This document shows positions 1-64,000 of a stretch of 64,000 bases of DNA, one piece after another. The position numbers and the translations under genes were made by a program. The notes under the pieces are model-generated. The model was not told where the DNA came from and did not search any database. It saw only the letters and a program-made list of their open reading frames with translations. The stretch is from Phormidium tenue FACHB-1050 (GTDB lineage: Bacteria > Cyanobacteriota > Cyanobacteriia > Pseudanabaenales > Pseudanabaenaceae), in contig NZ_JACJQY010000005.1 in NCBI RefSeq assembly GCF_014696925.1, positions 1-64,000 of the forward strand. Direction: 5' to 3'. Each line of letters opens with the position of its first letter. Positions within the stretch are counted from its first letter, which is position 1.

Positions 1-88
1 ATTGTCAATACTGGAAAAAGAAAAGGCTTTTCCGCTTTTGAGTCCATTCTTATCGCTTTGAATCCTCTCAAATCATTGTTTGCTATAG

Positions 89-982
89 GTTGAGCAATTA
101 CCATTTATCTATTTGTCACAGCATTTAGCATCCCATGGCTATGCAGTAGCTGTACTGGAGCATCCAGAGACAGGTAGCAAAGATTTTGGAGCCTTTTTAA
201 AAGGTTTCGGAAAAAATCCTAATCCTCGTGATCATTACCTCAGACCTCGTGATATCAAATATTTGCTAGATGATCTCGAACGTCAATCGAAAAATATGCT
301 TAATGTAAGCGATCGCCTAGATCTGCAAAATGTTGGTTTGATTGGACATTCCCTCGGTGGCTATACGGTTTTGACATTGGGTGGTGCGCGGCTAAATTTT
401 GATAGCATCAAAGCTGGTTGCGATGTTCCTGAACCGAATGTGACATCTTTCAATCTTTCTAAATTAATTCAATGTCGAGCCATCAATTTGGAGCCAAAAG
501 ACAATGATTTAAAAGATCCTCGCGTCAAAGCAATCCTCACTCTAAATCCCATTGGTAGTACGCTGTTTAATCGGGAGGGAATGCGCCCTTTAAATTTACC
601 AGTAATGATTTTTGCCAGTGGCGATGACATGATCGCGCCAACTGTCCCCGAACAACTTTTTCCTTTTACATGGCTTAAGGGAGCTGATAAGTATTTAGCG
701 ATCGTTCCTCAAGCAACCCATTTCTCGTTTTTAGAGAAAAGTGAAAAAGGTGTACTCAATATCCCCTCATCATTAATTGGAGTTGATCCCAGCTTTGCAC
801 ATCCCTACGTTAAGTCTTTGAGTGTGGCATTTTTTAAAACTTATCTCTCAAGCCAGCCTGAATTTCGGGCTTATCTAACGGCTGCGTATGCGAAAACTAT
901 TAGCCGAGATCCTTTACCGTTCAACCTAGTGACTTCTTTTTCAGAAGAGCAATTAGAACAAGCGTTGAATAGCAAACTATAG
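89..982 (+). pseudogene. 5'-truncated alpha/beta hydrolase (DUF1400-associated dienelactone hydrolase-like)
   Basis: The reading frame matches the C-terminal two thirds of a cyanobacterial alpha/beta hydrolase family that normally carries an N-terminal DUF1400 domain. The nucleophile elbow GHSLGG is intact at about residue 78 counted from the TTG at 113, and the region LASHGYAVAVLEHP precedes it. Homology appears to start right after an in-frame TAG at 86-88. None of the three forward frames in 1-88 gives the expected oxyanion-hole segment (SHG type), so the first part of the enzyme is missing or lies out of view. The TTG at 113 has no evident ribosome binding site. I infer a decayed gene or a recent 5' break; a programmed start at TTG is less likely. 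The substrate is unknown. Confidence 0.6.
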
Positions 983-1004
983 CGGTTTGCAGTGACCAAA
1001 ATCA

Positions 1005-1043
1005 ATTTTTTGAAAGCCCGCCAACGGCGGGCTTTCAAAAAAA
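1005..1043. terminator. Perfect hairpin after the hydrolase remnant
   Basis: A 17-bp stem with an AAC loop is flanked by T and A runs on both sides. It could terminate transcription from either direction. It lies between the hydrolase remnant and a family 1 repeat. Confidence 0.55.
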
Positions 1044-1060
1044 CGAGTTCAAAATACTCC

Positions 1061-1177
1061 TATAGCAATGTAAGTTTTGTTTAGGACATAAAACCCAAGG
1101 AGAGAATGGCGGCGCTTCGCGCCGCCATTCTCTCCTTGGGTTTTGCTTTTGTCTTAACACAATCGACGGCAGCTATA
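1061..1177. repeat. Family 1 palindromic element, full length (117 bp)
   Basis: The element begins TATAGC and ends GCTATA. Inside, GGACATAAAACCCAAG leads into a long perfect hairpin with core GGCGGCGC-TTCG-type loop and closes with CTTGGGTTTTG. The same layout and length recur at 28334 and 38121. It has no coding capacity. Confidence 0.85.
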
Positions 1178-1237
1178 CTTTGTAAATCTATGAGTATTTC
1201 TTAATAAAGGACTACGAATTATTGTAGAGTCAGAAAG

Positions 1238-1500
1238 TTGTTCTAGTTTTGACGGGGATCAGCCGTTAAAAAAGCGAAATTAAGTAGATTATTTGTATTT
1301 GCTTAGTTTTAAACATGGGGAAAGTTTGGTGAAAGTCCAACGCTGTACCGCAACTGTAAAGGTACTTAAGGGATTTTGAAATTAGCTAACGCTAATTTCA
1401 AAACCAGACAACAAATTCTAAATATGTTGTTTTTAAGTTGATTTTCCCTTCAGGAAAATCAACTTAGGTACTTAAAGTCAGGATGCCCGCTAGAACTAGT
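1238..1500 (+). promoter_or_regulatory. Cobalamin (adenosylcobalamin) riboswitch
   Basis: The conserved B12-box blocks are present: GGTGAAAGTCCAACGCTG followed by TACCGCAACTGTAA at 1328-1359, and GTCAGGATGCCCGC at 1477-1490. The P1 stem can be closed by GTTCTAG (1240-1246) and CTAGAAC (1490-1496). It ends about 30 nt before hupE, consistent with control of cobalt uptake and the following cobW and cobG genes by cobalamin level. The span between the two blocks is long and contains two extra hairpins, bracketed by a direct repeat of GGTACTTAA at 1361 and 1467, which suggests an insertion in the peripheral region. Confidence 0.93.
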
Positions 1501-1531
1501 TTAATTTGTCCATATCTGCGAGTTACAGAGT

Positions 1532-2206
1532 ATGAATTTATCTAAAATTTTTGCCTCAGTTCAATCTAAAGCATTAGCGATCGCCTTTGGTTTTAGCTTT
1601 TTAGTATTTGCTAGCCCCGCATCAGCGCACCATCCGATGGGCGGACGAGTTCCTAGTAACTTTTTTGAAGGCTTCATGTCAGGATTGGCTCACCCTGTAA
1701 TTGGGCTTGACCACCTTGCTTTTATTGTGGCTGTAGGTTTATTTGCAGCACTCAAGCCTCAAGGTTTCTTAATTCCCCTATTCTTTGTTTTATCGGCAAT
1801 GCTTGGCACTGGACTGCACCTCATGGGTGTTAATTTGCCCGTAGTCGAGCTAGTGGTTCCAGCTTCAATTTTGCTATTTGGCGTTTTTCTAACCACCAAA
1901 ACTAGCCCTAATGCATTAGTGATGATTGCTTTATCCGCAGTCTCAGGGCTGTTTCATGGTCATGCCTATGGGGAAGCAATTTTTGGCGCACAGACTACCG
2001 CGTTAGTCTCCTACTTAGTTGGGTTTACCTTAATTCAGCTAGTTATTTCGGGTTCTGCTTTCTTGGTTGGTCAGAAAGTCCTTAAGGGTGATTTCTCTCA
2101 AGTATCGCCTAGCCTCAAATCAGCAGGTTTAGTCATTTGCGGAATTGGAGCTACATTTTTAGCCTCGAATATTTCTGCTCTACTTCTCCCTGTGCCTAAG
2201 GGTTAG
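1532..2206 (+). CDS. hupE: HupE/UreJ family cobalt (nickel) transporter
   Basis: This 224-residue membrane protein has an N-terminal signal peptide ending near ASPASA, followed directly by a His-rich mature start (HHPMGG) and the family signature GLAHPVIGLDHLAFIVAVG, which supplies metal-binding His and Asp. About six further hydrophobic segments follow, including a second His motif FHGHAYGE. HupE/UreJ proteins import nickel or cobalt. The cobalamin riboswitch immediately upstream and the CobW GTPase and CobG downstream argue for cobalt here. The start ATG lies about 30 nt after the riboswitch. Confidence 0.9.
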   Translation: MNLSKIFASVQSKALAIAFGFSFLVFASPASAHHPMGGRVPSNFFEGFMSGLAHPVIGLDHLAFIVAVGLFAALKPQGFLIPLFFVLSAMLGTGLHLMGVNLPVVELVVPASILLFGVFLTTKTSPNALVMIALSAVSGLFHGHAYGEAIFGAQTTALVSYLVGFTLIQLVISGSAFLVGQKVLKGDFSQVSPSLKSAGLVICGIGATFLASNISALLLPVPKG

Positions 2207-2212
2207 ATTATT

Positions 2213-2254
2213 TTGCGAAGTAGGGGCAATTCGTGAATTGCCCCTACTTCGCAA
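2213..2254. terminator. Hairpin between hupE and cobW
   Basis: A 19-bp near-perfect inverted repeat (GCGAAGTAGGGGCAATTC and its complement) sits just after the hupE stop. It could attenuate read-through or stabilise the hupE transcript. It has no T-tract typical of a strong terminator. Confidence 0.5.
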
Positions 2255-2296
2255 TCTTTAAAAATGTGGGCTTTTTAAAATTCTTAGAGACAAATT

Positions 2297-3337
2297 ATGG
2301 CAGCGAAAATACCTGTAACTGTGATTACTGGCTTTTTAGGTAGTGGTAAAACTACCCTCATTCGAGAGCAGTTACAAAATAATCAAGGTCGGCGTATTGC
2401 TGTACTAGTAAATGAATTCGGCGAAATCGGCATTGATGGCGATTTGCTCCGTTCTTGTCGCGTGTGCGATGAAGATGGTACAGAAGTTACACCCAATATT
2501 GTGGAATTGACCAATGGCTGTCTTTGTTGCACCGTGCAGGAAGAGTTTCTGCCAACGATGCAGGAATTATTGAAAAGACGCGATCGCATTGACTGTATTC
2601 TCATCGAAACCTCTGGTTTAGCATTACCCAAACCCTTAATCCAAGCCTTCCGTTGGCAAGAGATTCGTAATGGTGCGACGGTTGATGGTGTGATCGCCGT
2701 TGTGGATTGCGAAGCAGTTGCTAGCGGCAAACTGGTAGGTGATCTTGATGCTTTAAATGCTCAACGTCAGGAAGATCCCAATCTTGATCATGAAACTCCC
2801 ATTGAAGAACTCTTTGAGGATCAGTTAGCCTGTGCCGATTTGGTTTTATTAACGAAAACTGATTTGGTGGATGCTGATGCTCAAAACAAAGTGCATTCAT
2901 GGCTTAAGCAGGAATTGCGCGATGGCGTTAAGGTGATTGCTTGTGATGAAGGCAAAATTAGCTCAGAGATTCTATTGGGCTTCAATGCTGCGGTTGAGGA
3001 TAATTTAGATTCTCGTCCTAGCCATCATGATTCTGATGAGGAGCATGAGCATGATGATGATATTAATTCAATTAATATTGTTACCGATCGCGCCTTTGAG
3101 CCGACTCATTTACTCACATCGCTAAAACAAGCGATCGCTGATCAAGAGATCTATCGCATCAAGGGCTTTGTGAATGTCCCAAATAAGCCAATGCGAATGG
3201 TGTTGCAAGGTGTAGGCGATCGCCTTGAGACTTCCTATGATCGCCTATGGGCTAGTGATGAAGCTCGCCAGACTCGTTTGGTATTTATCGGTCAAAGTCT
3301 AGAGCGATCGCAAATTGAAGCAGCTTTAAGGCTCTAA
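2297..3337 (+). CDS. cobW: CobW-type GTPase (COG0523 metallochaperone)
   Basis: This 346-residue G3E GTPase has Walker A GFLGSGKTTL near residue 12, the metal-binding CLCC motif within TNGCLCCT near residue 75, and guanine-specificity TKTD near residue 187. A His/Asp/Glu-rich stretch (HHDSDEEHEHDDD) follows near residue 243, then a CobW C-terminal domain. COG0523 proteins hydrolyse GTP and deliver or insert metal ions. Placement between hupE and cobG downstream of a cobalamin riboswitch favours cobalt delivery for the corrin ring. Other COG0523 members serve zinc, so the metal is inferred from context. Confidence 0.9.
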   Translation: MAAKIPVTVITGFLGSGKTTLIREQLQNNQGRRIAVLVNEFGEIGIDGDLLRSCRVCDEDGTEVTPNIVELTNGCLCCTVQEEFLPTMQELLKRRDRIDCILIETSGLALPKPLIQAFRWQEIRNGATVDGVIAVVDCEAVASGKLVGDLDALNAQRQEDPNLDHETPIEELFEDQLACADLVLLTKTDLVDADAQNKVHSWLKQELRDGVKVIACDEGKISSEILLGFNAAVEDNLDSRPSHHDSDEEHEHDDDINSINIVTDRAFEPTHLLTSLKQAIADQEIYRIKGFVNVPNKPMRMVLQGVGDRLETSYDRLWASDEARQTRLVFIGQSLERSQIEAALRL

Positions 3338-3358
3338 TTTATTACTAAACAATCCTCA

Positions 3359-3422
3359 GATCTCCGACTTTTTCTATGTAAGCAAAGATTATCTTTGCTT
3401 ACATAGAAAAAGTCGGAGATCT
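3359..3422. repeat. Long perfect hairpin between cobW and cobG
   Basis: An inverted repeat with arms of about 31 bp (AGATCTCCGACTTTTTCTAT start, mirrored at the end) fills most of the space between cobW and cobG. It could act as a terminator or processing site. It does not match family 1 or family 2. Confidence 0.75.
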
Positions 3423-3451
3423 TAACCTCTACATTTTTTCTGAAATAAAAA

Positions 3452-4951
3452 TTGCAATCTACTACAGCTATTTGTCCCAGTCTCTTTAATGCCACTACTG
3501 CACAAGATGGCATTCTTTCGCGTATCCGTTTACCTGCGGGATTAATTACTTCTACTCAGTGCGAAGCTCTCCTACAGGTAGTCAATCAATTTGGTAATGG
3601 TGAAATCCAAATTACTAATCGAGCAAATCTACAAATCCGTACTAGTCAAGCTTTGCCCGAAGAAGTGCTACTAGATTTTCAAGACTATGGACTTGCCTCT
3701 AGTACCCAAAGCACCGACGGCTTGAGGAATATGATGGCTAGTCCTAGTGCTGGGATTGATGCCCATGCAAAAATAAATACGATTCCATTGTTTAAAGCAT
3801 GGAACTTCTATCTATTACAGCATCCCGAACTAGCAATTCTTTCTAATAAATTTAGTGTTTGCTTTGATGGCGGCGAAGCGATTAGAGTTAGCGATCGCCC
3901 TAATGATATTTGTTTGGTAGCGGTTGAAGTTAATCAAGAGATTTATTTTGATTTGTATTTAGGATTAGGCGATCGCGGTGATTCGCCAGCATCGGTCGGT
4001 GTGTTAATCCCTCAAAACCAAGTCTTAGAAGTTCTTGCGGCGCTAACAGAAGTTTATCGGGAATATACGCAGCAACAGCTAGAGCAGAAAACATATTCGC
4101 GATCGCGTCCTCCGAGATTACGAGAATTACTGCATGATTGGGGTGTGGAAAAGTATCTTGATCTAGTTGAAGAGAAACTAAGATCCCCCCTACCCCCCTT
4201 AAAAAGGGGGGCTTTGGACAACTTAAACAATAAAAATAAAGTCCCCCTTTTTAAGGGGGATGCCGAAGGCAGGGGGATCACACCTCTAAACGAAGTAATA
4301 AGTTCCCACTTAGAGAGAGAGTCTTTTCAACATTTGGGAATTCATTCTCAAAAACAATCGGGACTTTTCTATATCGGTGTCGTTGTTCCATTGGGAAGGT
4401 TAACTTCGCAGCAACTCACTGGTCTAAGTAATCTTGCGAAACAATATGGTTGTGGGGCTTTGCGGCTAACACCTTGGCAAAATTTGCTGATTACGGATAT
4501 TGCGGAAGCTGATCTTGAGCAGGTAACGCAGGAGATCTTGAATTTAGGGTTGTATATTTCGGCTAATCATCCCTATGCTGCGATCGCTGCTTGTTCTGGT
4601 TACAAAGGATGTAAATCGGCTCATACTGATACCCAGTCAGATGCTAAGAAGATTGCCACTTATCTAGAAAGTTGTATACAACTTGATCAACCGATCAATA
4701 TTCATGTTTCAGGTTGTGAAAAGTCCTGCGCTCAGCATCAACCTAGTGATATTGCGGTGGTTGGAATGGGCGGAACTAATACAGAAACTTATAGGGTTTA
4801 TGTAGGTGATGGTGATTCTAATTTTGGTAGAGAAATCTATACAGAGTATGATGCTAAAAATTTACCTGCTCTAATCGAACAGTTATTACAAAAATATCAA
4901 AATCAGCGTAGAGATTCTACACAAACTTTTCGAGAATTTGTCAATAACTGA
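3452..4951 (+). CDS. cobG: Precorrin-3B synthase CobG-like protein
   Basis: The 499-residue protein belongs to the sulfite/nitrite reductase-like family. It has two ferredoxin-like half domains and the siroheme/[4Fe-4S] cysteine motif CSGYKGCK...CEKSC near residues 380-425. CobG catalyses the oxygen-dependent ring-contraction step to precorrin-3B in aerobic cobalamin synthesis. The start must be TTG at 3452, because an in-frame TAA lies two codons upstream and the protein start aligns with the family (CPSLFNATTAQDGILSRIR region). A palindromic repeat at 4183-4277 adds about 32 residues in frame between the two halves. The stop codon overlaps the left end of a small inverted-repeat element. 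The family resemblance to nirA is clear, but the operon context supports CobG. Confidence 0.85.
   Translation: MQSTTAICPSLFNATTAQDGILSRIRLPAGLITSTQCEALLQVVNQFGNGEIQITNRANLQIRTSQALPEEVLLDFQDYGLASSTQSTDGLRNMMASPSAGIDAHAKINTIPLFKAWNFYLLQHPELAILSNKFSVCFDGGEAIRVSDRPNDICLVAVEVNQEIYFDLYLGLGDRGDSPASVGVLIPQNQVLEVLAALTEVYREYTQQQLEQKTYSRSRPPRLRELLHDWGVEKYLDLVEEKLRSPLPPLKRGALDNLNNKNKVPLFKGDAEGRGITPLNEVISSHLERESFQHLGIHSQKQSGLFYIGVVVPLGRLTSQQLTGLSNLAKQYGCGALRLTPWQNLLITDIAEADLEQVTQEILNLGLYISANHPYAAIAACSGYKGCKSAHTDTQSDAKKIATYLESCIQLDQPINIHVSGCEKSCAQHQPSDIAVVGMGGTNTETYRVYVGDGDSNFGREIYTEYDAKNLPALIEQLLQKYQNQRRDSTQTFREFVNN
4183..4277 (+). repeat. C-rich palindromic repeat inserted in frame in cobG
   Basis: GATCCCCCCTACCCCCCTTA at the left is mirrored by an AAGGGGGATGCC...AGGGGGATC arm at the right, with a second hairpin around TTAAAAAGGGGG. 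The segment encodes a low-complexity peptide (RSPLPPLKRGALDNL onward) and keeps the cobG frame open. It sits in the linker between the two reductase half domains. Its composition differs sharply from the flanking gene. Confidence 0.85.
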
Positions 4952-5111
4952 TGTTACGTGGAACTCAGATGATGAATCTCTTGTTGCTAGCACGACAGGG
5001 CAACCACGGGGGGATTGCCCCTACTCCAATAATTTAGATTTTTGTAGAGGCTGTGCCCCCGTGCCAGCCCTAGACTTAGATGATCGTAGGAATTCTATCC
5101 ACGTAACATCA
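4949..5111. repeat. MITE-like element with 14-bp terminal inverted repeats
   Basis: TGATGTTACGTGGA at 4949-4962 is exactly mirrored by TCCACGTAACATCA at 5098-5111. The 163-bp element also contains internal GGGGCA/TGCCCC-type blocks. Its left terminus supplies the TGA stop of cobG. An open frame across it (4938-5123) has no recognisable protein signature and is treated as a by-product. Confidence 0.65.
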
Positions 5112-5122
5112 GACAATAAATA

Positions 5123-5154
5123 AAAAAGGCGGCGCAGTGCGCCGCCTTTTTTGT
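5123..5154. terminator. Bidirectional terminator between cobG and gyrB
   Basis: A perfect GC-rich hairpin (GGCGGCGC-AGT-GCGCCGCC) is bordered by A6 and T6 runs. It lies in the convergent space after cobG and directly at the gyrB stop codon. Confidence 0.85.
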
Positions 5155-7110
<1,956 letters not shown>

Positions 7111-7183
7111 TTATGTCGCTTGCAAGATGGCTATGAAAAAAGTTACAAAAAACTTTTTAGCGCTCTTGATAGTGTTTTAGGAT

Positions 7184-7210
7184 GTGTTTTGAGCCAAGAC
7201 TCAAAAACAC
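7184..7210. repeat. Imperfect hairpin upstream of gyrB
   Basis: GTGTTTTGAG pairs with CTCAAAAACAC (one bulge) in the 5' leader side of gyrB. It could be an operator or leader hairpin; no function can be assigned. The rest of 7090-7324 is AT-rich and shows no gene. Confidence 0.4.
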
Positions 7211-7324
7211 TCTGCCATTATAGCTTAAAAGCCTTGCAGATATGTCAAAACCATCTCAGGTTAAGTTTTTAGATACTCCATGTATCTTCAAAATTTAATT
7301 GTGATTAATGGCGATCGCTATAAC

Positions 7325-8491
7325 CTAATAAATAATTTGGACTTTAGCGGCGGCTTCAGTGGCTCTTTGACGGGCTTCGGTGACATCTTTGCCTTTGGCT
7401 AGAGCGACACCCATACGACGGTAGGGACGAGAATCGGGTTTGCCAAATAAACGCAGATCGGTGTTAGGAATCGCAAGGGCTTCCGCTACACCTGTAAAGG
7501 AAATATTTTCGCTGGTTTCGCTAGCAAGAATAACGGCACTGGCGGACGGACTGAGTAATTCAATCGTGGGCATCGGTAAGCCTAAAATTGCGCGTAAATG
7601 GATCTCAAATTCGTTGAGGTTTTGGGAGATGAGAGTCACCATGCCTGTGTCATGAGGACGGGGTGATAGTTCCGAAAAAATTACTTCATCTTTGGTTACA
7701 AAAAATTCTACGCCGAAAATGCCTGCGCCGCCGAGTTTATCGGTGACTTTGCGAGCGATATCCTGTGCATCCTTGACTTGGGCTGTAGTTAATCCGACAG
7801 GTTGCCATGATTCTTGATAGTCTCCTCTTTCCTGACGATGCCCGATCGCTTCACAAAATAGCGTCTCTCCTTGCCACTGACGGATCGTTAACAGCGTAAT
7901 TTCGACTTCAAAATTGATAAATTCTTCGATGATGATTTTAGCTGTGTCACCCCGCCCGCCCGCGATCGCATAATCCCACGCTGTTTCCAGTTCATCAGCC
8001 GAATTGACAACGGATTGCCCTTTCCCAGAAGACGACATCACAGGTTTAATTACATTTGGGAAACCAATTTCGGCGGCGACGGTTTTTAGTTCGTCGAGGC
8101 TGGTGGCGTAGGCATATTTGGCGGTGCGTAAGCCCAATTCATGGCTGGCTAAATCGCGAATGCGATCGCGGTTCATCGTAAAGTTAGTAGCAGCCGCTGT
8201 GGGAATGATGGTGTAACCCTGCGCTTCCAGTTCCAGCAGTTTTTCAGTACGAATCGCTTCCACTTCTGGCACGATCAGATCGGGTTGATATTTTTTGACA
8301 ACGGCTTCGAGGGCTTCGCCATCCAGCATCGAGATCACTTCGCGATAATCGGCAACTTGCATCGCAGGGGCGTTGTCATAGCGATCCACCGCAATTACTA
8401 TATTACCGAGTCTTTGAGCGGCAATCACCACCTCCTTACCTAGTTCCCCAGCACCAAGCAACATGATTTTTTTCGGTAATGCGATCGCCAT
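7325..8491 (-). CDS. purT: Formate-dependent phosphoribosylglycinamide formyltransferase (GAR transformylase 2)
   Basis: PurT makes formylglycinamide ribonucleotide from GAR, formate and ATP, the folate-independent third step of purine synthesis. The protein is an ATP-grasp enzyme: N-terminal MLLGAGELGKEVVIAAQRLG, central grasp residues around PVMSSSGKGQS, and FGVEFFV...FSELSPRPHDTGMVTL, which holds the Mg-binding Glu. The ATG at 8491 (MAIALPKKIML) is favoured over a GTG three codons upstream. The 388-residue length matches the family. Confidence 0.95.
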   Translation of the reverse strand: MAIALPKKIMLLGAGELGKEVVIAAQRLGNIVIAVDRYDNAPAMQVADYREVISMLDGEALEAVVKKYQPDLIVPEVEAIRTEKLLELEAQGYTIIPTAAATNFTMNRDRIRDLASHELGLRTAKYAYATSLDELKTVAAEIGFPNVIKPVMSSSGKGQSVVNSADELETAWDYAIAGGRGDTAKIIIEEFINFEVEITLLTIRQWQGETLFCEAIGHRQERGDYQESWQPVGLTTAQVKDAQDIARKVTDKLGGAGIFGVEFFVTKDEVIFSELSPRPHDTGMVTLISQNLNEFEIHLRAILGLPMPTIELLSPSASAVILASETSENISFTGVAEALAIPNTDLRLFGKPDSRPYRRMGVALAKGKDVTEARQRATEAAAKVQIIY

Positions 8492-8524
8492 TGAATTCAC
8501 CCAAATCTCTACAAAAGCAATGTT

Positions 8525-8627
8525 ATATCAAAACACAAAGTGGCGTAGCCACTTTGTGTTTTTAAAACCCTTACTGGGTTTGGTTTTTAATACACAAAAG
8601 TGGAGCCACACTTTTGTGAATGGGTAT
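8525..8627. repeat. Family 2 palindromic element (103 bp)
   Basis: It has two small palindromes (CACAAAGTGGCGTAGCCACT and ACAAAAGTGGAGCCACACTT) joined by the TTACTGGGTTTGGTTTTTAA spacer, and ATACCAA-type ends. Same layout as copies at 14190, 23120, 32538, 39411 and 41298. Confidence 0.8.
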
Positions 8628-8642
8628 TACAGAGCTTTGCAC

Positions 8643-8698
8643 CTAAACCAAAAGAGAGTAGAGGCGCTTTGTACTGCTACTCTCTTTTGGTTTGGGTA
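8643..8698. repeat. Hairpin upstream of ruvC
   Basis: CTAAACCAAAAGAGAGTAG is mirrored by CTACTCTCTTTTGGTTTGG around an 18-nt loop. It ends about 27 nt before the ruvC ATG and may be a leader hairpin or a terminator of unknown upstream transcription. Confidence 0.6.
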
Positions 8699-8724
8699 GA
8701 CAATTGAATGCTAGGATTGCTTGC

Positions 8725-9192
8725 ATGAAAATTTTAGGAATTGACCCAGGGTTAGCAATTGTCGGATTTGGTTTGATTGAGGTTGAGAAACCTGCCTCCC
8801 CAAAACTATTGGAATTTGGCACTATCGTGACACCGAAGCAAACACCAATCGGCGATCGCCTTAAGACTATTTACGAAGATATGCATACGCTGATTGAGCA
8901 GTTCCAACCGCAAGTGGTGGGAATGGAGAAGCTATTCTTTTATCGAATGGGAAACTTGGTAAATGTGGCTCAAGCGAGGGGGGTGATTGTGTTAGTTCTC
9001 AACCAACATAATATTGAACCAATCGAGTTCTCACCACCACAGATCAAGCAAGCTCTCACTGGTCATGGGAATGCGGATAAAAATGATGTGCAGGAGGCAG
9101 TTAAGCGAGAATTAAGTCTCGATGCAATTCCGCGTCCTGATGATGCGGCGGATGCGATCGCGGCTGCTTTAACTTGTTGGCTAATTGCTTGA
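8725..9192 (+). CDS. ruvC: Crossover junction endodeoxyribonuclease RuvC
   Basis: RuvC resolves Holliday junctions with RuvAB in homologous recombination. The 155-residue protein starts at MKILGIDPG, which carries the first catalytic Asp; the second acidic residue is in [13 protein letters not shown] and the last pair in [13 protein letters not shown]. The frame is open for 11 codons upstream, but the ATG at 8725 is the family start. The length is normal. No recombination partner gene is adjacent. Confidence 0.95.
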
Positions 9193-9230
9193 TCAAGGCA
9201 AAATTAGACAGTAACGTGAGTTCGATATAT

Positions 9231-9263
9231 CCATTTGTGTCGTGCGAAGCACAACACAAATGG
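9231..9263. repeat. Hairpin between ruvC and the WD40 gene
   Basis: CCATTTGTGT and ACACAAATGG flank an inner GTGC-GAA-GCAC stem. It lies between two convergent genes and may serve as a terminator. Just upstream is AACGTGAGTTCG, resembling an IS982 terminus found at 58572. Confidence 0.55.
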
Positions 9264-9292
9264 CGGAAAATGGTCTAAAGGCGCAAAAAAAA

Positions 9293-12200
9293 TCAGCGAT
9301 CGCCATAGTTATCTAGCCATGCATTACCTTGAATAATTAGATCAGGAAGATTAAGATTCCATAGCTCAATGTTGTTGCTGCCATGCCCAGAAGCAAAGCC
9401 GCGACCATCGGGGCGGAAACAGAGACTGATTGGAGTGCTATCTGGACATGAGAGAGTTTGTAACTCCTTCCCATCAATACTCCAGAGCTTAATTGTATTA
9501 TCACTACTTCCCGAAATAATACTCCGACCATCGGGACTAAAACTTACCGTCCAGATCCCCGCATCATGCCCTCTAAAAGTTCGCAATAAAGAGCCTTCAA
9601 GGTTCCAAAGCTTGAGCGTGCTGTCGCCACTACCAGATAGAATATATTGACCGTCAGGACTAAAGCAAACACTCCAAACAGCACCACGATGACCATGCAG
9701 GGTTTTGATTTCTGTACCCTCAATACTCCATAGCTTAACTGTATCGTCACCACTGCCAGAGATAATTTTTTGACCATCGGGACTAAAGCGCACCGTCCAC
9801 ACCGTAGACTTATGCCCTTTGAGGGTGGCTAGTTCAGTACCATCAATGCTCCATAATTTAATAGATTTATCGCTACTTCCAGAAACGATTTTTTGACCAT
9901 CGGAACTATAGTCTACCGTCCAGACAGCAGTACTATGTCCCGTGAATGTTTGCAAAAGTTGATGACTATTCCCACTCACAGACCATAGAGAAATAGCACT
10001 GTCACCACTACCAACTAATAGACTATTTCCATCAGGACTAAAACAGAGACTGAGAATGTCATTATCGCCAACAATGGTTTGGAGTTCATTACCTTGCAGA
10101 TCCCAGATTTTAATTTGATCATCAAGGCTACCTGAGGCAAGTCGCAAACTATCGGGACTAAAAGCAACACTCCTTACAGCCGCGCTATGTCCAGATAATG
10201 TTTGCTGTTTCCTGTTCTCAATTTGCCATTGCCGCACCGTGCAATCAAGACTAGCTGAGAGCAGGGTCTTGCCATCAGGACTAAAACTGACGGAACGGAT
10301 TGGATCGGTGTGACCTTTAAAGATTTGTAATTCTTTGCCATGCAGATCCCAGATTTTAATGTTTTTATCGGCGCTACCTGTAGCTAACATTGTTTCTCCA
10401 GGGCTAAAGCAAACACTGCGAATAGCACTGGAATGGGCTGAAATCGAAAAGGCTTCGGCGATCGCTTTTTCACCATTGATATTCTCAATGTGCCATAGCT
10501 TGAGAATATTATCACCACTACCCGAAGCGATGAATTCACCACTGAGGCTAATGCTAATGCTGCGAATGTCGGCGGTGTGACCTTTAAGCGTGTGGAGCAA
10601 TGTGCCATCTAGACTCCAAATCATAATGTTTTTGTCCGCACCACCCGAAATAATCCATTCCCCATCTGGACTAAACAAGACAGTTCGCACATCACCACGA
10701 TGTCCGCTAATGGTCAATATTTCCGTACCATCACGATGCCAGAGCTTAATCGTCTGATCGCCACTGCCTGAGACGATCATTTCTCCATTGGGACTAAATT
10801 GTGCGCTCCAAACTGCGGCGGTATGTCCTACAAAAGTATGTAAGCGATCTCCTTGAAGATTCCATAAAGCAATCGTCTTGTCGCTACTGCTAGAAAGAAT
10901 CGTCTGTCCATCGGGACTAAAACAAGCGCTACGCACTGGGGCAGTATGACCAACAATTTGGGCAACTTCTTGTCCGTCAATCTGCCAAATTTTAATTGTT
11001 TTATCTAATCCCCCAGTGATGATTTGCGAGCCATCGGGACTAAATTCCGCACTCCATACACCTTCTAGATGAGCTTGAATGCGATTTTTCTCTTTAATCT
11101 CGTAGATAGCGCGATAAATTGTACTGGTTAGCTGTAAGCGATTTTCACTAGATAGCGAATCAATATCTGGTAGCCACTGTTTGCCGATCTGCATGGCTTT
11201 AGCTAGCTCGTCAAGATCGACCAGATGATTAGTGAGTAGACTATTTAGACTCAAACTATCAGCGATCGCTTGAGAGTTTTTGAATGAACTTTCTAATTGA
11301 CGGACAGTTTGGCGGAGTTCTCCTTGAGTCTTTTCTAATTCTTTTTGCAGCTTTTGGATCTCTGGAGCCTGTGATTTGCGAATTACTACCGCCAAATAAT
11401 CATGGACTAATTGGCAACGATTGGTCGCATTTTCAGGAATTAATACCACTAGTCCCGAACCAATCAAGATTTGGAGGACGAGTTCGATTTTGCTGATTTC
11501 GATATCTGCATCATTTTCTAGATTTTCTAGATCTACAGCGAGATTCCATTCTGCATCTAATTTACTTTGTTTACGAACCTCACTATCCAGATGATTGAGT
11601 CCTCGTTCTAGATCCTCATAGGTTTTGAGAGGTCTGGTTCCCTTCTCATCTGTTAGTAAGTATAAAAGCAAGTTAGTTAATCGATAGTTCTCTCTACCGC
11701 AGTCACAAACTACATTGTCCAAATATCGCTGGACAAGGGTTTCTTTAGGATTATTACCTAGCTTTTGATATTGTTGGATGGTGCTAATCCGATCATGTTG
11801 TAATTGCGCTCCCACGATCTGTAACTCAATCGGACGAATTTCATCCTGCTCATTCTTTAAGTCTTCCACTAAAATGTCGATGAGTTGAGCTTCCAAGTAA
11901 AATTGCGCTCTCTCCGTAAGAGTTTCAATCGTCGAGTGGGCGGCGGCTGGAGAAAAATTGCCTAAAGGATAGAGGACATTTTTGCTGAGAATGTCATTGT
12001 CGATCGCACTCATGCTCTTAATGCGATTAACTTCTAAGAGGTAGTGAATATAATCTTCTCGGAGTGATAGCACCACTTTAATTGATGACAAATATTGGAA
12101 GTCACTAAGTAAACTTCCAATAAATTCAAAGAACCGCAGGCGATCGCTAGTGCTATGTTGATGCACAAAGAAAAATTCTTCAAACTGGTCAAAAATCAAG

Positions 12201-14158
12201 ACTGTACGCAGGTTTCTTGCTTCATTCCATCGTAGTTGTTCAGTTAGGCGATCGCATAGAATATCTTTTGTCAAATCTTCGCTATAGCTCAAACTAAGTA
12301 GCGGCGCTGAAGTTAGTTTGAGTGCTTGTAATGACTCCGTTAACAGATTAATTAGTTCTTGTTCCCAACTTGTATAAACTCGAATCGAAATGGGGATTAT
12401 ATCGCGTCCTCCAAAGGAAGTCTGTTGCAGTGCTGGCATCAATCCTGCGTTGATGAAAGAACTTTTACCGACCCCAGAGTTACCATGCAGCACAATCATT
12501 TTGTAGCGGGGTTCACCAATGCGATTGGTCAGTTCGTCGAGGTCTTGCTTACGTCCTGAAGCGTAGATTTCTGGTGAGATGATATATTTATTGCCCTTGT
12601 CCACAAAGCTGGAATGCTCCTCCAGACAAGATTGTAATTGTCCTGCGCCAATAAATGCACGGTATCCATATCGCTGCTCGATCGCTAAACGTTCTTGTTT
12701 AGTTTGAAATGCTTCTAAATATTGTCCCTGACTAAAATACAAATTGCGTAATTGATTCAAAATCCGAATGTACATCCGTGGATGTCCGCAATGATCTCTA
12801 CTTTTAGCAGCGATCAAATTGGTCAGAGCTTGTTCCCGATCGCCCAGTTGAATTTGTGCTTCGGAAAGATAACACAAATACAATCCGTATAACCAATGGG
12901 AGGTTGTTGGTGCATCTTCTAAAAGGGCGATCGCTTGTTCGGCATATTCCTTAGCGGTTTCCCATTCCTCATGTTCTATGGCAACTACTGCTAAGAAGCC
13001 GTAGTCAGCAGCCAAATTACTGATATCTCCATGGGTTTGATGAATCTGGATCGCTTTTTGGGAGATATCTTTGAGTTCTGTCCATGACTGTAAGTGATGT
13101 AAAGTACGTTGCAACTGTAGGTAGCACTGGGACATCAAATCAGGACGATTGGCTAATTGAAAGCAAGCTAAACTCCTTGCAAATAAATGCTCTACGGCTT
13201 GCCAGTTTTCCTCATGGGAATGTTTTTCTAGTTTGGTGAGGTGATAGCGCCGTCGCCCAATCTGATAAAGGAGTAGCGCTTGTCGTTCCACATTTTGGAC
13301 TGATTCCCAATAATTGTAACTTGCTTGCAGATGGGACAAGGATTGGGTAAAGTCTCGCGTATTCATGCCTCGAATGAAGTCTAAACCTGCTTGCAAAGAT
13401 GGCGAGATTCGCTGTCCTTGACTTTGTAAATCGCGCAGAGCCACATCTAGTTCTGAAAGATAAATACCGCCTAGATGGGAAATACGCCCAAGACTATGAC
13501 TAGGATCGATCAAATTAGCGCCTAGGGCTAAGTGAAATAACGCTTCAGTTCCCGATGTTAGGGATTCAATCAAGTCTTCACTGGCGATCGCAAACTCAAT
13601 TGTAGTTGTCCAACTCTCAAAGTCTGGAGCAACTCTAATCATCCGCTTCAACAAATCGTCATTGATCCACAATACGATGGGATACAAACAATTTTTGCGA
13701 AATTCCTCTCGAATTTGATTTAATCCCTTGACTAAAATATCGGGGCTATCTGTTGCTTCTAGCCCAGTTAGCATTACCGCAGGTAAGTTGCCTTCTCTGG
13801 TCGCAGGAGTTGACGAATGAATCGCATGGTAGATTGATTTAGTTTGAGGTTCTAATCGCACTTGACGCATTGATGTTGATGAGATTTCTGCTAATCTAGC
13901 GATCGCGCGATCGCGAAGATTGACATAATTACAACGCGCCAGTAAGAGGGTGAAAGTCCCATCATAAATATCCAAGAGCAAAGATAATTCTTGTAGTGAA
14001 TCTTCGATCTCAGGTGAAATATTGAAAGAATTGACTAGTTCATTTTGATAAAGATCCAGTTGTGAGGTCAATTGCTGGAGCGCACGTTCTGCCTCGGGAG
14101 AAATATTAAATCCAGTTACATCTTCTTCTGGAGACTTAGCATAGGGAATCTGTGACAT
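9293..14158 (-). CDS. TPR / nSTAND ATPase / 14-WD40 repeat sensor protein
   Basis: This is a 1621-residue multidomain protein. Residues 1-200 form a domain with TFTLLLARCNY, PAVMLTGLEATD and VAPDFESWTTTIEFA, shared with the TPR protein at 56973. Residues 250-510 are helical TPR-like. An nSTAND-type ATPase follows with Walker A GNSGVGKSSFINAG near residue 559 and Walker B-like TVLIFDQFEEFFF. A coiled-coil linker (QKLQKELEKTQGELRQTVRQ) leads to 14 WD40 repeats from about residue 1030 to the end, enough for two seven-bladed propellers. STAND proteins couple ligand sensing to ATP-driven oligomerisation in signalling or defence. The ATG at 14158 is preferred; the open frame continues 26 codons upstream into a family 2 repeat. 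The P-loop ATPase at 14441 is directly upstream on the same strand. Ligand and output are unknown. Confidence 0.85.
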   Translation of the reverse strand: MSQIPYAKSPEEDVTGFNISPEAERALQQLTSQLDLYQNELVNSFNISPEIEDSLQELSLLLDIYDGTFTLLLARCNYVNLRDRAIARLAEISSTSMRQVRLEPQTKSIYHAIHSSTPATREGNLPAVMLTGLEATDSPDILVKGLNQIREEFRKNCLYPIVLWINDDLLKRMIRVAPDFESWTTTIEFAIASEDLIESLTSGTEALFHLALGANLIDPSHSLGRISHLGGIYLSELDVALRDLQSQGQRISPSLQAGLDFIRGMNTRDFTQSLSHLQASYNYWESVQNVERQALLLYQIGRRRYHLTKLEKHSHEENWQAVEHLFARSLACFQLANRPDLMSQCYLQLQRTLHHLQSWTELKDISQKAIQIHQTHGDISNLAADYGFLAVVAIEHEEWETAKEYAEQAIALLEDAPTTSHWLYGLYLCYLSEAQIQLGDREQALTNLIAAKSRDHCGHPRMYIRILNQLRNLYFSQGQYLEAFQTKQERLAIEQRYGYRAFIGAGQLQSCLEEHSSFVDKGNKYIISPEIYASGRKQDLDELTNRIGEPRYKMIVLHGNSGVGKSSFINAGLMPALQQTSFGGRDIIPISIRVYTSWEQELINLLTESLQALKLTSAPLLSLSYSEDLTKDILCDRLTEQLRWNEARNLRTVLIFDQFEEFFFVHQHSTSDRLRFFEFIGSLLSDFQYLSSIKVVLSLREDYIHYLLEVNRIKSMSAIDNDILSKNVLYPLGNFSPAAAHSTIETLTERAQFYLEAQLIDILVEDLKNEQDEIRPIELQIVGAQLQHDRISTIQQYQKLGNNPKETLVQRYLDNVVCDCGRENYRLTNLLLYLLTDEKGTRPLKTYEDLERGLNHLDSEVRKQSKLDAEWNLAVDLENLENDADIEISKIELVLQILIGSGLVVLIPENATNRCQLVHDYLAVVIRKSQAPEIQKLQKELEKTQGELRQTVRQLESSFKNSQAIADSLSLNSLLTNHLVDLDELAKAMQIGKQWLPDIDSLSSENRLQLTSTIYRAIYEIKEKNRIQAHLEGVWSAEFSPDGSQIITGGLDKTIKIWQIDGQEVAQIVGHTAPVRSACFSPDGQTILSSSSDKTIALWNLQGDRLHTFVGHTAAVWSAQFSPNGEMIVSGSGDQTIKLWHRDGTEILTISGHRGDVRTVLFSPDGEWIISGGADKNIMIWSLDGTLLHTLKGHTADIRSISISLSGEFIASGSGDNILKLWHIENINGEKAIAEAFSISAHSSAIRSVCFSPGETMLATGSADKNIKIWDLHGKELQIFKGHTDPIRSVSFSPDGKTLLSASLDCTVRQWQIENRKQQTLSGHSAAVRSVAFSPDSLRLASGSLDDQIKIWDLQGNELQTIVGDNDILSLCFSPDGNSLLVGSGDSAISLWSVSGNSHQLLQTFTGHSTAVWTVDYSSDGQKIVSGSSDKSIKLWSIDGTELATLKGHKSTVWTVRFSPDGQKIISGSGDDTVKLWSIEGTEIKTLHGHRGAVWSVCFSPDGQYILSGSGDSTLKLWNLEGSLLRTFRGHDAGIWTVSFSPDGRSIISGSSDNTIKLWSIDGKELQTLSCPDSTPISLCFRPDGRGFASGHGSNNIELWNLNLPDLIIQGNAWLDNYGDR

Positions 14159-14189
14159 AGTTTTTGCCCTCGGCGATCGCGGATAATTG

Positions 14190-14292
14190 TACCAATTCAC
14201 AAAAGAGTGACAACACTTTTGTGAATTAAAAACCAAACCCAGTCAGGGTTTTAAAAACACAAAATGGATATGCCATTTTGTGTTTTGGTGTA
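14190..14292. repeat. Family 2 palindromic element (103 bp) in the 5' region of the WD40 gene
   Basis: GTACCAATTCACAAAAGAGT at one end and CACAAAATGGATATGCCATT near the other, with the CAAACCCAGTCAGGGTTTT spacer. It lies about 30 nt upstream of the WD40 gene start, between it and the P-loop ATPase gene. 14293-14440 holds no gene. Confidence 0.8.
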
Positions 14293-14440
14293 ATTTCACT
14301 TTTTGAGCAAAGGAGAAAACTAAAAATCTAAGTCACTCCCCTTTGCAAAAATGAGGCTAGGGATCTGAGCTTTGTTGAATTTGAGAATTGACTCAGTTAT
14401 TTATATACGTTAGCTTTTAGAGGATCTCACAAGAGAAATC

Positions 14441-15799
14441 CTAAGATACGTCAAATTCTTGAGCAGTGACAAGTACAGGATTCACCTCAAACCAAGAACC
14501 ATTTTCATCTTGATATTCATATACGTACATGCTTCTAATCAAGGTTTGATAGCCAGTATCACCCACCACCTTCTTAGTACTATTTACCTGTCTCAATAGT
14601 TTCCATTCATCATCATCTATAGAAAGAACTAACTCATTACGACGTTTACGGATCGTATCTTCGAGAACCTCAAGGGTGACAGGTAAACCACGTTGTTTAC
14701 GGAGAGCATCATTGAGCAGGCGCATAATATTTCGCACATGACCTCCACTCGCAAAGCAGAGTCGATCAAGTGTCGTCATACTGTCAAAAACTTGATTAAT
14801 AGCATTTAATCGCTCAGTGGGAGAGCTATCTGGCAATACTCGCGATAGAATCATTTGACGCAAAAGTGCAATGCCTTCCTCATGGGTACTACCATCGCGG
14901 CGTACTACAGGAACCATTGGTAGCACAATCGGATCGGTCATAAATCTGGCTGTGAGTGTGCCGTAATCCCTTGAGAATCTCAAAGCAAGGGGCATGGTGT
15001 ATACCACATGGCATTGTAATTTGCGAAGCTGCTCTGCCCGATCTACAAATAAATATTCAGTTTGAGGTCTGCCCCAAGGTTTTGGTGAATCGTCAACGCG
15101 ATCAAGGTTATCCACGATCACCACAAGCCCTTCTTTGCCTAGTTTTTTAAGATCAGCGATCGCAGGCAATAGGATTTCATTATTGATTAAGTCCAGCAAG
15201 CCATTGGTTTTTGGCTCCATGTAGCCGCGTAGTTTACTCCGCATATCGGGGCTATCTTTGGTCTTGGCGGACAGTTTGCCAATACCTAGAGATAGCGAAA
15301 ATTCACCACTTGTACTTGCCTCCACCTTACCAATCCCTGGGACATCGGCTTCGGCAGAGAGTTCAATCTCCGTATTTAAGATTTTGACCGCGCCGTTGAG
15401 CATAGCCCGAAATCCTTTGGCTTCAGTCTTGACTTTGATCGCCTCTAAGCTCTCAACCACACGTCTCGCGATCGCGAGGAGGATGTCACTGAGATCGACA
15501 TCGCCCATCTCCATGTCTTGGCTAGACTCAAAGTAAACGACATGAAACCCTTCACTTTCTAGTTGTTGCTTAAGCTGCAAGATTTCTGTAGATTTACCGC
15601 AACCGATATGTCCTGTAAATAACTGACAAGTCGGCTGTCCATCTGAAAAAAGCGAAATGTTATCCTTTAAATCTTCGACAACTTTGCCGCCCCGAACCGT
15701 CGAAAAGTCAATGTAGTACTTTTTGTCTTCGGCACTATCTGCAAGCAAGGTTTTACTTGGATCAGTTGCCTTAAAAAATCTCTTGTAATCTACAGTCAT
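14441..15799 (-). CDS. P-loop ATPase, partner of the WD40/nSTAND protein
   Basis: This 452-residue NTPase has Walker A TGHIGCGKSTEILQL near residue 62, Walker B VVIVDNLDRVDD near residue 225, and a sensor-like ASGGHVRNIMRLLNDA near residue 345. It is clearly paralogous to the protein at 55658 (TGHRGCGKSTE, VIVDNLDR, ASGGHIRQLMQL). A Ser/Gly-rich insert (VEASTSGEFSLSLGIGKLS) lies between the two Walker motifs. The family is AAA/KAP-like in appearance; the exact clade cannot be fixed by eye. It is first of two same-strand genes, 282 nt upstream of the WD40 gene, with a family 2 repeat between. It is divergent from the kinase at 15903, with 103 nt between them. Confidence 0.8.
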   Translation of the reverse strand: MTVDYKRFFKATDPSKTLLADSAEDKKYYIDFSTVRGGKVVEDLKDNISLFSDGQPTCQLFTGHIGCGKSTEILQLKQQLESEGFHVVYFESSQDMEMGDVDLSDILLAIARRVVESLEAIKVKTEAKGFRAMLNGAVKILNTEIELSAEADVPGIGKVEASTSGEFSLSLGIGKLSAKTKDSPDMRSKLRGYMEPKTNGLLDLINNEILLPAIADLKKLGKEGLVVIVDNLDRVDDSPKPWGRPQTEYLFVDRAEQLRKLQCHVVYTMPLALRFSRDYGTLTARFMTDPIVLPMVPVVRRDGSTHEEGIALLRQMILSRVLPDSSPTERLNAINQVFDSMTTLDRLCFASGGHVRNIMRLLNDALRKQRGLPVTLEVLEDTIRKRRNELVLSIDDDEWKLLRQVNSTKKVVGDTGYQTLIRSMYVYEYQDENGSWFEVNPVLVTAQEFDVS

Positions 15800-15902
15800 A
15801 AGTCATACAATTCCTCTTTTAAAGGTATTATAAGGAATCTAAGGGAGTTTTGAAAATCTAATTTATAGCAATTGATGTGGGGGTTAAGCAAAATCAAACC
15901 CC

Positions 15903-18900
15903 ATGCGTAGTGTTAAAAAGTTACTACTACATATGCTGGTAAATATACCTAAATACCAACTTGTTGAAAAGATTTACGAGAGTTCCAATTCTCAAGTTTT
16001 TCGTGGTATCCGTCAACAGGATAACTTACCAGTTATCTTAAAAGTCTTAAATACTGAGTTTCCTACCTCCCAAGTCATTGGCAGGTACAAATTAGAATAT
16101 GAAATCACTAGAAAACTAGCTTCTAATTCGGTGATTCACGCCTATGATTTACAGCGATATCAAAGTGGATGGCTGATCGTATTAGAAGACTTTGGAGGCA
16201 AATCCTTAGCTCAAATATTAGCTCAAAAAAAGTTGAGTCTAATGGAATTCTTGAATTTGGCGATTCAGATCTGTGAAGGTGTCAGTGAAATCCACGCTGC
16301 TAACATCATTCATAAGGATCTCAACCCGTCTAATATTGTTATTAACCCAGAAACGCAGCAATTAAAAATCATCGATTTTGGGATTGCATCGGATTTAACG
16401 AAAGAGACATTAATCCCCAATCATAATCAAGTAATAGAGGGAACTTTAGACTATATTTCACCTGAACAGACGGGGAGGATGAACCGATCGCTGGATTATC
16501 GTACAGATATTTATTCGATGGGTGCGACCTTTTATCAAATGCTTACGGAGCGCTTACCCTTTGAGTCTGATCATCCTTTGGAACTAATTCACTATCATCT
16601 AGCTCTAGAACCGATCGCCCCACACTTAATTTATCCTCAAATCCCGTTAGTCTTATCACAAATCATCCTCAGATTACTTGCCAAAACTGCTGAAGAAAGG
16701 TACCAAAGTGCATGGGGTGTAAAAGCTGATTTAGAGAAATGTTTAAGCCAGTTGCAAGAAAAAGGAGAAATAGCCTCTTTTGAGCTTGCACAACAGGATA
16801 TTGCTGATAAGTTTTTGATTTCTGAAAAGCTTTATGGTCGAACTAGAGAAATTGAGAATTTATTAACAGCCTTTGCAAGGATCGCTGATGGAGTTAATTC
16901 TAAGGGGGATTTAGTGGAAATGGTCTTGATATCAGGATATGCGGGTATTGGCAAGTCTACCCTTGTACAGGAAATCCATAAACCGATCGCCCAAAGTCAA
17001 GGCTATTTTATATCTGGCAAATTTGAGCAATATCAGCGTAATATCCCTTATTTAGCAATTATTCAGGCTTTTCAGGATCTCATCAAGCAATTACTAACGG
17101 AGAGTACAGAGAGGCTAGAACAATGGCGATCGCAGATTAATGTTGCCTTGGGGGCTAATAGTCAGATGATCACCCAAGTGATACCATCGTTAGAGCTGAT
17201 TATTGGGAAACAAGCAGATAAATCCCTATCCCCAAATTCATCGGCAAATATCTCAGCAAGTGAAGCTCAAAATCGATTTAATCGTGTTTTCCAGAATTTT
17301 ATCCGTGTTTTCGCTCAATCTGACAATCCATTGGTGATCTTTTTAGATGATCTGCAATGGGCTGATCGCGCTTCTCTAAAATTGCTAGAGATATTAGCAA
17401 CTACTAACGAAGCTCAGACTTTACTTTTGATTGGTGCATACCGCGATAATGAAGTTAATCCAACGCATCCAATCATGCAAATGATTGAGAGGATTCAGCA
17501 GGAAAATGGAGCAATCAATCAACTTTATTTAACAGCTTTAAATCTTACAGATATCAATCAGCTGATTGCGGATACTTTGCATTGCGCCGCAACAAATTCC
17601 CTACCATTGGCAAAACTTGTGCAACAAAAGACCGATGGAAATCCTTTCTTTATGAATGAATTTCTGAAGTCTTTATATAGTGAAGGTTTACTAGGATTTG
17701 ACTATCAATCACGGAAATGGCGATGGTTAATTGCACAGATTCAAGAGCAAGGAATTACGGATAATATCGTGAGTTTGATGGCGGGGAAGATCCAAAAGTT
17801 GAGCGATCGCACCCAGCAATTGTTGCAAATAGCTGCTTGTATCGGCAATCAGTTTGACCTTGATACATTAGTGCTTGCCTCAGAGCGATCGCATATTGAG
17901 ACGATCCAATCCCTCAGAGAGTCTATTTGCGAAGGATTAATCTTGCCCCTTAATCCTGCCCACCAATCAATTCATTATGGAATTGAGTTAACTGATGATC
18001 ATCCTGCGATCGCCTATAGATTTGTCCATGACCGTATTCAACAAGCCGCCCACTCACTCATTTCTGAAGTACATCAGTCTGTAATACATCAAAGAATAGG
18101 TCAGCAGTTACTAAAAAACACCTCTAGCGAGGAACTAGAATCTAAAGTTTTTGACATCGTTGATCAACTGAATCTGAGTTTAGGACTTATTTCTAGTCAA
18201 AGCGATCGCGATCAATTGGCGCAACTCAATTTGCTCGCCGCACAAAAAGCTAAAGCTGCAACTGCCTATAGTAATGCCTTGCTCTATGTCAAAACTGGTG
18301 TGGAATTGCTAGCGATCGCCTGTTGGCAAAATCAATATGAGCTATCTCTCAACCTCTACCAGCTAGCCGTTGAGGTCGCATACTTAAATGGTGATTTTGA
18401 GCAGATGCAAGATTGGGCAAATATTCTTACTAATCATGGTAAAACGCTATTAGCCAAAATCAAGGTTTACGAGATTCAAATTCAAGCTTTGGTTGCCCAA
18501 AATCATCGACTAGAAGCGATCGCGATGGGAATAGACACATTAAGTCTATTAGAGATGGCTCTGCCTAAACAACTTTCACCAGCAGATTTAGAAATAGCTT
18601 TGCAAGATTTCCAAGAATTTCTTGCCCTTCATCCTGTTGAATCTCTATTAGAACAACCATTAATGACCGATCAAATTGCGATCGCTTCAGTAAATATTCT
18701 TTTGAGTATTGCGGCGGCTGCTTACGGTTCGGCTTCAGACCTATACATTCTCATCGTTTTACAATTAGTGAGACTATCCATTACAAAGGGAAATGCGATC
18801 GGTTCCGCTTACGGGTATTCTGCTTGTGGACTAATTCTCTGTGGACTGATGAACCAAATGGAATTAGGCTATCAATTTGGTCAATTAGCCCTGCAATTAC

Positions 18901-21900
18901 TAGATCAATTTGAATCCCAAGAGTTAACAGCCAAGACTTTAGTGATCGTTAATGTATTTATCGCTCATTGGAAATATCACCTCCAAAACACTCTTCAACC
19001 TCTGCTAAATGCTTACATTATTGGTATAGAAACAGGGGATTATGAATTTGGCGCTTATGGTTTATGTTTACATAGTCAATACCTCTACTTTACGGGAAGA
19101 GAGCTAAGTGGGCTTGCACAGGAAATATCAGGGTATGAAACTCTCATCAGTCAACTAAAACAACAAACAACTCTCAATTGGTTATATATTTATCACCAAA
19201 ATATTCTGAATTTGCTTGGGAAATCGTCAGATCCTTGTCGTTTAGTAGGAGAAGTCTACAATATTGATACGATGCTGCCGATACATATACAGAAAGCCGA
19301 TCGCATTGCGATACATATGCTGTATTTTCATCAGGTTGTACTTTGCTATCTATTTGAAAACTATCACCTAGCCATTGATCATGCGGCTCAAGTCAAACTA
19401 TATGAGGATGCCGCCATTGGGGTAAGATCTTACGCAGTTTTCTATTTGTACGAATCCCTCGCGAATTTAGCAGTTTATACCCATCTGACGATCGCCGAAC
19501 AAGATCAAACTATGGCTAAGGTTGATGCTAACCTCGAAAAAATCCAGTTTTGGGCAGAACATGCGCCGATGAATTTTCGACATCAACAGCATCTAATCGA
19601 AGCGGAACGATATCGGGTATTAGGACAAGTACTAACAGCAATGGATTGCTATGACCTCGCGATCGCTGAGGCTAGAGAAAATGGCTATATCCAAGATCAA
19701 GCATTGGCTAACGAACTAGCTGCTAAGTTCTATTTTGCTCAAAATCGTCTAACGATTGCTAGAGCCTATATGCGAGAAGCTAGATATTACTATTTGCAGT
19801 GGGGCGCATTAGCGAAAGTACAGCATTTAGAAAAACAATATCCTATCCTTTTGGAGAACCGTTTAGCTGATAAGAGTTCAAGGAAAAGCCTACAAAAAAA
19901 CTCGATTTCTACACAATCATCCTCCAATAGTTTACACACCCTCGATCTAGAAGCCGTAATCAGGGCTTCTCAAGCGATCGCTAGCGAAATTAAGCTAGAT
20001 CAACTTCTCTCAACTTTAATGTGTATTTTGATTGAGAATGCAGGAGCGCAAACTGGTTATTTGTTATTGCCCAAGAATTTATCTAATTCCTCAGATAGTA
20101 ATAATCCTGAATTGAAGATGGCATTCGCTTCGCACAGCCCATCATCAAATCAGGATCAATGGATGATTGAGGCAATTAAGACAATTAACTATGATCATGT
20201 AGTGGTCTTGCAGTCCATTCCTATGGATACAATTTCCGTTGATGGAAACTTTTATGTGCCAAGCTCTTTGGTGCATTATGTCGCTCGTACCCAAGAGAGT
20301 GTCGTATTGCATAATGCTTGCCAATCTGGAGATTTTCAAAACGATCCTTGGATTGTGCAGTACCAGTCAAAATCATTGCTATGTATGCCCCTATTAAATC
20401 AGGGGCGCATGACTGCCATTGCACTTTTAGAAAATAGTCTTGTCACCGATGCATTTACGCCAGATCGCATCGAAATCCTCAATTTACTCTCCGCACAAGC
20501 AGCCATTTCTATTGTTAAAGCGCGACTTCTCCAGCAGCAAGAAGAACTCAATCAATCTTTGCAAGTAGAAATTTCTGAGCGCCAGTTAGCCGAAAAAGAA
20601 CGCGATCGCCTAATTGCAATCCTCCAAGCCTCAACAGATATTATTGGCATGACATCGCCACAGGGAAAAGTCATATGGAGTAACATACAGGCTCATAAAG
20701 TTCAGGGGCTAACACCTGAAACCGATATCTCTGACTTAACAATTGTGAATTATCACCCACAATGGGCGCTAGAGATTATTCAAAATCAGGGTCTACCCAC
20801 CGCAGTTCAACGGGGAATATGGGTTGGAGAAACTGCTTTATTAACCTATGAAGGTACTGAAATCCCCGTTTCTCAAATGATTATCGCCCATAAATCCGCC
20901 CAAGGAGAGTTGGAATATATCTCCACAATTATGCGGGATATCAGTGAAGCTAAAGAAAGAGAATCGGCTCTGAAACGATCAGAGAAGACATTACAAAATC
21001 TAGTCGCAGGGACAGCAGCCGTCACAGGCAAAGACTTTTTCCCTGCCCTAGTTAGACATATTGCCGAAGCCTTGCATGTTAAATATGCACTAGTTACGGA
21101 GCTAATTGGTGAAGAACTGCATTCCTTAGCATTTTGGGCTGATGGAGCTATGCAACCAACAATTAGTTATTTGCCTGCGCGAACTCCCTGCGAACTCGCC
21201 TTAGAGAATGGAGAATTTATCTGTCATAGTCTGTTACAGCAAGTATTTCCTGAAGATCTAGCCTTAGGGGTAATGCAAGCAGATAGCTATATGGGAATTT
21301 CGCTCAAAGATGAGCATGAAAATGCGATCGGTAATCTTTGTATTTTCGACGTACAACCCTTGCAAGACATTGAACGAACTCGAAATATTCTGCAAGTATT
21401 TGCCTCTAGGGCTTCGGCTGAGTTACAACGCAAAGCTGCTAATGAGGCTCTATATCAACTTAATCAGTCCCTTGAGTCGAGAGTCAAGCAGCGTACTGCT
21501 CAACTAGAAGCAGCTAATAAAGAATTAGAATCTTTTGCCTATTCTGTTTCCCATGATCTTCGCGCACCGTTAAGGGCGATCGATGGATTTTCGAGGATTT
21601 TACAAGAAGACTATTGCGATCGCTTAGATGGCGAAGGTAAGCGTTATCTCAAAATTGTCCGAGACAATGCCAAACGTATGGGTGAATTGATCGATGATCT
21701 TTTAAACCTATCACGCTGTAATCGCAGGGAACTCTCGCGACGATTAATTTTGACAAATAATCTGATTCAACAAATATTAATTGACTTTGAGTCAGAAATC
21801 GTAGCGCGTCAAATTGAGTTTACTATTGCTGATTTGCCTAACTGTGAGGCTGATAATTCTTTGTTAACTCAAGTATGGATTAACTTGATTTCAAATGCGA

Positions 21901-22202
21901 TCAAATATACAGGAAAGCTTGAGAAGGCAAGCATTGAAATTGGTTGGCAATTAATTGATTGTCAAAATGTATATTTTATTCGTGATAATGGTGCGGGATT
22001 TGATATGCAATATGCAGATAAATTATTTGGTGTATTTCAGCGAATGCATTTGGAAAAAGATTTTGAAGGCACGGGTATTGGATTAGCGATCGCTCAACGG
22101 ATTATTCAAAGACATGGCGGCAAAATTTGGGCTGAAGCAAAATTGAATCAAGGTGCAACTTTTTACTTCACGATACCTGATCAATCACCAAATTACTTGT
22201 GA
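15903..22202 (+). CDS. HstK-type Ser/Thr kinase - AAA ATPase - GAF/PAS - histidine kinase
   Basis: This 2099-residue signalling protein has an N-terminal Ser/Thr kinase (about 15-290) with catalytic HKDLNPSN and DFGIA. An AAA_16-type ATPase has Walker A GYAGIGKSTLV near 345 and Walker B LVIFLDDLQWADR. A long helical region follows to about 1320, then GAF (from about 1348), PAS (from about 1572), a second GAF (about 1700-1840), HisKA with SVSHDLRAPLRA near 1883, and HATPase_c (RDNGAGFD, GTGIGLAI). Cyanobacterial HstK proteins combine both kinase types in one chain; some affect heterocyst or stress responses. A later ATG at 15933 (MLVNIPKYQL) fits the family start equally well. No separate response regulator is adjacent, so the phosphoacceptor is unknown. 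Confidence 0.9.
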   Translation: MRSVKKLLLHMLVNIPKYQLVEKIYESSNSQVFRGIRQQDNLPVILKVLNTEFPTSQVIGRYKLEYEITRKLASNSVIHAYDLQRYQSGWLIVLEDFGGKSLAQILAQKKLSLMEFLNLAIQICEGVSEIHAANIIHKDLNPSNIVINPETQQLKIIDFGIASDLTKETLIPNHNQVIEGTLDYISPEQTGRMNRSLDYRTDIYSMGATFYQMLTERLPFESDHPLELIHYHLALEPIAPHLIYPQIPLVLSQIILRLLAKTAEERYQSAWGVKADLEKCLSQLQEKGEIASFELAQQDIADKFLISEKLYGRTREIENLLTAFARIADGVNSKGDLVEMVLISGYAGIGKSTLVQEIHKPIAQSQGYFISGKFEQYQRNIPYLAIIQAFQDLIKQLLTESTERLEQWRSQINVALGANSQMITQVIPSLELIIGKQADKSLSPNSSANISASEAQNRFNRVFQNFIRVFAQSDNPLVIFLDDLQWADRASLKLLEILATTNEAQTLLLIGAYRDNEVNPTHPIMQMIERIQQENGAINQLYLTALNLTDINQLIADTLHCAATNSLPLAKLVQQKTDGNPFFMNEFLKSLYSEGLLGFDYQSRKWRWLIAQIQEQGITDNIVSLMAGKIQKLSDRTQQLLQIAACIGNQFDLDTLVLASERSHIETIQSLRESICEGLILPLNPAHQSIHYGIELTDDHPAIAYRFVHDRIQQAAHSLISEVHQSVIHQRIGQQLLKNTSSEELESKVFDIVDQLNLSLGLISSQSDRDQLAQLNLLAAQKAKAATAYSNALLYVKTGVELLAIACWQNQYELSLNLYQLAVEVAYLNGDFEQMQDWANILTNHGKTLLAKIKVYEIQIQALVAQNHRLEAIAMGIDTLSLLEMALPKQLSPADLEIALQDFQEFLALHPVESLLEQPLMTDQIAIASVNILLSIAAAAYGSASDLYILIVLQLVRLSITKGNAIGSAYGYSACGLILCGLMNQMELGYQFGQLALQLLDQFESQELTAKTLVIVNVFIAHWKYHLQNTLQPLLNAYIIGIETGDYEFGAYGLCLHSQYLYFTGRELSGLAQEISGYETLISQLKQQTTLNWLYIYHQNILNLLGKSSDPCRLVGEVYNIDTMLPIHIQKADRIAIHMLYFHQVVLCYLFENYHLAIDHAAQVKLYEDAAIGVRSYAVFYLYESLANLAVYTHLTIAEQDQTMAKVDANLEKIQFWAEHAPMNFRHQQHLIEAERYRVLGQVLTAMDCYDLAIAEARENGYIQDQALANELAAKFYFAQNRLTIARAYMREARYYYLQWGALAKVQHLEKQYPILLENRLADKSSRKSLQKNSISTQSSSNSLHTLDLEAVIRASQAIASEIKLDQLLSTLMCILIENAGAQTGYLLLPKNLSNSSDSNNPELKMAFASHSPSSNQDQWMIEAIKTINYDHVVVLQSIPMDTISVDGNFYVPSSLVHYVARTQESVVLHNACQSGDFQNDPWIVQYQSKSLLCMPLLNQGRMTAIALLENSLVTDAFTPDRIEILNLLSAQAAISIVKARLLQQQEELNQSLQVEISERQLAEKERDRLIAILQASTDIIGMTSPQGKVIWSNIQAHKVQGLTPETDISDLTIVNYHPQWALEIIQNQGLPTAVQRGIWVGETALLTYEGTEIPVSQMIIAHKSAQGELEYISTIMRDISEAKERESALKRSEKTLQNLVAGTAAVTGKDFFPALVRHIAEALHVKYALVTELIGEELHSLAFWADGAMQPTISYLPARTPCELALENGEFICHSLLQQVFPEDLALGVMQADSYMGISLKDEHENAIGNLCIFDVQPLQDIERTRNILQVFASRASAELQRKAANEALYQLNQSLESRVKQRTAQLEAANKELESFAYSVSHDLRAPLRAIDGFSRILQEDYCDRLDGEGKRYLKIVRDNAKRMGELIDDLLNLSRCNRRELSRRLILTNNLIQQILIDFESEIVARQIEFTIADLPNCEADNSLLTQVWINLISNAIKYTGKLEKASIEIGWQLIDCQNVYFIRDNGAGFDMQYADKLFGVFQRMHLEKDFEGTGIGLAIAQRIIQRHGGKIWAEAKLNQGATFYFTIPDQSPNYL

Positions 22203-22210
22203 AATCTTTG

Positions 22211-22326
22211 TATAGCAAAGCAAGTTTTGCTTAGGACATAAAACCCAAGAGTCGAATGGCGGCGCTTTGCGCCGCCATTCGACTCTTGGGTTTTGGTTTG
22301 TACTAGCTAACTCTTTTTTTGCTATA
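22211..22326. repeat. Family 1 palindromic element (116 bp)
   Basis: TATAGCAAAGCAAG at the left and TTTTTTTGCTATA at the right enclose GGACATAAAACCCAAG and the arm AGTCGAATGGCGGCGC with its exact complement. It lies directly downstream of the HstK-type gene. Confidence 0.8.
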
Positions 22327-22410
22327 TAGCTGTCGCCATTCTTGTTAGGACATAAAACCCAAATAGTGTGAGGCGGCGCGAAGCGCCGCCTCACACTATT
22401 TGGGTTTTGA
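22325..22410. repeat. Family 1 palindromic element, right end missing
   Basis: It starts TATAGCTGTCGCCATTC, overlapping the previous copy by two bases (TA), and carries the arm AATAGTGTGAGGCGGCGC with its complement and TTTGGGTTTTG. No GCTATA terminus follows. The two copies are head to tail at a shared TA. Confidence 0.75.
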
Positions 22411-22418
22411 AATGCAAA

Positions 22419-23096
22419 TTAACACCAAGAATGCTCATCCGCAGGATTGTGTAGCAACTCCCGAATATTAGCTTCGATCACTCGATAACCCACATTGCCA
22501 TTGAGTTTTTGCCTGCCTTCATTAAAGATGAGGGTAGGACTTACAGTGACATTATGCTCCTTCACTAACTCCATATCTTTAAACATGCTGGCATAGGCTT
22601 CACCACTATCAATAATGGATTGAATTGCTTTTTTGGGTAATTTGAGCTTTTTGGCAATTTCAAACTGGATGTGGCGATCGCTGATATTGGCGAGTTGCGT
22701 AAAAAAGGCTTCGCGAAATGCCCAAGCTGTCTTTTCTAATACCTTTTCAGATTTTGGCACTAATCCTTTCACTTCTAGCAATTGCACAGCACGCAGAAAT
22801 AAATGTGCAGACAATGAGGAAGCAGGAATCTCTCGAGTCCAAACATCAGGGTGAACAGAAATATGTTCAAACTTACTTGCAGTCTCTTTAACGTGATTGC
22901 TATAACCTGCCAATCCTCCGCGATCGCGCCATCCCTTCTCTAGTTTTTCGTGGGCATTGCCAAAGACAGACACAAAGTGATATTCAATTTCAATGTTGTC
23001 AGGGAAGGCTAACTTTAGTTCTTCTAAACGAATTTGAGCAATGTAAGCCCAAACACAAAGAACATCTGAGAAATAGAAAATACGAATTGGTTTCAT
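22419..23096 (-). CDS. DsbA-family thioredoxin-fold protein
   Basis: The 225-residue protein starts MKPIRIFYFSDVLCVWAY. It has the thioredoxin fold of the DsbA/2-hydroxychromene-2-carboxylate isomerase group, with a helical insertion and the cis-Pro region VSPTLIFNEGR. The usual CxxC active site is reduced to a single Cys (CVWA), so disulfide exchange by the standard mechanism is unlikely; a glutathione-dependent or oxidoreductase role without a resolving Cys is possible. No signal peptide is visible, so it is probably cytoplasmic. The start at 23096 is chosen because 17 upstream codons run toward a repeat. Confidence 0.75.
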   Translation of the reverse strand: MKPIRIFYFSDVLCVWAYIAQIRLEELKLAFPDNIEIEYHFVSVFGNAHEKLEKGWRDRGGLAGYSNHVKETASKFEHISVHPDVWTREIPASSLSAHLFLRAVQLLEVKGLVPKSEKVLEKTAWAFREAFFTQLANISDRHIQFEIAKKLKLPKKAIQSIIDSGEAYASMFKDMELVKEHNVTVSPTLIFNEGRQKLNGNVGYRVIEANIRELLHNPADEHSWC

Positions 23097-23119
23097 AATG
23101 TTTATTTTGACATGATCTA

Positions 23120-23222
23120 ATACCGACCCCCGAAAGTGTGGCAACACTTTTGGGGATTAAAACCCAAACCCAGCAAGGGTTTTCAGAGCAAAAAATGGCG
23201 TAGCCATTTTTTGCTCTGGTAT
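23120..23222. repeat. Family 2 palindromic element (103 bp)
   Basis: ATACCGACCCCCGAAAGTGT at one end and AAAAAATGGCGTAGCCATTT near the other with the CAAACCCAGCAAGGGTTTT spacer. It lies immediately upstream of the DsbA-like gene. Confidence 0.75.
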
Positions 23223-23315
23223 AAAATGGTTGCGAAGTAAGCCTTTTAAAAAATTTGCGATAGTTCGTCTAATCGATAAATGGTGTAGGATTGGCATCTC
23301 GAATTGCCACCCGTC

Positions 23316-23852
23316 CTAACGGTTATAAGGAAGTTTTGCTAGGAGCTGCCCCATTGCACAGGTATTGGTAACACCTGCGAAGACTAAACCACAGCCGACA
23401 AATCCACTCAATAGTAGGAACCAAGGGGATACAAATGCGCCTAATCCAGTTCCGATCGCTACTAGAAAACCTGCCACAATCTGTACTTGGCGAAATAGAC
23501 TAATCGGTGCATTTTGGGATTTATTTGTCTTGAGTCCCGTAGCTTTCCAACTTGATAGCCCCCCTTTGAGTTGGGAAATATTATGAAATCCATAATTTAG
23601 TAGTTTTTGAGAAGCCTTAGAGGAACGCATTCCTGACTGACAACAGAGAACTAGAGGCTGATCACCAAATTGTGCGACTTGATCCGCCTCAAAAGTTGAC
23701 AGCGGAAGGGAAATGGAACCTGCAATATGCTCCCCTGCGTACTCACTGGATTCGCGGACATCTAGTAAGATGACTTGCTGTAAATTTAGCTTCTGGTTAA
23801 GTTCTAGCGCCCCAATTTCCGTTAGTTGAGATAGATTTGATTGTGCAGTCAT
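23316..23852 (-). CDS. Rhodanese-domain protein with C-terminal membrane segment (DUF2892)
   Basis: This 178-residue protein has an N-terminal rhodanese domain with VILLDVRESSEYAGEHIAGS and the active-site loop CCQSGMRSSKA carrying the catalytic Cys. It is followed by a DUF2892-type hairpin of two transmembrane segments (VQIVAGFLVAIGTGLGAF and WFLLLSGFVGCGLVFAG). The arrangement resembles E. coli YgaP, a membrane-bound sulfurtransferase. It probably transfers sulfane sulfur at the membrane. No partner gene is adjacent. Confidence 0.85.
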   Translation of the reverse strand: MTAQSNLSQLTEIGALELNQKLNLQQVILLDVRESSEYAGEHIAGSISLPLSTFEADQVAQFGDQPLVLCCQSGMRSSKASQKLLNYGFHNISQLKGGLSSWKATGLKTNKSQNAPISLFRQVQIVAGFLVAIGTGLGAFVSPWFLLLSGFVGCGLVFAGVTNTCAMGQLLAKLPYNR

Positions 23853-23892
23853 AGTAATTATAAGTCGAACTCTTTAATTAACTATATCACTA

Positions 23893-23998
23893 TATAGCAA
23901 TATTTTAACAAAAATATTTTTTTTGCATAAACTCAAAAAATAAGTGGCGGCGCTTTGCGCCGCCACTTATTTTTTGAGTTTATGTTTGGACTGCTATA
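23893..23998. repeat. Family 1 palindromic element (106 bp)
   Basis: TATAGCAATATTT at the left and GGACTGCTATA at the right enclose the hairpin AAAATAAGTGGCGGCGC with its complement. Internal sequence differs from other copies, but ends and core agree. Confidence 0.7.
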
Positions 23999-24125
23999 AA
24001 TAAAGAGCTTTAGCCTCTTGTTTACTCTTCCAGTAAAGGCGATCGCTATAATTGGTATAGAATCATTCAGTGATGTTAGATTAACTTCCTTTCTCAAAAT
24101 CTAACAAAATTGTTGATAGTAAAAG

Positions 24126-24545
24126 ATGCCACCAAGGTTACAAGTCAAAAACGAAGATTGCTCACCGCTAGGGCTATATGTTCTTCAATATTTAGAAGAA
24201 CAAGACATTAGTATGAACCATCTTGCTGAGATGGCTGGTGTGCCACAACCAAGACTACGTGGTGCTTGCTTTAAAGGAACTTGCCCTACGCCTGAGACAT
24301 TGCGGAAATTAGCCAAAATCATGGGTAAGCATCATTTAGAGTTATATACCTTGGCTTATCAAGGCAGGATTGAGCAGGTTCCTGAAGATGTGGATGATAA
24401 TTTGCTGGATATTTTAATTAGGCAAATGCTGGAAACAGCAAGGGAGCTTAATTTAGCCATGCCCAAAGTGCAACCTTCTAAAGCAAAAATTCGTAAGGCT
24501 TTAATGGAGCTAGGTTTTAGAGAAAAACGGGAGGAAATTCCTTGA
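24126..24545 (+). CDS. Small helix-turn-helix protein
   Basis: The 139-residue protein has a Cro/XRE-like HTH in its first half (YLEEQDISMNHLAEMAGV, then PQPRLRGACFKGTCPTPETL) and a basic C-terminal tail (KAKIRKALMELGFREKREE). It probably binds DNA. It is convergent with cpcF and separated from it by a hairpin. A role in phycocyanin expression cannot be concluded from position. Similar small HTH proteins occur in other cyanobacteria, but I do not recognise a named family. Confidence 0.65.
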   Translation: MPPRLQVKNEDCSPLGLYVLQYLEEQDISMNHLAEMAGVPQPRLRGACFKGTCPTPETLRKLAKIMGKHHLELYTLAYQGRIEQVPEDVDDNLLDILIRQMLETARELNLAMPKVQPSKAKIRKALMELGFREKREEIP

Positions 24546-24559
24546 GGATTACTGACGTT

Positions 24560-24602
24560 ATACCAAAACACAAAATGGCGTAGCCATTTTGTGTTTTGGT
24601 AT
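24560..24602. terminator. Perfect 43-bp palindrome (half of a family 2 element) between HTH gene and cpcF
   Basis: ATACCAAAACACAAAATGGC is followed by its exact complement, ending at the cpcF stop codon. It equals the left part of family 2 repeats. Between convergent genes it could terminate both. Confidence 0.7.
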
Positions 24603-25450
24603 TAATTATTTGTCTCGGCGATCGCCGAGGCTAGTTGCTGAAATCGACGTGGATCACCTTCACTGCCAGAATTAATGCGCTCTAGTCGTTTAATTTCATA
24701 AAGTTGATTGAGAATTTCTTGCCAATCATTAGAAGTTAGTGGCGATTTTTTCTCTTCAGTCTCTGATACTTGTATGGACTCATGAAGATTACTAGATTTA
24801 ACTTGTTGAATTTTTTGCTGAAGCTTCTGTTGCGCTAGCCAAACCCGACCACGAATGGCGAGAACTTCATCATTACAAGACATCAAATTAAATTGCGTTT
24901 GAATTTCCGCTAGCCATGTAGGATGGGCATCCGCGATCGCGATCGCCAAGGACTGCAAGCCCACCACGGATGCATAGCGCACCACCCATTCTTCATCCTG
25001 TTGCGCTACAAATAATAGGGCATCCAAGGCTTCTTCTTGAGCGATATCCCTTAGCTCATCAGGAAACCAATGCCATTTCATTGTACCTAAACCCTTGACG
25101 GCGGCGCGACGTACACTCATCGCAAAGTCAGCAGTTGCCACTCCAAGCAAAGTTACCAAACCCCTTGGATCACCAATCCCTGCTAAAGCTCGTATAGCCC
25201 ATGCGCGTGCTGTGTAATTATGCATGTCTAGGAGTTCGAGCAAAGGTGGTACAGCCGCACTTCCCAGCAAAATCAATCCGTCCACAGATGCTACTGCGGC
25301 TCCTGGATTGTTATAACTAAGCGCCTCAATTAATATGGGAATAGCACCTTCTAACCGAGCCGCCGCTAAATTTTGGACTGCTTCGAGCAATAGCTTGGAA
25401 GAATCTGCTTCTTCTACGGCTTGGATAAGTTGGGAAAGGTGATCAGTCAT
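24602..25450 (-). CDS. cpcF: Phycocyanobilin lyase subunit CpcF
   Basis: CpcF forms with CpcE the heterodimeric E/F-type lyase that attaches phycocyanobilin to Cys-84 of the phycocyanin alpha subunit. The 282-residue protein consists of HEAT-like repeats (NLAAARLEGAIPILIEAL, YNNPGAAVASVDGLILLG, ARAWAIRALAGIGDPRG), all matching CpcF. A Gln/Lys-rich tail of about 80 residues (AQQKLQQKIQQVKSS onward) extends beyond typical CpcF length. It is fourth in the cpcB-cpcA-cpcE-cpcF order, 120 nt after cpcE, with a hairpin between them. Confidence 0.88.
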   Translation of the reverse strand: MTDHLSQLIQAVEEADSSKLLLEAVQNLAAARLEGAIPILIEALSYNNPGAAVASVDGLILLGSAAVPPLLELLDMHNYTARAWAIRALAGIGDPRGLVTLLGVATADFAMSVRRAAVKGLGTMKWHWFPDELRDIAQEEALDALLFVAQQDEEWVVRYASVVGLQSLAIAIADAHPTWLAEIQTQFNLMSCNDEVLAIRGRVWLAQQKLQQKIQQVKSSNLHESIQVSETEEKKSPLTSNDWQEILNQLYEIKRLERINSGSEGDPRRFQQLASAIAETNN

Positions 25451-25538
25451 ATAGATAGGTTAGAGAAGCTCTTTGCGCTCCTCTACTCTACAATAAATCA
25501 TCCATCAGTACCAAAACTCTAATTGCATCATGAAAAAA

Positions 25539-25573
25539 TAAATAAAAGGGTCGCATGGCGACCCTTTTATTTA
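25539..25573. terminator. Hairpin between cpcE and cpcF
   Basis: AAATAAAAGGGTCGC-ATG-GCGACCCTTTTATTT is a perfect stem ending at the cpcE stop. A/T-rich flanks make it a plausible intrinsic terminator or attenuator that would lower cpcF relative to cpcE. Confidence 0.75.
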
Positions 25574-26386
25574 TAACAACTCATCCATCAATGCCATGAC
25601 TTTAATTGCGCCATCAGTCAAATCGGGTGGAGTCTCTAGAACTATTTGTTTTTCTAACAAACCTTTAAGAGAAATTAACTTCAGACTATTCTCAGCCATC
25701 GTATTACCGATCGCTTCTGCTGCCGATAAATAACCGATCGCCCCTAAGTCCGAAAGAACTGTACGACGTAGTTGCAAATCCTTATTGGCAAGAGCCGCAA
25801 CTAAGCGATCGCCATATTGATCAGCAACCGCAGGTTCCGAAAGCTGATACATTGCTCTAGCCGCCGCATATTGTACTTTGGGAATCGGATGATCCAAAAA
25901 GGCCTCAATGTGAGGAATAGCTTTTACGGCTCCTAAGGTTCCCAATGCTTCGAGAAATGCATCGTAAGGATGTTCTGGTTCTGAGTCGGCACTAGCTTCA
26001 GAGTTAGGATTTTTGATTAACTCGATTAGATTAGGTACGCAGGAATCATCGCCCAACATTTCTAACGATTGAGCCACAGCTTCACGTACATAAAAGTCAT
26101 CGCATTCCAAAGATTGGATTAATGCTGGTACAGCACGGCGATCGCCTAATTTTCCTAAGGCCCTCGCTGCATTGCGTCGTAATGGATAGCCCCCAGCCTC
26201 AGTGCGATCGGCTTCGTCTGCTAAAGCGGCAATTAAAAGATCGATCGCTTCTGGTACATTCACCCGAAAACGCCCTAACCACCAAGCCGCATAAACTCGT
26301 AATCCTAAGTCTTCACTTTGGAGATTTGCGATCGCTTGTTCAATGGTTAATAAATTATCGTCGGGAATACCAGTTTCTTCATTCAT
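25571..26386 (-). CDS. cpcE: Phycocyanobilin lyase subunit CpcE
   Basis: CpcE is the larger subunit of the alpha-phycocyanin bilin lyase. The 271-residue protein has HEAT/PBS-lyase repeats: DLGLRVYAAWWLGRFRV, YPLRRNAARALGKLGDRRAV, DFYVREAVAQSLEMLGDDS and VQYAAARAMYQLSEPAVA. It follows cpcA by about 120 nt on the same strand, after a strong terminator, so its expression depends on read-through or its own promoter. PecE-type lyases are similar, but the adjacent cpcA and absence of pec genes favour CpcE. Confidence 0.9.
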   Translation of the reverse strand: MNEETGIPDDNLLTIEQAIANLQSEDLGLRVYAAWWLGRFRVNVPEAIDLLIAALADEADRTEAGGYPLRRNAARALGKLGDRRAVPALIQSLECDDFYVREAVAQSLEMLGDDSCVPNLIELIKNPNSEASADSEPEHPYDAFLEALGTLGAVKAIPHIEAFLDHPIPKVQYAAARAMYQLSEPAVADQYGDRLVAALANKDLQLRRTVLSDLGAIGYLSAAEAIGNTMAENSLKLISLKGLLEKQIVLETPPDLTDGAIKVMALMDELL

Positions 26387-26412
26387 AATTTTAATAAAGC
26401 TTTGTAGTACAT

Positions 26413-26451
26413 AATAAGCAAAAGCGGCGCGAAGCGCCGCTTTTGCTTATT
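26413..26451. repeat. Family 1 core hairpin upstream of cpcE
   Basis: AATAAGCAAAAGCGGCGC-GAA-complement forms a perfect stem. It carries only the core of the family 1 palindrome, without the GGACATAAAACCC arm or TATAGC ends. Confidence 0.65.
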
Positions 26452-26461
26452 GGATTTAACA

Positions 26462-26490
26462 CAAAAAGCACCCCATTGGGGTGCTTTTTG
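26462..26490 (-). terminator. Strong terminator after cpcA
   Basis: CAAAAAGCACCCC-ATT-GGGGTGCTTTTTG is a perfect hairpin with T-rich tail on the minus strand, 14 nt after the cpcA stop. It would separate abundant cpcBA mRNA from cpcEF. Confidence 0.85.
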
Positions 26491-26504
26491 GTTCTTAGAA
26501 AAAA

Positions 26505-26993
26505 TTAGCTAAGTGCATTGATTGCATAGTCGATGTAGGAGTTTGCTTCAACAGCAGAGTCTCCAGACAAACCATGGTTAGCCTTAACATACTTAAGAGC
26601 TTCAACGTACCAGCTAGGAGAAAGATCAAAGGTACGGTTGATTTCGGCAATACCAGCAACCAAGTAATCATCCATTGGACCTGTACCACCAACTACACAG
26701 CAGTATGTAACCATACGGATGTAGTAGCCGATGTCACGTACACACTTGTCTTTACCAGTTTGGGTAGAAGCGTAGTTAGCACCAGTCATGGAGGTGGTGT
26801 AAGGGAACTTGCTGTATACAGCGTTAGCTGCGCCAGAAGCCAAAGAATCAGCCTTTTCGCTCAAAGCCTTAGCAGCAGCTAGACCAGAGGTAGCTTGACG
26901 GAAACGACCAAAAGCAACTTGAACTTCTGTAGAGCTAAGGAAGCGACCTTGAGAATCGGCGGTGGATACTGCTTCGGTTAAAGGGGTTTTCAT
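26505..26993 (-). CDS. cpcA: C-phycocyanin alpha subunit
   Basis: CpcA with CpcB forms the hexamers of phycobilisome rods that absorb orange-red light. The 162-residue protein begins [20 protein letters not shown], carries the bilin-attachment Cys in [12 protein letters not shown] (Cys-84), and ends [13 protein letters not shown], all diagnostic of CpcA rather than PecA or CpeA. A GGAGA ribosome binding site precedes the ATG. It lies 153 nt downstream of cpcB. No rod-linker gene (cpcC, cpcD) follows before cpcE. Confidence 0.97.
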
Positions 26994-27146
26994 TGTGAGA
27001 TGTTCTCCAAAATAATCTTGTTAAGGTAAATGCGATCTGATGAAAAATTCATTAATTCAGTCAGAACCAATGGAATGAAATCAAAAAAATTAAATTATTT
27101 AGTCTTTAGTCCAGCCAATACAAGGTCTAGACTAAGCAACTAAAAA

Positions 27147-27665
27147 CTAAGCAACAGCAGCAGCAGCCTTGTCGAAGTAGCTACCGATTTCACTCATAAG
27201 AGCGGAACAATCGCCACGGGTTACGCCGTTAGGATCGTTAGCAATTGCGATCGCAGCATCCTTCATTTTGCCGATACCTACAGCAACGGAAGAACCAGGA
27301 GTACCGAGAGCCAAATAGGTTTCTCTCAAACCATTGAGGCAACGATCTTCCAAGATACTTGCATCGCCAGAGTAGATAGCGTAGGTAACATAGCGCAAAA
27401 CGATTTCCATGTCGCGCAAGCAAGCTGCCATACGACGGCTGGTGTATGCATTTCCACCAGGAGCGATCAAAGCAGGTTGTTCAGCGAACAAAGCACGAGC
27501 AGCATTAGCTACGATTGCAGAAGAGTTGCTGGTGATGCGGTTTACAGCGTCCAAACGCTTGCTGCCATCGGCAACCATTGCGTTAAGAGCATCAATTTGA
27601 GAAGCACTGATATAAGCGCCTCTGGAATCAGCTTGGGATACTACCTTTGCAAATGCGTCGTACAT
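27147..27665 (-). CDS. cpcB: C-phycocyanin beta subunit
   Basis: The 172-residue beta subunit starts [20 protein letters not shown] and carries both chromophore Cys: one in [14 protein letters not shown] (Cys-82) and one in [10 protein letters not shown] (Cys-153). The Asn in the [12 protein letters not shown] region is the usual methylated position. GGAGAT precedes the ATG. It is the first gene of the cpcBA(EF) cluster, with a leader of at least 400 nt free of genes upstream. Confidence 0.97.
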
Positions 27666-28105
27666 AATACTGTTATCTCCAGTTATTGAGTAATTATCTT
27701 TTATTTTTTAGACAGTCAACAATCTCAAAACTAACTATTGCAGTTCTTTAATTGTTAAGAGCTATTTTAATTGTTTCTGATTTTCTCTTTCGAGAAATTT
27801 AGAAAAACTTTATTTTTTATAAATAGCTAGTTGATTCAAATTAGACGTTTAAACGATTGACAGATAACTGCTGCTCGTTTATTTCATCGGTTTAAATTCT
27901 AACCTATTTGTTTATACTATGTCGTTGGATCATTTTGTATTACGGATTGTCACAATTTATAACGGCTTGTTTCAAGATTATGTTTTTTTGCTGGTGATCG
28001 CCATTGATCCCACGTAAAAAGGTGGTTCTAGCCATGGCGGAATTACCTTCTTCATTCTTATTTTGAAATTTGCTGTATTGTCAGCAACAATTTTTTTGTA
28101 TAGCG
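27666..28105 (-). promoter_or_regulatory. Gene-free 5' region of cpcB
   Basis: About 440 AT-rich bases without any plausible gene precede cpcB, as is usual for highly expressed cpc operons with long leaders. I could not assign a specific -10/-35 pair. A palindrome ATTGTCACAAT lies at about 27946-27956. Confidence 0.5.
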
Positions 28106-28158
28106 AATCCCCTAACAATGAAGGCAGAGCTTTGCTCTGCCTTCATTGTTAGGGGATT
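28106..28158. terminator. Long perfect hairpin upstream of the cpcB leader
   Basis: AATCCCCTAACAATGAAGGC pairs with its complement around an AGAGCTTTGCTCT core. It is followed by a T-run on the plus strand. It may insulate cpcB from glyQ-side transcription. Confidence 0.65.
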
Positions 28159-28270
28159 TTTTATGTTCTAAACAAATATGTTTTTGGTGAATCATTAGCT
28201 TCGATTCTACTTAACAGCTTCCCCCTTGAGTAAAGGTTGATAGCACTTTTCAAGAAAGCGAGGTACAAAG

Positions 28271-28303
28271 GTTTGTTTCCCCGCATTCGGTGGGGAAACA
28301 AAC
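28271..28303. repeat. Hairpin in the glyQ-cpcB spacer
   Basis: GTTTGTTTCCCCGC and its near complement GTGGGGAAACAAAC flank a short loop. The surrounding bases 28159-28333 show no gene I can support. Confidence 0.5.
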
Positions 28304-28333
28304 CCATACTTCACTAGAGTGATAAATGCTATG

Positions 28334-28450
28334 TATAGCTGCCGCCAAGTGTATGAGGACATAAAACCCAAGAAGAGAATGGTGGCGCGAAGCGCCGCCA
28401 TTCTCTTCTTGGGTTTTGCTTTTGTCCAAACACAATCGACGGTAGCTATA
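28334..28450. repeat. Family 1 palindromic element, full length (117 bp)
   Basis: TATAGCTGCCGCCAAGTGTA at the left and CGACGGTAGCTATA at the right; core arm AAGAGAATGGTGGCGC against GCGCCGCCATTCTCTT has one G-T wobble. Nearly identical to the copy at 38121. Confidence 0.85.
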
Positions 28451-28480
28451 CATGCCAAAGTCAGACTAAGGTTGACTTTT

Positions 28481-29395
28481 TTAAGTTGGGACTGCTAACT
28501 CAGCACCTAAAGGAAATCCTAATGCTTCCCTTTGGGCGTAATAGAGTTTGGCAACTTGACGGGCGAGATTACGAATACGTCCGATATAGCGCACTCTCTC
28601 AGTTACCGAAATTACACCTCTCGCATCCAGTAAGTTGAAGGAATGCGAACATTTCAAAACGTAGTCAAAGGCTGGTAAAACTAGTTCAGACTCTAATAAA
28701 TGTCCTGCTTCCTTTTCGTATTGCAAGAACAATTGGAACAGTAAGTCAGAATCCTGTGGCTTGCCGCCAAAGTTGCCGAAGTTATAACCACTATGCTCGA
28801 CTTCGCCTTGGTGATGCACTTGACCATATTTAATGTCGCCTAGCGTTGGATGCGATCGCCACACAATGTCGTATACCGAGTCTACTCCTTGCAAGTACAT
28901 GACTAGACGCTCTAGCCCGTAGGTGATTTCCGCAGAAACGGGGCGACAGTCTAAGCCGCCAACCTGTTGAAAATAGGTAAACTGGGTGACTTCCATTCCA
29001 TCCAGCCACACTTCCCAACCGACACCCCAAGCGCCGAGGGTTGGTGATTCCCAATCATCTTCAACAAAGCGCACATCATGATCGGCGGGATCGATGCCCA
29101 AGTGTTTGAGGCTATTGAGATATAGATCCAGCACATCATCGGGGGATGGCTTGAGAATTACTTGAAACTGATAGTAATGTTGTAAGCGGTTAGGATTTTG
29201 TCCATAGCGTCCATCGGTGGGACGACGGCATGGCTCGACATAGGCGACGCTCCAAGGCTCAGGTCCGATCGCTCTCAAGAAAGTATGTGGACTCATTGTG
29301 CCAGCACCCTTCTCGGTGTCGTAGGGTTGAGCAATCAGGCATCCGCGATCGCTCCAATATTTTTGCAACGCCAAAATAACTGACTGAAAATCCAT
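28481..29395 (-). CDS. glyQ: Glycyl-tRNA synthetase alpha subunit
   Basis: GlyQ is the catalytic class II subunit of bacterial alpha2beta2 glycyl-tRNA synthetase. The 304-residue protein starts [20 protein letters not shown] and carries [35 protein letters not shown] and a C-terminal [17 protein letters not shown] segment, as in complete GlyQ. The open frame runs 50 codons upstream, but the ATG at 29395 is the family start. glyS is not in the window. Confidence 0.95.
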
Positions 29396-29463
29396 GCTGT
29401 ACAGGGCAATAACACTAATATTTTTTATCCTATCAGCGATCGCACCGCAAATCCTCCCAACCC

Positions 29464-29520
29464 TAATCAATAAATTATTGAAAGTGTTGCAAAGCAACAC
29501 TTTCAATAATTTATTGATTA
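29464..29520. repeat. Long perfect hairpin upstream of glyQ
   Basis: TAATCAATAAATTATTGAAA pairs with its complement around GTGTTGCAAAGCAACAC. It lies between cobL and glyQ on the minus strand. Similar TTGCAAAGCAA-centred hairpins occur at 43607 and 44460. Confidence 0.7.
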
Positions 29521-29542
29521 GCTTGATCAAAAAATTGACAAC

Positions 29543-29587
29543 CAAAGAGTATTAGGGCGACGCTTTGCGCTGCCTTAATACTCTTTG
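29543..29587. terminator. Hairpin at the 3' end of cobL
   Basis: CAAAGAGTATTAGGGCGACGC against GCGCTGCCTTAATACTCTTTG with one mismatch; 11 nt beyond the cobL stop. Confidence 0.6.
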
Positions 29588-29597
29588 TAAAACTTGG

Positions 29598-30815
29598 TTA
29601 AGTCTTAATTATTTCCCATTGAGTAACAGGACGCATCGGTTTCCAACCTAGAAAAGAACCGATCGCTTCAGCATGGCTAATTGAAATTTGGGTAAGTGTG
29701 CCACCATATTTTTGTTGCCACTGGAATAATTTCTGCTCGCCCTCAAGAGTGACTACGTTGGCGACTAAACGACCCTGCGATCGCAAATTTCCCCAACAAG
29801 TCTCGAATAAATCTGGAACAGTCGCGCCACCACCGATAAAAATTGCGTCAGGGGTGGGTAAACCTTGTAGAACTTCAGGAGCTTTACCTTCGATAATTTT
29901 GAGATTAGGTGTGCCAAGAGCGATCGCATTTTCAGCAATGAAATGGGTGCGAGATTTTTCGATGGCGATCGCGTTGCAACGGGGATGACTTCGCATCCAT
30001 TCAATGCCAATGGAACCGCAACCAGCTCCCACATCCCAAAGCAATTCGCCAGCATTGGGCGCAAGGGTAGATAGAGTAATTGCTCTAACTTCCCGTTTAG
30101 TTAATTGTCCATCATGGCAAAAAGCATCATCGGGAATCCCTACCATCCGCGAGAGAATTTTTGCTTCAGGATTAGCAATACATTCCACAGCGATCGCATT
30201 AAGATCGGCAAATTCAGGAAAGTTCTGAATTTGATTAGCAACAGTAGAAATAATCCGTTCTTTAGTTCCGTTGAGATGTTCTAAGACTGTAATTTTGCTA
30301 TTGCTGAAATGGCGATCGCAGAGCATATCTGCAACAATTTGCGGGGTTTCTTTGCCTGCACTGAGAATTAGAAGTTTAGCGTTTGGATAGATATAAGTTT
30401 GTAAAAGCGAAGCAGAACGACCGCATAGGCTCAGGGTTTCTACCTCATTCAATGACCATCCTAATCGCGTACAAATCAAGCTAAAAGTAGAAGGTGAGGG
30501 AATAATCGCAACTTCTTTGATGGGAATTCTCTTTAATAAAGTTGTACCAATCCCAAACCAAAGCGGATCGCCACTAGCTAGGACACATACAGATTTACCG
30601 CGCAAATTAATAATTTGCTGAATAGTTGCCTCAATCGGTGAAGCCCAAACTATCCGCGATCGCTGATCTTCTGGCAATTCAGGCAACATTGCTAAATGGC
30701 GATCGCCTCCCACTAAAATATCGGCATGATCAATTAGCGATCGGGCGGCTGCACTCAACCCACCTAAACCATCTTCACCAATCCCAATAACTTTTAGCCA
30801 CTTTTGATAATTCAT
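29598..30815 (-). CDS. cobL: Precorrin-6Y C5,15-methyltransferase (decarboxylating), CbiE-CbiT fusion
   Basis: CobL methylates C5 and C15 of the corrin ring and decarboxylates the acetate side chain in aerobic cobalamin synthesis. The 405-residue protein is a fusion: a CbiE tetrapyrrole methylase (residues 1-200, VIGIGEDGLGGLS, VLASGDPLWFGIG) and a CbiT class I methyltransferase (210-405, SAM loop DVGAGCGSIGIEW). It agrees with CobG at 3452 in pointing to the oxygen-dependent route. It is not in the hupE operon and has no visible riboswitch in its 173-nt upstream gap. Confidence 0.92.
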   Translation of the reverse strand: MNYQKWLKVIGIGEDGLGGLSAAARSLIDHADILVGGDRHLAMLPELPEDQRSRIVWASPIEATIQQIINLRGKSVCVLASGDPLWFGIGTTLLKRIPIKEVAIIPSPSTFSLICTRLGWSLNEVETLSLCGRSASLLQTYIYPNAKLLILSAGKETPQIVADMLCDRHFSNSKITVLEHLNGTKERIISTVANQIQNFPEFADLNAIAVECIANPEAKILSRMVGIPDDAFCHDGQLTKREVRAITLSTLAPNAGELLWDVGAGCGSIGIEWMRSHPRCNAIAIEKSRTHFIAENAIALGTPNLKIIEGKAPEVLQGLPTPDAIFIGGGATVPDLFETCWGNLRSQGRLVANVVTLEGEQKLFQWQQKYGGTLTQISISHAEAIGSFLGWKPMRPVTQWEIIKT

Positions 30816-30988
30816 TGATATCTTATGCGGGATTGGGGGAACACTGAAATCTAGCCGTGAAGATAGAGTAATCTTTCATACATTAACACGCTAAAAATTA
30901 TATGACTTTGGATTCTCCAAATGATGACAATAACGAAGTGTAGGTTACGTTAGTATGAGCAAGACATTAAATCTGAAGCTTAAGAATA

Positions 30989-31765
30989 TCAACCTTCATC
31001 ACCTAAATAAGCCTCAATTACCGCCCGATCGCTTTTGACAATCTCAGGTTTGCCGATCGCAATTAGTTGTCCAAAATCTAACACCGCAATGCGATCGCAG
31101 AGTCCCATTACTAAGGGTACGTGATGCTCGATTAATAGAATTGTAAGAGCAAAGCGATCTCGCAAACTACGGATAAACTCACTAAGTTGTCCTTTTTCAT
31201 TAGGATTCATCCCTGCGGCGGGTTCATCTAGAAGTAATAACTTTGGTTGCAGGGCAAGGGCGCGAGCAATCTCTAGCCGACGCTGATCGCCATAGGAGAA
31301 ATTTTTGGCTTTAACATCAGCGCGATCGCTTAGTCCCACTAGTTCCAATAGTTCTTGGGCGCGATCATAGGTTTGCTTTTCTTCTTTGTGGGTAGGCGGT
31401 AGTCCTAAGATTCCATTCCAAATGCCTGTGGTGGTGCAGAGATGTCTGGCGATCGCTACATTCTCTAAAGCCGAAAGTTCGCCAAATAAACGGATATTCT
31501 GAAATGTGCGGGCAATTCCAAATTTTGCAATTTGGTAGGGACGGCGATTAGTAATTTCTTGACCATCGTAGAGAACTTTGCCACTACTAGGAGCAATTAG
31601 TCCTGTAATTGTATTAAATAGAGTTGTTTTGCCTGCTCCATTGGGACCAATCACACCAAAGATTTCATTTTCCTGTACATCAAAGGACACCTCATTTACT
31701 GCCACTAAGCCCCCAAATCGGCGAGTTACTTGTTGTACAACTAAAGTTGATTGACTTACGTTCAT
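30989..31765 (-). CDS. livG: Branched-chain/neutral amino acid ABC transporter ATP-binding protein (LivG/NatA type)
   Basis: This 258-residue ABC ATPase has Walker A GPNGAGKTTLFN, signature SYGDQRRLEIARAL, Walker B LLLLDEPAAGMN and the LivG-specific C-terminal helices (HHVPLVMGLCDRIAVLDFG). In cyanobacteria such proteins energise uptake of neutral or branched-chain amino acids (Nat/Liv systems). The cognate permease livM lies on the same strand at 33503, but the two are split by an ankyrin gene on the other strand and an L,D-transpeptidase. Substrate assignment is by family only. Confidence 0.88.
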   Translation of the reverse strand: MNVSQSTLVVQQVTRRFGGLVAVNEVSFDVQENEIFGVIGPNGAGKTTLFNTITGLIAPSSGKVLYDGQEITNRRPYQIAKFGIARTFQNIRLFGELSALENVAIARHLCTTTGIWNGILGLPPTHKEEKQTYDRAQELLELVGLSDRADVKAKNFSYGDQRRLEIARALALQPKLLLLDEPAAGMNPNEKGQLSEFIRSLRDRFALTILLIEHHVPLVMGLCDRIAVLDFGQLIAIGKPEIVKSDRAVIEAYLGDEG

Positions 31766-31800
31766 AAAGTTTGTAAAGCTACCATATTTGAGACTATCCT

Positions 31801-32538
31801 ATGAATACATTAAACCCTCTTAAGTTCATCTTTTTGACGTTAGCAGGATTTGCGATCGCGACAACTTGTCTACCAAAAATCGTAGAGGCCTCTTCTGCCC
31901 TAATTGAAATTGACCCATCCCATAACTCCCCTACACTCAAACTTAAGAAAATAAGAAAGACTAACCAAAATACGATCTTGCTAAAAGCTGCGAAAACAGG
32001 AGATTTTGTTGCTGCCAAAAAAGCTCTATCTTACAAAGCCGACCCAAATGCTCAAGAACAAAATGGTGAGACAGCCTTAATGATTGCATCTGGAAATAAT
32101 CATATAAAGATTGTGCAACTTTTACTGGCTCATGGCGCGAATGTTAATGGTGGTGGGTGGATCGTCGGATACCCTCTCATAGAAGCCGCAAGGGAAGGAC
32201 ATTTTGAGATCGCCAAGTTCCTTCTAGAAAAAGGAGCCGATGTCAATATCATGTCTGACGAAGGATTTACGGCTCTAGATGCAGCTATCGTCAAAAATCA
32301 GGTTGAGGTGGCTCAACTCCTGCTAAACAAAGGTGCAAATCCTAATCGTTATGTTGCAGGAGCGACCCCACTCTATGATGCGGCGGGGTATGGATATGCC
32401 CAAATTGTTAGTCTTTTGATTGAGCATGGAGCCGATGTTAACGCCAAGTCGTTTGGTAGGACAACACCATTAGCGATCGCCATTCAAAACAATCATCTTG
32501 ATGTGGTCAACTTGCTAAAGAAAGCAGGCGCAAAATAA
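31801..32538 (+). CDS. Secreted or periplasmic ankyrin-repeat protein
   Basis: The 245-residue protein has a hydrophobic N-terminal segment (LKFIFLTLAGFAIATTCL) consistent with a signal peptide or membrane anchor. About five ankyrin repeats follow: KAADPNAQEQNGETALMIAS-like, HGANVNGGGWIVGYPLIEAA, KGADVNIMSDEGFTALDAAI, KGANPNRYVAGATPLYDAAG and HGADVNAKSFGRTTPLAIAI. Ankyrin repeats bind other proteins; partner and role are unknown. It lies on the opposite strand between livG and the L,D-transpeptidase. The stop codon abuts a family 2 repeat. Confidence 0.8.
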   Translation: MNTLNPLKFIFLTLAGFAIATTCLPKIVEASSALIEIDPSHNSPTLKLKKIRKTNQNTILLKAAKTGDFVAAKKALSYKADPNAQEQNGETALMIASGNNHIKIVQLLLAHGANVNGGGWIVGYPLIEAAREGHFEIAKFLLEKGADVNIMSDEGFTALDAAIVKNQVEVAQLLLNKGANPNRYVAGATPLYDAAGYGYAQIVSLLIEHGADVNAKSFGRTTPLAIAIQNNHLDVVNLLKKAGAK

Positions 32539-32640
32539 TACCAAAACACAAAATGGCTAAGCCATTTTGTGTTTTTAAAAACCCTACTGGGTTTGGTTTT
32601 TAATTCCTAAAAGTGTTGCCACTCTTTCGTGAATTGTTAT
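32538..32640. repeat. Family 2 palindromic element (103 bp)
   Basis: ATACCAAAACACAAAATGGC at the left, CTACTGGGTTTGGTTTTTAA spacer, and GTGAATTGTTAT at the right. Starts within the ankyrin stop codon and ends exactly where a family 1 element begins. Confidence 0.8.
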
Positions 32641-32723
32641 ATAGCTATAGCCACCTGTATCAGGACAAATCAAAACCCAGATAGTGTGAGGCGGCGCGAA
32701 GCGCCGCCTCACACTATCACTAT
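32640..32723. repeat. Family 1 palindromic element, shortened right side
   Basis: TATAGCTATAGCCACCTG leads to CAAAACCCAGATAGTGTGAG and a GGCGGCGC-GAA hairpin, then ends CACTATCACTATA. It abuts a family 2 right terminus. Confidence 0.7.
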
Positions 32724-32777
32724 AAAGAGAAATTTTTGAAAGCGACGCGAAGCGTCGCTTTCAAAAATTTCTCTTTA
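32724..32777. terminator. Hairpin downstream of the L,D-transpeptidase
   Basis: AAAGAGAAATTTTTGAAAGC and its complement enclose GACGCGAAGCGTC. It lies 15 nt after the stop of the minus-strand gene at 32792 and could terminate it. Confidence 0.65.
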
Positions 32778-32791
32778 ATTAAGCTGTAATG

Positions 32792-33454
32792 CTAATGCAG
32801 AATTTTAATTGTTGTACCGCGCTGTAGTAAAGAATAAATTTCATCAACATCCTTATTTTTCAAAGAGACACAGCCCAACGTCCAATTGATTTTGCGATCG
32901 ATTAACCAATCTTGACCCTTCTCCACCCCATGAATGCCGATCTCGCCACCAATGGCATCCTTTGCTGTTACTTCTCCTCTAATCTTTGCCTGCGAAAATT
33001 TGCGCCAAGAATCTTGAGTGGGATAGTCCAATAAAATAAACTTTGACCATTCCGAATGGTAATAAAGCTCCTTTACACGAAATAGCCCCTCTGGTGTGCG
33101 CTTATCGCCTTGACGTAATTTATCATCCTTGGGATTAGCACCTAAAACGATCGCATAGGACTTGATGGGTTTGTTTTGATAATAAACCGTCAGCTTATAT
33201 TTAGACTTTTCCACAACGATCGCGATCGCCTTTTTATCGAGCTTTTTGAGATTAATTAAATCCGCGATCTTTTTGTCTTTGTTAAGTAACTCATTGGTGG
33301 CTTTCGCGGCACAGTCGTTAAAGCATGGCAAATGGTTAGCAAAATTAGGATTCGCGATCGCATAAATTCCTAATGAACTCGCAATCAAAGTCAAATAAAT
33401 AAAAAATTTTAGCGATTTTAGCGATCGGCGATCATCTGTTTTTTGTGGCGACAT
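32792..33454 (-). CDS. L,D-transpeptidase (YkuD family)
   Basis: The 220-residue protein starts MSPQKTDDRRSLKSLKF and has one N-terminal membrane segment (FFIYLTLIASSLGIYAIA), so the catalytic domain should be periplasmic. The YkuD domain carries the active-site motif IGIHGVE and WTLGCVSLKNKD with the catalytic Cys. These enzymes make 3-3 crosslinks in peptidoglycan or attach proteins to it. The start at 33454 is preferred to a frame 13 codons longer. It is located between livM and livG without a functional link to transport. Confidence 0.9.
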   Translation of the reverse strand: MSPQKTDDRRSLKSLKFFIYLTLIASSLGIYAIANPNFANHLPCFNDCAAKATNELLNKDKKIADLINLKKLDKKAIAIVVEKSKYKLTVYYQNKPIKSYAIVLGANPKDDKLRQGDKRTPEGLFRVKELYYHSEWSKFILLDYPTQDSWRKFSQAKIRGEVTAKDAIGGEIGIHGVEKGQDWLIDRKINWTLGCVSLKNKDVDEIYSLLQRGTTIKILH

Positions 33455-33502
33455 ATTGACTCCAGAATTTAAGTTAAAAAAATGGCTTCGCAATTTTTTT
33501 AA

Positions 33503-34447
33503 CTATTGAGTTTTGGCAAATGCTTTTTGCGTAGTCTGGCTACACCATTTTAAAAACTCTGGAGTAATGATCCCTTTAGGATAAAAAATTGTTCCAACCA
33601 CAATCAAAACCCCAAAAATAATTAAGCGTCCATCCTTAAGAAACTGCCCCAACCATAGAGGCACACCATTGACACTGGAAAGCCCCCGCAGCACTTCAGG
33701 CAAAGCCGTTAGCAAAATCCCCCCTACGACTGGGCCCCAAAATGTACGCGAACCACCGATTAAGACAAAAGCCAAGAAGATAATACTGGCATCAAAGGTT
33801 CCCTGACGAGCATTCCATGTATTCAAAAAGTGAGCGCTTACTGCTCCCACCATACCCGCCAAAATCGCCGCTAAGACAAAGGCTAACACCTTGTAATAAG
33901 TTGGATTAATTCCCATCGAATCGGCAGCTAACTCATCTTCACGAATGGCAATCAACGCTCGTCCCACCCGAATCTTTTCTAGACGATACATAAAAGCCAT
34001 ACTCAAGCCTAGCAAAGGCATCGCTATCCAAAGGTATTCTAAAGGTGACTGAAACGGCTGTGGAATGCCAAAAATACCAACTGCACCGCCTGTAATATCG
34101 AGATTAAGCGCAACCACTCTCAGAATCTCTACAAAGGCAATTGTCGCGATCGCCAAATAAATTCCCCGTAACCTCAATACAGGAATACCTAAAACTACCG
34201 CCAATAAACCTGACATCACACCCGCCGCCAACATTTCCAGCAACACCCACCAAACTGGCAAAGTCCCCGTCGTCGTTAAAATCTTAGTGGAGGCGATCGC
34301 CGCAATATATCCACCTAAGGCATAAAATCCTGGGGTTGCCAAGGATAGCTGTCCCGCCATTAAGGGCAAATATACGGATATTCCTAGAATTGCCCCAAAA
34401 ACTGCCGAGACAATCAAGAAGCCATAGGTATTAAAAAATTCAGCCAT
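33503..34447 (-). CDS. livM: Branched-chain amino acid ABC transporter permease (LivM type)
   Basis: This 314-residue membrane protein has about nine hydrophobic segments and the LivM signature around LRGIYLAIATIAFVEILRV, with the cytoplasmic EAA-like loop VGRALIAIREDELAADSMGI. It would form a permease heterodimer with LivH (absent here) and be driven by LivG/LivF. The likely ATPase partner is at 30989 on the same strand. Confidence 0.9.
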   Translation of the reverse strand: MAEFFNTYGFLIVSAVFGAILGISVYLPLMAGQLSLATPGFYALGGYIAAIASTKILTTTGTLPVWWVLLEMLAAGVMSGLLAVVLGIPVLRLRGIYLAIATIAFVEILRVVALNLDITGGAVGIFGIPQPFQSPLEYLWIAMPLLGLSMAFMYRLEKIRVGRALIAIREDELAADSMGINPTYYKVLAFVLAAILAGMVGAVSAHFLNTWNARQGTFDASIIFLAFVLIGGSRTFWGPVVGGILLTALPEVLRGLSSVNGVPLWLGQFLKDGRLIIFGVLIVVGTIFYPKGIITPEFLKWCSQTTQKAFAKTQ

Positions 34448-34720
34448 TATTTAGACTTTGATTACTTTTTTTGATTGTTTTTGAAAATCAGAGCTTGGCT
34501 CAACTCTGAAAAAATAACTTCCTATCACACTAATTAGCTATCATTAGTCAATAAGTAACAGTATCTTAAGAGATTATTAAGATTGTCTGTAAACATAATC
34601 ACAACTCAAACAGCAATGATCGTGTGATCGTCGCTTAAAACATTAACCCTTAACGTAGATCTTCAATACAAGATTTTTACGCACATCTTTTTCACTATCA
34701 AATTCTAGAGAGTACAAACA

Positions 34721-35884
34721 GTGGACATTCAAATTGGGCGCGGTAAAACTGCACGCAGAGCCTATGGCATCGACGAAATTGCATTAGTACCAGGAGGGAA
34801 AACCCTCGATCCCAACGTTGCCGATACATTTTGGGAAGTTGGGGGAATTCGTCGCGAAATTCCGATCATTGCTAGTGCAATGGATGGGGTTGTCGATGTA
34901 GATATGGCTGTGAAACTTTCAGATTTAGGTGCATTGGGTGTCATCAACCTTGATGGTATCCAAACCCGCTATGACGATCCCACACCAATCTTAGAAAAAA
35001 TTGCCTCTGTGGGTGTGACTGAATTTGTCTCACTTATGCAAGAGCTTTACGCCGAACCCGTAAAACCTGAACTTATCCAAAAACGCATCCGTGAAATCAA
35101 AGAAAAAGGTGGCATTGCTTGTGCTAGCAGCATTCCTGTAAATGCCTTTAAATATGGGGCGATCGCTGCCGAAGCGGGTTGTGACCTCTTCTTCTTGCAG
35201 TCCACAGTAGTCTCCACCACTCACATTGCCGCCGAAGGACTAGTCTCCCTCGACCTTGCAAAATTCTGCAAAGAAATGCCGATCCCCGTACTCATGGGTA
35301 ACTGCGTTACTTATGATGTCACCCTCGAACTTTTAAGAGCAGGAGCCGCAGGTGTACTTGTCGGTATCGGACCTGGAGCTGCCTGTACATCTAGAGGTGT
35401 CCTTGGTGTGGGCATTCCTCAAGCCACGGCTGTTGCTGACTGCGCCGCCGCCCGTGAAGAATTTTTTAAAGAAACTGGCAAATACGTGCCAATCATTGCT
35501 GATGGTGGCTTGATTACAGGCGGAGACATCTGTAAATCGATCGCCTGTGGTGCTGATGCCGTCATGATCGGCTCACCCTTTGCAAGAGCCAAAGAAGCTC
35601 CTGGTCGTGGCTTTCACTGGGGAATGGCAACACCTAGCCCAGTCCTACCTCGCGGAACCCGTATTCGTGTTGGCACAACAGGCTCCCTAGAGCAAATTTT
35701 GCGTGGCCCAGCGGGACTGGATGACGGCACACATAACCTTTTGGGCGCTCTCAAAACCAGCATGGGAACATTGGGAGCAGGGACGATTCGAGAAATGCAA
35801 CAGGTTGAAGTGGTCATTGCGCCTTCTCTTTTAACTGAGGGCAAAGTTTACCAAAAAGCACAACAGCTTGGAATGGGTAAATAA
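34721..35884 (+). CDS. GuaB3 family IMP dehydrogenase-related protein
   Basis: This 387-residue (beta/alpha)8 barrel protein lacks the CBS insert of true IMP dehydrogenase. It has the nucleotide loop GPGAACTSRGVLGVGIPQA with the catalytic-position Cys, the phosphate loop IADGGLITGGDICKS and the C-terminal GAGTIREMQQVEVVIAPSLL. GuaB3 proteins are typical of cyanobacteria and actinobacteria; recent work ascribes GMP reductase activity to the cyanobacterial type, whereas older annotation says IMP dehydrogenase. The start is GTG at 34721. It is divergent from livM with a 273-nt AT-rich spacer. Confidence 0.92.
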   Translation: MDIQIGRGKTARRAYGIDEIALVPGGKTLDPNVADTFWEVGGIRREIPIIASAMDGVVDVDMAVKLSDLGALGVINLDGIQTRYDDPTPILEKIASVGVTEFVSLMQELYAEPVKPELIQKRIREIKEKGGIACASSIPVNAFKYGAIAAEAGCDLFFLQSTVVSTTHIAAEGLVSLDLAKFCKEMPIPVLMGNCVTYDVTLELLRAGAAGVLVGIGPGAACTSRGVLGVGIPQATAVADCAAAREEFFKETGKYVPIIADGGLITGGDICKSIACGADAVMIGSPFARAKEAPGRGFHWGMATPSPVLPRGTRIRVGTTGSLEQILRGPAGLDDGTHNLLGALKTSMGTLGAGTIREMQQVEVVIAPSLLTEGKVYQKAQQLGMGK

Positions 35885-35886
35885 AA

Positions 35887-35923
35887 ATAATAAAAGGCTC
35901 GCAAAGCGAGCCTTTTATTATTT
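35887..35923 (+). terminator. Terminator after guaB3
   Basis: AATAATAAAAGGCTCGC-AAA-GCGAGCCTTTTATTATT is a perfect hairpin with T-rich 3' side, directly after the stop. Confidence 0.85.
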
Positions 35924-35963
35924 AGCAGATTAATATAATTTAGGTATTATCAAAAAACCTAAT

Positions 35964-36341
35964 ATGCCAAAAATTTTGCTGGTAGAAGATAATGAAATGA
36001 ATCGCGATATGCTATCGCGAAGATTAATGCGTCGGGGGTTTGAAGTTATCGCTGCTACTGATGGCGAATTGGGTGTCAAAATTGCCGAAACAGAACTCCC
36101 CGATTTAATTGTGATGGATATGAGTCTGCCGATTCTGGATGGATGGGAAGCTACAAAGCGCTTGAAGCAAATAACTGCAACTCAAAATATTCCAATTATT
36201 GGCTGTTCAGCCCATGCGATGGTAGGCGATCGCGAAAGAGGGCTCGAAGCAGGTTGTGATGATTACGACACTAAGCCGATTGAATTTGCAAGGTTATTGG
36301 GGAAAATTGAAAATTTATTGAAAATATATGCCAGAACCTAA
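35964..36341 (+). CDS. Single-domain response regulator (CheY-like)
   Basis: The 125-residue receiver domain begins PKILLVEDNEMNRDML. It has acidic pocket residues E/D at the start, phosphoacceptor Asp in IVMDMSLPILDGWE, and the conserved Thr/Lys positions (IIGCSAHAM, YDTKPIEF). It has no output domain, so it should act by protein contact or phosphotransfer. First of three tandem response regulators; its stop overlaps the next start by 14 nt, implying co-translation. Confidence 0.9.
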   Translation: MPKILLVEDNEMNRDMLSRRLMRRGFEVIAATDGELGVKIAETELPDLIVMDMSLPILDGWEATKRLKQITATQNIPIIGCSAHAMVGDRERGLEAGCDDYDTKPIEFARLLGKIENLLKIYART

Positions 36342-37338
36342 TGAGTCAAATATATTAATTGTTGACGATGATCAAATGAATCGCGAAATTCTTTGTCGTC
36401 ATCTAAAGAATTTAGGATATGCAAATATAACTTTGGCGGAAAGTGGTCAAATCGGACTAGACATAGTTGCTTCACAGCCGATTGATTTGATCCTGCTGGA
36501 TATGATGATGCCAGTAATGAATGGTTTAGAAATGCTGAATCATCTTAAGGAAAATTATCAATGGCGCATAATTCCCGTCATTATCATTTCTGCGTTAGAT
36601 GAAAAAGAAATGATGTTAGCTTGTATTCAAAAGGGGGCTGAAGATTATTTAATCAAGCCCTATGATCGAGTTCTGCTTAAAGCTAGAGTAAGTGCTTGTT
36701 TAGAGAAGAAAATATTACACGATCGTGAAGTTTTAAATAATCAGAAACTAGAAGCCGCTTATAAGGAACTAGCAATTGCTTATCACGAGCTAGAAGTTGT
36801 TAAAAATGAGTTGGAAGCCTTGTCCCATCGTGATGGATTGACGGGGATAGCCAATCGTCGCTACTTTGATACAGTGCTAGAAAGAGAATGGAATGCAGCG
36901 TATAGAGAAAAGAAATGTCTCTCACTCATATTATTTGATATAGACTATTTTAAGAAATATAATGATACTTATGGGCATCTAGCGGGAGATGACTGTCTAT
37001 GTCAGGTGGCGATCGCTGCTTCAGGGGCAATCAAACGACCAAGGGATACATTAGCAAGGTATGGAGGTGAAGAGTTTGCAGTAATTTTGCCTGATACTGA
37101 TGCATCGGGAGCAGAGTTTTGTGCAAACCAAATTCGTTTTGCTATTGAAAATCTTCACATAAGTCATAGCTCTTCTCAAATAAATTCCTATGTCACGGCT
37201 AGTTTAGGGCTTACTACAATTAGCCCTCACACCCAAATTTCCACATCTCAACAACTAATTAAAGAAGCTGATTTAGCGCTTTATCAGGCAAAGCACGAGG
37301 GTAGAAATCGCGTTAAAGTATGGACAACAAACGGATAA
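36328..37338 (+). CDS. Response regulator with GGDEF diguanylate cyclase domain
   Basis: The 336-residue protein has a receiver domain (1-120, ILIVDDDQMNREILC, LILLDMMMPVMNGLE), a coiled-coil linker (KLEAAYKELAIAYHELEVV) and a GGDEF domain (from about 170, DGLTGIANRRYFD, FDIDYFKKYNDTYGH). The active site reads GGEEF (RYGGEEFAVILPDT), an accepted active variant. It should make cyclic di-GMP when phosphorylated, like PleD/WspR. It is the middle gene of the three-regulator operon; the cognate kinase is not here. Confidence 0.92.
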   Translation: MPEPNESNILIVDDDQMNREILCRHLKNLGYANITLAESGQIGLDIVASQPIDLILLDMMMPVMNGLEMLNHLKENYQWRIIPVIIISALDEKEMMLACIQKGAEDYLIKPYDRVLLKARVSACLEKKILHDREVLNNQKLEAAYKELAIAYHELEVVKNELEALSHRDGLTGIANRRYFDTVLEREWNAAYREKKCLSLILFDIDYFKKYNDTYGHLAGDDCLCQVAIAASGAIKRPRDTLARYGGEEFAVILPDTDASGAEFCANQIRFAIENLHISHSSSQINSYVTASLGLTTISPHTQISTSQQLIKEADLALYQAKHEGRNRVKVWTTNG

Positions 37339-37357
37339 TCAAAAACGGGTGGTAAAA

Positions 37358-38083
37358 ATGGGAATTCAAAGTTTTCAAGTATTGATCGTCGATGATAACG
37401 AAATAAATCGCGATATGCTTGCCCGACGCTTGCATAGAAGAGATTTCAATTTATCAATGGCTGCTAATGGACGCGAAGCTTTGTCAATGATTCAGGCTAA
37501 TCTCTATGATTTGATTTTACTGGACATCATGATGCCTGAAGTTGATGGATATGCAGTTCTCAAATACTTGAAAAAGGACTCACGCTTGCGCGATATTCCT
37601 GTAATCATGATTTCAGCGATCGAAGAAATGGATAGCGTCATGAAATGTATGGAAATTGGTGCGGATGACTATCTCACCAAGCCCTTTGATCCTGAGATGT
37701 TAAAAGCAGCTGTTAATCGTTGTCTGCCTAATAAGGGACAGCCTTTAAATGCGCCAACAGTTCCCAATCGCCCAGTTTCTGGATTATCTAGTCCCAGTTT
37801 TAGTGATCCCAGTCCTCAAATATCAGAGTTCAAATTACCAGAAGATACAACCCGTGGAACATCAACTAATTCAATCAGTCTTGATGAGGTAGTCCATCGC
37901 ATTATGCAAACAGGGATGATTAGTCGTAAAGGCTATTTGTATTTTAGCAAAGCAATTTTTAATGCTTTATTTGAGAATTCAGGATTAACAGATCAGGAGG
38001 TTTACCAAATTCATTCTGTATTTGATGCTATTCAATCAGGGAGAATTAAGGTAGTAGATTCCAATCCTCCTAGTAAACTTTAA
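37358..38083 (+). CDS. Response regulator with unassigned C-terminal domain
   Basis: A receiver domain (residues 1-125; QVLIVDDNEINRDMLARRL, LILLDIMMPEVDGYAV, DDYLTKPFDPEML) is followed by a Pro/Ser-rich linker and about 70 residues (SLDEVVHRIMQTGMISRKGY onward) that I do not recognise. The ATG at 37358 has GGGTGG seven bases upstream and is preferred to the GTG at 37349. Third in the operon, 19 nt after the GGDEF gene. Confidence 0.85.
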   Translation: MGIQSFQVLIVDDNEINRDMLARRLHRRDFNLSMAANGREALSMIQANLYDLILLDIMMPEVDGYAVLKYLKKDSRLRDIPVIMISAIEEMDSVMKCMEIGADDYLTKPFDPEMLKAAVNRCLPNKGQPLNAPTVPNRPVSGLSSPSFSDPSPQISEFKLPEDTTRGTSTNSISLDEVVHRIMQTGMISRKGYLYFSKAIFNALFENSGLTDQEVYQIHSVFDAIQSGRIKVVDSNPPSKL

Positions 38084-38287
38084 TCCCAAAACACAAAATG
38101 GCATAGCCATTTTGTACTTTTATAGCTGTCGCCAAGTGTATGAGGACATAAAACCCAAGAAGAGAATGGCGGCGCGAAGCGCCGCCATTCTCTTCTTGGG
38201 TTTTGCTTTTGTCCTAGCACAATCGACGGCAGCTATAAAATCCTGACTGGGTTTGGTTTTCAATTTACAAAAGTGTTGCCATTTTGA
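38083..38287. repeat. Family 2 element interrupted by a family 1 element
   Basis: The left half (CAAAACACAAAATGGCATAG...) occupies 38083-38120 and the right half (CCTGACTGGGTTTGGTTTTC, ACAAAAGTGTTGCC) resumes at 38238. The intervening 117 bp are a complete family 1 copy. Joining the flanks at one TA restores the normal family 2 spacer. Confidence 0.85.
38121..38237. repeat. Family 1 palindromic element nested in family 2 (117 bp)
   Basis: TATAGCTGTCGCCAAGTG at the left and CGACGGCAGCTATA at the right, core AAGAGAATGGCGGCGC with its exact complement. Termini end in TA, matching a TA target duplication. Confidence 0.88.
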
Positions 38288-38297
38288 TTTTGAGAAG

Positions 38298-39326
38298 TTA
38301 AGCGCGTAGATCTTTTAATTTCTCTAAAGCTCGACCACTGTTGATGATTTCTTTGGCATGGGCGATCGCATCGTTAATTTCGTCATGTAATCCATAGAGC
38401 CAGAGATAAAATCCACAGTTCCATAACACGGAGTTAAGATATTCGGAAGGTTCGGCTTGGAGAGCAGAGAGGATTTTTGTAGCCATTTCCGAAGCATCAG
38501 CGATCGCAGGATCTTCAGAGCTAAATCCATAGTTTCTTGCGGATAGAGTTAAGCGCTCAAAGTGATCTCCATGATTGATGCCGATAATCGCTGTACGCGA
38601 TCGCGGCAAATCTACGCTCCCTTCCCAGCCTTTAACAGTAGCAAATTCGGTAATCCCATGTTGAGCAAAGGCTTCGCGAATATTAGTTTCGGTAGGCGGA
38701 TGGACAAACCCTGAGACGATGAATTGTTTGCCTTGATAGGGAGACCACATTAACTCAAGGGTCGCAAAGGGTGGGCGTTTGCCAATTTGATCGCGATAGG
38801 GAACTAGCCCTTGGGCTAAGGGAAAATGTTTGGGTAAGTAGACAAACCCCAAATTTTGGGTTTCTAGATTGGATTGTACTTGCTCAATAGTCTGATTTTG
38901 CCAATTTAGCCCCAAAGCTTGCCAAATTTCGATAAAAGGTAAACCTTCTTTCGTTGGCATCCGATCGCCTCCGTGCATCAAGATCGGAATACCTGCGGTT
39001 GCCAATACAAGCGCCGTTACAGGAATAACGGGTGCAGTCTTTGATCTGCCATCGTAGGGCGAGCCTAGTACTAAAACTTGTTTATGGGATGCGATCGGTT
39101 CAAGCTTTGCCCCCATCAGTTTGTAAGCATCAAGCATCCCTGCTAGTTCCTCACTAGTGGGACGTTTAATCCGATGAGCGATCATAAATGCGCCGATCTG
39201 AGCAGGAGTAGCAATCCCTTGCAACATCATGATCGTGGCAGCCTCAGCCTCTTGGCGCGTCAAGCTTTTGCTGGTATGTGTACCGCTACCAACTTTACGC
39301 AAAAATTCGCGAAATTCTTTACTCAT
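38298..39326 (-). CDS. TrpD2-like anthranilate phosphoribosyltransferase-family protein
   Basis: The 342-residue protein has the nucleoside phosphorylase/phosphoribosyltransferase fold: an N-terminal helical domain (SLTRQEAEAATIMMLQGIAT, AQIGAFMIAHRIKRPT) and an alpha/beta domain with GSPYDGRSKTAPVIPVTAL and MHGGDRMPTKEG. The glycine loop differs from canonical TrpD (GTGGD), placing it in the TrpD2 group (YbiB-like), some members of which bind nucleic acids rather than anthranilate. Its function here is therefore uncertain. It is a single gene. Confidence 0.8.
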   Translation of the reverse strand: MSKEFREFLRKVGSGTHTSKSLTRQEAEAATIMMLQGIATPAQIGAFMIAHRIKRPTSEELAGMLDAYKLMGAKLEPIASHKQVLVLGSPYDGRSKTAPVIPVTALVLATAGIPILMHGGDRMPTKEGLPFIEIWQALGLNWQNQTIEQVQSNLETQNLGFVYLPKHFPLAQGLVPYRDQIGKRPPFATLELMWSPYQGKQFIVSGFVHPPTETNIREAFAQHGITEFATVKGWEGSVDLPRSRTAIIGINHGDHFERLTLSARNYGFSSEDPAIADASEMATKILSALQAEPSEYLNSVLWNCGFYLWLYGLHDEINDAIAHAKEIINSGRALEKLKDLRA

Positions 39327-39371
39327 TACTCTACGGGTGAATTTAATGCAAAAGTCGGTTAGATGTTGAAT

Positions 39372-39412
39372 TATAGCCTAGAAAGCAGGGACTCTCTACT
39401 TTCTAGGCTTAT
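39372..39412. terminator. Hairpin upstream of trpD2 / after the LysR-side repeat
   Basis: TATAGCCTAGAAAGCAGGGA and CTACTTTCTAGGCTTATA form an imperfect stem ending at a family 2 element. It could end transcription coming from LysR. Confidence 0.45.
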
Positions 39413-39511
39413 ACCAAAACACAAAATGGCTACGCCATTTTGTGTTTTGGTATAAGCCTGTAAGGGTTTGGCTTTTAATTCATGAAAGTATTGTCACACT
39501 TTCGTGAATTG
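39411..39511. repeat. Family 2 palindromic element (about 101 bp)
   Basis: ATACCAAAACACAAAATGGC palindrome, GTAAGGGTTTGGCTTTTAA spacer, GTGTCACACTTTC-like second palindrome. It lies just after the LysR stop codon. Confidence 0.75.
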
Positions 39512-39516
39512 CTGAC

Positions 39517-40440
39517 TTAGAGTGCGCTTTGGAAGATAGCAGGAATCTCCTGCTGAATCATCTGGGCAGCAAGTTTACAAAAATATTGAATTGGCGGAAT
39601 TTGAATACGATCGCTGGTAGTAACAAGGACAATTTCGCGGGTTAGACAGGGTTCATTGAGCGATCGCACTACTAAGTCTGGCTCATGATTTAATTCCACT
39701 AAGAAGGTTTCTGGAAGTAGTGCTAACAAACTACCTTGCTTAACTACGCCTCGAAAAGCTTCAAGAGAATTAAGCTCTAGAGCCGCATGTAAACGTAGCC
39801 CTTGGCGATTGAACTGATCTTGGACAAGACGCTGTAATCCATAGCCATCTTTGAATACAGCTTGGGGAACGTTATTTAAATCTTTCCATGTTAGCGATTC
39901 TTTTTTACAGAGGGGATGATTAACAGGCAGCAAAAGCTGGATTTTTTCTTCATATAGGCGTTCAACTACCATTTCCGAACTCGCAGTTAAAAATGGATTG
40001 TTCATCACGATCGCAATATCTATTAAGCCATCCTTGAGAACCTTAAGAGCGCGATCGCTTCCCAAGGTCGTTACTCGCAACTGAACATTGGGATAAACCT
40101 TAGAAAATCTTTGCAATATTGGTGGTAACTGATAGGCACAGGCTGAAGGAATACCTGCTACACAAAGTTCTGTTTGTTTTCCTGCTTGCAAGTCGAGTAA
40201 CTCTTGTGCGGCTGTTGACCAAATCTGACAAATTTTCTTAGCATGGGGTAATAAGCGATCACCGCCCAGAGTTAACTTTGCGTTACCCTGACGATGAAAC
40301 AGCAATATCCCCACAGTTGCTTCCAAAGACTGCACCTGTCGGCTAATAGTTGACTGACTAACTCCACATTTCTGCGCCGCCTGTTGAAAGTTTCCTGTTT
40401 CCGCAACTGCCAAAAAAGCTTGTAACTGTTCCAAACGCAT
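39517..40440 (-). CDS. LysR family transcriptional regulator
   Basis: The 307-residue protein has an N-terminal winged HTH (MRLEQLQAFLAVAETGNF, CGVSQSTISRQVQSLEA) and a two-subdomain effector-binding region with VTTLGSDRALKVLKDGLIDI and EAFRGVVKQGSLLALLPET. LysR proteins usually activate a divergent or nearby gene in response to a small metabolite. The sequence recalls the cyanobacterial NtcB subgroup (nitrite-responsive activator), but no nitrate-assimilation gene is adjacent, so the symbol is withheld. Confidence 0.85.
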   Translation of the reverse strand: MRLEQLQAFLAVAETGNFQQAAQKCGVSQSTISRQVQSLEATVGILLFHRQGNAKLTLGGDRLLPHAKKICQIWSTAAQELLDLQAGKQTELCVAGIPSACAYQLPPILQRFSKVYPNVQLRVTTLGSDRALKVLKDGLIDIAIVMNNPFLTASSEMVVERLYEEKIQLLLPVNHPLCKKESLTWKDLNNVPQAVFKDGYGLQRLVQDQFNRQGLRLHAALELNSLEAFRGVVKQGSLLALLPETFLVELNHEPDLVVRSLNEPCLTREIVLVTTSDRIQIPPIQYFCKLAAQMIQQEIPAIFQSAL

Positions 40441-40533
40441 GAAAAATTAATGATGGTTTTAGTTGTGTCTGTCTTCATTAAGCAACTTCTGGGGTTTTGG
40501 AAAAGTAGCGCTAGTAACAAGTAAGTAGCTCAC

Positions 40534-40590
40534 CCTAAAACCAGAAGCTGTCCTGCCCGCTATGCGGGCGGGACAGCTTCTAGTTTTAGG
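40534..40590. repeat. Long hairpin upstream of the LysR gene
   Basis: CCTAAAACCAGAAGCTGTCC and its complement flank GCCCGCTATGCGGGC, with one mismatch in the stem. It is adjacent to a family 1 element. Confidence 0.65.
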
Positions 40591-40595
40591 TTACT

Positions 40596-40711
40596 TATAG
40601 CTGTCGCTATTCTTGTTAGGACATAAAACCCAAGTAGTGTGAGGCGGCGCGAAGCGCCGCCTCACACTACTTGGGTTTTGATTTGTCTTTATACAGGTGG
40701 CTATAGCTATA
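40596..40711. repeat. Family 1 palindromic element (116 bp)
   Basis: TATAGCTGTCGCTATTC at the left and GGTGGCTATAGCTATA at the right with GTAGTGTGAGGCGGCGC hairpin arms. Full-length copy. Confidence 0.85.
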
Positions 40712-40748
40712 TGTCTGGCTACTTAATATCAAAGTATCGCGATCGCTA

Positions 40749-40817
40749 GTCCTGTTAGGTCATAAACCCAAAAAGCGAGTAACGGCGCGAAGCGCCGTTA
40801 CTCGCTTTTTGGGTTTT
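40749..40817. terminator. Family 1-derived hairpin at the 3' end of the membrane protein gene
   Basis: CATAAACCCAAAAAGCGAGT with GGCGC-GAA core and full complement; TATAGC ends are absent. It reaches the stop codon of the gene at 40816 and could end its transcript. Confidence 0.65.
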
Positions 40818-41220
40818 ATTTAACTAATGATTCTCCAAAGCTGCGAATTGTAGGCAATGTATCCGTAAACCACCCCAAGCCTAGCCCTGCACCAGCCGTT
40901 AAGACAAGAATAAAGAAACTCAAGCTGCGATTATGGGCTAAAAAAGCACGTAGCTCATTTCTGGCGACATACATCAGCAATACCCAGATAACACTAAGCC
41001 CTAAAGACAATACAAACTGCGACTTTTGATAAAAGACAAATATCACCGCCGCGATCACCCATCCTACCGAGAATAACCAGTCCACTCCAAAAGCGATCGC
41101 CCCAGAGGGAATCCAGATCCGCCAATCAGCCTTGTGAATCGAAAGTAGCCATCCATAGGCTATATAACCAACCAACACCAGAGCCAAGGATAGAAGTGGT
41201 AAATTTCGTAAAACACGCAT
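40816..41220 (-). CDS. Small integral membrane protein, unknown function
   Basis: The 134-residue protein (start MRVLRNLPLLSLALVLVGY) has four predicted membrane segments: LPLLSLALVLVGYIAYGWLL, WLFSVGWVIAAVIFVFY, FVLSLGLSVIWVLLMYVA and LSFFILVLTAGAGLGLGWF. No signature motif is visible. Homologues in cyanobacteria are likely, but I do not recognise a named family. The ATG at 41220 is favoured over a frame 11 codons longer. Confidence 0.7.
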   Translation of the reverse strand: MRVLRNLPLLSLALVLVGYIAYGWLLSIHKADWRIWIPSGAIAFGVDWLFSVGWVIAAVIFVFYQKSQFVLSLGLSVIWVLLMYVARNELRAFLAHNRSLSFFILVLTAGAGLGLGWFTDTLPTIRSFGESLVK

Positions 41221-41297
41221 AATTTTGAGCTTTAAAGTAAAAGTATTAGTCACAGGTTATAGCGAAAAGTACTACATCTACATCAATTTGCCATCTA

Positions 41298-41400
41298 GTA
41301 CCAAGTAAAGAAATGGCTACGCCATTTCTTTGCTAAAAAAAACTTACTGGGTTTATTTTTTAATTCTCAAAAGGGTTGTCACACTCTCGTGAATTGGTAT
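41298..41400. repeat. Family 2 palindromic element (103 bp)
   Basis: GTACCAAGTAAAGAAATGGC palindrome, CTTACTGGGTTTATTTTTTA spacer, TCTCGTGAATTGGTAT end. Directly followed by a family 1 left end. Confidence 0.75.
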
Positions 41401-41453
41401 ATAGCAAAGCAAGTTTTGCTTAGGACATAAAACCCCAGAATTGAGTAGCGGCT
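41400..41453. repeat. Family 1 element, left half only
   Basis: TATAGCAAAGCAAGTTTTGC and GGACATAAAACCCCAG are present, then the palindrome breaks at GTAGCGGC and is replaced by unrelated sequence. Confidence 0.7.
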
Positions 41454-41465
41454 GTGTACACGGTA

Positions 41466-41505
41466 GCCTGCGGGAGAGGGGCTAGGGGTGAGGGAGTTAC
41501 CCTCT
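41466..41505. repeat. Fragment of a C/G-rich dispersed repeat
   Basis: GCCTGCGGGAGAGGGGCTAG followed by GGGTGAGGG resembles the outer arm of the repeat embedded in the helicase gene at 61780. It is a single arm. Nothing else is seen in 41506-41557. Confidence 0.5.
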
Positions 41506-41557
41506 ACGTAACTTCAGCTATTACAGCAATTAGAAATACTAACTGTTTAGCCCTGAA

Positions 41558-42229
41558 TCATAAAAATCGAACTTCTCCTAATCCTTGGCGGAGGATTTGT
41601 GGATTCAGATCATCAGTTAGGTCGAGAATTGTCGATACTTCATAGCTATGATCGGAGCCATCATCAACAATCAAATCGACCAATTTGGAAAAGTAATCGA
41701 ATAGTTCCATTTTTGGTAAATCACAAACATTACGCTGTTTTCCATTCTTAGTTTGATGACTAAAGTCTTCATCAAGATCGTCTTCTTGCAGATTTGCGGA
41801 TGTAGAAATAATCGGATTTCCTAGCGCCTCAATAATTGTTTGGGATACTCCATGATCAGGAACTCGAATCCCTGTAGTTTTACGCTTAGGATTTAACACC
41901 AATTTTGGTACAAGCTTAGTTGCTGGCAAGATGAATGTAAAAGGACCTGGCACAAGACTCTTCATCGTGCGATAGTTGGCATTAGAGACATTCGCATATT
42001 CAGCAATATTAGAGAGGGACGAGCATAAAAACGTCAGGGGCTTGTCGTTCGACATCTGCTTCAGTTTGCGAACCTTCTCTATGGCTGACTTAGACATCAG
42101 ATCGCAACCGATCGCATAGACCGTATCCGTAGGATAGAGCAAGATCGCGCCATCACGTAAAGCCGCGACGATTTGAGCGATCGTGCGGGCTTGTGGATTG
42201 TCTGGATGCAGTCGGTAGATCGTAGCCAT
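41558..42229 (-). CDS. Sua5/YciO/YrdC-type threonylcarbamoyl-AMP synthase
   Basis: The 223-residue protein (start MATIYRLHPDNPQAR) has the YrdC-fold signature LLYPTDTVYAIGCDLMSK, KLKQMSNDKPLTFLCSSLS and PGPFTFILPATKLV. TsaC/Sua5 enzymes make threonylcarbamoyl-AMP for t6A37 of ANN-decoding tRNAs; the YciO paralogue has weaker activity, and this KxR/SxN arrangement does not separate them with certainty. It is followed on the same strand by nothing functional and preceded by serS 48 nt upstream, so the pair may be an operon. Confidence 0.88.
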   Translation of the reverse strand: MATIYRLHPDNPQARTIAQIVAALRDGAILLYPTDTVYAIGCDLMSKSAIEKVRKLKQMSNDKPLTFLCSSLSNIAEYANVSNANYRTMKSLVPGPFTFILPATKLVPKLVLNPKRKTTGIRVPDHGVSQTIIEALGNPIISTSANLQEDDLDEDFSHQTKNGKQRNVCDLPKMELFDYFSKLVDLIVDDGSDHSYEVSTILDLTDDLNPQILRQGLGEVRFL

Positions 42230-42277
42230 AGTTGTGTCTCGCGATAGTTTTGTAGAAAAAGCAAGCATTTGCTTTTT

Positions 42278-43552
42278 CTACAAATATTGTCTGTTGAGTA
42301 GAGGTTGTAGCACTTCAGGAATTAAAATACGTCCGTCAGGTTGCTGATAGTTTTCTAGAATTGCAGACATGGTACGCCCGACGGCTAAGCCTGAACCATT
42401 GAGTGTGTGCAGAAACTCAGTTCCCTTCTTTCCTTTACTCTTAAATCGAATATTGGCGCGACGTGCTTGAAAATCATGGAAATTCGAGCAGCTAGAAATT
42501 TCGCGATAGGTATTTGCAGTCGGCAACCAAACTTCGAGGTCATAGCATTTTGCCGCACTGAAGCCGATGTCACCTGTGCAGAGTTCGATAACACGATAGG
42601 GTAGTTTCAATGCTTGGAGAATTGATTCTGCATCGCGCACTAGTTTTTCATGCTCTTCCGCCGAGTTTTCGGGACGCACAAATTTAACTAGTTCCACTTT
42701 GTTGAACTGATGTAACCGAATCAAGCCTCTGGTATCACGTCCATAACTTCCTGCTTCACGACGGAAACAAGGTGTATAGGCACAATGATGAACTGGCAAA
42801 TTCTCATCATCAAAGATTTCATCGCGATATAGATTCGTAACGGGAACTTCAGCAGTAGGAATTAACCACAGATCATCTTCGGCACATTTAAATGAGTCTT
42901 CGGCAAACTTGGGTAATTGTCCTGTACCTGTCAGGCTAGCGGTATTCACCAAAAGCGGAGGTGCAACTTCAATATAACCATTGGCAGTATGGGTATTCAG
43001 CATGAACTGAATTAAGGCGCGTTCGAGGGCTGCTCCTGCGCCAATCAAGTTCACAAAACGAGCCTGCGAGATTTTAACGGCGCGTTCAAAATTAAGAATC
43101 CCTAATTTTTCGCCAATTTCCCAATGGGGTAGAATGTCGGTGCGTGTAGTTTTATATTCATCACCCCAACGCCGCACTTCAATGTTTTCAGTTTCATTTG
43201 CACCAATGGGCGTAGTTTCACTGGGCAAATTTGGCAAACTCATCAAAATGGTGTTGCTTTCTTCGCGCAAGGATTTTTCCTTGGGTTCTAGTTCCGCTAG
43301 CAGTTGTTTGATTTCTGGCGATCGCGCTTTTAGTGCTTGAATTTCCGACTCAGGCGCACCAGATTTCATTTTTAGCCCAACTTGCTTACCAATTTCGTTG
43401 CTTTCGGCTTGCAAATGCGATCGCTGAGTTTCGAGTACACGAACTTCCTGCTCTAGTTCGACCAATCTACTAATGTCGTAACCTTTGCCTCGACTGTTGA
43501 GGCGAGCTTGCACCTGTTCGGGCTGCGATCGCACGAGCTTAATGTCTAACAC
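42278..43552 (-). CDS. serS: Seryl-tRNA synthetase
   Basis: This class II enzyme charges tRNA-Ser. The 424-residue protein has the N-terminal coiled-coil arm that grips the tRNA extra arm ([19 protein letters not shown]), motif 2 ([16 protein letters not shown]) and motif 3 ([18 protein letters not shown]). The start is GTG at 43552 ([12 protein letters not shown]), as no ATG upstream fits the family. Possibly co-transcribed with the Sua5-type gene. Confidence 0.96.
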
Positions 43553-43606
43553 GGACTTTTATTTAACCTAAACGCACTCAGAGCATCATACAGCGCTTTG
43601 CGATCA

Positions 43607-43675
43607 AACCCAACCCAACTATTCATTTGAAAACGTTGCTTTGCAACGCTTTCAAATGAATAGTTGGGTTGGGTT
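43607..43675. repeat. Long perfect hairpin upstream of serS
   Basis: AACCCAACCCAACTATTCAT pairs with its complement around a GTTGCTTTGCAAC centre. It replaces the left palindrome of an adjoining family 2 right half. Confidence 0.75.
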
Positions 43676-43682
43676 AGTGACC

Positions 43683-43741
43683 ATTACAGGGTTTGGCTTT
43701 TAATTCACGAAAGTGTGACAACACTTTCGTGAATTGGTGTT
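43683..43741. repeat. Right half of a family 2 element
   Basis: TTACAGGGTTTGGCTTTTAA spacer and CACGAAAGTGTGACAACACT palindrome ending GTGAATTGGTGT. Left half absent. Confidence 0.7.
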
Positions 43742-43836
43742 ATTTGAGTTTATTTGTGAATGTTACAGATTTGAATAATTTCTATATCTAGTGTCTGCTA
43801 TGATGCATGGTGGAAATTTAAACACTAGATTTGTTT

Positions 43837-44430
43837 ATGGTTGCTCAAATTAAGACGGCTCAGATTAAGACGAATCACCCAAAAAACAACCAAAATCAGC
43901 CTCACACTAACCCAGCAGATCCTAACTCGCCTAAACCATCATCGATCGTGACTCCAATTAAAGGACATGTGCAGGTGTTTATCGCGCCCCATCGCAATCT
44001 CTATGCCGATATCATTGCCCAAGGCTTACGTATTGCGGGACAAGGCACAAATGTCTTACTCGTCCAATTTTTTCAGACAGGCATTAATCAAGGTTTGAGC
44101 AATCCCCGTCGGCTTGTTGAAAATCTAGAATGGCTGAGGTGTGAAGCTCAGCGCGATTTATCTAAAGATGATATCGAATTGACGGATGTCGAAAAATCGG
44201 CAGTACTGGAGCTGTGGGACTATGCCAAGGTTGCGGTTAAATCAGCGCAAGCGGGTTTAGTGATCCTCGACGAAGCTGATTTGTTAGTGGCGCGATCGCT
44301 GATTACTGAGGACGAACTGTTAGAAGTGCTAGAAACGCGATCGCCCAAGGTCAATATCATCTTGATTGGTGCGTCAATACCTTCTCGCATTTCTGAATAT
44401 GCTGATCAAGTCACCCATCGCCGCAGTTAG
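43837..44430 (+). CDS. CobA/BtuR-like P-loop-family protein lacking Walker A
   Basis: The 197-residue protein has a low-complexity Asn/Pro-rich N-terminus and a core resembling cob(I)alamin adenosyltransferase: VQVFIAPHRNLYADIIAQGL, RIAGQGTNVLLVQFFQTG and LVILDEADLLVARSLI. The GNGKGKT loop of CobA is replaced by APHRNLY, so canonical ATP binding should be lost. This degenerate form is a known cyanobacterial family of uncertain role. The ATG at 43837 is preferred over a TTG two codons upstream. Confidence 0.75.
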   Translation: MVAQIKTAQIKTNHPKNNQNQPHTNPADPNSPKPSSIVTPIKGHVQVFIAPHRNLYADIIAQGLRIAGQGTNVLLVQFFQTGINQGLSNPRRLVENLEWLRCEAQRDLSKDDIELTDVEKSAVLELWDYAKVAVKSAQAGLVILDEADLLVARSLITEDELLEVLETRSPKVNIILIGASIPSRISEYADQVTHRRS

Positions 44431-44459
44431 AGTAAGAAAGCTTGCCGTGGAAACTTTTT

Positions 44460-44500
44460 AACCGATAGAAAGTATTGCAAAGCAATACTTTCTATCGGTT
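44460..44500. terminator. Hairpin after the CobA-like gene
   Basis: AACCGATAGAAAGTATTGC-complement, perfect stem, about 30 nt past the stop codon on the plus strand. Confidence 0.65.
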
Positions 44501-44528
44501 TCTGATTGGGGCGTAAAGCGCAAACCCC

Positions 44529-44568
44529 AGAAGATGAGGGGCTGCGCGAAGTGCTGCCCCTCATCTTC
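44529..44568. repeat. Decayed family 1 core hairpin
   Basis: AGAAGATGAGGGGCTGCGC against GTGCTGCCCCTCATCTT with mismatches; lies at the 3' end of the ycf20-like gene and may terminate it. Confidence 0.5.
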
Positions 44569-44572
44569 ATAA

Positions 44573-44926
44573 TTACGAGCCAAGCTTGAAGGCTTCCAGA
44601 AATAGTCCATACACTAAACCTAATTTAAGAGAATTTAAAATTTCCTTGGTTAGTAGTCTTGGTGCTGCATTATTATCGCTTGGAGTAACTCGTTTGACCG
44701 TATAGACATAGCGATTAATCATTTCCACAATAAACAGAGTAATTGCAGCAGTAGTAATATCTTGTTCAGATTTGGCTCCCGATATAGTGGAGATTACAGA
44801 TGCCAAGAAAAAGCCCACTAATAAACTAATCAATATTAAAGATGTTCGTCGCCAAGGGTTCCGCGACCATTGGGATATTTGCCCAGCACTGACACTTACG
44901 ATTGTACTAAGACGAGTATTTTGCAT
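44573..44926 (-). CDS. Ycf20-like protein (DUF565)
   Basis: The 117-residue protein begins MQNTRLSTIVSVSAGQIS and has the family motif WSRNPWRRTSLILISLLVGF, two membrane segments and the ending LKLGLVYGLFLEAFKLGS. DUF565/Ycf20 proteins are conserved in cyanobacteria and plastids and are implicated in thermal dissipation or thylakoid function in plants; the cyanobacterial role is not established. Single gene. Confidence 0.88.
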   Translation of the reverse strand: MQNTRLSTIVSVSAGQISQWSRNPWRRTSLILISLLVGFFLASVISTISGAKSEQDITTAAITLFIVEMINRYVYTVKRVTPSDNNAAPRLLTKEILNSLKLGLVYGLFLEAFKLGS

Positions 44927-45089
44927 AAAAATCTCTCAATTAGAGTTGCTGTGAGGTATTTTGTAATAATAAATTGCTGATATTGGAAGATCTTACTAGC
45001 ATTGTTTAAGCGAACTGTTAAGAACAAGCTATATTTTTTCGTCCCATCAAGTTTGCCTCTTGATAGGCTCTAGCAATTTTATATGTATC

Positions 45090-45203
45090 TTCTCTAAAAT
45101 ATTACCTTGATTTTTTAGATTTATGCTTTACCCAGTAAGCGATCGTGCAGTAACTTAATCTAGTCACGGAAAGCAGCAGCTTGCTCAAACTCTCGCTTCT
45201 TCG
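45090..45203 (-). pseudogene. Duplicated fragment of the uvrB 3' end
   Basis: About 113 bp are a diverged copy (roughly nine tenths identical by eye) of 45737-45850, covering the last roughly 30 codons of uvrB, its stop and about 30 nt beyond. Both contain ATTTATGCTTTACCCAGTAA. It flanks the toxin-antitoxin pair on the far side from intact uvrB. The intervening 44927-45089 shows no gene. Confidence 0.85.
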
Positions 45204-45215
45204 TTCGATGCATTT

Positions 45216-45482
45216 TCAATAGACCTCATCGTGAGTACCAATATCGATAAGAACGATTGCCTCAGAGTCAACGCTAAAGATAATGCGACAATCATAACCG
45301 CAAGAACAAGCCTGAAATCCTTCCAGTTTGCCTCTGAGGGGATGTGTCCCTAAACTCGGTGCAAATACATCTAATTCCATTTGCTGAATCACATTCTCTA
45401 AGCGATTTCTTAGCTCAGGATTTCGCTTAACATATCTCCGCAAAGCACGCCCAAATTTTGGCGAAAAAACAATCTTTCTCAT
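45216..45482 (-). CDS. RelE/ParE-superfamily toxin (YafQ/StbE-like)
   Basis: The 88-residue basic protein has the compact RelE fold pattern: KIVFSPKFGRALRRYVKRNP, helical ENVIQQMELDVFAPS, then HPLRGKLEGFQACSCGYDCR and the C-terminal strand IVLIDIGTHDEVY. Toxins of this group cleave mRNA at the ribosome. The final His-Asp-Glu-Val-Tyr matches the StbE/YafQ style ending. It lies 3 nt after the upstream small gene at 45486, as toxin after antitoxin. Confidence 0.85.
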   Translation of the reverse strand: MRKIVFSPKFGRALRRYVKRNPELRNRLENVIQQMELDVFAPSLGTHPLRGKLEGFQACSCGYDCRIIFSVDSEAIVLIDIGTHDEVY

Positions 45483-45485
45483 AGA

Positions 45486-45710
45486 TTATTCGGGCGAATC
45501 AAGTATATTGCGTAATTCAGCGATCGCTTCCTCTGCCGTGTAAGATTTTAGTTCTCCTGCCCGATATGCCACCAAAGCTTCTCGTCCATTTTGAGCTATC
45601 TCCTCACGCCGACGCTCAATCTGACGATTACGAATAATTTGAACTAACATATCCTGTTGATCTGTCGGTAACTGTTCAACAACCTCAATTGCTGCTGCAA
45701 GTGTAACCAT
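45486..45710 (-). CDS. Antitoxin of the RelE-type pair
   Basis: This 74-residue protein has helical segments LAAAIEVVEQLPTDQQDMLV and IIRNRQIERRREEIAQNGRE, and an acidic tail EEAIAELRNILDSPE that probably wraps the toxin. Position directly upstream of the toxin and size support antitoxin function. It resembles the first half of the protein at 59650. It is downstream of uvrB on the same strand and could be read from it. Confidence 0.8.
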   Translation of the reverse strand: MVTLAAAIEVVEQLPTDQQDMLVQIIRNRQIERRREEIAQNGREALVAYRAGELKSYTAEEAIAELRNILDSPE

Positions 45711-45767
45711 AAGTTTTCCTAAGTTTTCAATCCACTTTCTCTAAAATATTATCTTAATTTTCTAGAT

Positions 45768-47771
45768 TTATGCTTTACCCAGTAAGCGATCGCGCAGTAA
45801 CTTAATCTTGTCACGAAAAGCTGCGGCTTGCTCAAACTCCTGCTTCTTTGCCGCATCTTTCATTTGTGCTTCCAACTGCTCGATTACCGTGGGAATGTCA
45901 TCTAGAGAAATTTCCTTGGCATTATTCACCACATACTCAAGCTGACGCTCATTAAGGCGGCGCGATACAGATAGAAAATCAAGGATTGCGTTACCCTCAA
46001 TGGATTTCACAATCGATGTTGGTGTAATCTGATTGTCTTCATTGTATTTAATCTGAATACGACGACGACGCTCCGTTTCGGAAATTGCTTTTTCCATACT
46101 GTTCGTTATGCGATCGGCATACATGATTACCTGTCCGCCAATATTTCGTGCTGCCCGTCCAATTGTTTGAATTAGCGATCGCTCGGCTCTTAAAAATCCT
46201 TCTTTATCTGCATCCAAAATCGCTACTAGTGAAACTTCGGGTAAATCTAGCCCTTCGCGCAGTAGATTGACTCCAATCAACACATCAAAAGTTCCTCTGC
46301 GTAAATCTTGGAGAATTTCAATCCGTTCAATTGATTTAATGTCTGAGTGGAGATAACGCACGGCAAGATTTCGCTCTTGGAAATATGTGGTCAAGTCCTC
46401 AGCCATTTTCTTGGTTAGTGTGGTAATTAACACCCGCTCCTTCCGCTTGACTCGTTCTTGTATCTCATGATACAGGTCATCCACTTGCCCTTCCGTTGGA
46501 CGCACAAATATCTCTGGATCGACAACACCTGTTGGTCTGATAATCTGTTCAACAACTTGCTCAGAAACTTCCATTTCCCAATCCCCAGGGGTTGCCGAGA
46601 CAAAAATACATTGCTTGACCATTCCCCAAAATTCATCAGCCTTTAGCGGTCGATTATCCGCCGCACTGGGTAAGCGAAAACCATGATCGATCAGTGTCAT
46701 CTTTCTTGCGCGATCGCCGTTATACATGCCCCTGATTTGGGGGATCGAAACATGGGACTCATCAACAACCAGCAACCAATCATCTTTGGGAAAATAATCC
46801 ACTAAACAGGCAGGAGATTCGCCAGCTTGACGACCTGCTAAATGCCGCGAATAGTTTTCGACTCCATTACAAAAGCCAACTTCTTGCAACAGTTCCAAAT
46901 CATATTTGGTGCGTTGTTCTAAACGTTGGGCTTCAAGTAATTTTCCTGCATTAGTTAACTCTTCAAGTCGGGCTTCTAGTTCTTCTTTGATCTCTGCACA
47001 GGCAATTTCTAAGCGATCGGCAGGAGTAACAAAGTGACGTGCAGGATAGATATTCAGTGCTTCTAAACTTTGCAAAATCTCACCCGTCACAGGATCAACA
47101 TAGCGAATCGCTTCAATTTCATCACCAAAAAATTCTACGCGAATAGTGCGATCTTCGTAGGCTGGTCCAATTTCTAAGATGTCTCCTTTTACCCGAAATT
47201 TACCTCGTCCCATTTCTATGTCATTGCGCTCATACTGCACATTGGTTAATGCTTTTAGCAATTCTCTCTGGTCATATTCCACACCCACCCCTAACGGAAT
47301 CGAAGCCTTAAGATATTCTTCGGGAATTCCCAAACCATAGATACAACTTACGGATGCGACCACAATCACATCTTTGCGCTCGAAAAGCGATCGGGTAGCC
47401 GAGTGGCGCAACATATCGATTTCATCGTTGATTGAGGCGGTCTTCTCGATATAAGTATCGGTAACAGGAATATATGCCTCAGGTTGGTAGTAATCGTAAT
47501 AACTGATGAAGTATTCAACCGCATTATTGGGAAAGAATTCGCGCAATTCGTTACATAGCTGCGCTGCCAAGGTCTTATTATGGGCAAGTACCAAAGTGGG
47601 CTTTTGATATTTGGCGATCGCATTGGCTACGGTCATGGTTTTGCCTGTACCTGTAGCGCCCAACAGTGTCTGATAACGTAGTCCTTTTTGTAATCCATCG
47701 AATAATTGAGCGATCGCTTTTGGTTGGTCGGCAGTGGGCTGCCAAGGGGTACGAATATCAAACAGAGCCAT
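45768..47771 (-). CDS. uvrB: Excinuclease ABC subunit B
   Basis: UvrB is the damage-verification helicase of nucleotide excision repair. The 667-residue protein starts [20 protein letters not shown] and has Walker [13 protein letters not shown] near residue 40, the beta-hairpin [14 protein letters not shown], helicase motifs [25 protein letters not shown] and IGRAARN, and the C-terminal UVR motif ([19 protein letters not shown]) that contacts UvrC. ATG at 47771 is the family start. Its 3' end has a duplicate fragment at 45090. Confidence 0.97.
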
Positions 47772-47854
47772 GAGCTTGGAAAGTATTGAGAAAATGATCA
47801 AAATCAGCGATCTCTATCATATCAAACCTAAATTCAGGACGGTTAGAGATTCGT

Positions 47855-47955
47855 CGTAAAGGATTGAAACTGCGGATTCAATCCTTTACGGTGTAAATAC
47901 AAGTTACCAAGAACTCAAGTTCTTGGCTAAAAGCTAAAGTCGGTTGAAACCGACT
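47855..47955. repeat. Cluster of three hairpins upstream of uvrB
   Basis: Perfect stems occur at 47855-47890 (CGTAAAGGATTGAA arms), 47907-47926 (CCAAGAACT-like arms) and 47938-47955 (AGTCGGTT arms). The combination resembles a dispersed intergenic repeat unlike family 1 or 2. No gene is visible in 47772-48173. Confidence 0.6.
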
Positions 47956-48040
47956 GAAGAAATTCAACCCATTTCAATAGGTTTGAGCTATTAGCCTGTA
48001 CTTGAATGCAAGGCTTGGGTGCAATGCGATCGCTTGCATT

Positions 48041-48134
48041 AGGAAAAGCCAAAACCCAAGAAGCGAGTGGCGGCGCTTCGCGCCGCCACTCGCTTCTTGG
48101 GTTTTGTGTCCTAACAAGAGTGGCTATAGCTATA
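48041..48134. repeat. Family 1 palindromic element, left end missing
   Basis: AAAACCCAAGAAGCGAGTGG, GGCGC-TTCG core, complement, then CCTAACAAGAGTGGCTATAG and TATA. Right terminus intact. Confidence 0.75.
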
Positions 48135-48173
48135 TAATCTAAGCTAGTTCACATTCTTGTTAAGGAGTTGTAT

Positions 48174-48776
48174 ATGCTAGACAAACGTGACTATACCTTA
48201 ATCATCGATAAAAGTGGAAGCATGTCAAACACTGACAGGGGCACTAACAAAAGTCGGTGGGAAATTGTCAAGGAATCGACGCTTGCCCTTGCTCGTAAAT
48301 GCGATCAGTTAGATCCAGATGGGATTACGGTATATTTATTTTCAGGAAAGTTTAAGCGATACGACAATGTTTCGGCAGTGAAGGTTGAGCAAATTTTCCA
48401 AGAAAATGATCCGATGGGTGGGACTAATCTCATCTCTGTTCTCCAAGATGCAATTAATCAATTCTTTCAACGCAAAAAGGCTGGTCAAGCTAAAGGTGGG
48501 GAAACAATTTTAGTAATTACCGATGGAGAACCAGACGATCGCCGTTCTGTGTTTGAAGTAATCATCGAAGCAACTCGTCGGATGAATTCTGATGCAGAAC
48601 TTGGGATTTCTTTTATTCAAGTTGGTTCCGATCCTAGTGCTACTGATTTTCTGAAGGCTCTAGATGACAAGTTACAGAGTATTGGCGCAAATTTTGACAT
48701 TGTAGACACGATTACGCTTAGTGATATGGAAGATATGACTTTGGCGGAAGTGTTATTGAGTGCGATTAATGATTAG
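48174..48776 (+). CDS. von Willebrand factor type A domain protein
   Basis: The 200-residue protein is a stand-alone VWA domain: MIDAS motif DKSGSMS near residue 11, conserved Thr in PMGGTNLISVL, and Asp in VITDGEPDDRRS. VWA domains bind protein ligands through a metal ion. AAGGAG lies seven bases upstream of the ATG at 48174, which decides the start over a TTG at 48168. It may form an operon with the next gene (85 nt apart, with a hairpin between). Partner unknown. Confidence 0.88.
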   Translation: MLDKRDYTLIIDKSGSMSNTDRGTNKSRWEIVKESTLALARKCDQLDPDGITVYLFSGKFKRYDNVSAVKVEQIFQENDPMGGTNLISVLQDAINQFFQRKKAGQAKGGETILVITDGEPDDRRSVFEVIIEATRRMNSDAELGISFIQVGSDPSATDFLKALDDKLQSIGANFDIVDTITLSDMEDMTLAEVLLSAIND

Positions 48777-48782
48777 GTGATT

Positions 48783-48817
48783 TTTTCAGTGACGAGGCTC
48801 TGCCTCGCCACTGAAAA
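48783..48817. terminator. Hairpin after the VWA gene
   Basis: TTTTCAGTGACGAGGC and GCCTCGCCACTGAAAA flank a TCT loop; one mismatch; just past the stop codon. Confidence 0.6.
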
Positions 48818-48861
48818 GCAGGATTAAGTACAAGCAAATTTTATAAATAAATACAAATCAA

Positions 48862-49329
48862 ATGGAATCTCTTGAATCCATTCTTTCCGATCTTCAGGGT
48901 AAATATAAAGATCCAAATAAAGAGACGAATGCTAATAAACAGCATCAGGATGAGCCGATCTCTACTCCGCCTTTACCCAGTCAAACGAGTATCCCAGCCC
49001 CTAACTCGTTGGATAGTTTGTTAAATGATTTGCGTAATAATTCACAAAGCCATTCGCAAAGTAATTCGCAAACCTATGCACCTGATTACACTTCTCCACA
49101 GGTAACGCCTGAAGCTTTACCTAGTCAGCCTTCACCTGCGATCGATCGCGATTTACAGCAGATCGCCGATCGCCAAAAGGCTAAGGATTACGAGGCGATC
49201 GCTAAAACTGCAACCGAATGGTTAAAACAGCTTGATCCGTTAGGTGGTGAAGGCTTATGGTTTGAGGAATTTGCTAAAAATTATCCTTCGCGTCTAGAAG
49301 CCGCGATCGCCTTACTACAATCCAAATAA
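48862..49329 (+). CDS. Slr1339-family (salt stress) hypothetical protein
   Basis: The 155-residue protein begins MESLESILSDLQGKY, has a Pro/Ser/Gln-rich variable middle and ends with the conserved EWLKQLDPLGGEGLWFEEFA, NYPSRLEAAIALLQ. This layout matches a cyanobacterial family sometimes labelled salt stress protein Slr1339. No catalytic motif is seen; biochemical role unknown. Confidence 0.75.
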   Translation: MESLESILSDLQGKYKDPNKETNANKQHQDEPISTPPLPSQTSIPAPNSLDSLLNDLRNNSQSHSQSNSQTYAPDYTSPQVTPEALPSQPSPAIDRDLQQIADRQKAKDYEAIAKTATEWLKQLDPLGGEGLWFEEFAKNYPSRLEAAIALLQSK

Positions 49330-49343
49330 TTATAAAGAGAACC

Positions 49344-49382
49344 AGTTTTATGTGGCACGGCAAAGCCACGCCACATAAAACT
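49344..49382 (+). terminator. Hairpin upstream of gloB
   Basis: AGTTTTATGTGGC and GCCACATAAAACT with an inner GGC-AAA-GCC stem, 15 nt after the Slr1339-like gene. Confidence 0.65.
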
Positions 49383-49402
49383 AAATTGCAGGAAACTAAT
49401 TT

Positions 49403-50179
49403 ATGAATATTTACCGTCTAGCCGTTTTAAGTGACAATTACGTTTTTGTGTTACATGATCCTGCTAGCAACACTGCGGCAGTGGTTGATCCTGCTGTCCC
49501 TGAGCCTGTACTCGCAAAAGTAGAAGAGTTAGGGGCAAATTTGGTAGCGATTTTTAATACCCATCACCACGGCGATCATGTAGGTGGTAATAAGGCGTTA
49601 ATTGAAAAGTTTCCCAATGCCATTGTTTACGGCGGTGAAAAAGATCGCGATCGCATTCCCCATCAGCAAGTGTTTTTAAAAGGCGGCGATCGCGTGACTT
49701 TTGGCGATCGGGAAGCGCAAGTATTTTTTGTGCCTGGTCATACCTATGCCCACATAGCCTATTACTTTGAGCCAAGTGGCGATCAAGGCGGTGAATTGTT
49801 CTGTGGAGATACTTTGTTTGCTGGCGGCTGTGGCAGGTTGTTTGAAGGTACTCCTGCGGAGATGCTTGCCTCTTTGTCGCAATTGCGTCAACTGCCAGAT
49901 GATACTCGTGTTTGGTGCGCCCATGAGTACACCCTCGGCAATCTCAAGTTTGCACTGACTGTGGATCAGGATAATGCTGATTTACAAGAACGGATGACAA
50001 CAGCCACGGCGATGCGTCAAAGAGGCGAGGCAACTGTGCCAACTACGATTGGTCTGGAAAAGCGGACTAATCCTTTTATGCGTTGGGACTTTCCCGCTCT
50101 TCAGCGATCGGCGGGTATTGAGAATCCTGATCGCGTATTTGCCAGAATTCGCGGACAAAAAGATAATTTTGCTGGCTAG
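49403..50179 (+). CDS. gloB: Hydroxyacylglutathione hydrolase (glyoxalase II)
   Basis: GloB hydrolyses S-lactoylglutathione to lactate and glutathione, the second step of methylglyoxal detoxification. The 258-residue metallo-beta-lactamase-fold protein has the binuclear metal site THHHGDHVGG, VPGHTYAHIAYY, GDTLFAGGCGRLFEG and CAHEYTLGNLKFAL, and the C-terminal HAGH-type helical region with NPFMRWDFPAL. Length is normal. Confidence 0.93.
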   Translation: MNIYRLAVLSDNYVFVLHDPASNTAAVVDPAVPEPVLAKVEELGANLVAIFNTHHHGDHVGGNKALIEKFPNAIVYGGEKDRDRIPHQQVFLKGGDRVTFGDREAQVFFVPGHTYAHIAYYFEPSGDQGGELFCGDTLFAGGCGRLFEGTPAEMLASLSQLRQLPDDTRVWCAHEYTLGNLKFALTVDQDNADLQERMTTATAMRQRGEATVPTTIGLEKRTNPFMRWDFPALQRSAGIENPDRVFARIRGQKDNFAG

Positions 50180-50183
50180 AACA

Positions 50184-50222
50184 AATAAATGAATGCGGTG
50201 CTTCGCACCGCATTCATTTATT
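50184..50222 (+). terminator. Terminator after gloB
   Basis: AATAAATGAATGCGGTGC-TTC-complement, perfect stem five bases after the gloB stop. Confidence 0.7.
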
Positions 50223-50304
50223 GCAAAAAAGAGTTAGCAAGTACAAACCAAAACCCAAAAATTGAGTTGCGGCGCGAAGCGCCGCAACTCAATTTTTGGG
50301 TTTT
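50219..50304. repeat. Family 1 element, one side
   Basis: GAGTTAGCAAGTACAAACCA then AAACCCAAAAATTGAGTTGC and GGCGC-GAA hairpin with full complement. The left flank matches the inverted right flank of the copy at 22211. Opposite terminus missing. Confidence 0.7.
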
Positions 50305-50315
50305 ATATCAAAACT

Positions 50316-50344
50316 AAAAAAGCTCCTCATTGAGGAGCTTTTTT
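50316..50344 (-). terminator. Terminator of tRNA-Gln
   Basis: AAAAAAGCTCCTC-ATT-GAGGAGCTTTTTT, perfect, 8 nt downstream of the tRNA on the minus strand with a T-run. Confidence 0.85.
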
Positions 50345-50352
50345 AAGTTAAC

Positions 50353-50423
50353 TGGGGTGCAAGGATTCGAACCTCGGAATGTCTGGACCAAAACCAGATG
50401 CCTTACCGCTTGGCGACACCCCA
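50353..50423 (-). tRNA. tRNA-Gln (anticodon TTG)
   Basis: On the minus strand, TGGGGTG...CACCCCA forms the 7-bp acceptor stem, TCTGG-TTTTGGT-CCAGA the anticodon arm with TTG at positions 34-36, and CGAGG-TTCGAAT-CCTTG the T arm. The 71-nt length, no encoded CCA tail beyond the acceptor, and downstream terminator support a functional gene. Confidence 0.96.
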
Positions 50424-50569
50424 ATAATATTTGGGTGCGTTTCACAAATTTCTTTGATTGCGCGGTATTTACTATAGCAAAGGGGGATGGGGTTTTGTCA
50501 ACCCATTTAGTAAAAAATCTCCTAAAAACTCAAGAATCACTATTCCTAAAAAGGAAAGAATTTATTATG

Positions 50570-50606
50570 GTAGGTATGGGCGGCGCGAAGCGCCGCCCAT
50601 ACCTAC
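50570..50606. repeat. Core hairpin related to family 1
   Basis: GTAGGTATGGGCGGCGC-GAA-complement is a perfect stem near the 3' end of the minus-strand gene at 50665. A weaker hairpin follows at about 50619-50650 (TTTTTGTGGGGC / GCGCCACAAAAA), ending in CTTGGGTTTT. 50424-50569 shows no gene. Confidence 0.65.
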
Positions 50607-50664
50607 ATATTGAACCTTTTTTGTGGGGCAGCGAAGCCGCGCCACAAAAACGTTCTTGGGTTTT

Positions 50665-53223
50665 CTAATTATCTAGAAGTACCGAATCTTTGGACAGTGC
50701 AATTTGCAGCTTACAAAAGCCCTCAATATGGCTGCACACATCTTGGAGATTACGCTCAGACCAAGCCTGTCCATTACTTAAGGGTGTATCAAAACCATTA
50801 GCAAAAACATGCACAATCGGATCACCTGCATCAGGTAACACCAAAACCCAATCGCGATCGCTATAAAAAACCTTCACGCCATCAATCAGCTCAATTTTTT
50901 CGCGTCCGTAAGATTCGACTAGGTGGCGCATGAGTGTTCCTTTAATACTCCAAGGACAGCGCACCATCTGTTTCCGAAAATGACAACGGGGCAAATGTGA
51001 ACGGACTTGCGACAGCGATCGCTTTTGTAGGGTGATCCATTCCATGATCTTGGCAATGCTAAACATCGCATCAAATCCTGGGTGAAGTTGCGGGAAAATA
51101 AAGCCCATTTCGGCAGAACCACCAAGGACTACGCCCTCATTACTATGGCAAGTCGCCATCAAAGCTGTTGGATTAGCACGGGTGCGGATTACTTTGCCAC
51201 CATGCTTTTCGGCAATCAGCTCCACCATACCCGAAGCCGAAACAGGAACAACTACTGTGCCGCCAACCTGTGATGTCAGCACCATTTCCACCATTAAGCC
51301 CGTTAAGGTTTCATCGCGAATGGATTTTCCTAATTCATCAATCAGGATAAATTTTTCACCATTAGCATAGACCTGTACGCCAAAGTTACCTCTTACCGCC
51401 TTGACCACATCGGTTAACTGAATTAACATTTTTTCGCGATCGACGGGAGCAGGAGCAACTTCATTGAGACTGGCATTGAGAACCACCACATCGGTGCTAA
51501 ATTTGCCTAAAATACGCGGCAAAACTGCTCCCGACACTGCGTAAACATAATCGATGACAATCTTTTTACAATCGCTAAATCTGATCGCCTCAACGTCAAT
51601 ATTTTTGGCAAAGCCGCTGTTGTAATAATCTAATACGCGAGTGGGGTAACTAATTTCGCCGATTTCTTCAATCCTTGCCCTGCGAAAGTCTTCTTTAAAA
51701 AATGTGCCTTCAATCTTTTTCTCTGCGGCTTTATTGATATTAATCCCATTGGCATCCAGAAACTCAATCATCACGCAGTCATTGCGATCGGGGTGGACAC
51801 GCACATGAATACCGCCGACAACGCCTAGACTGGGGGCAATAAATCGCGAAATGGGAATTGCTGTTGCTTCAAGGTTTTCGACATTAATACCTACAGACAT
51901 TAATCCCGAAATTAGCGATCGCGTTAGCATTCGGCAAATCGTGCGCTGATCCCGTGAAACCATCACATGGGAATTGGGACGCAAGGTTGCGCCATAGGCT
52001 GCCCCCAGTTTTACCGCAAATTCGGGCGTAATATCGACATTGGCTAATCCAGACACACTATGCTGTCCAAACAAATTCCGTGAAGCCATTGCGCCCCAAA
52101 TCAAATTGGTGGTTAGGGTTGCGCCAGCTTCCACATGTTTGCTCGGCCAAATTCGCACATTCGGAAAAACTCTCGCCTCTTCACCAATTACAGAATTAGA
52201 GCCAACTACTGCTCCTTCCATCACATGGGCGCGGCGACTAACACGAACATTGCGAGAAATCGTACATGCCCACAGATGACACTCTTCGCTAATCATGGCA
52301 CTATTGCCAATGATCGGTCGTTGCAGATCACAATCGGAGCCAATGGTAACGCGATCGCCAATGATCGTACCTGCGGAAATCTTAGTGCGATCGCCGATCG
52401 AGCAATTACTCCCAATCAGTACAGGCGGCTCAATTTGGACGGTGGGTGAAATGACTGTATGTTTGCCGATCCATAAGCCTGTCCGTAGCTGAACATAATC
52501 CAGATCTAAGTGAACTCGCCCCCTAATGGCATCATACTGCGCTTGCCGATACGCATCTAAAGAGCCAATATCACACCAATAACCACTGGCGATATACCCA
52601 TACATCGGTACATTTTTGGCGAGTAACAGTGGAAATAGATCTGTAGAGAAGTCACTTGGCTCGTTAGCTGGTAAAAAATCTAAAACTTCTGGCTCAAGAA
52701 TGTAAATACCTGTATTCACCGTATCGGAAAAAACCTCGCTCGTTGATGGTTTTTCCAAAAATCTTTGAATGCGATCTTCCTCATCGGTAATCACCACCCC
52801 AAAAGCCATGGGATCGCTGACTCGGCGCAAAATTAGAGTGGCTTGGGACTTTTTGGCGCGATGAAATTTGAGGGCGGCAGTGAGATCAAAGTCAGTAATA
52901 CTATCGCCACTAATGACCATGAAAGTACTATCTAAAAGACTTTCGACATTTTTGACGCAACCTGCGGTTCCCAGTGGTTGATCTTCCTCAACCACATACA
53001 TCATATTTACGCCAAAGTCTGAGCCGTCGCCAAAATGTTCGCGAATGACATCGGGTAAGTAATGCAAGGTGGCAATTACTTCGCGGATGCCGTGACGCTT
53101 CAACAAATTGAGAATATGCTCAGTAATAGGTCGATTTAGCACCGATACCATCGGTTTTGGCATATCACAAGTGAGTGGGCGTAATCTTGTTCCTGAACCA
53201 CCTGCCATCAATACCGCGCGCAT
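50665..53223 (-). CDS. Mannose-1-phosphate guanylyltransferase with phosphomannomutase-like domain
   Basis: This 852-residue protein begins MRAVLMAGGSGTRLRPLTCD, a sugar nucleotidyltransferase (residues 1-230). It continues with left-handed beta-helix hexapeptide repeats (about 250-370, VQIEPPVLIGSNCSIGDRTK) and ends with a phosphomannomutase-like region. The usual phosphoserine loop (TASHNP type) is not visible, so mutase activity is doubtful. The family is conserved in cyanobacteria and would supply GDP-mannose or a related sugar nucleotide for polysaccharide. ATG at 53223 is the family start. Confidence 0.88.
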   Translation of the reverse strand: MRAVLMAGGSGTRLRPLTCDMPKPMVSVLNRPITEHILNLLKRHGIREVIATLHYLPDVIREHFGDGSDFGVNMMYVVEEDQPLGTAGCVKNVESLLDSTFMVISGDSITDFDLTAALKFHRAKKSQATLILRRVSDPMAFGVVITDEEDRIQRFLEKPSTSEVFSDTVNTGIYILEPEVLDFLPANEPSDFSTDLFPLLLAKNVPMYGYIASGYWCDIGSLDAYRQAQYDAIRGRVHLDLDYVQLRTGLWIGKHTVISPTVQIEPPVLIGSNCSIGDRTKISAGTIIGDRVTIGSDCDLQRPIIGNSAMISEECHLWACTISRNVRVSRRAHVMEGAVVGSNSVIGEEARVFPNVRIWPSKHVEAGATLTTNLIWGAMASRNLFGQHSVSGLANVDITPEFAVKLGAAYGATLRPNSHVMVSRDQRTICRMLTRSLISGLMSVGINVENLEATAIPISRFIAPSLGVVGGIHVRVHPDRNDCVMIEFLDANGININKAAEKKIEGTFFKEDFRRARIEEIGEISYPTRVLDYYNSGFAKNIDVEAIRFSDCKKIVIDYVYAVSGAVLPRILGKFSTDVVVLNASLNEVAPAPVDREKMLIQLTDVVKAVRGNFGVQVYANGEKFILIDELGKSIRDETLTGLMVEMVLTSQVGGTVVVPVSASGMVELIAEKHGGKVIRTRANPTALMATCHSNEGVVLGGSAEMGFIFPQLHPGFDAMFSIAKIMEWITLQKRSLSQVRSHLPRCHFRKQMVRCPWSIKGTLMRHLVESYGREKIELIDGVKVFYSDRDWVLVLPDAGDPIVHVFANGFDTPLSNGQAWSERNLQDVCSHIEGFCKLQIALSKDSVLLDN

Positions 53224-53289
53224 AGATCCTCCGAACGCCAATACGTAATAGGATTAGGCTCTAGTATCGTTCAAATTTGCGATAAAGCA

Positions 53290-54003
53290 ATGAAAATAAA
53301 CCTTAATCCTGAAACCGATCCCCAATCAAAAATTATTGTGGCAATGGATGTACCATCTGCTGCCGAAGCTATAAATTTGTGCGATCGCTTGCCTCAAGTA
53401 AGTTTCTGGAAAGTGGGACTAGAGCTATTTATTGCCGATGGTAGTACGATTTTGCGCGAACTGAAGGCAAGAGATAAAAAGATATTTTTAGATTTAAAGT
53501 TGCATGACATACCTAATACAGTGGCTTCAGCTTGTCGAGTTGCCACGAAATATGGTGCTGATTTCCTAACAATTCATGCTTCGGGTGGTAGTGCCATGAT
53601 GCAAGCTGCCCAAGCTGAAGCTCAAGGTTCGTCAACCCAACTTTTGGCAGTCTCCCTATTAACCAGTATTTCGGCTACGGAACTAGCAACCGATCTCAAA
53701 GTGTCCCTTGAAGTCTCTGAATATGTTTCAAAACTGGTGCTTTTAGCGAAAGAAAGTGGGCTAACTGGTGCTGTTTGTTCGCCACATGAGGTAAAAAATT
53801 TGCGATCGCAGCTTGGTGATGATTTTTGCTTTGTGACCCCAGGGGTACGTCCCGCAGGAGCCGCAGTTGGCGATCAAAGTCGGGTGATGACTCCCCAAGA
53901 GGCGATCGCCGCAGGTGCTAATTATTTAGTAATTGGTAGACCGATTGTTGCTGCACCTGATCCTGTTGCTGCTTGGGAAAAGATTTGTCAAGCTCTAACT
54001 TAA
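53290..54003 (+). CDS. pyrF: Orotidine 5'-phosphate decarboxylase
   Basis: PyrF makes UMP in pyrimidine synthesis. The 237-residue barrel has KIIVAMDVPSAAEAINLCD, the catalytic FLDLKLHDIPNTV and the phosphate-binding PGVRPAGAAVGDQSRVMTP. It is divergent from the guanylyltransferase gene with 66 nt between them. Confidence 0.96.
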   Translation: MKINLNPETDPQSKIIVAMDVPSAAEAINLCDRLPQVSFWKVGLELFIADGSTILRELKARDKKIFLDLKLHDIPNTVASACRVATKYGADFLTIHASGGSAMMQAAQAEAQGSSTQLLAVSLLTSISATELATDLKVSLEVSEYVSKLVLLAKESGLTGAVCSPHEVKNLRSQLGDDFCFVTPGVRPAGAAVGDQSRVMTPQEAIAAGANYLVIGRPIVAAPDPVAAWEKICQALT

Positions 54004-54004
54004 C

Positions 54005-54033
54005 CAAAAAGACTGGCTTAGCCAGTCTTTTTA
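54005..54033 (+). terminator. Terminator after pyrF
   Basis: AAAAAGACTGGC-TTA-GCCAGTCTTTTT two bases past the stop. Confidence 0.85.
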
Positions 54034-54147
54034 TAGCGATCGTCACTTGTATCAGGACAAATCAAAACCCAAATAGTGTGAGGCGGCGCTTCGCGCCGCC
54101 TCACACTATTTGGGTTTTATTTCCTAACAAGAATGGCGATAGCTGTA
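54032..54147. repeat. Family 1 palindromic element (116 bp)
   Basis: TATAGCGATCGTCACTTG at the left and AATGGCGATAGCTGTA at the right; AATAGTGTGAGGCGGCGC arm with complement. It starts inside the pyrF terminator's T-run and ends at the stop codon of the next gene. Confidence 0.8.
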
Positions 54148-54149
54148 GT

Positions 54150-54512
54150 TTAAATTGCGTGTTTTTTGAGTTCATCAAGAGACACAATTTTTAAAGCCGC
54201 TTCATGGGTAGCAGCGAGATCTACGGGTGGTGCAACGCCTGCGTCTAGGGCTTCCTTCCATCGTGATGCACATAAACACCAGCGATCGCCTGCCTTTAGT
54301 CCCACAAAATTAAACATCGGTGCAGGTGTGCTTAGGTCATTACCTTGAGCCTTGGTGTAGGCTAGAAATTCATCCGTAACTTGAGCGCAGATGACATGCA
54401 CTCCAAGATCTTGCGCTCCTGTCTGACAAAATCCATCACGATAAAAACCTGTGACTGGTGATGAGCAGCATAGGGCGAGATTTTCGCCCAAAACATTTTT
54501 GATGACTGCCAT
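54150..54512 (-). CDS. DUF2237 family protein
   Basis: The 120-residue protein (MAVIKNVLGENLALCCSS) carries the family's conserved PVTGFYRDGFCQTGAQDLGV, HVICAQVTDEFLAYTKAQGN and GDRWCLCASRWKEALDAG. The paired Cys and Trp/Arg residues suggest a ligand or metal pocket, but the function is unknown. The ATG at 54512 is chosen as the family start. Confidence 0.88.
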   Translation of the reverse strand: MAVIKNVLGENLALCCSSPVTGFYRDGFCQTGAQDLGVHVICAQVTDEFLAYTKAQGNDLSTPAPMFNFVGLKAGDRWCLCASRWKEALDAGVAPPVDLAATHEAALKIVSLDELKKHAI

Positions 54513-54550
54513 AATTTTCAATCCTGAGTGATCAATAAATTTTTCCTTCC

Positions 54551-54604
54551 CACCCAATAATTAGGAGTGCGGCGCGAAGCGCCGCACTCCTAATTATTGG
54601 GTTT
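54551..54604. repeat. Family 1 core hairpin
   Basis: CACCCAATAATTAGGAGTGC, GGCGC-GAA core and complement to TTATTGGGTTTT, between def and the DUF2237 gene. TATAGC ends absent. Confidence 0.65.
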
Positions 54605-54632
54605 TACTGTCTATTCTGAAACTAGGAAGTAA

Positions 54633-55184
54633 TTACTTATTGAGTTTATGATATTCAGCTTCTGTAACTAGATCCAAGTTAGTTTCCACTCGATCTAGAA
54701 ACACTTTCCCTTCGAGATGGTCATATTCATGCTGGAAGATTCTTGCTACAAAATCTGTTAACTTGGCGACTTGCCGATCGCCTTGACGATCTAGATATTC
54801 CACTTCGATTTGGCGATCGCGTGGTACTAGCCCCCGAATCATTGGTACTGACAAGCAACCTTCCCAGCCTTTTTCAGTTTCCCCTGAGGAGGAAATAATT
54901 TTGGGATTAATCATCGCCGTTGGTTCCATTTGAGGCGCGTTGGGATAACGCTCATTGGGATGGGAAGCAATGATGATTAATTGCAGCGATCGCCCAACTT
55001 GAGGAGCCGCTAAACCTACGCCCTTACTTTCTTTGAGCGTAACGAGCATTTCATCAATTAACTTCTGAATTTCGCGATCGCTTACATTAGCGATCGGCTT
55101 GGCAATCTCTCTCAAAGCTGGATTGCCAAGCTGATGAATAGTTAGCTTTTTGGTAAATATTTTGTCAATAGCTGGAATCAACAT
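54633..55184 (-). CDS. def: Peptide deformylase
   Basis: Def removes the formyl group from nascent proteins. All three motifs are present in the 183-residue protein: GVGLAAPQVG, WEGCLSVP and FQHEYDHLEGK, giving the Cys-His-His metal site and catalytic Glu. Length is normal. It is downstream of a small hypothetical gene on the same strand, 81 nt apart. Confidence 0.95.
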   Translation of the reverse strand: MLIPAIDKIFTKKLTIHQLGNPALREIAKPIANVSDREIQKLIDEMLVTLKESKGVGLAAPQVGRSLQLIIIASHPNERYPNAPQMEPTAMINPKIISSSGETEKGWEGCLSVPMIRGLVPRDRQIEVEYLDRQGDRQVAKLTDFVARIFQHEYDHLEGKVFLDRVETNLDLVTEAEYHKLNK

Positions 55185-55265
55185 GACTACTTCTTAATTA
55201 ATTGATTTTGGGACAGCCAGAACTTATTGGCAAAAATTAGGAGGATTTAAGCGATCGGTCGTTCT

Positions 55266-55496
55266 TTACAAAGCTTTAGGATTAGCTTCATAGGCAAGAA
55301 TATCGATCAAAGCATCAGCTTCCGCAACAGCTAGACGCGCCTTTTGGTAATCGTCTTCAAATTTTGTGTTGGTGTTTGTATAGGCTTGCATGAGCAAAAT
55401 TGCGAAGTATTCACGTTTAGTCAATCCTTCAACCAAACTATCAGTATCGCGGTTATAACTTACAGGAAAGGCGCTATCAGTACGTCTAGTCGTCAT
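55266..55496 (-). CDS. Small hypothetical protein
   Basis: The 76-residue product from ATG 55496 (MTTRRTDSAFPVSYNRDTDS) contains LTKREYFAILLMQAYTNTN and a C-terminal helix ARLAVAEADALIDILAYEA. The pattern EYFAxxxMQAxxxN...A.ADAL(I)xxL recalls small conserved proteins often found in phage-derived or gene-poor regions. I cannot assign a function. A longer frame to 55553 is open, but the MTTRR start is more plausible. Confidence 0.6.
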   Translation of the reverse strand: MTTRRTDSAFPVSYNRDTDSLVEGLTKREYFAILLMQAYTNTNTKFEDDYQKARLAVAEADALIDILAYEANPKAL

Positions 55497-55657
55497 AGAT
55501 TGTTTTCCTAACAAAATATCAAGGCATATTTTAGCATCAACCTTAGCATCCACAATCTCAGGTTAAGTCAGGTTAAGTTTTTCTCAATTCTTGGCAAGAC
55601 TTTAGCTGCTATGATTTAGCTGTGTAGCCTAGACATGAATTTAAGCTAAAACCTGTC

Positions 55658-57013
55658 ATGACCAATCCCGCTAGTGATTTAGCCACAAATCTCACAGATG
55701 CCTATGAAATCTGTGATGTTGAGCCACTTCAGGGCAAGGGCTTAGAGCGATTTTATTTGCCATTGCTAGAATCGAGAAATAGTGAGGCAATCACTCAGGT
55801 TGGGCAAATTTTACAGCAGCAGAAACCAGAGTCATTTTCTACGATTTTATTTACAGGACATCGTGGCTGTGGCAAAAGTACTGAGTTACGGCGCATTGAG
55901 GATAAGTGTAAGGATCAATATTTGACTGTCTTTTTGAATGTGGAAGACGAAACTGATATTAATGATTTGGATTATATTGATATCTATTTAATGGTGATCG
56001 GTCAGGTAGAGCAAGCTTTGCGAGATCCCAAAATTAAAATTACCTTTGATCAGCAATTACTCAAGAGTGTGGAGGATTGGTTCAAAGTGGTTACGACAGA
56101 AGATGAGCGATCAGTCGCTTTGTCCCTAGATGTCGAAGCATCAGCTAGTCTGGGTAGTGAAGCTTCATTCTTTGCCAAGCTTTTGTTCAAGTTAAAGGGT
56201 GTTTTCAAGAATTCTTCGTCTCAGAAAACAACGATTCGAGAAACCTTGAAAAAAGAATTTACCCGTATGAAAGGTGACATCAATTTATTGTTGGGGGATG
56301 GGCTGAAAAAATTGCGGAAAAAGTTTCCAAATTACAAGGGCTTTTTGGTAATTGTTGATAATCTCGATCGCTGTCCACTTGCAGTCTCTGATAAGTTGTT
56401 TTTTGACTATGCAGCGCAGCTTACATCATTACACTGTTCGATAATTTACACAGTTCCGATCTCGGCACTCTACTCTTCGCGTGGGTTGAGTAATTCCTTT
56501 GACGATCCGCATATTGTGCCTATGGTGAATATCTATGAACTCGATCGCGCTAAATATCCCTTAGAGTTCAATAAAACGAGTTTAGAAGCGGTGGCAAAAA
56601 TCATTGAGAAACGGGTGGATGTGAATGTGATTTTTGATTCGCGCCGTGAGCTAATGGAATTAGTAAAGGCGAGTGGTGGGCATATTCGGCAATTGATGCA
56701 GTTGATGCAAAGAGCTTGTTTGACGGCAAGTGGTCGCGAACATGAGAAGATTTTGGCTGAGGATGTGGAATATGCGATTAAGCAGCTTCAGTTTAGTTTG
56801 GAGCGATCACTTTCTAATAAAAAATATTTTAACGAGTTGGCTTATATTGCCTTAAACAAAGATTTCTCTGATGAAGAGGATGTTAAAGTCCAGATGCTCT
56901 ACAGTACGGCGGTTCTAGAATATAACGGTAGCGATCGCTGGAATTATCCCAATCCTTTACTTATGCGTAGCAATGCTTTCACCAAAGCCATCAGCAGTAT
57001 CACAACTCCCTAA
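55658..57013 (+). CDS. P-loop ATPase, partner of the TPR protein
   Basis: The 451-residue ATPase has Walker A TGHRGCGKSTELRRI near residue 68, Walker B FLVIVDNLDRCPL near residue 228 and ASGGHIRQLMQLMQRA near residue 345. It matches the protein at 14441 in motif order, spacing and length, so the two are paralogues. The middle region has a Lys-rich helical stretch (LLFKLKGVFKNSSSQKT). Its last 41 nt overlap the start of the TPR gene in another frame, which implies translational coupling. Exact family unresolved; STAND/KAP-like AAA ATPase is an inference. Confidence 0.8.
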   Translation: MTNPASDLATNLTDAYEICDVEPLQGKGLERFYLPLLESRNSEAITQVGQILQQQKPESFSTILFTGHRGCGKSTELRRIEDKCKDQYLTVFLNVEDETDINDLDYIDIYLMVIGQVEQALRDPKIKITFDQQLLKSVEDWFKVVTTEDERSVALSLDVEASASLGSEASFFAKLLFKLKGVFKNSSSQKTTIRETLKKEFTRMKGDINLLLGDGLKKLRKKFPNYKGFLVIVDNLDRCPLAVSDKLFFDYAAQLTSLHCSIIYTVPISALYSSRGLSNSFDDPHIVPMVNIYELDRAKYPLEFNKTSLEAVAKIIEKRVDVNVIFDSRRELMELVKASGGHIRQLMQLMQRACLTASGREHEKILAEDVEYAIKQLQFSLERSLSNKKYFNELAYIALNKDFSDEEDVKVQMLYSTAVLEYNGSDRWNYPNPLLMRSNAFTKAISSITTP

Positions 57014-58508
57014 CGACGATCACGCTCAGATTGTTTCGCTTCTAGAACATAATCAGGAAGTGTTTAAGATTTTGCTTGCCTTTGTACAGATGTCCAAAGG
57101 TTTTAAGGTGGCATTTGCTGAGATAAATTTTCCACCTGACATCGATATTTTAATCACATCGTTGCAGGAACATCCAAAATGTCAATCTATTCAGTTTGTG
57201 GTGCTACGTTTTGATGATCCAGAGTTGCGATTTCTATTGGAGGCAATTAAGCAAGAGTTAGCAAATATCGAGATTCAGTCAGATAAAAAATTAGTTTTGA
57301 TTTTGCAAGGTTTGGAAAAGGCGATCGCCTTTAGTGGTGACAATCCGCCCATATTAACCAATCTCAATTATGCCCGTGATTCTTTCCCTGTCGCGATTCC
57401 CCATCCTGTGCTGTTTGCGTTGCCCGACTATGCCGTAACAAGAATCGCGCAGTTTGCACCTGACTTTTGGGCATGGACATCGGCAACCTTTAAATTCCAA
57501 ACTCCTCCCGAAACCCGCGATCGCTTAACTGCTGAAGTCTCTAACTTTTCTCACAATCCCAATCGCTATTTTGCCAAGCCCGAACGAGGGGAGCGGATCG
57601 ATTTATTAGAAAGATTATTGCAAGAATATGCTGAAGATACGGAAGCAAGTAGCCGCACAAGGTTAGAACTACTAAATCAATTAGGTAAAGCACATCAATC
57701 AATTCGTGAGTTTGATAAAGCAAAGTTATATTTTCAACAAGCGATCGAGCTTTGTCGTAAACTTAATTTCCAAAATGGTGAATTTGAAGCTTTATATAAT
57801 TTAGGTGTTCTTTGTTACAGTGCTAGGGAATTTGAGAATGCGAAATGTTCTTTCAATCAATCTTTAGTAGTTAAAGAAAAGATTGGAGATAAACAGGGAC
57901 AAGCCGATGTTTATCATTGCTTGGGTATGGTTGCCCAAAAACTAGGAGAATATGCTGAAGCGCAACAAAACTATCAGCAGGCTCTTGCGATAAAGATCGA
58001 ATTTGGAGATCTCTATTCCCAAGGCAGCACATACGCTCAGTTAGGAACTCTTGCATTAGAATTGCAGAAATATACTGAAGCACAGCAAAATTATCAACAG
58101 GCTCTCACTATATTTATCGAGTTTGACGATTACTCGTCCCAAGCCAACACATACCAAAGTTTTGGAATGGTTGCCCAATTATTGCGTGAATATGCTGAAT
58201 CTCGGCAATACTATCAAAAGGCTCTTGCAAATTTTATCGAATTTGGCGATAGCTACTCCCAAGCCCGTGTATACGTCCAATTAGGACTATTAGCAAAAGC
58301 AGAAAACAACTTCACTGAAGCAGGTAAAAATCTATTACAAGCATTAGAAATCTTTACTCAATTCCAAGATCAGCACAGTGTGGAAATGATTATAAATATT
58401 CTCTTTTACCTCTATCAAGCCACCCATGAGGAAAATTTATTGGAAGATATATCTAAGGTTTTAGGCATAACCATTGAGGAAGTTAGACAAAAATTAGAAT
58501 TAGCTTGA
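56973..58508 (+). CDS. TPR protein with APDFxxW N-terminal domain
   Basis: The 511-residue protein has an N-terminal domain of about 190 residues (FKVAFAEINFPPDIDILITS, LVLILQGLEKAIAF, FALPDYAVTRIAQFAPDFWA) that aligns with the start of the WD40/nSTAND protein at 9293. At least six TPR units follow (REFDKAKLYFQQAIELCRKL, GEYAEAQQNYQQALAI, QKYTEAQQNYQQALTI). The N-terminal domain has no Walker A and may be an inactive NTPase-like fold. The start at 56973 lies within the ATPase gene. The final 60 bases before the IS982 element contain another decayed TPR in a different frame. Confidence 0.8.
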   Translation: MLSPKPSAVSQLPNDDHAQIVSLLEHNQEVFKILLAFVQMSKGFKVAFAEINFPPDIDILITSLQEHPKCQSIQFVVLRFDDPELRFLLEAIKQELANIEIQSDKKLVLILQGLEKAIAFSGDNPPILTNLNYARDSFPVAIPHPVLFALPDYAVTRIAQFAPDFWAWTSATFKFQTPPETRDRLTAEVSNFSHNPNRYFAKPERGERIDLLERLLQEYAEDTEASSRTRLELLNQLGKAHQSIREFDKAKLYFQQAIELCRKLNFQNGEFEALYNLGVLCYSAREFENAKCSFNQSLVVKEKIGDKQGQADVYHCLGMVAQKLGEYAEAQQNYQQALAIKIEFGDLYSQGSTYAQLGTLALELQKYTEAQQNYQQALTIFIEFDDYSSQANTYQSFGMVAQLLREYAESRQYYQKALANFIEFGDSYSQARVYVQLGLLAKAENNFTEAGKNLLQALEIFTQFQDQHSVEMIINILFYLYQATHEENLLEDISKVLGITIEEVRQKLELA

Positions 58509-58513
58509 AATTT

Positions 58514-58571
58514 GATCAATTGCGAGAATATGGAGAAGCGCGACAAAACTATCAACAGGCGATCTTAATCA
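58514..58571 (+). pseudogene. Remnant TPR unit after the TPR gene
   Basis: In a frame shifted from the TPR gene, translation gives DQLREYGEARQNYQQAILIN, closely matching that protein's internal repeats. The IS982 element cuts it immediately afterwards. It shows that the array once was longer or was duplicated. Confidence 0.6.
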
Positions 58572-59554
58572 ACGTGAGTTCGGGTTAAGAAGCAGAAGGC
58601 AAAGCCCACTCCATATGCAAAGAAGGCTTCTTTGGTTGGTGACAATAAGCAATAAGCCCACAAATGACATTGATCAGTGCCTTGATGGGACTACGATGAC
58701 GAGAATGTTCAATCTGTGAAATATTTTTAAGTTGGTCAATGATCGACTCAATAATTGAGCGTTTGCGAGCAAGCAACTTATCAGTCAAGCGCATCAAGCG
58801 ATTTTTCATATTACGCTTTGGTTTGGCAAAGAACTCAATGCCAAAGTCTTGAAACAGTTGAGATGCTAACGACTGAGATACATAACCACGATCAGCAAAT
58901 ACTTTACCAAACATAAATCTGAGCAAATCAGGGATAGGCTTACGGTCATCGACATTGCCTGGCGTAATTTGGATATTCAACAATTCACCGCACTCATTGA
59001 CAAGTAAATGCAGTTTGAAACCAAAGAACCAATCTACTGATGTCTTACCACGAGCTGCTATGCCTTGGAAGACCTTATGCTGCTTGATCCGTCGATTGTG
59101 GCAGACATCCAATGAGGTTGAGTCTACAAAACTAATACCTGTACATTCGCCAAAACAATGTTTCAGGTATATGCATAGTGGCATCATTGCTGAACCCATA
59201 TACTCGACAAACCTGTTGTAGCTTGGTAGTTTTGGAAATTCCTTTTGCCAATACTTACATACATGTTTTTGGTAGAAATTCTTAAAGTCACGGTAGTGGT
59301 TTTGGTGAAAGGCGATCAGGATTGTCATGATTTCACTCATACTCAGACACTTTGTCCTTTGTCTTTGTTGTAAACCATTCCCCAGTAATATCTGTCGCCA
59401 TTTTGGTTCAAATATTTGGCAAAAATCATCGACATGGCAGAACAGGGCTTCTAAACTATTACTCATGGGAGTTACTTCGCTGAACTTGTTTTTCTTATTT
59501 TCAGCTTATCGGTTTCTCCCTTTTTTTGTCCTTTTCCTTATCCCGAACTCACGT
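58572..59554 (-). mobile_element. IS982-family insertion sequence
   Basis: The 983-bp element has inverted ends ACGTGAGTTCGGGTTAAG (left) and the complement of ACGTGAGTTCGGGATAAG (right). It is flanked by TAATCA direct repeats at 58566-58571 and 59555-59560 (TTAATCA if one end base is counted as target). It contains one intact transposase gene. The intact ends and target repeat suggest recent insertion. Confidence 0.88.
58585..59466 (-). CDS. IS982 family transposase
   Basis: The 293-residue protein has the IS982 pattern: SMSEIMTILIAFHQNHYRDF and LPSYNRFVEYM in the N-terminal half. The DDE residues lie in GISFVDSTSLDVCHNRRIKQ, KVFADRGYVSQ and RKRSIIESIIDQLKN. It appears full length and uninterrupted, so it is probably active. 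Confidence 0.92.
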   Translation of the reverse strand: MSNSLEALFCHVDDFCQIFEPKWRQILLGNGLQQRQRTKCLSMSEIMTILIAFHQNHYRDFKNFYQKHVCKYWQKEFPKLPSYNRFVEYMGSAMMPLCIYLKHCFGECTGISFVDSTSLDVCHNRRIKQHKVFQGIAARGKTSVDWFFGFKLHLLVNECGELLNIQITPGNVDDRKPIPDLLRFMFGKVFADRGYVSQSLASQLFQDFGIEFFAKPKRNMKNRLMRLTDKLLARKRSIIESIIDQLKNISQIEHSRHRSPIKALINVICGLIAYCHQPKKPSLHMEWALPSAS

Positions 59555-59649
59555 TAATCAAGGCAAAATTAAAAAGGAAAAAATGGATGATGATATTTAT
59601 CGCGATTTAGCTGAAGTATAATAAATTCAAGTGTTTAGCACCTAAAAAC

Positions 59650-59967
59650 ATGACCACCATCCCCGAAACGACCTTTACTAAAATTTTAGAAGCAGCCGAT
59701 CACCTTCAATTAGAAGATCAAGAAGACTTGATTCGGATTTTGCAAAACCGACTGCGCGACAGACGCAGAGCCGAACTAATTCAAGACGTACAAGAAGCTC
59801 AACAAGAATTTTCCCTAGATGAATGTAAGCCCGTCACGCCATCACAACTTATCTGGCAAGTAGCACAAGAACTCATGGCAGATGTTCCCCCTGAAATATT
59901 AGAGCAACTACCCACCGATGGCGCAGCCCAACACGATCATTACATCTACGGCACACCCAAACGCTAA
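59650..59967 (+). CDS. Antitoxin-like small protein with C-terminal extension
   Basis: In this 105-residue protein, the first 50 residues (KILEAADHLQLEDQEDLIRI, RRRAELIQDVQEAQ) resemble the antitoxin at 45486. The C-terminal LEQLPTDGAAQHDHYIYGTP is a motif found in other small cyanobacterial proteins. It may be a fusion of an antitoxin N-terminus with such a tail. No toxin follows directly; the next gene is an MNT nucleotidyltransferase. 59555-59649 holds only a short AT-rich remnant. Confidence 0.6.
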   Translation: MTTIPETTFTKILEAADHLQLEDQEDLIRILQNRLRDRRRAELIQDVQEAQQEFSLDECKPVTPSQLIWQVAQELMADVPPEILEQLPTDGAAQHDHYIYGTPKR

Positions 59968-60015
59968 AAAGGGAAAGATGAACACTTAATCTCCAAATAA
60001 AAAAAAGGGGGAAAT

Positions 60016-60351
60016 ATGAATCAGCTAACATTAGCGCCAAAGTTAGATAGCCTATTAACAGAATTTCGTGAAGAACTGCAACACCTATATGGCAGTAAAT
60101 TCTTGCAAATCGTTTTATATGGTTCACAGGCACGCAATCAAGCCACAACTGACTCAGATATTGATGTTGCTGTCATCCTCAAATCTCCCATCTCCCCTCC
60201 CACTGAGATTTTTCACATGGGCGCAATCAAATCTAGACTCAGCCTTCAATACGACGAACTCTTATCCGTAATTCCCATCTCAGAAGAAGACTTCAGAAAC
60301 AAATCTACTCCTCTTTTAAACAACATCCGTAGAGAAGGAATTGCTCTATGA
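60016..60351 (+). CDS. MNT-type minimal nucleotidyltransferase (antitoxin half of HEPN-MNT)
   Basis: The 111-residue protein has the polymerase-beta-like motif LYGSQARNQATTDSDIDVAV, with the GSxAR and DxD residues needed for nucleotide transfer. In HEPN-MNT pairs the MNT protein adenylylates and inactivates the HEPN RNase. Here its TGA overlaps an ATG (ATGA), the usual coupling to HEPN, but that frame stops after five codons. A GGGGG-rich ribosome site precedes the ATG. Confidence 0.85.
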   Translation: MNQLTLAPKLDSLLTEFREELQHLYGSKFLQIVLYGSQARNQATTDSDIDVAVILKSPISPPTEIFHMGAIKSRLSLQYDELLSVIPISEEDFRNKSTPLLNNIRREGIAL

Positions 60352-60384
60352 GTCAAATTCAATAAAGCAGAAAGCAAAGTCCCA
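60348..60384 (+). pseudogene. Truncated HEPN partner of the MNT gene
   Basis: ATGAGTCAAATTCAATAA starts at the MNT stop overlap and ends at once; in the next frame FNKAESK follows, reminiscent of HEPN N-termini. The convergent helicase gene begins at 60385, so the body of a HEPN gene is gone. Confidence 0.4.
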
Positions 60385-62709
60385 CTACCATGAGACAAGT
60401 TCAGGAAATTTCTTTGCTAGCTCCGTAATCACAGGACAAATGGCAGCATTTTCAGTGCGATTTTCTAAGGTGTTCCAACTGAAGGGAGCAGATTGAGCAG
60501 CCGATAGCCATAATAATCGCTTAGCACGGGTCATGCCAACATAGAGCAGCCGAAACTCCTCCGCTTGCTTGAGGTAACTGCATTGTCGCCAAGCCTCTTC
60601 CGCATTGGGAAGGCGATCGCCATGCACGATCGCTCTAATTTGCGCCCTCGTCACTTCAGGTAACCCAAAGTCCCCTAAGAACTTAACTGATTCAGGAATA
60701 TAAGCCTCCCCAGGACAAATACGTTTATGCAGAAAGGGCATGAAGACCACATCCCAATCTAGCCCTTTAGCTTTGTGCAAACTGATCAGCGTCACCTGTC
60801 CACTTGTCATATAGCGCCCTTCCAGATTCTCATCTTCGACTGCTTCAAAGTTTTCCGATTCGACGATTTCTCGTAGTGATTCAATTACAGTTTGCATCGA
60901 ATAGCTGCCCACTAGTTGCTGATTGAGGCGATCGCCTAATTTATCGGCAGTTGCCAATAGTCCAGCCTCTTCGTCATAGATAGTAAAGGCGATAAAGGGA
61001 ATTAAATTATATAATGGAAGTTCAATTTTAGCGCGGAGTAAGCCGATGCATTTAGCTTGGGTTTCTTGAGCAAGTTGTGATAGTGCAGGATCTAATAAAG
61101 TGGGATAGAGAAACTTTTCGGGATTACTGGCAAGGGCATTGAGATCTTGCTGTGATGAGATTTTCTGGCGATCCTTCAGAACTTCTAACGCTAATTTGAG
61201 ATTGTCGGGGGAGTGGGGACGTTCCATAAATTTTAAAATCGCCAACATATCCATCGGCACACGCGATCGACGATCGCTTTGTTCGACATCATAGATTTTA
61301 ATCTCATGCTCCTTGGTTAGCCATGCTAAAGCCTCAGCAACAAAGCGCCCCTGATTATGTTGACGCACTAGTATCGCGATACTCAGTTTGGGATCTTGAG
61401 CAAGTAATTGCTTAATGCGATCGCCGATCATCGTCATCTCATGCTCAATATCATCGACAGTATTGGGCAAATAGATTTCTACGCCTTTACCAATGGGTTC
61501 AGGATTAGCATTTGCTTGAGGATCATCAGCATCTACTGGATGAATTCTTTGCTGACGGAACGGCTTCTCAATCTTGGCATATTCGGAATGATTGACCCAA
61601 TGCAGCATATAGTTTGCGGCTCGCATCACATTTCTGGTACTGCGTCCTGCTTGATCAAGGGTTGAAAGTTGCGAATTAAGACTACAGCGATCGCAAAATT
61701 CATTAAAAAAGCGCGGATCGGCAGGGGTAAAAGTGGAGTTAATCGCTTGATTAGGATCACCAACCCGCATCAGGTTTTTGCCCTCTCCCTCTGACCCTCT
61801 CCCAGAGGGAGAGGGAAGTAAGAAATTTGACTCCCCTTCTCCCTCTGGAAGAGGGGGCTGGGGGGTGAGGGCATTCTGCGCCAGAATCTCTAACAACTCT
61901 GTTTGCAACGGTGAAGAATCCTGTGCTTCATCTTCAAATACAGCAAAAATCCGCTCTTGCCAATATTTGCGAACACCTTCATTTCTTAAGACCCGTAACG
62001 CGCCCAAAATCATATCGTCATAGTCGATCGCCCCTTCCTGTCGCAATAGTCGTTCATAGGTTTCATAGAGTCCTGCCGCGATCGCTAAGATATCGCCACC
62101 ATCGGGAGCTTCCGCTTCACGCAATTCTGTAGCGCTCAAGCCTGAACTCTTGGCTGTGGCGATCGCCTCTCTCGCTAAACTGGGCAATACATCGGTGCGT
62201 AATACCGTTTGTCGTCGCAAGCGTTCCGTATCTTCTCCGTCAAAGTTTTTCCCTTCCAGCAATAGGTCATACAATTTCGGATTTTCCTTAACCCAGATAT
62301 TGGTGGCATTGCGAATTAGCTTCTGCTTGAGAGAGTCCGAAATAATTTTAGTTTCTCCTGCCCCAAATCCTGATAGTTCGCGATGGGTGCTGGCAATGTT
62401 ATAAGCCAAACTATGCAAAGTACTAACCGTAAAAGAGCTTTGTGGTAAACGCAGATTTTTGAGATGCTCGGATACTTTTTTGCGAATGTTGCTTACCGCC
62501 GATCGCGTAAAGGTGACGATTACTAATTGCTTTTGGCGATGCAAATTAAAATTGGCGATCGCGATCGCGGCGGCTACCGCCATACCCGTTGATTTCCCAG
62601 CCCCAGGGACTGCGGAAACGGCAAGCTCACCACCCTGCCAATCTGCCATTGTTTGTTGCCCTTTGCGGAGGGTTGAGCGTAATTGATTGAGAGTTTCAGG
62701 GGTGACCAT
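60385..62709 (-). CDS. UvrD/Rep-family superfamily 1 helicase
   Basis: This 774-residue ATP-dependent DNA helicase has motif I AVPGAGKSTGMAVAAAIA near residue 33, motif Ia IVTFTRSAVSNIRKKV, motif II VFEDEAQDSSPLQ, motif III VGDPNQAINS, motif V VTLISLHKAKGLDWDVVFMP and motif VI RLLYVGMTRAKRLLWLSA. All catalytic motifs are present. A 31-residue peptide encoded by a palindromic repeat interrupts the stretch between motifs II and III. Likely DNA repair; the precise subfamily is unclear. Confidence 0.9.
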   Translation of the reverse strand: MVTPETLNQLRSTLRKGQQTMADWQGGELAVSAVPGAGKSTGMAVAAAIAIANFNLHRQKQLVIVTFTRSAVSNIRKKVSEHLKNLRLPQSSFTVSTLHSLAYNIASTHRELSGFGAGETKIISDSLKQKLIRNATNIWVKENPKLYDLLLEGKNFDGEDTERLRRQTVLRTDVLPSLAREAIATAKSSGLSATELREAEAPDGGDILAIAAGLYETYERLLRQEGAIDYDDMILGALRVLRNEGVRKYWQERIFAVFEDEAQDSSPLQTELLEILAQNALTPQPPLPEGEGESNFLLPSPSGRGSEGEGKNLMRVGDPNQAINSTFTPADPRFFNEFCDRCSLNSQLSTLDQAGRSTRNVMRAANYMLHWVNHSEYAKIEKPFRQQRIHPVDADDPQANANPEPIGKGVEIYLPNTVDDIEHEMTMIGDRIKQLLAQDPKLSIAILVRQHNQGRFVAEALAWLTKEHEIKIYDVEQSDRRSRVPMDMLAILKFMERPHSPDNLKLALEVLKDRQKISSQQDLNALASNPEKFLYPTLLDPALSQLAQETQAKCIGLLRAKIELPLYNLIPFIAFTIYDEEAGLLATADKLGDRLNQQLVGSYSMQTVIESLREIVESENFEAVEDENLEGRYMTSGQVTLISLHKAKGLDWDVVFMPFLHKRICPGEAYIPESVKFLGDFGLPEVTRAQIRAIVHGDRLPNAEEAWRQCSYLKQAEEFRLLYVGMTRAKRLLWLSAAQSAPFSWNTLENRTENAAICPVITELAKKFPELVSW
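61780..61872 (-). repeat. C/G-rich palindromic repeat inserted in frame in the helicase gene
   Basis: GCCCTCTCCCTCTGACCCTC and GGGGGTGAGGGC outer arms enclose a CTCCC-AGAGGGAG inner stem. It encodes TPQPPLPEGEGESNF and LPSPSGRGSEGEGK in the helicase, between motifs II and III. The flanking helicase residues (ILAQNAL and NLMRVGDPNQ) would be near each other without it. Confidence 0.85.
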
Positions 62710-62743
62710 GACAACTTTGGCGGATGTACATCACGCATTTTAT

Positions 62744-62804
62744 CGCAAAGCCAAAGAAAAGGAGGGCGGCGCTTTGCGCCGCCCTCCTTTTCTTTGGCTT
62801 TGCG
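62744..62804. repeat. Family 1-type core hairpin, long arms
   Basis: CGCAAAGCCAAAGAAAAGGA, GGGCGGCGC-TTTG core and full complement; between trmN6 and the helicase gene. TATAGC ends absent. Confidence 0.7.
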
Positions 62805-62833
62805 AGAGTGTGCCACTTCGTGGCACACTCTCG
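62803..62833. terminator. Hairpin at the 3' end of trmN6
   Basis: CGAGAGTGTGCCAC-TTC-GTGGCACACTCTCG, perfect, 7 nt after the trmN6 stop. Confidence 0.7.
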
Positions 62834-62839
62834 CAGACT

Positions 62840-63559
62840 CTATAAATTTAGATAGAAGTCTTTCACTAAAGCAATGTAATCTTGCGTGTACAGGTGTTTT
62901 CTCTCTTCGATGGTGATCGTCATTGTTTGAGTGGGATATTTCGTGGGGCTTAATTCCAGTAGCATCCGTTTGACTGGACTTTGAGGAGTTGGCTTAACAT
63001 GAACTTGGCGATCGCAGAATAAATTAAAACTTTGAGCTTTAGCGAGAAAATTATTAGCTAAATCGGTGGGATAAATAACTGCTAAATGTCCATTTGGTTT
63101 TAACAATTGCGATGCGATTTGGAGAATATCAGTTTGAGAAAGGCTGTCACTATGTCTTGCTAAGTTTCGGGAATTTTGTGAAGGTTTAAAAGCATTTTCA
63201 AAAAATGGCGGATTAGAAATAATCAAGTCGTATTGCTGAGAACAAGCGATCGCCCAGTCTTGAATACTGGCATGATCGATATTAATGCGATCGCGCCAAG
63301 GCGAACTCTCGATATTCTCTTTAGCCTGTTGATAAGCATCATGATCAATTTCCACTGCATCAATGAAGGTACTTGATGATTGCGATCGCTGAGCCAACAT
63401 TAAAGCCAGCAAGCCTGTACCTGTGCCAATATCCAGAATTTGAGCATTTTCAGGTAGCCTTGCCCATGCCCCTAACAAAATTCCATCTGTCCCTACTTTC
63501 ATCGCACATTTGTCTTGAGCGATCGCAAATTGTTTAAAGTAAAAACAGGAATTTCGCAT
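62840..63559 (-). CDS. tRNA1(Val) adenine-37 N6-methyltransferase (TrmN6/YfiC-like)
   Basis: The 239-residue class I methyltransferase has SAM loop ILDIGTGTGLLALMLAQRS near residue 41 and the N6-adenine motif IISNPPFFENAF near residue 114. An N-terminal FKQFAIAQDKCAMKVGTDGI matches TrmN6. It modifies A37 of tRNA1-Val in E. coli; the tRNA target here is inferred. HemK-like methyltransferases share NPPF but differ at the N-terminus. Confidence 0.9.
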   Translation of the reverse strand: MRNSCFYFKQFAIAQDKCAMKVGTDGILLGAWARLPENAQILDIGTGTGLLALMLAQRSQSSSTFIDAVEIDHDAYQQAKENIESSPWRDRINIDHASIQDWAIACSQQYDLIISNPPFFENAFKPSQNSRNLARHSDSLSQTDILQIASQLLKPNGHLAVIYPTDLANNFLAKAQSFNLFCDRQVHVKPTPQSPVKRMLLELSPTKYPTQTMTITIEERKHLYTQDYIALVKDFYLNL

Positions 63560-63611
63560 TTCTCTATTGCTAACCGCTATGATCTCAGCATAATTAAATA
63601 TAAAATCCCAG

Positions 63612-63646
63612 AATCTTTACCGCCTGCTTTGCGGGCGGTAAAGATT
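63612..63646. repeat. Hairpin between trmN6 and the pentapeptide gene
   Basis: AATCTTTACCGCC and GGCGGTAAAGATT around TGCTTTGCG. It lies between divergent genes, so a leader or operator hairpin is possible. Confidence 0.55.
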
Positions 63647-63664
63647 TTGGTTCGATGATACTTA

Positions 63665-63690
63665 CCAATTCAACGCAAGTGTGACAACAC
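63665..63690. repeat. Partial family 2 terminus
   Basis: ACCAATTCAACGCAAGTGTG and ACAACAC resemble one palindrome of family 2 elements; the rest is missing. It is directly upstream of the pentapeptide gene start. Confidence 0.45.
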
Positions 63691-63691
63691 T

Positions 63692-64000
63692 ATGGATGCA
63701 GCACTTACTTCGCAAGATATTTTGCGCCGCTATGCACAGGGCGATCGCGACTTTAGTGGGCTTAATCTGAATGGCATCAAACTTAGCGGTGCAAACCTGA
63801 GTCGTACCGATTGGCTAGATGTTAACTTATCTAAAGCCTATCTTAATAGTACCGTTTTCACCTTTGCTTGTTTGACCCGTGCAAATATGCGCGGAGCCTT
63901 AATGGTGGGGGTAAATCTCTGTGGTGCAAATCTTAATCAAGCAAGCATGAGTAATGTCAATCTATCCAATGCGGATTTGCATGGAGCTAGTTTGCAAGGA
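63692..64000 (+). CDS. Pentapeptide-repeat protein, 5' part
   Basis: From ATG 63692 the frame gives MDAALTSQDILRRYAQGDRD and then A(N/D)LxX repeats (LSGANLSRTDW, MRGALMVGVNLCGANLNQAS, NVNLSNADLHGASLQG) to the window edge. Pentapeptide repeats fold into a right-handed quadrilateral beta-helix, often mimicking DNA or acting as scaffolds; they are abundant in cyanobacteria. The gene continues past the window and its full length is unknown. Confidence 0.9.
   Translation, partial: MDAALTSQDILRRYAQGDRDFSGLNLNGIKLSGANLSRTDWLDVNLSKAYLNSTVFTFACLTRANMRGALMVGVNLCGANLNQASMSNVNLSNADLHGASLQG

Follow-up and report, generated by a model that had tools for sequence, protein, structure and literature searches.

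Two gene pairs in the window, the 64,000-nucleotide stretch of Phormidium tenue FACHB-1050 DNA analyzed here, each join an ATPase predicted to be an active AAA+/STAND-type enzyme to a partner protein that begins with a P-loop-less domain of predicted AAA+/STAND fold. This arrangement is conserved and common in cyanobacteria, and it resembles split immune receptors. The families, the loss of the P-loop, the gene order and the co-evolution of the two halves carry the finding, and the folds are those of structure prediction.

The two pairs and the folds of their halves

All four ORFs of the original prediction lie where it had placed them (Table 1), and in both pairs the ATPase gene is immediately 5′ of its partner. 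A gap of 204 bases separates a1 from p1 (more if the in-frame ATG at 14158 is used, as the p1 start codon is uncertain), and a2 and p2 overlap by 41 bases. The two genes of a pair share a strand, but the pairs do not, because locus 1 is on the minus strand and locus 2 on the plus strand. The Pfam scan agreed with the proposed continuations of the partners, namely TPR, nSTAND1 and WD40 in p1 (PF20703 at 98.1 bits, above the cut-off of 27.1) and TPR in p2.

Table 1 Features of the two gene pairs in the window
Feature	Position	Strand	Basis
a1, first gene of pair 1, active AAA+/STAND-type ATPase (predicted fold), 452 aa	14441-15799	-	
a1 Walker A, GHIGCGKS	15590-15613	-	sequence
a1 Walker B region, VIVDNLDR	15098-15121	-	sequence
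p1, partner gene of pair 1, 1647 aa	9293-14236	-	
p1 N-terminal inactive AAA+/STAND domain (predicted fold), without P-loop	13442-14029	-	
p1 motif APDFESW, inside the N-domain	13610-13630	-	
p1 TPR region	12632-13441	-	PF17874 and PF13424, both below gathering score
p1 nSTAND1 NTPase domain, Walker A GNSGVGKS	11621-12556	-	PF20703, E 1.1e-27
p1 WD40 array, 14 Pfam stretches, approximate limits	9362-11071	-	Pfam
a2, first gene of pair 2, active AAA+/STAND-type ATPase (predicted fold), 451 aa	55658-57013	+	
a2 Walker A, GHRGCGKS	55856-55879	+	sequence
a2 Walker B region, VIVDNLDR	56348-56371	+	sequence
p2, partner gene of pair 2, 511 aa	56973-58508	+	
p2 N-terminal domain, family of the p1 N-domain	57015-57587	+	profile, alignment
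p2 motif APDFWAW	57456-57476	+	
p2 linker and TPR array	57588-58505	+	PF13424, E 2.8e-30
p2 TPR array, most variable part	57783-58232	+	nucleotide identity to sister-strain allele

The two ATPases belong to one family, as had been supposed from their motifs: they align with 26% identity over 401 aa (108 bits) and have TGHxGCGKSTE, VIVDNLDR, and ASGGHxR in common. The P-loop GxxxxGK[ST] is present in all 42 aligned ATPases and a Walker B of the hhhxDNLD type in 40. The structure model of a1 (pLDDT 89.1), which ends in C-terminal helices and two strands, superimposes on TnsC (Z 15.4, rmsd 3.8, 289 aligned), ORC (Z 15.2), and CED-4 (Z 13.2), and also matches ORC/Cdc6 and plant resistosomes. Judged from this model, and for a2 through the common alignment, both are AAA+ ATPases of the STAND/ORC group. 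Matches of the window ATPases to family models are near or below the cut-offs. The KAP NTPase model PF07693 (gathering score, 20 bits) gives 20.1 bits for a2 and 14.9 for a1, and 24.5 and 34.4 bits for the related ATPases of loci L012 and L193. The best NCBIfam match of a2 is the P-loop ATPase Sll1717 family (NF047389, E 2.5e-7), which with 30.2 bits falls far short of the cut-off of 75, and a1 has no listed match to it. PADLOC returned weak matches for the window ATPases (best, mad8, E 2.1e-6), and the PDB sequence search a weak one to the Dap3 relative mS29 (E 0.074).

The common N-terminal domain of the partners, first suspected from one motif, was recovered independently. p1 and p2 align (53.9 bits) in a region containing APDFxxWT, and p2 is recovered at E 2.3e-9 by a profile made exclusively of N-domains from other genomes (61 copies). 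The same profile gave no listed match at E ≤ 10 in the 41 other window ORFs of at least 150 aa or among five shuffled partner N-termini. No model above cut-off covers the domain in scans of Pfam, NCBIfam, PADLOC, and PHROGs, the last of which returned nothing. The AlphaFold2 model of the p1 copy (pLDDT 85.7) has an AAA+/STAND core like that of TnsC (Z 12.1, rmsd 3.2, 145 aligned), ORC (Z 11.4), and Sir3 (Z 11.1). The best 50 rows of Foldseek and VIA-align are AAA+ proteins by name, at modest Foldseek TM-scores (0.54 by query length for the best row); as VIA-align re-ranks only Foldseek's own matches, a family missing from its list is uninformative. The PDB sequence search gave weak matches only, Sir3 being the best (E 0.015). 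The p1 N-domain is thus modeled as an AAA+ fold, to which the p2 domain is tied by the profile and the common alignment. GxxxxGK[ST] occurs in none of 63 aligned N-domains and none of 135 paired copies, against 42 of 42 ATPases, which bears out the earlier guess of an inactive NTPase-like fold. Fold and profile comparisons placed neither the two N-domains nor the two ATPases in unrelated families. Profile comparison gave no support to an origin of the N-domain by decay of a member of this ATPase family (hhalign probability of 2.5% between the two profiles), so that the halves are akin by fold only.

Order, distribution, and co-evolution

The gene order is kept far beyond this genome. In a class sample of 194 cyanobacterial genomes, a listed ATPase lies on the same strand, at most 3 kb 5′, for 118 of the 150 listed N-domain matches (61 of 68 genomes) and on the opposite strand for none, with roughly 0.17 expected. 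The other 32 are without a listed ATPase, and one of them, in the present genome, has none within the 18 kb examined. Adjacency was also found for 66 of 83 ATPase ORFs in named records from 80 loci, and the pair occurs on an Acidobacteriota plasmid. The shared order has practically no chance of being an artefact of paralogy, as might be thought from two loci in one genome, since it recurs in those 61 genomes, at the 80 loci, and on that plasmid. The survey thus showed the adjacency on which the original prediction depended.

The association is tight but not absolute. Eleven of the 83 ATPase ORFs have no partner despite room for one, and the ATPase gene L010 also lacks a partner. An overlap of exactly 4 bases is found in 25 of 135 pairs. 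Fusion of the two domains in one ORF was seen in none of the 113 N-domain and 135 ATPase ORFs searched. Two ATPases with two N-domains, as at L094, are not a rule, since L075 has two N-domains and one ATPase. One scan of viral contigs gave 58 pattern matches and no relative. The ATPase profile matches 109 of the 194 genomes and the N-domain profile 119. The sample includes 16 genomes of the genus, of which 13 have 3 to 9 ATPase matches and three have none; the present genome has at least seven copies by protein search and nine by profile, with an N-domain gene 3′ of five of the seven listed.

The two halves have evolved together. The correlation between ATPases and partners is 0.853, and swaps of partners within genomes reached at most 0.805 in 2000 trials. 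The own partner was the best fit for 49 of 55 ATPases (24 expected), although many of these 55 cases compare very different subfamilies, which makes the choice of the own pair easy.

Partner arrays, neighbors, and effector links

The view of the module as modular and diversifying holds in its first part and partly in its second. Partner architectures range from a stand-alone domain through TPR only to TPR-nSTAND-WD40. Partners evolve more quickly than ATPases, and at locus 2 the divergence between two sister strains is greatest in the TPR array: three segments of it have 64-73% nucleotide identity, whereas a2 has 90-99%. Presence or absence of the pair at the locus 2 site also differs between close strains. 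Positive selection was looked for, and no comparison for which dS could be computed gave a dN/dS of 1 or more; the values for partner domains (0.05-0.35) do not demonstrate it, and they are rough, because dS was saturated in five comparisons and above 1 in many others.

No toxic or nuclease domain was found by Pfam in either window pair, and PADLOC gave no strong match of both genes to the models of one defense system, its matches of p1 and p2 being confined to the repeat regions. Among 561 neighboring ORFs (at least 110 aa, within 3.5 kb of the pairs, loci L073-L192), no third gene is common to the pairs. The largest neighbor cluster (22 ORFs, 21 loci) was a single-linkage mix of WD40 pieces, extra N-domain copies, and histidine-kinase-like and protein-kinase-like proteins, and hence was dropped; the next largest clusters span 8 loci. 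Putative ftsZ/ftsQ genes lie in divergent orientation to the pair at 8 loci, a repeated place that suggests long residence rather than mobility.

Effectors appear in relatives of the ATPase. One related ATPase is fused to TIR_2 (E 1.1e-32). At L012 in the present genome, a scanned ATPase of the same family is fused to PtuA and followed 3′ by a PtuB-like gene, and a second genome of the genus has another such locus by sequence likeness (L228). The window pairs differ from these Septu-like loci in having neither PtuA nor PtuB. On a Nostoc plasmid, the ATPase is fused to the product of a gene that adjoins MoxR.

A proposed split switch and its alternatives

Here, we propose that each pair is a split, NLR-like conflict switch made of an active STAND ATPase and an inactive-STAND sensor, a reading that we regard as fairly probable. 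Gene 1 would supply the switch half, an ORC/STAND-like AAA+ ATPase. Gene 2 would place its AAA+/STAND-like domain, for which the usual ATP binding is impossible because the P-loop is lost, in front of putative protein-interaction arrays, TPR alone in p2 and, in p1, TPR with an nSTAND1 NTPase and 14 WD40 repeats. Most likely, a mixed AAA+ assembly forms in which the inactive domain, docked onto its own ATPase, is the dead subunit, and docking may couple the sensing of a ligand by the array to ATP-dependent oligomerization. Such a switch would probably trigger a conflict response, for example defense or cell suicide. In some relatives the effector would be the TIR or Septu PtuA domain fused to the ATPase; in the plain pairs it may act in trans or be the ATPase itself. 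The conflict role of the original prediction keeps the standing it had: as the window pairs have no recognized effector, the search within 3.5 kb gave no common third gene, and the chromosomal place of some pairs is a recurrent one, we infer defense rather than observe it.

The strongest competing explanation, although an unlikely one, is a signaling or scaffold module in which the ATPase, together with its TPR/WD40 partner, processes internal cues of stress, development, or cell division. In its favor are the lack of a recognized effector and of a common third gene in the searches, the place beside ftsZ/ftsQ-like genes at 8 loci, and profile matches in more than half of the genomes, which we judge wide for a single defense system. 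The fusions to TIR and PtuA argue against it, as do the variable copy number in the genus, the presence and absence at the locus 2 site, and the local variability of the TPR array.

It is rather improbable that the pair is the nSTAND2 two-gene operon with other C-terminal domains. In the accessible text of Kaur et al. (2021, PMC8195603), this counter-invader system has the same logic of adjacent genes for an active STAND protein and an eroded one that carries the variable part; the folds compared here are predictions. As described there, the variable region is mostly a GT4 or HEPN effector, whereas here it is sensor-like (TPR or TPR-nSTAND1-WD40), and neither GT4 nor HEPN is among the Pfam matches listed for the scanned partners, a small part of the 135. 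The same text places nSTAND2 nearest Dap3, RNA12, and CR-ATPases, but TnsC and ORC rank first by fold here, the weak mS29 match notwithstanding.

Very improbable is a toxin–antitoxin-like pair, with a harmful ATPase and an N-domain protein that keeps it in check. The close gene order, the overlaps, and the co-evolution would suit it, but the partner is often sensor-like and about 1600 aa long, and partnerless ATPase genes exist.

The split switch also has relatives in logic. The iSTAND and iSTAND2 proteins of MoxR-vWA ternary systems, as presented in the accessible parts of Kaur et al. (2020, 2021), are inactive STANDs and proposed sensors that work with an active AAA+ partner. That partner is MoxR, whereas here it is the ORC/STAND-like ATPase and the N-domain precedes repeat arrays; no MoxR or vWA gene was recognized by eye beside either window pair. 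According to the accessible part of PMC12839542, the iSTANDs BrxB and BrxF of BREX have likewise lost the Walker motifs and are fixed partners in a defense complex, but no BREX gene was recognized beside the window pairs, and the partner here has long repeat arrays. The likeness to single-chain STAND/NLR proteins of the nSTAND1-WD40 and Apaf-1/CED-4 type lies in the nSTAND1 domain and 14 WD40 repeats of p1 and in the matches of the ATPase model to CED-4 and resistosome chains; the pairs differ in the additional front inactive AAA+ domain and the second ATPase from the neighboring gene. Literature searches on iSTAND/nSTAND, cyanobacterial STAND/WD40, inactive STAND pairs, and WD40/NACHT gave no recognized description of the pair, and those on spellings of the APDFW motif gave only unrelated papers, most subscription papers being outside the coverage of both.

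More tentatively, and we consider this possible rather than probable, the pairs may belong to a general split class of bacterial NLRs, in which a dedicated docking domain of inactive-AAA+ type, bearing interchangeable, fast-changing sensor arrays, licenses an ORC-like ATPase. Pairs would be insulated from paralogues by co-evolution, and the ATPase module would also regulate TIR, Septu, and MoxR-linked systems. The family is carried, often in several copies, by over half of the 194 cyanobacterial genomes sampled, and its defining domain has no above-cut-off model in the four collections scanned. If the split-switch reading is true, bacteria would have a two-protein receptor whose switch and sensor evolve at different rates, and the parallel with helper and sensor NLRs could be tested. 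The TIR or Septu effectors linked to the ATPase offer a direct way to learn what it does.

Two gene pairs and the copies in the genome

The four genes of the original prediction were confirmed at their positions (Table). Each pair consists of an active AAA+/STAND-type ATPase gene followed by a partner that begins with the N-domain, which carries APDFxxW and has lost its P-loop. The two ATPases, a1 and a2, are akin and contain the three motifs that had been named for them (26% identity over 401 residues, 108 bits), and the partners, p1 and p2, have the proposed common N-domain (53.9 bits, with APDFxxWT in the aligned stretch). The predicted C-terminal arrays were also found, namely nSTAND1 with 14 WD40 stretches in p1 and TPRs in p2.

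The N-domain was further analyzed using a profile built from 61 N-domains of other genomes, with p1 and p2 left out. This profile matched p1 at E 5e-69, p2 at E 2.3e-9, and the partners on contigs C9, C6, and C4 of the same genome at E 8e-44, 2e-16, and 4e-8, respectively. No match was listed at E ≤ 10 for any of the remaining 41 ORFs of ≥150 aa in the window or for five shuffled partner N-termini. An acidobacterial partner reached only E 0.14 with this profile; with one made from 113 N-domains, among them the copies of the window's genome, it reached E 3.7e-5.

Coordinates of the genes in the window and in the fetched loci
Feature	Location	Positions (strand)
a1, ATPase of pair 1	window	14441-15799 (-)
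p1, partner of pair 1	window	9293-14236 (-)
a2, ATPase of pair 2	window	55658-57013 (+)
p2, partner of pair 2	window	56973-58508 (+)
Transposase-like gene (by eye)	window	58585-59466
2099-aa protein kinase	window	15903-22202
ATPase-PtuA fusion, 1009 aa	L012 (contig C16)	6179-10110
N-domain protein, 1846 aa	L196 (contig C33)	6373-11913
Tandem ATPases with TIR_2	L094 (= L197:3370-10670)	2501-9801
SAV_2336-type fusion	L193 (Nostoc plasmid)	4388-8260
ATPase with N-terminal extension	L229	4707-9674

In the 5.6-Mb genome to which the window belongs, the a1 protein search listed seven ATPase matches (two in the window and one each on C9, C4, C6, C55, and C16), and the ATPase profile counted nine. An N-domain gene lies 3' of the ATPase in five of the seven (both window pairs, C9, C4, and C6); the C55 ATPase has none in this position, and the C16 ATPase is a fusion protein. 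The N-domain profile counted eight copies, of which six were listed; for the N-domain gene on C33, no ATPase is present in the 18 kb retrieved. Reading frames of 1570-1850 aa with an N-domain match, likewise lacking a listed ATPase, are present in G052, G144, G158, G172, G179, and G108, of the host's genus. The closest named locus to pair 1 is in Pseudanabaena frigida, with an a1 identity of 95%, which suggests that the host is a Pseudanabaena.

As to the neighbors, the transposase-like gene lies directly 3' of p2 and is convergent with it, and its stretch is without a match in the sister strain G158. The kinase gene, with ATPase, GAF-like, and histidine-kinase-like parts recognized by eye, is divergent from a1; a 2087-aa gene resembling it comes after a stand-alone N-domain gene in another locus (L105).

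Structural features of the two domains

The p1 N-domain was modeled together with 62 relatives (mean pLDDT 85.7, pTM 0.82), and its helices alternate with five strands. The best 50 rows of the Foldseek search were all AAA+ by name (RAD17-RFC at E 1.9e-5, ORC, RuvB, and TnsC), with modest TM-scores (0.54 by query length for the best row). VIA-align gave Z 12.1 with TnsC (rmsd 3.2, 145 aligned), Z 11.4 with ORC (rmsd 5.5, 172 aligned), and Z 11.1 with Sir3 (rmsd 3.2, 141 aligned), on a scale where, by its own note, models without a clear match usually reach a best Z of 7 to 8. The a1 model (pLDDT 89.1) matched TnsC (Z 15.4) and ORC/Cdc6 (Z 15.2), and apoptotic and plant-resistosome ATPases at Z 12-14. 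A profile comparison did not join the ATPase and the N-domain, so the similarity of the two, and with it a possible common origin, is at the level of the fold.

At the P-loop site of the p1 N-domain, three residues, CNY, separate the first strand (27-32) from the next helix (36-49). The motif GxxxxGK[ST] is present in 42/42 aligned ATPases but in 0/63 aligned N-domains, and over the 135 pairs collected (duplicates removed), in 133 ATPases and no N-domain. Conservation of the N-domain peaks away from this site: Arg107 is invariant, and Cys33, Asn34, Gly89, Glu91, Asp136, and Trp140 are nearly so.

Gene order and co-evolution

Among the 194 cyanobacterial genomes sampled, 109 were matched by an ATPase profile and 119 by an N-domain profile, each built from five sequences; copy numbers are lower bounds, with up to 8 ATPase and 16 N-domain candidates scored per genome. 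When 150 listed N-domain matches were compared with 249 distinct ATPase places listed by two ATPase profiles, 118 N-domains, in 61/68 genomes, had a same-strand ATPase within 3 kb 5' (median gap 63 bases; rough chance expectation 0.17). None had an opposite-strand ATPase within 3 kb, and two showed the reverse order. With one ATPase profile alone, adjacency was found for 75/150. Of the 32 N-domains without an ATPase among the matches listed, at least one (C33) is a true orphan, and others may have an ATPase outside the 150 entries to which the listings extend. In 80 named-record loci, all found via the a1-type ATPase, a partner is present for 66 of 83 ATPase ORFs (one split gene counted twice), 6 end <400 bases from a contig end, and 11 are without a partner. 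In a set of 40 loci picked deliberately, a partner was found in 20/20 of those with and 15/20 of those without a listed partner. The 135 pairs are tightly packed: the genes overlap in 59, by exactly 4 bases in 25, and 95 are within 100 bases. The pair is divergent from ftsZ- and ftsQ-like genes (by eye) in eight loci, including L096, L097, L098, L162, and L172, a siting that speaks for an older, settled role for part of the family.

Over the 135 pairs, distances in the ATPase tree correlated with those in the N-domain tree at r 0.853, and 500 full shuffles gave r of at most 0.157. When partners were swapped only within genomes, which takes out species history, the mean r was 0.644 and the maximum 0.805, and 0/2000 swaps reached the observed value. 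The own partner's distance profile was the best fit for 49 of 55 ATPases (24 expected) from 24 genomes or records with at least two pairs, although many of these cases oppose very different subfamilies, making the choice easy. The six misses comprise the C9 ATPase, which prefers p1, the second L094 ATPase, whose partner is also that of the first, and four near ties. Genomes were grouped for these tests by hand from record labels and titles.

Relatives of a1 were found on nine plasmid records and those of the p1 N-domain on seven; the p2 N-domain as the query found none in the plasmid record search. Judged by the best place per record, the N-domain lies ≤400 bases 3' of the ATPase in five of the seven; the other two have further places outside that listing. 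Of the seven, three are typed as conjugative. Two annotated integrases flank the pair on an Acaryochloris plasmid, and a plasmid of Acidisarcina polymorpha (Acidobacteriota) carries an ATPase and an N-domain-TPR gene with a 4-base overlap.

Variable partners, fusions, and proposed function

In a text-pattern census of 135 partners, 49 had nSTAND with WD40-like repeats, 23 nSTAND with other C-termini, 20 no second P-loop, and 7 a stand-alone N-domain; in the remaining 36, the gene runs off the end of the locus or contig. Sister strain G158 keeps pair 2 at the same site adjoining def, with identities of 98.2% for the ATPase, 91.6% for the N-domain, and 66.3% for the linker and TPR part. At the DNA level, windows of def and the ATPase gene are 90-100% identical and those of the N-domain 86-91%, and three 150-base windows of the TPR array are at 64, 72, and 73%, followed by 88% and, at the gene end, 77%. 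dS climbs alongside dN (dS 0.17, 0.50, and 0.65 for the ATPase, N-domain, and TPR part), which suggests that the TPR part diverged by repeat exchange or conversion rather than by point selection. Pair 2 is absent beside def in G052 and G179 and in the close strain G076 (def 97%), where two other genes fill the stretch from def to a UvrD-like gene. Pair 1 occurs in two Pseudanabaena relatives in a different neighborhood (a1 94-95%, p1 75-79%) and was beside ruvC in none of five other genomes examined (3 kb beyond ruvC covered in G076).

Several ATPases are fused to other domains. The C16 protein of the window's genome is a fusion of the ATPase with PtuA, the ABC ATPase of Septu, and a PtuB-like HNH gene follows it at a distance of 2 bases (PtuA E 4.5e-67, PtuB E 1.9e-42); a Pfam EAD1 match lies inside the PtuA part (29.9 bits, cut-off 24.2). 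Another genome of the genus (L228) has, by sequence likeness, the same fusion and an adjoining PtuB-like HNH gene. In L094, the second of two tandem ATPases ends in TIR_2 (E 1.1e-32), and the partner combines a tandem pair of N-domains with nSTAND1, without a WD40 match. In L167, the ATPase is fused to nSTAND1 (E 7e-8). On a Nostoc plasmid, it forms residues 552-965 of a protein annotated as 'SAV_2336 N-terminal domain-related', encoded directly after a MoxR gene; this protein may serve as the vWA component in a ternary system of the MoxR-vWA type, and no vWA was among the Pfam matches shown for it. The L229 ATPase, with an N-terminal extension of ~150 aa, lies 3' of 426-aa and 641-aa genes on the same strand, with no N-domain gene in the 10 kb fetched; it possibly represents another system.

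Here, we propose that the inactive N-domain most likely docks onto the ATPase as one half of a mixed AAA+ assembly, in which the repeat arrays of the partner would decide when the ATPase may assemble. Inactive subunits play such a part in the AAA+ assembly of ORC. The same parallel is also made in an excerpt of PMC8195603. TIR and PtuA, in the fusions that have them, sit on the ATPase, and therefore the ATPase side would be the output and the partner side the input. An output domain is lacking in both window pairs, and none of the neighbor genes within 3.5 kb recurs widely as a third gene; thus, the effector would act in trans or be the ATPase itself.

The nearest idea is the nSTAND2 operon as described in excerpts of PMC8195603, which has the two-gene active/inactive layout in common with the window pairs but usually carries a GT4 or HEPN fusion; none was seen in the partners scanned. 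The comparison with published systems also covered excerpts of PMC7159879 and PMC12839542. The iSTAND systems have a MoxR-vWA neighborhood, unlike the window pairs. The ATPase fusions, the patchy copy number, and the variable sensor suggest defence as the most likely purpose of these pairs.
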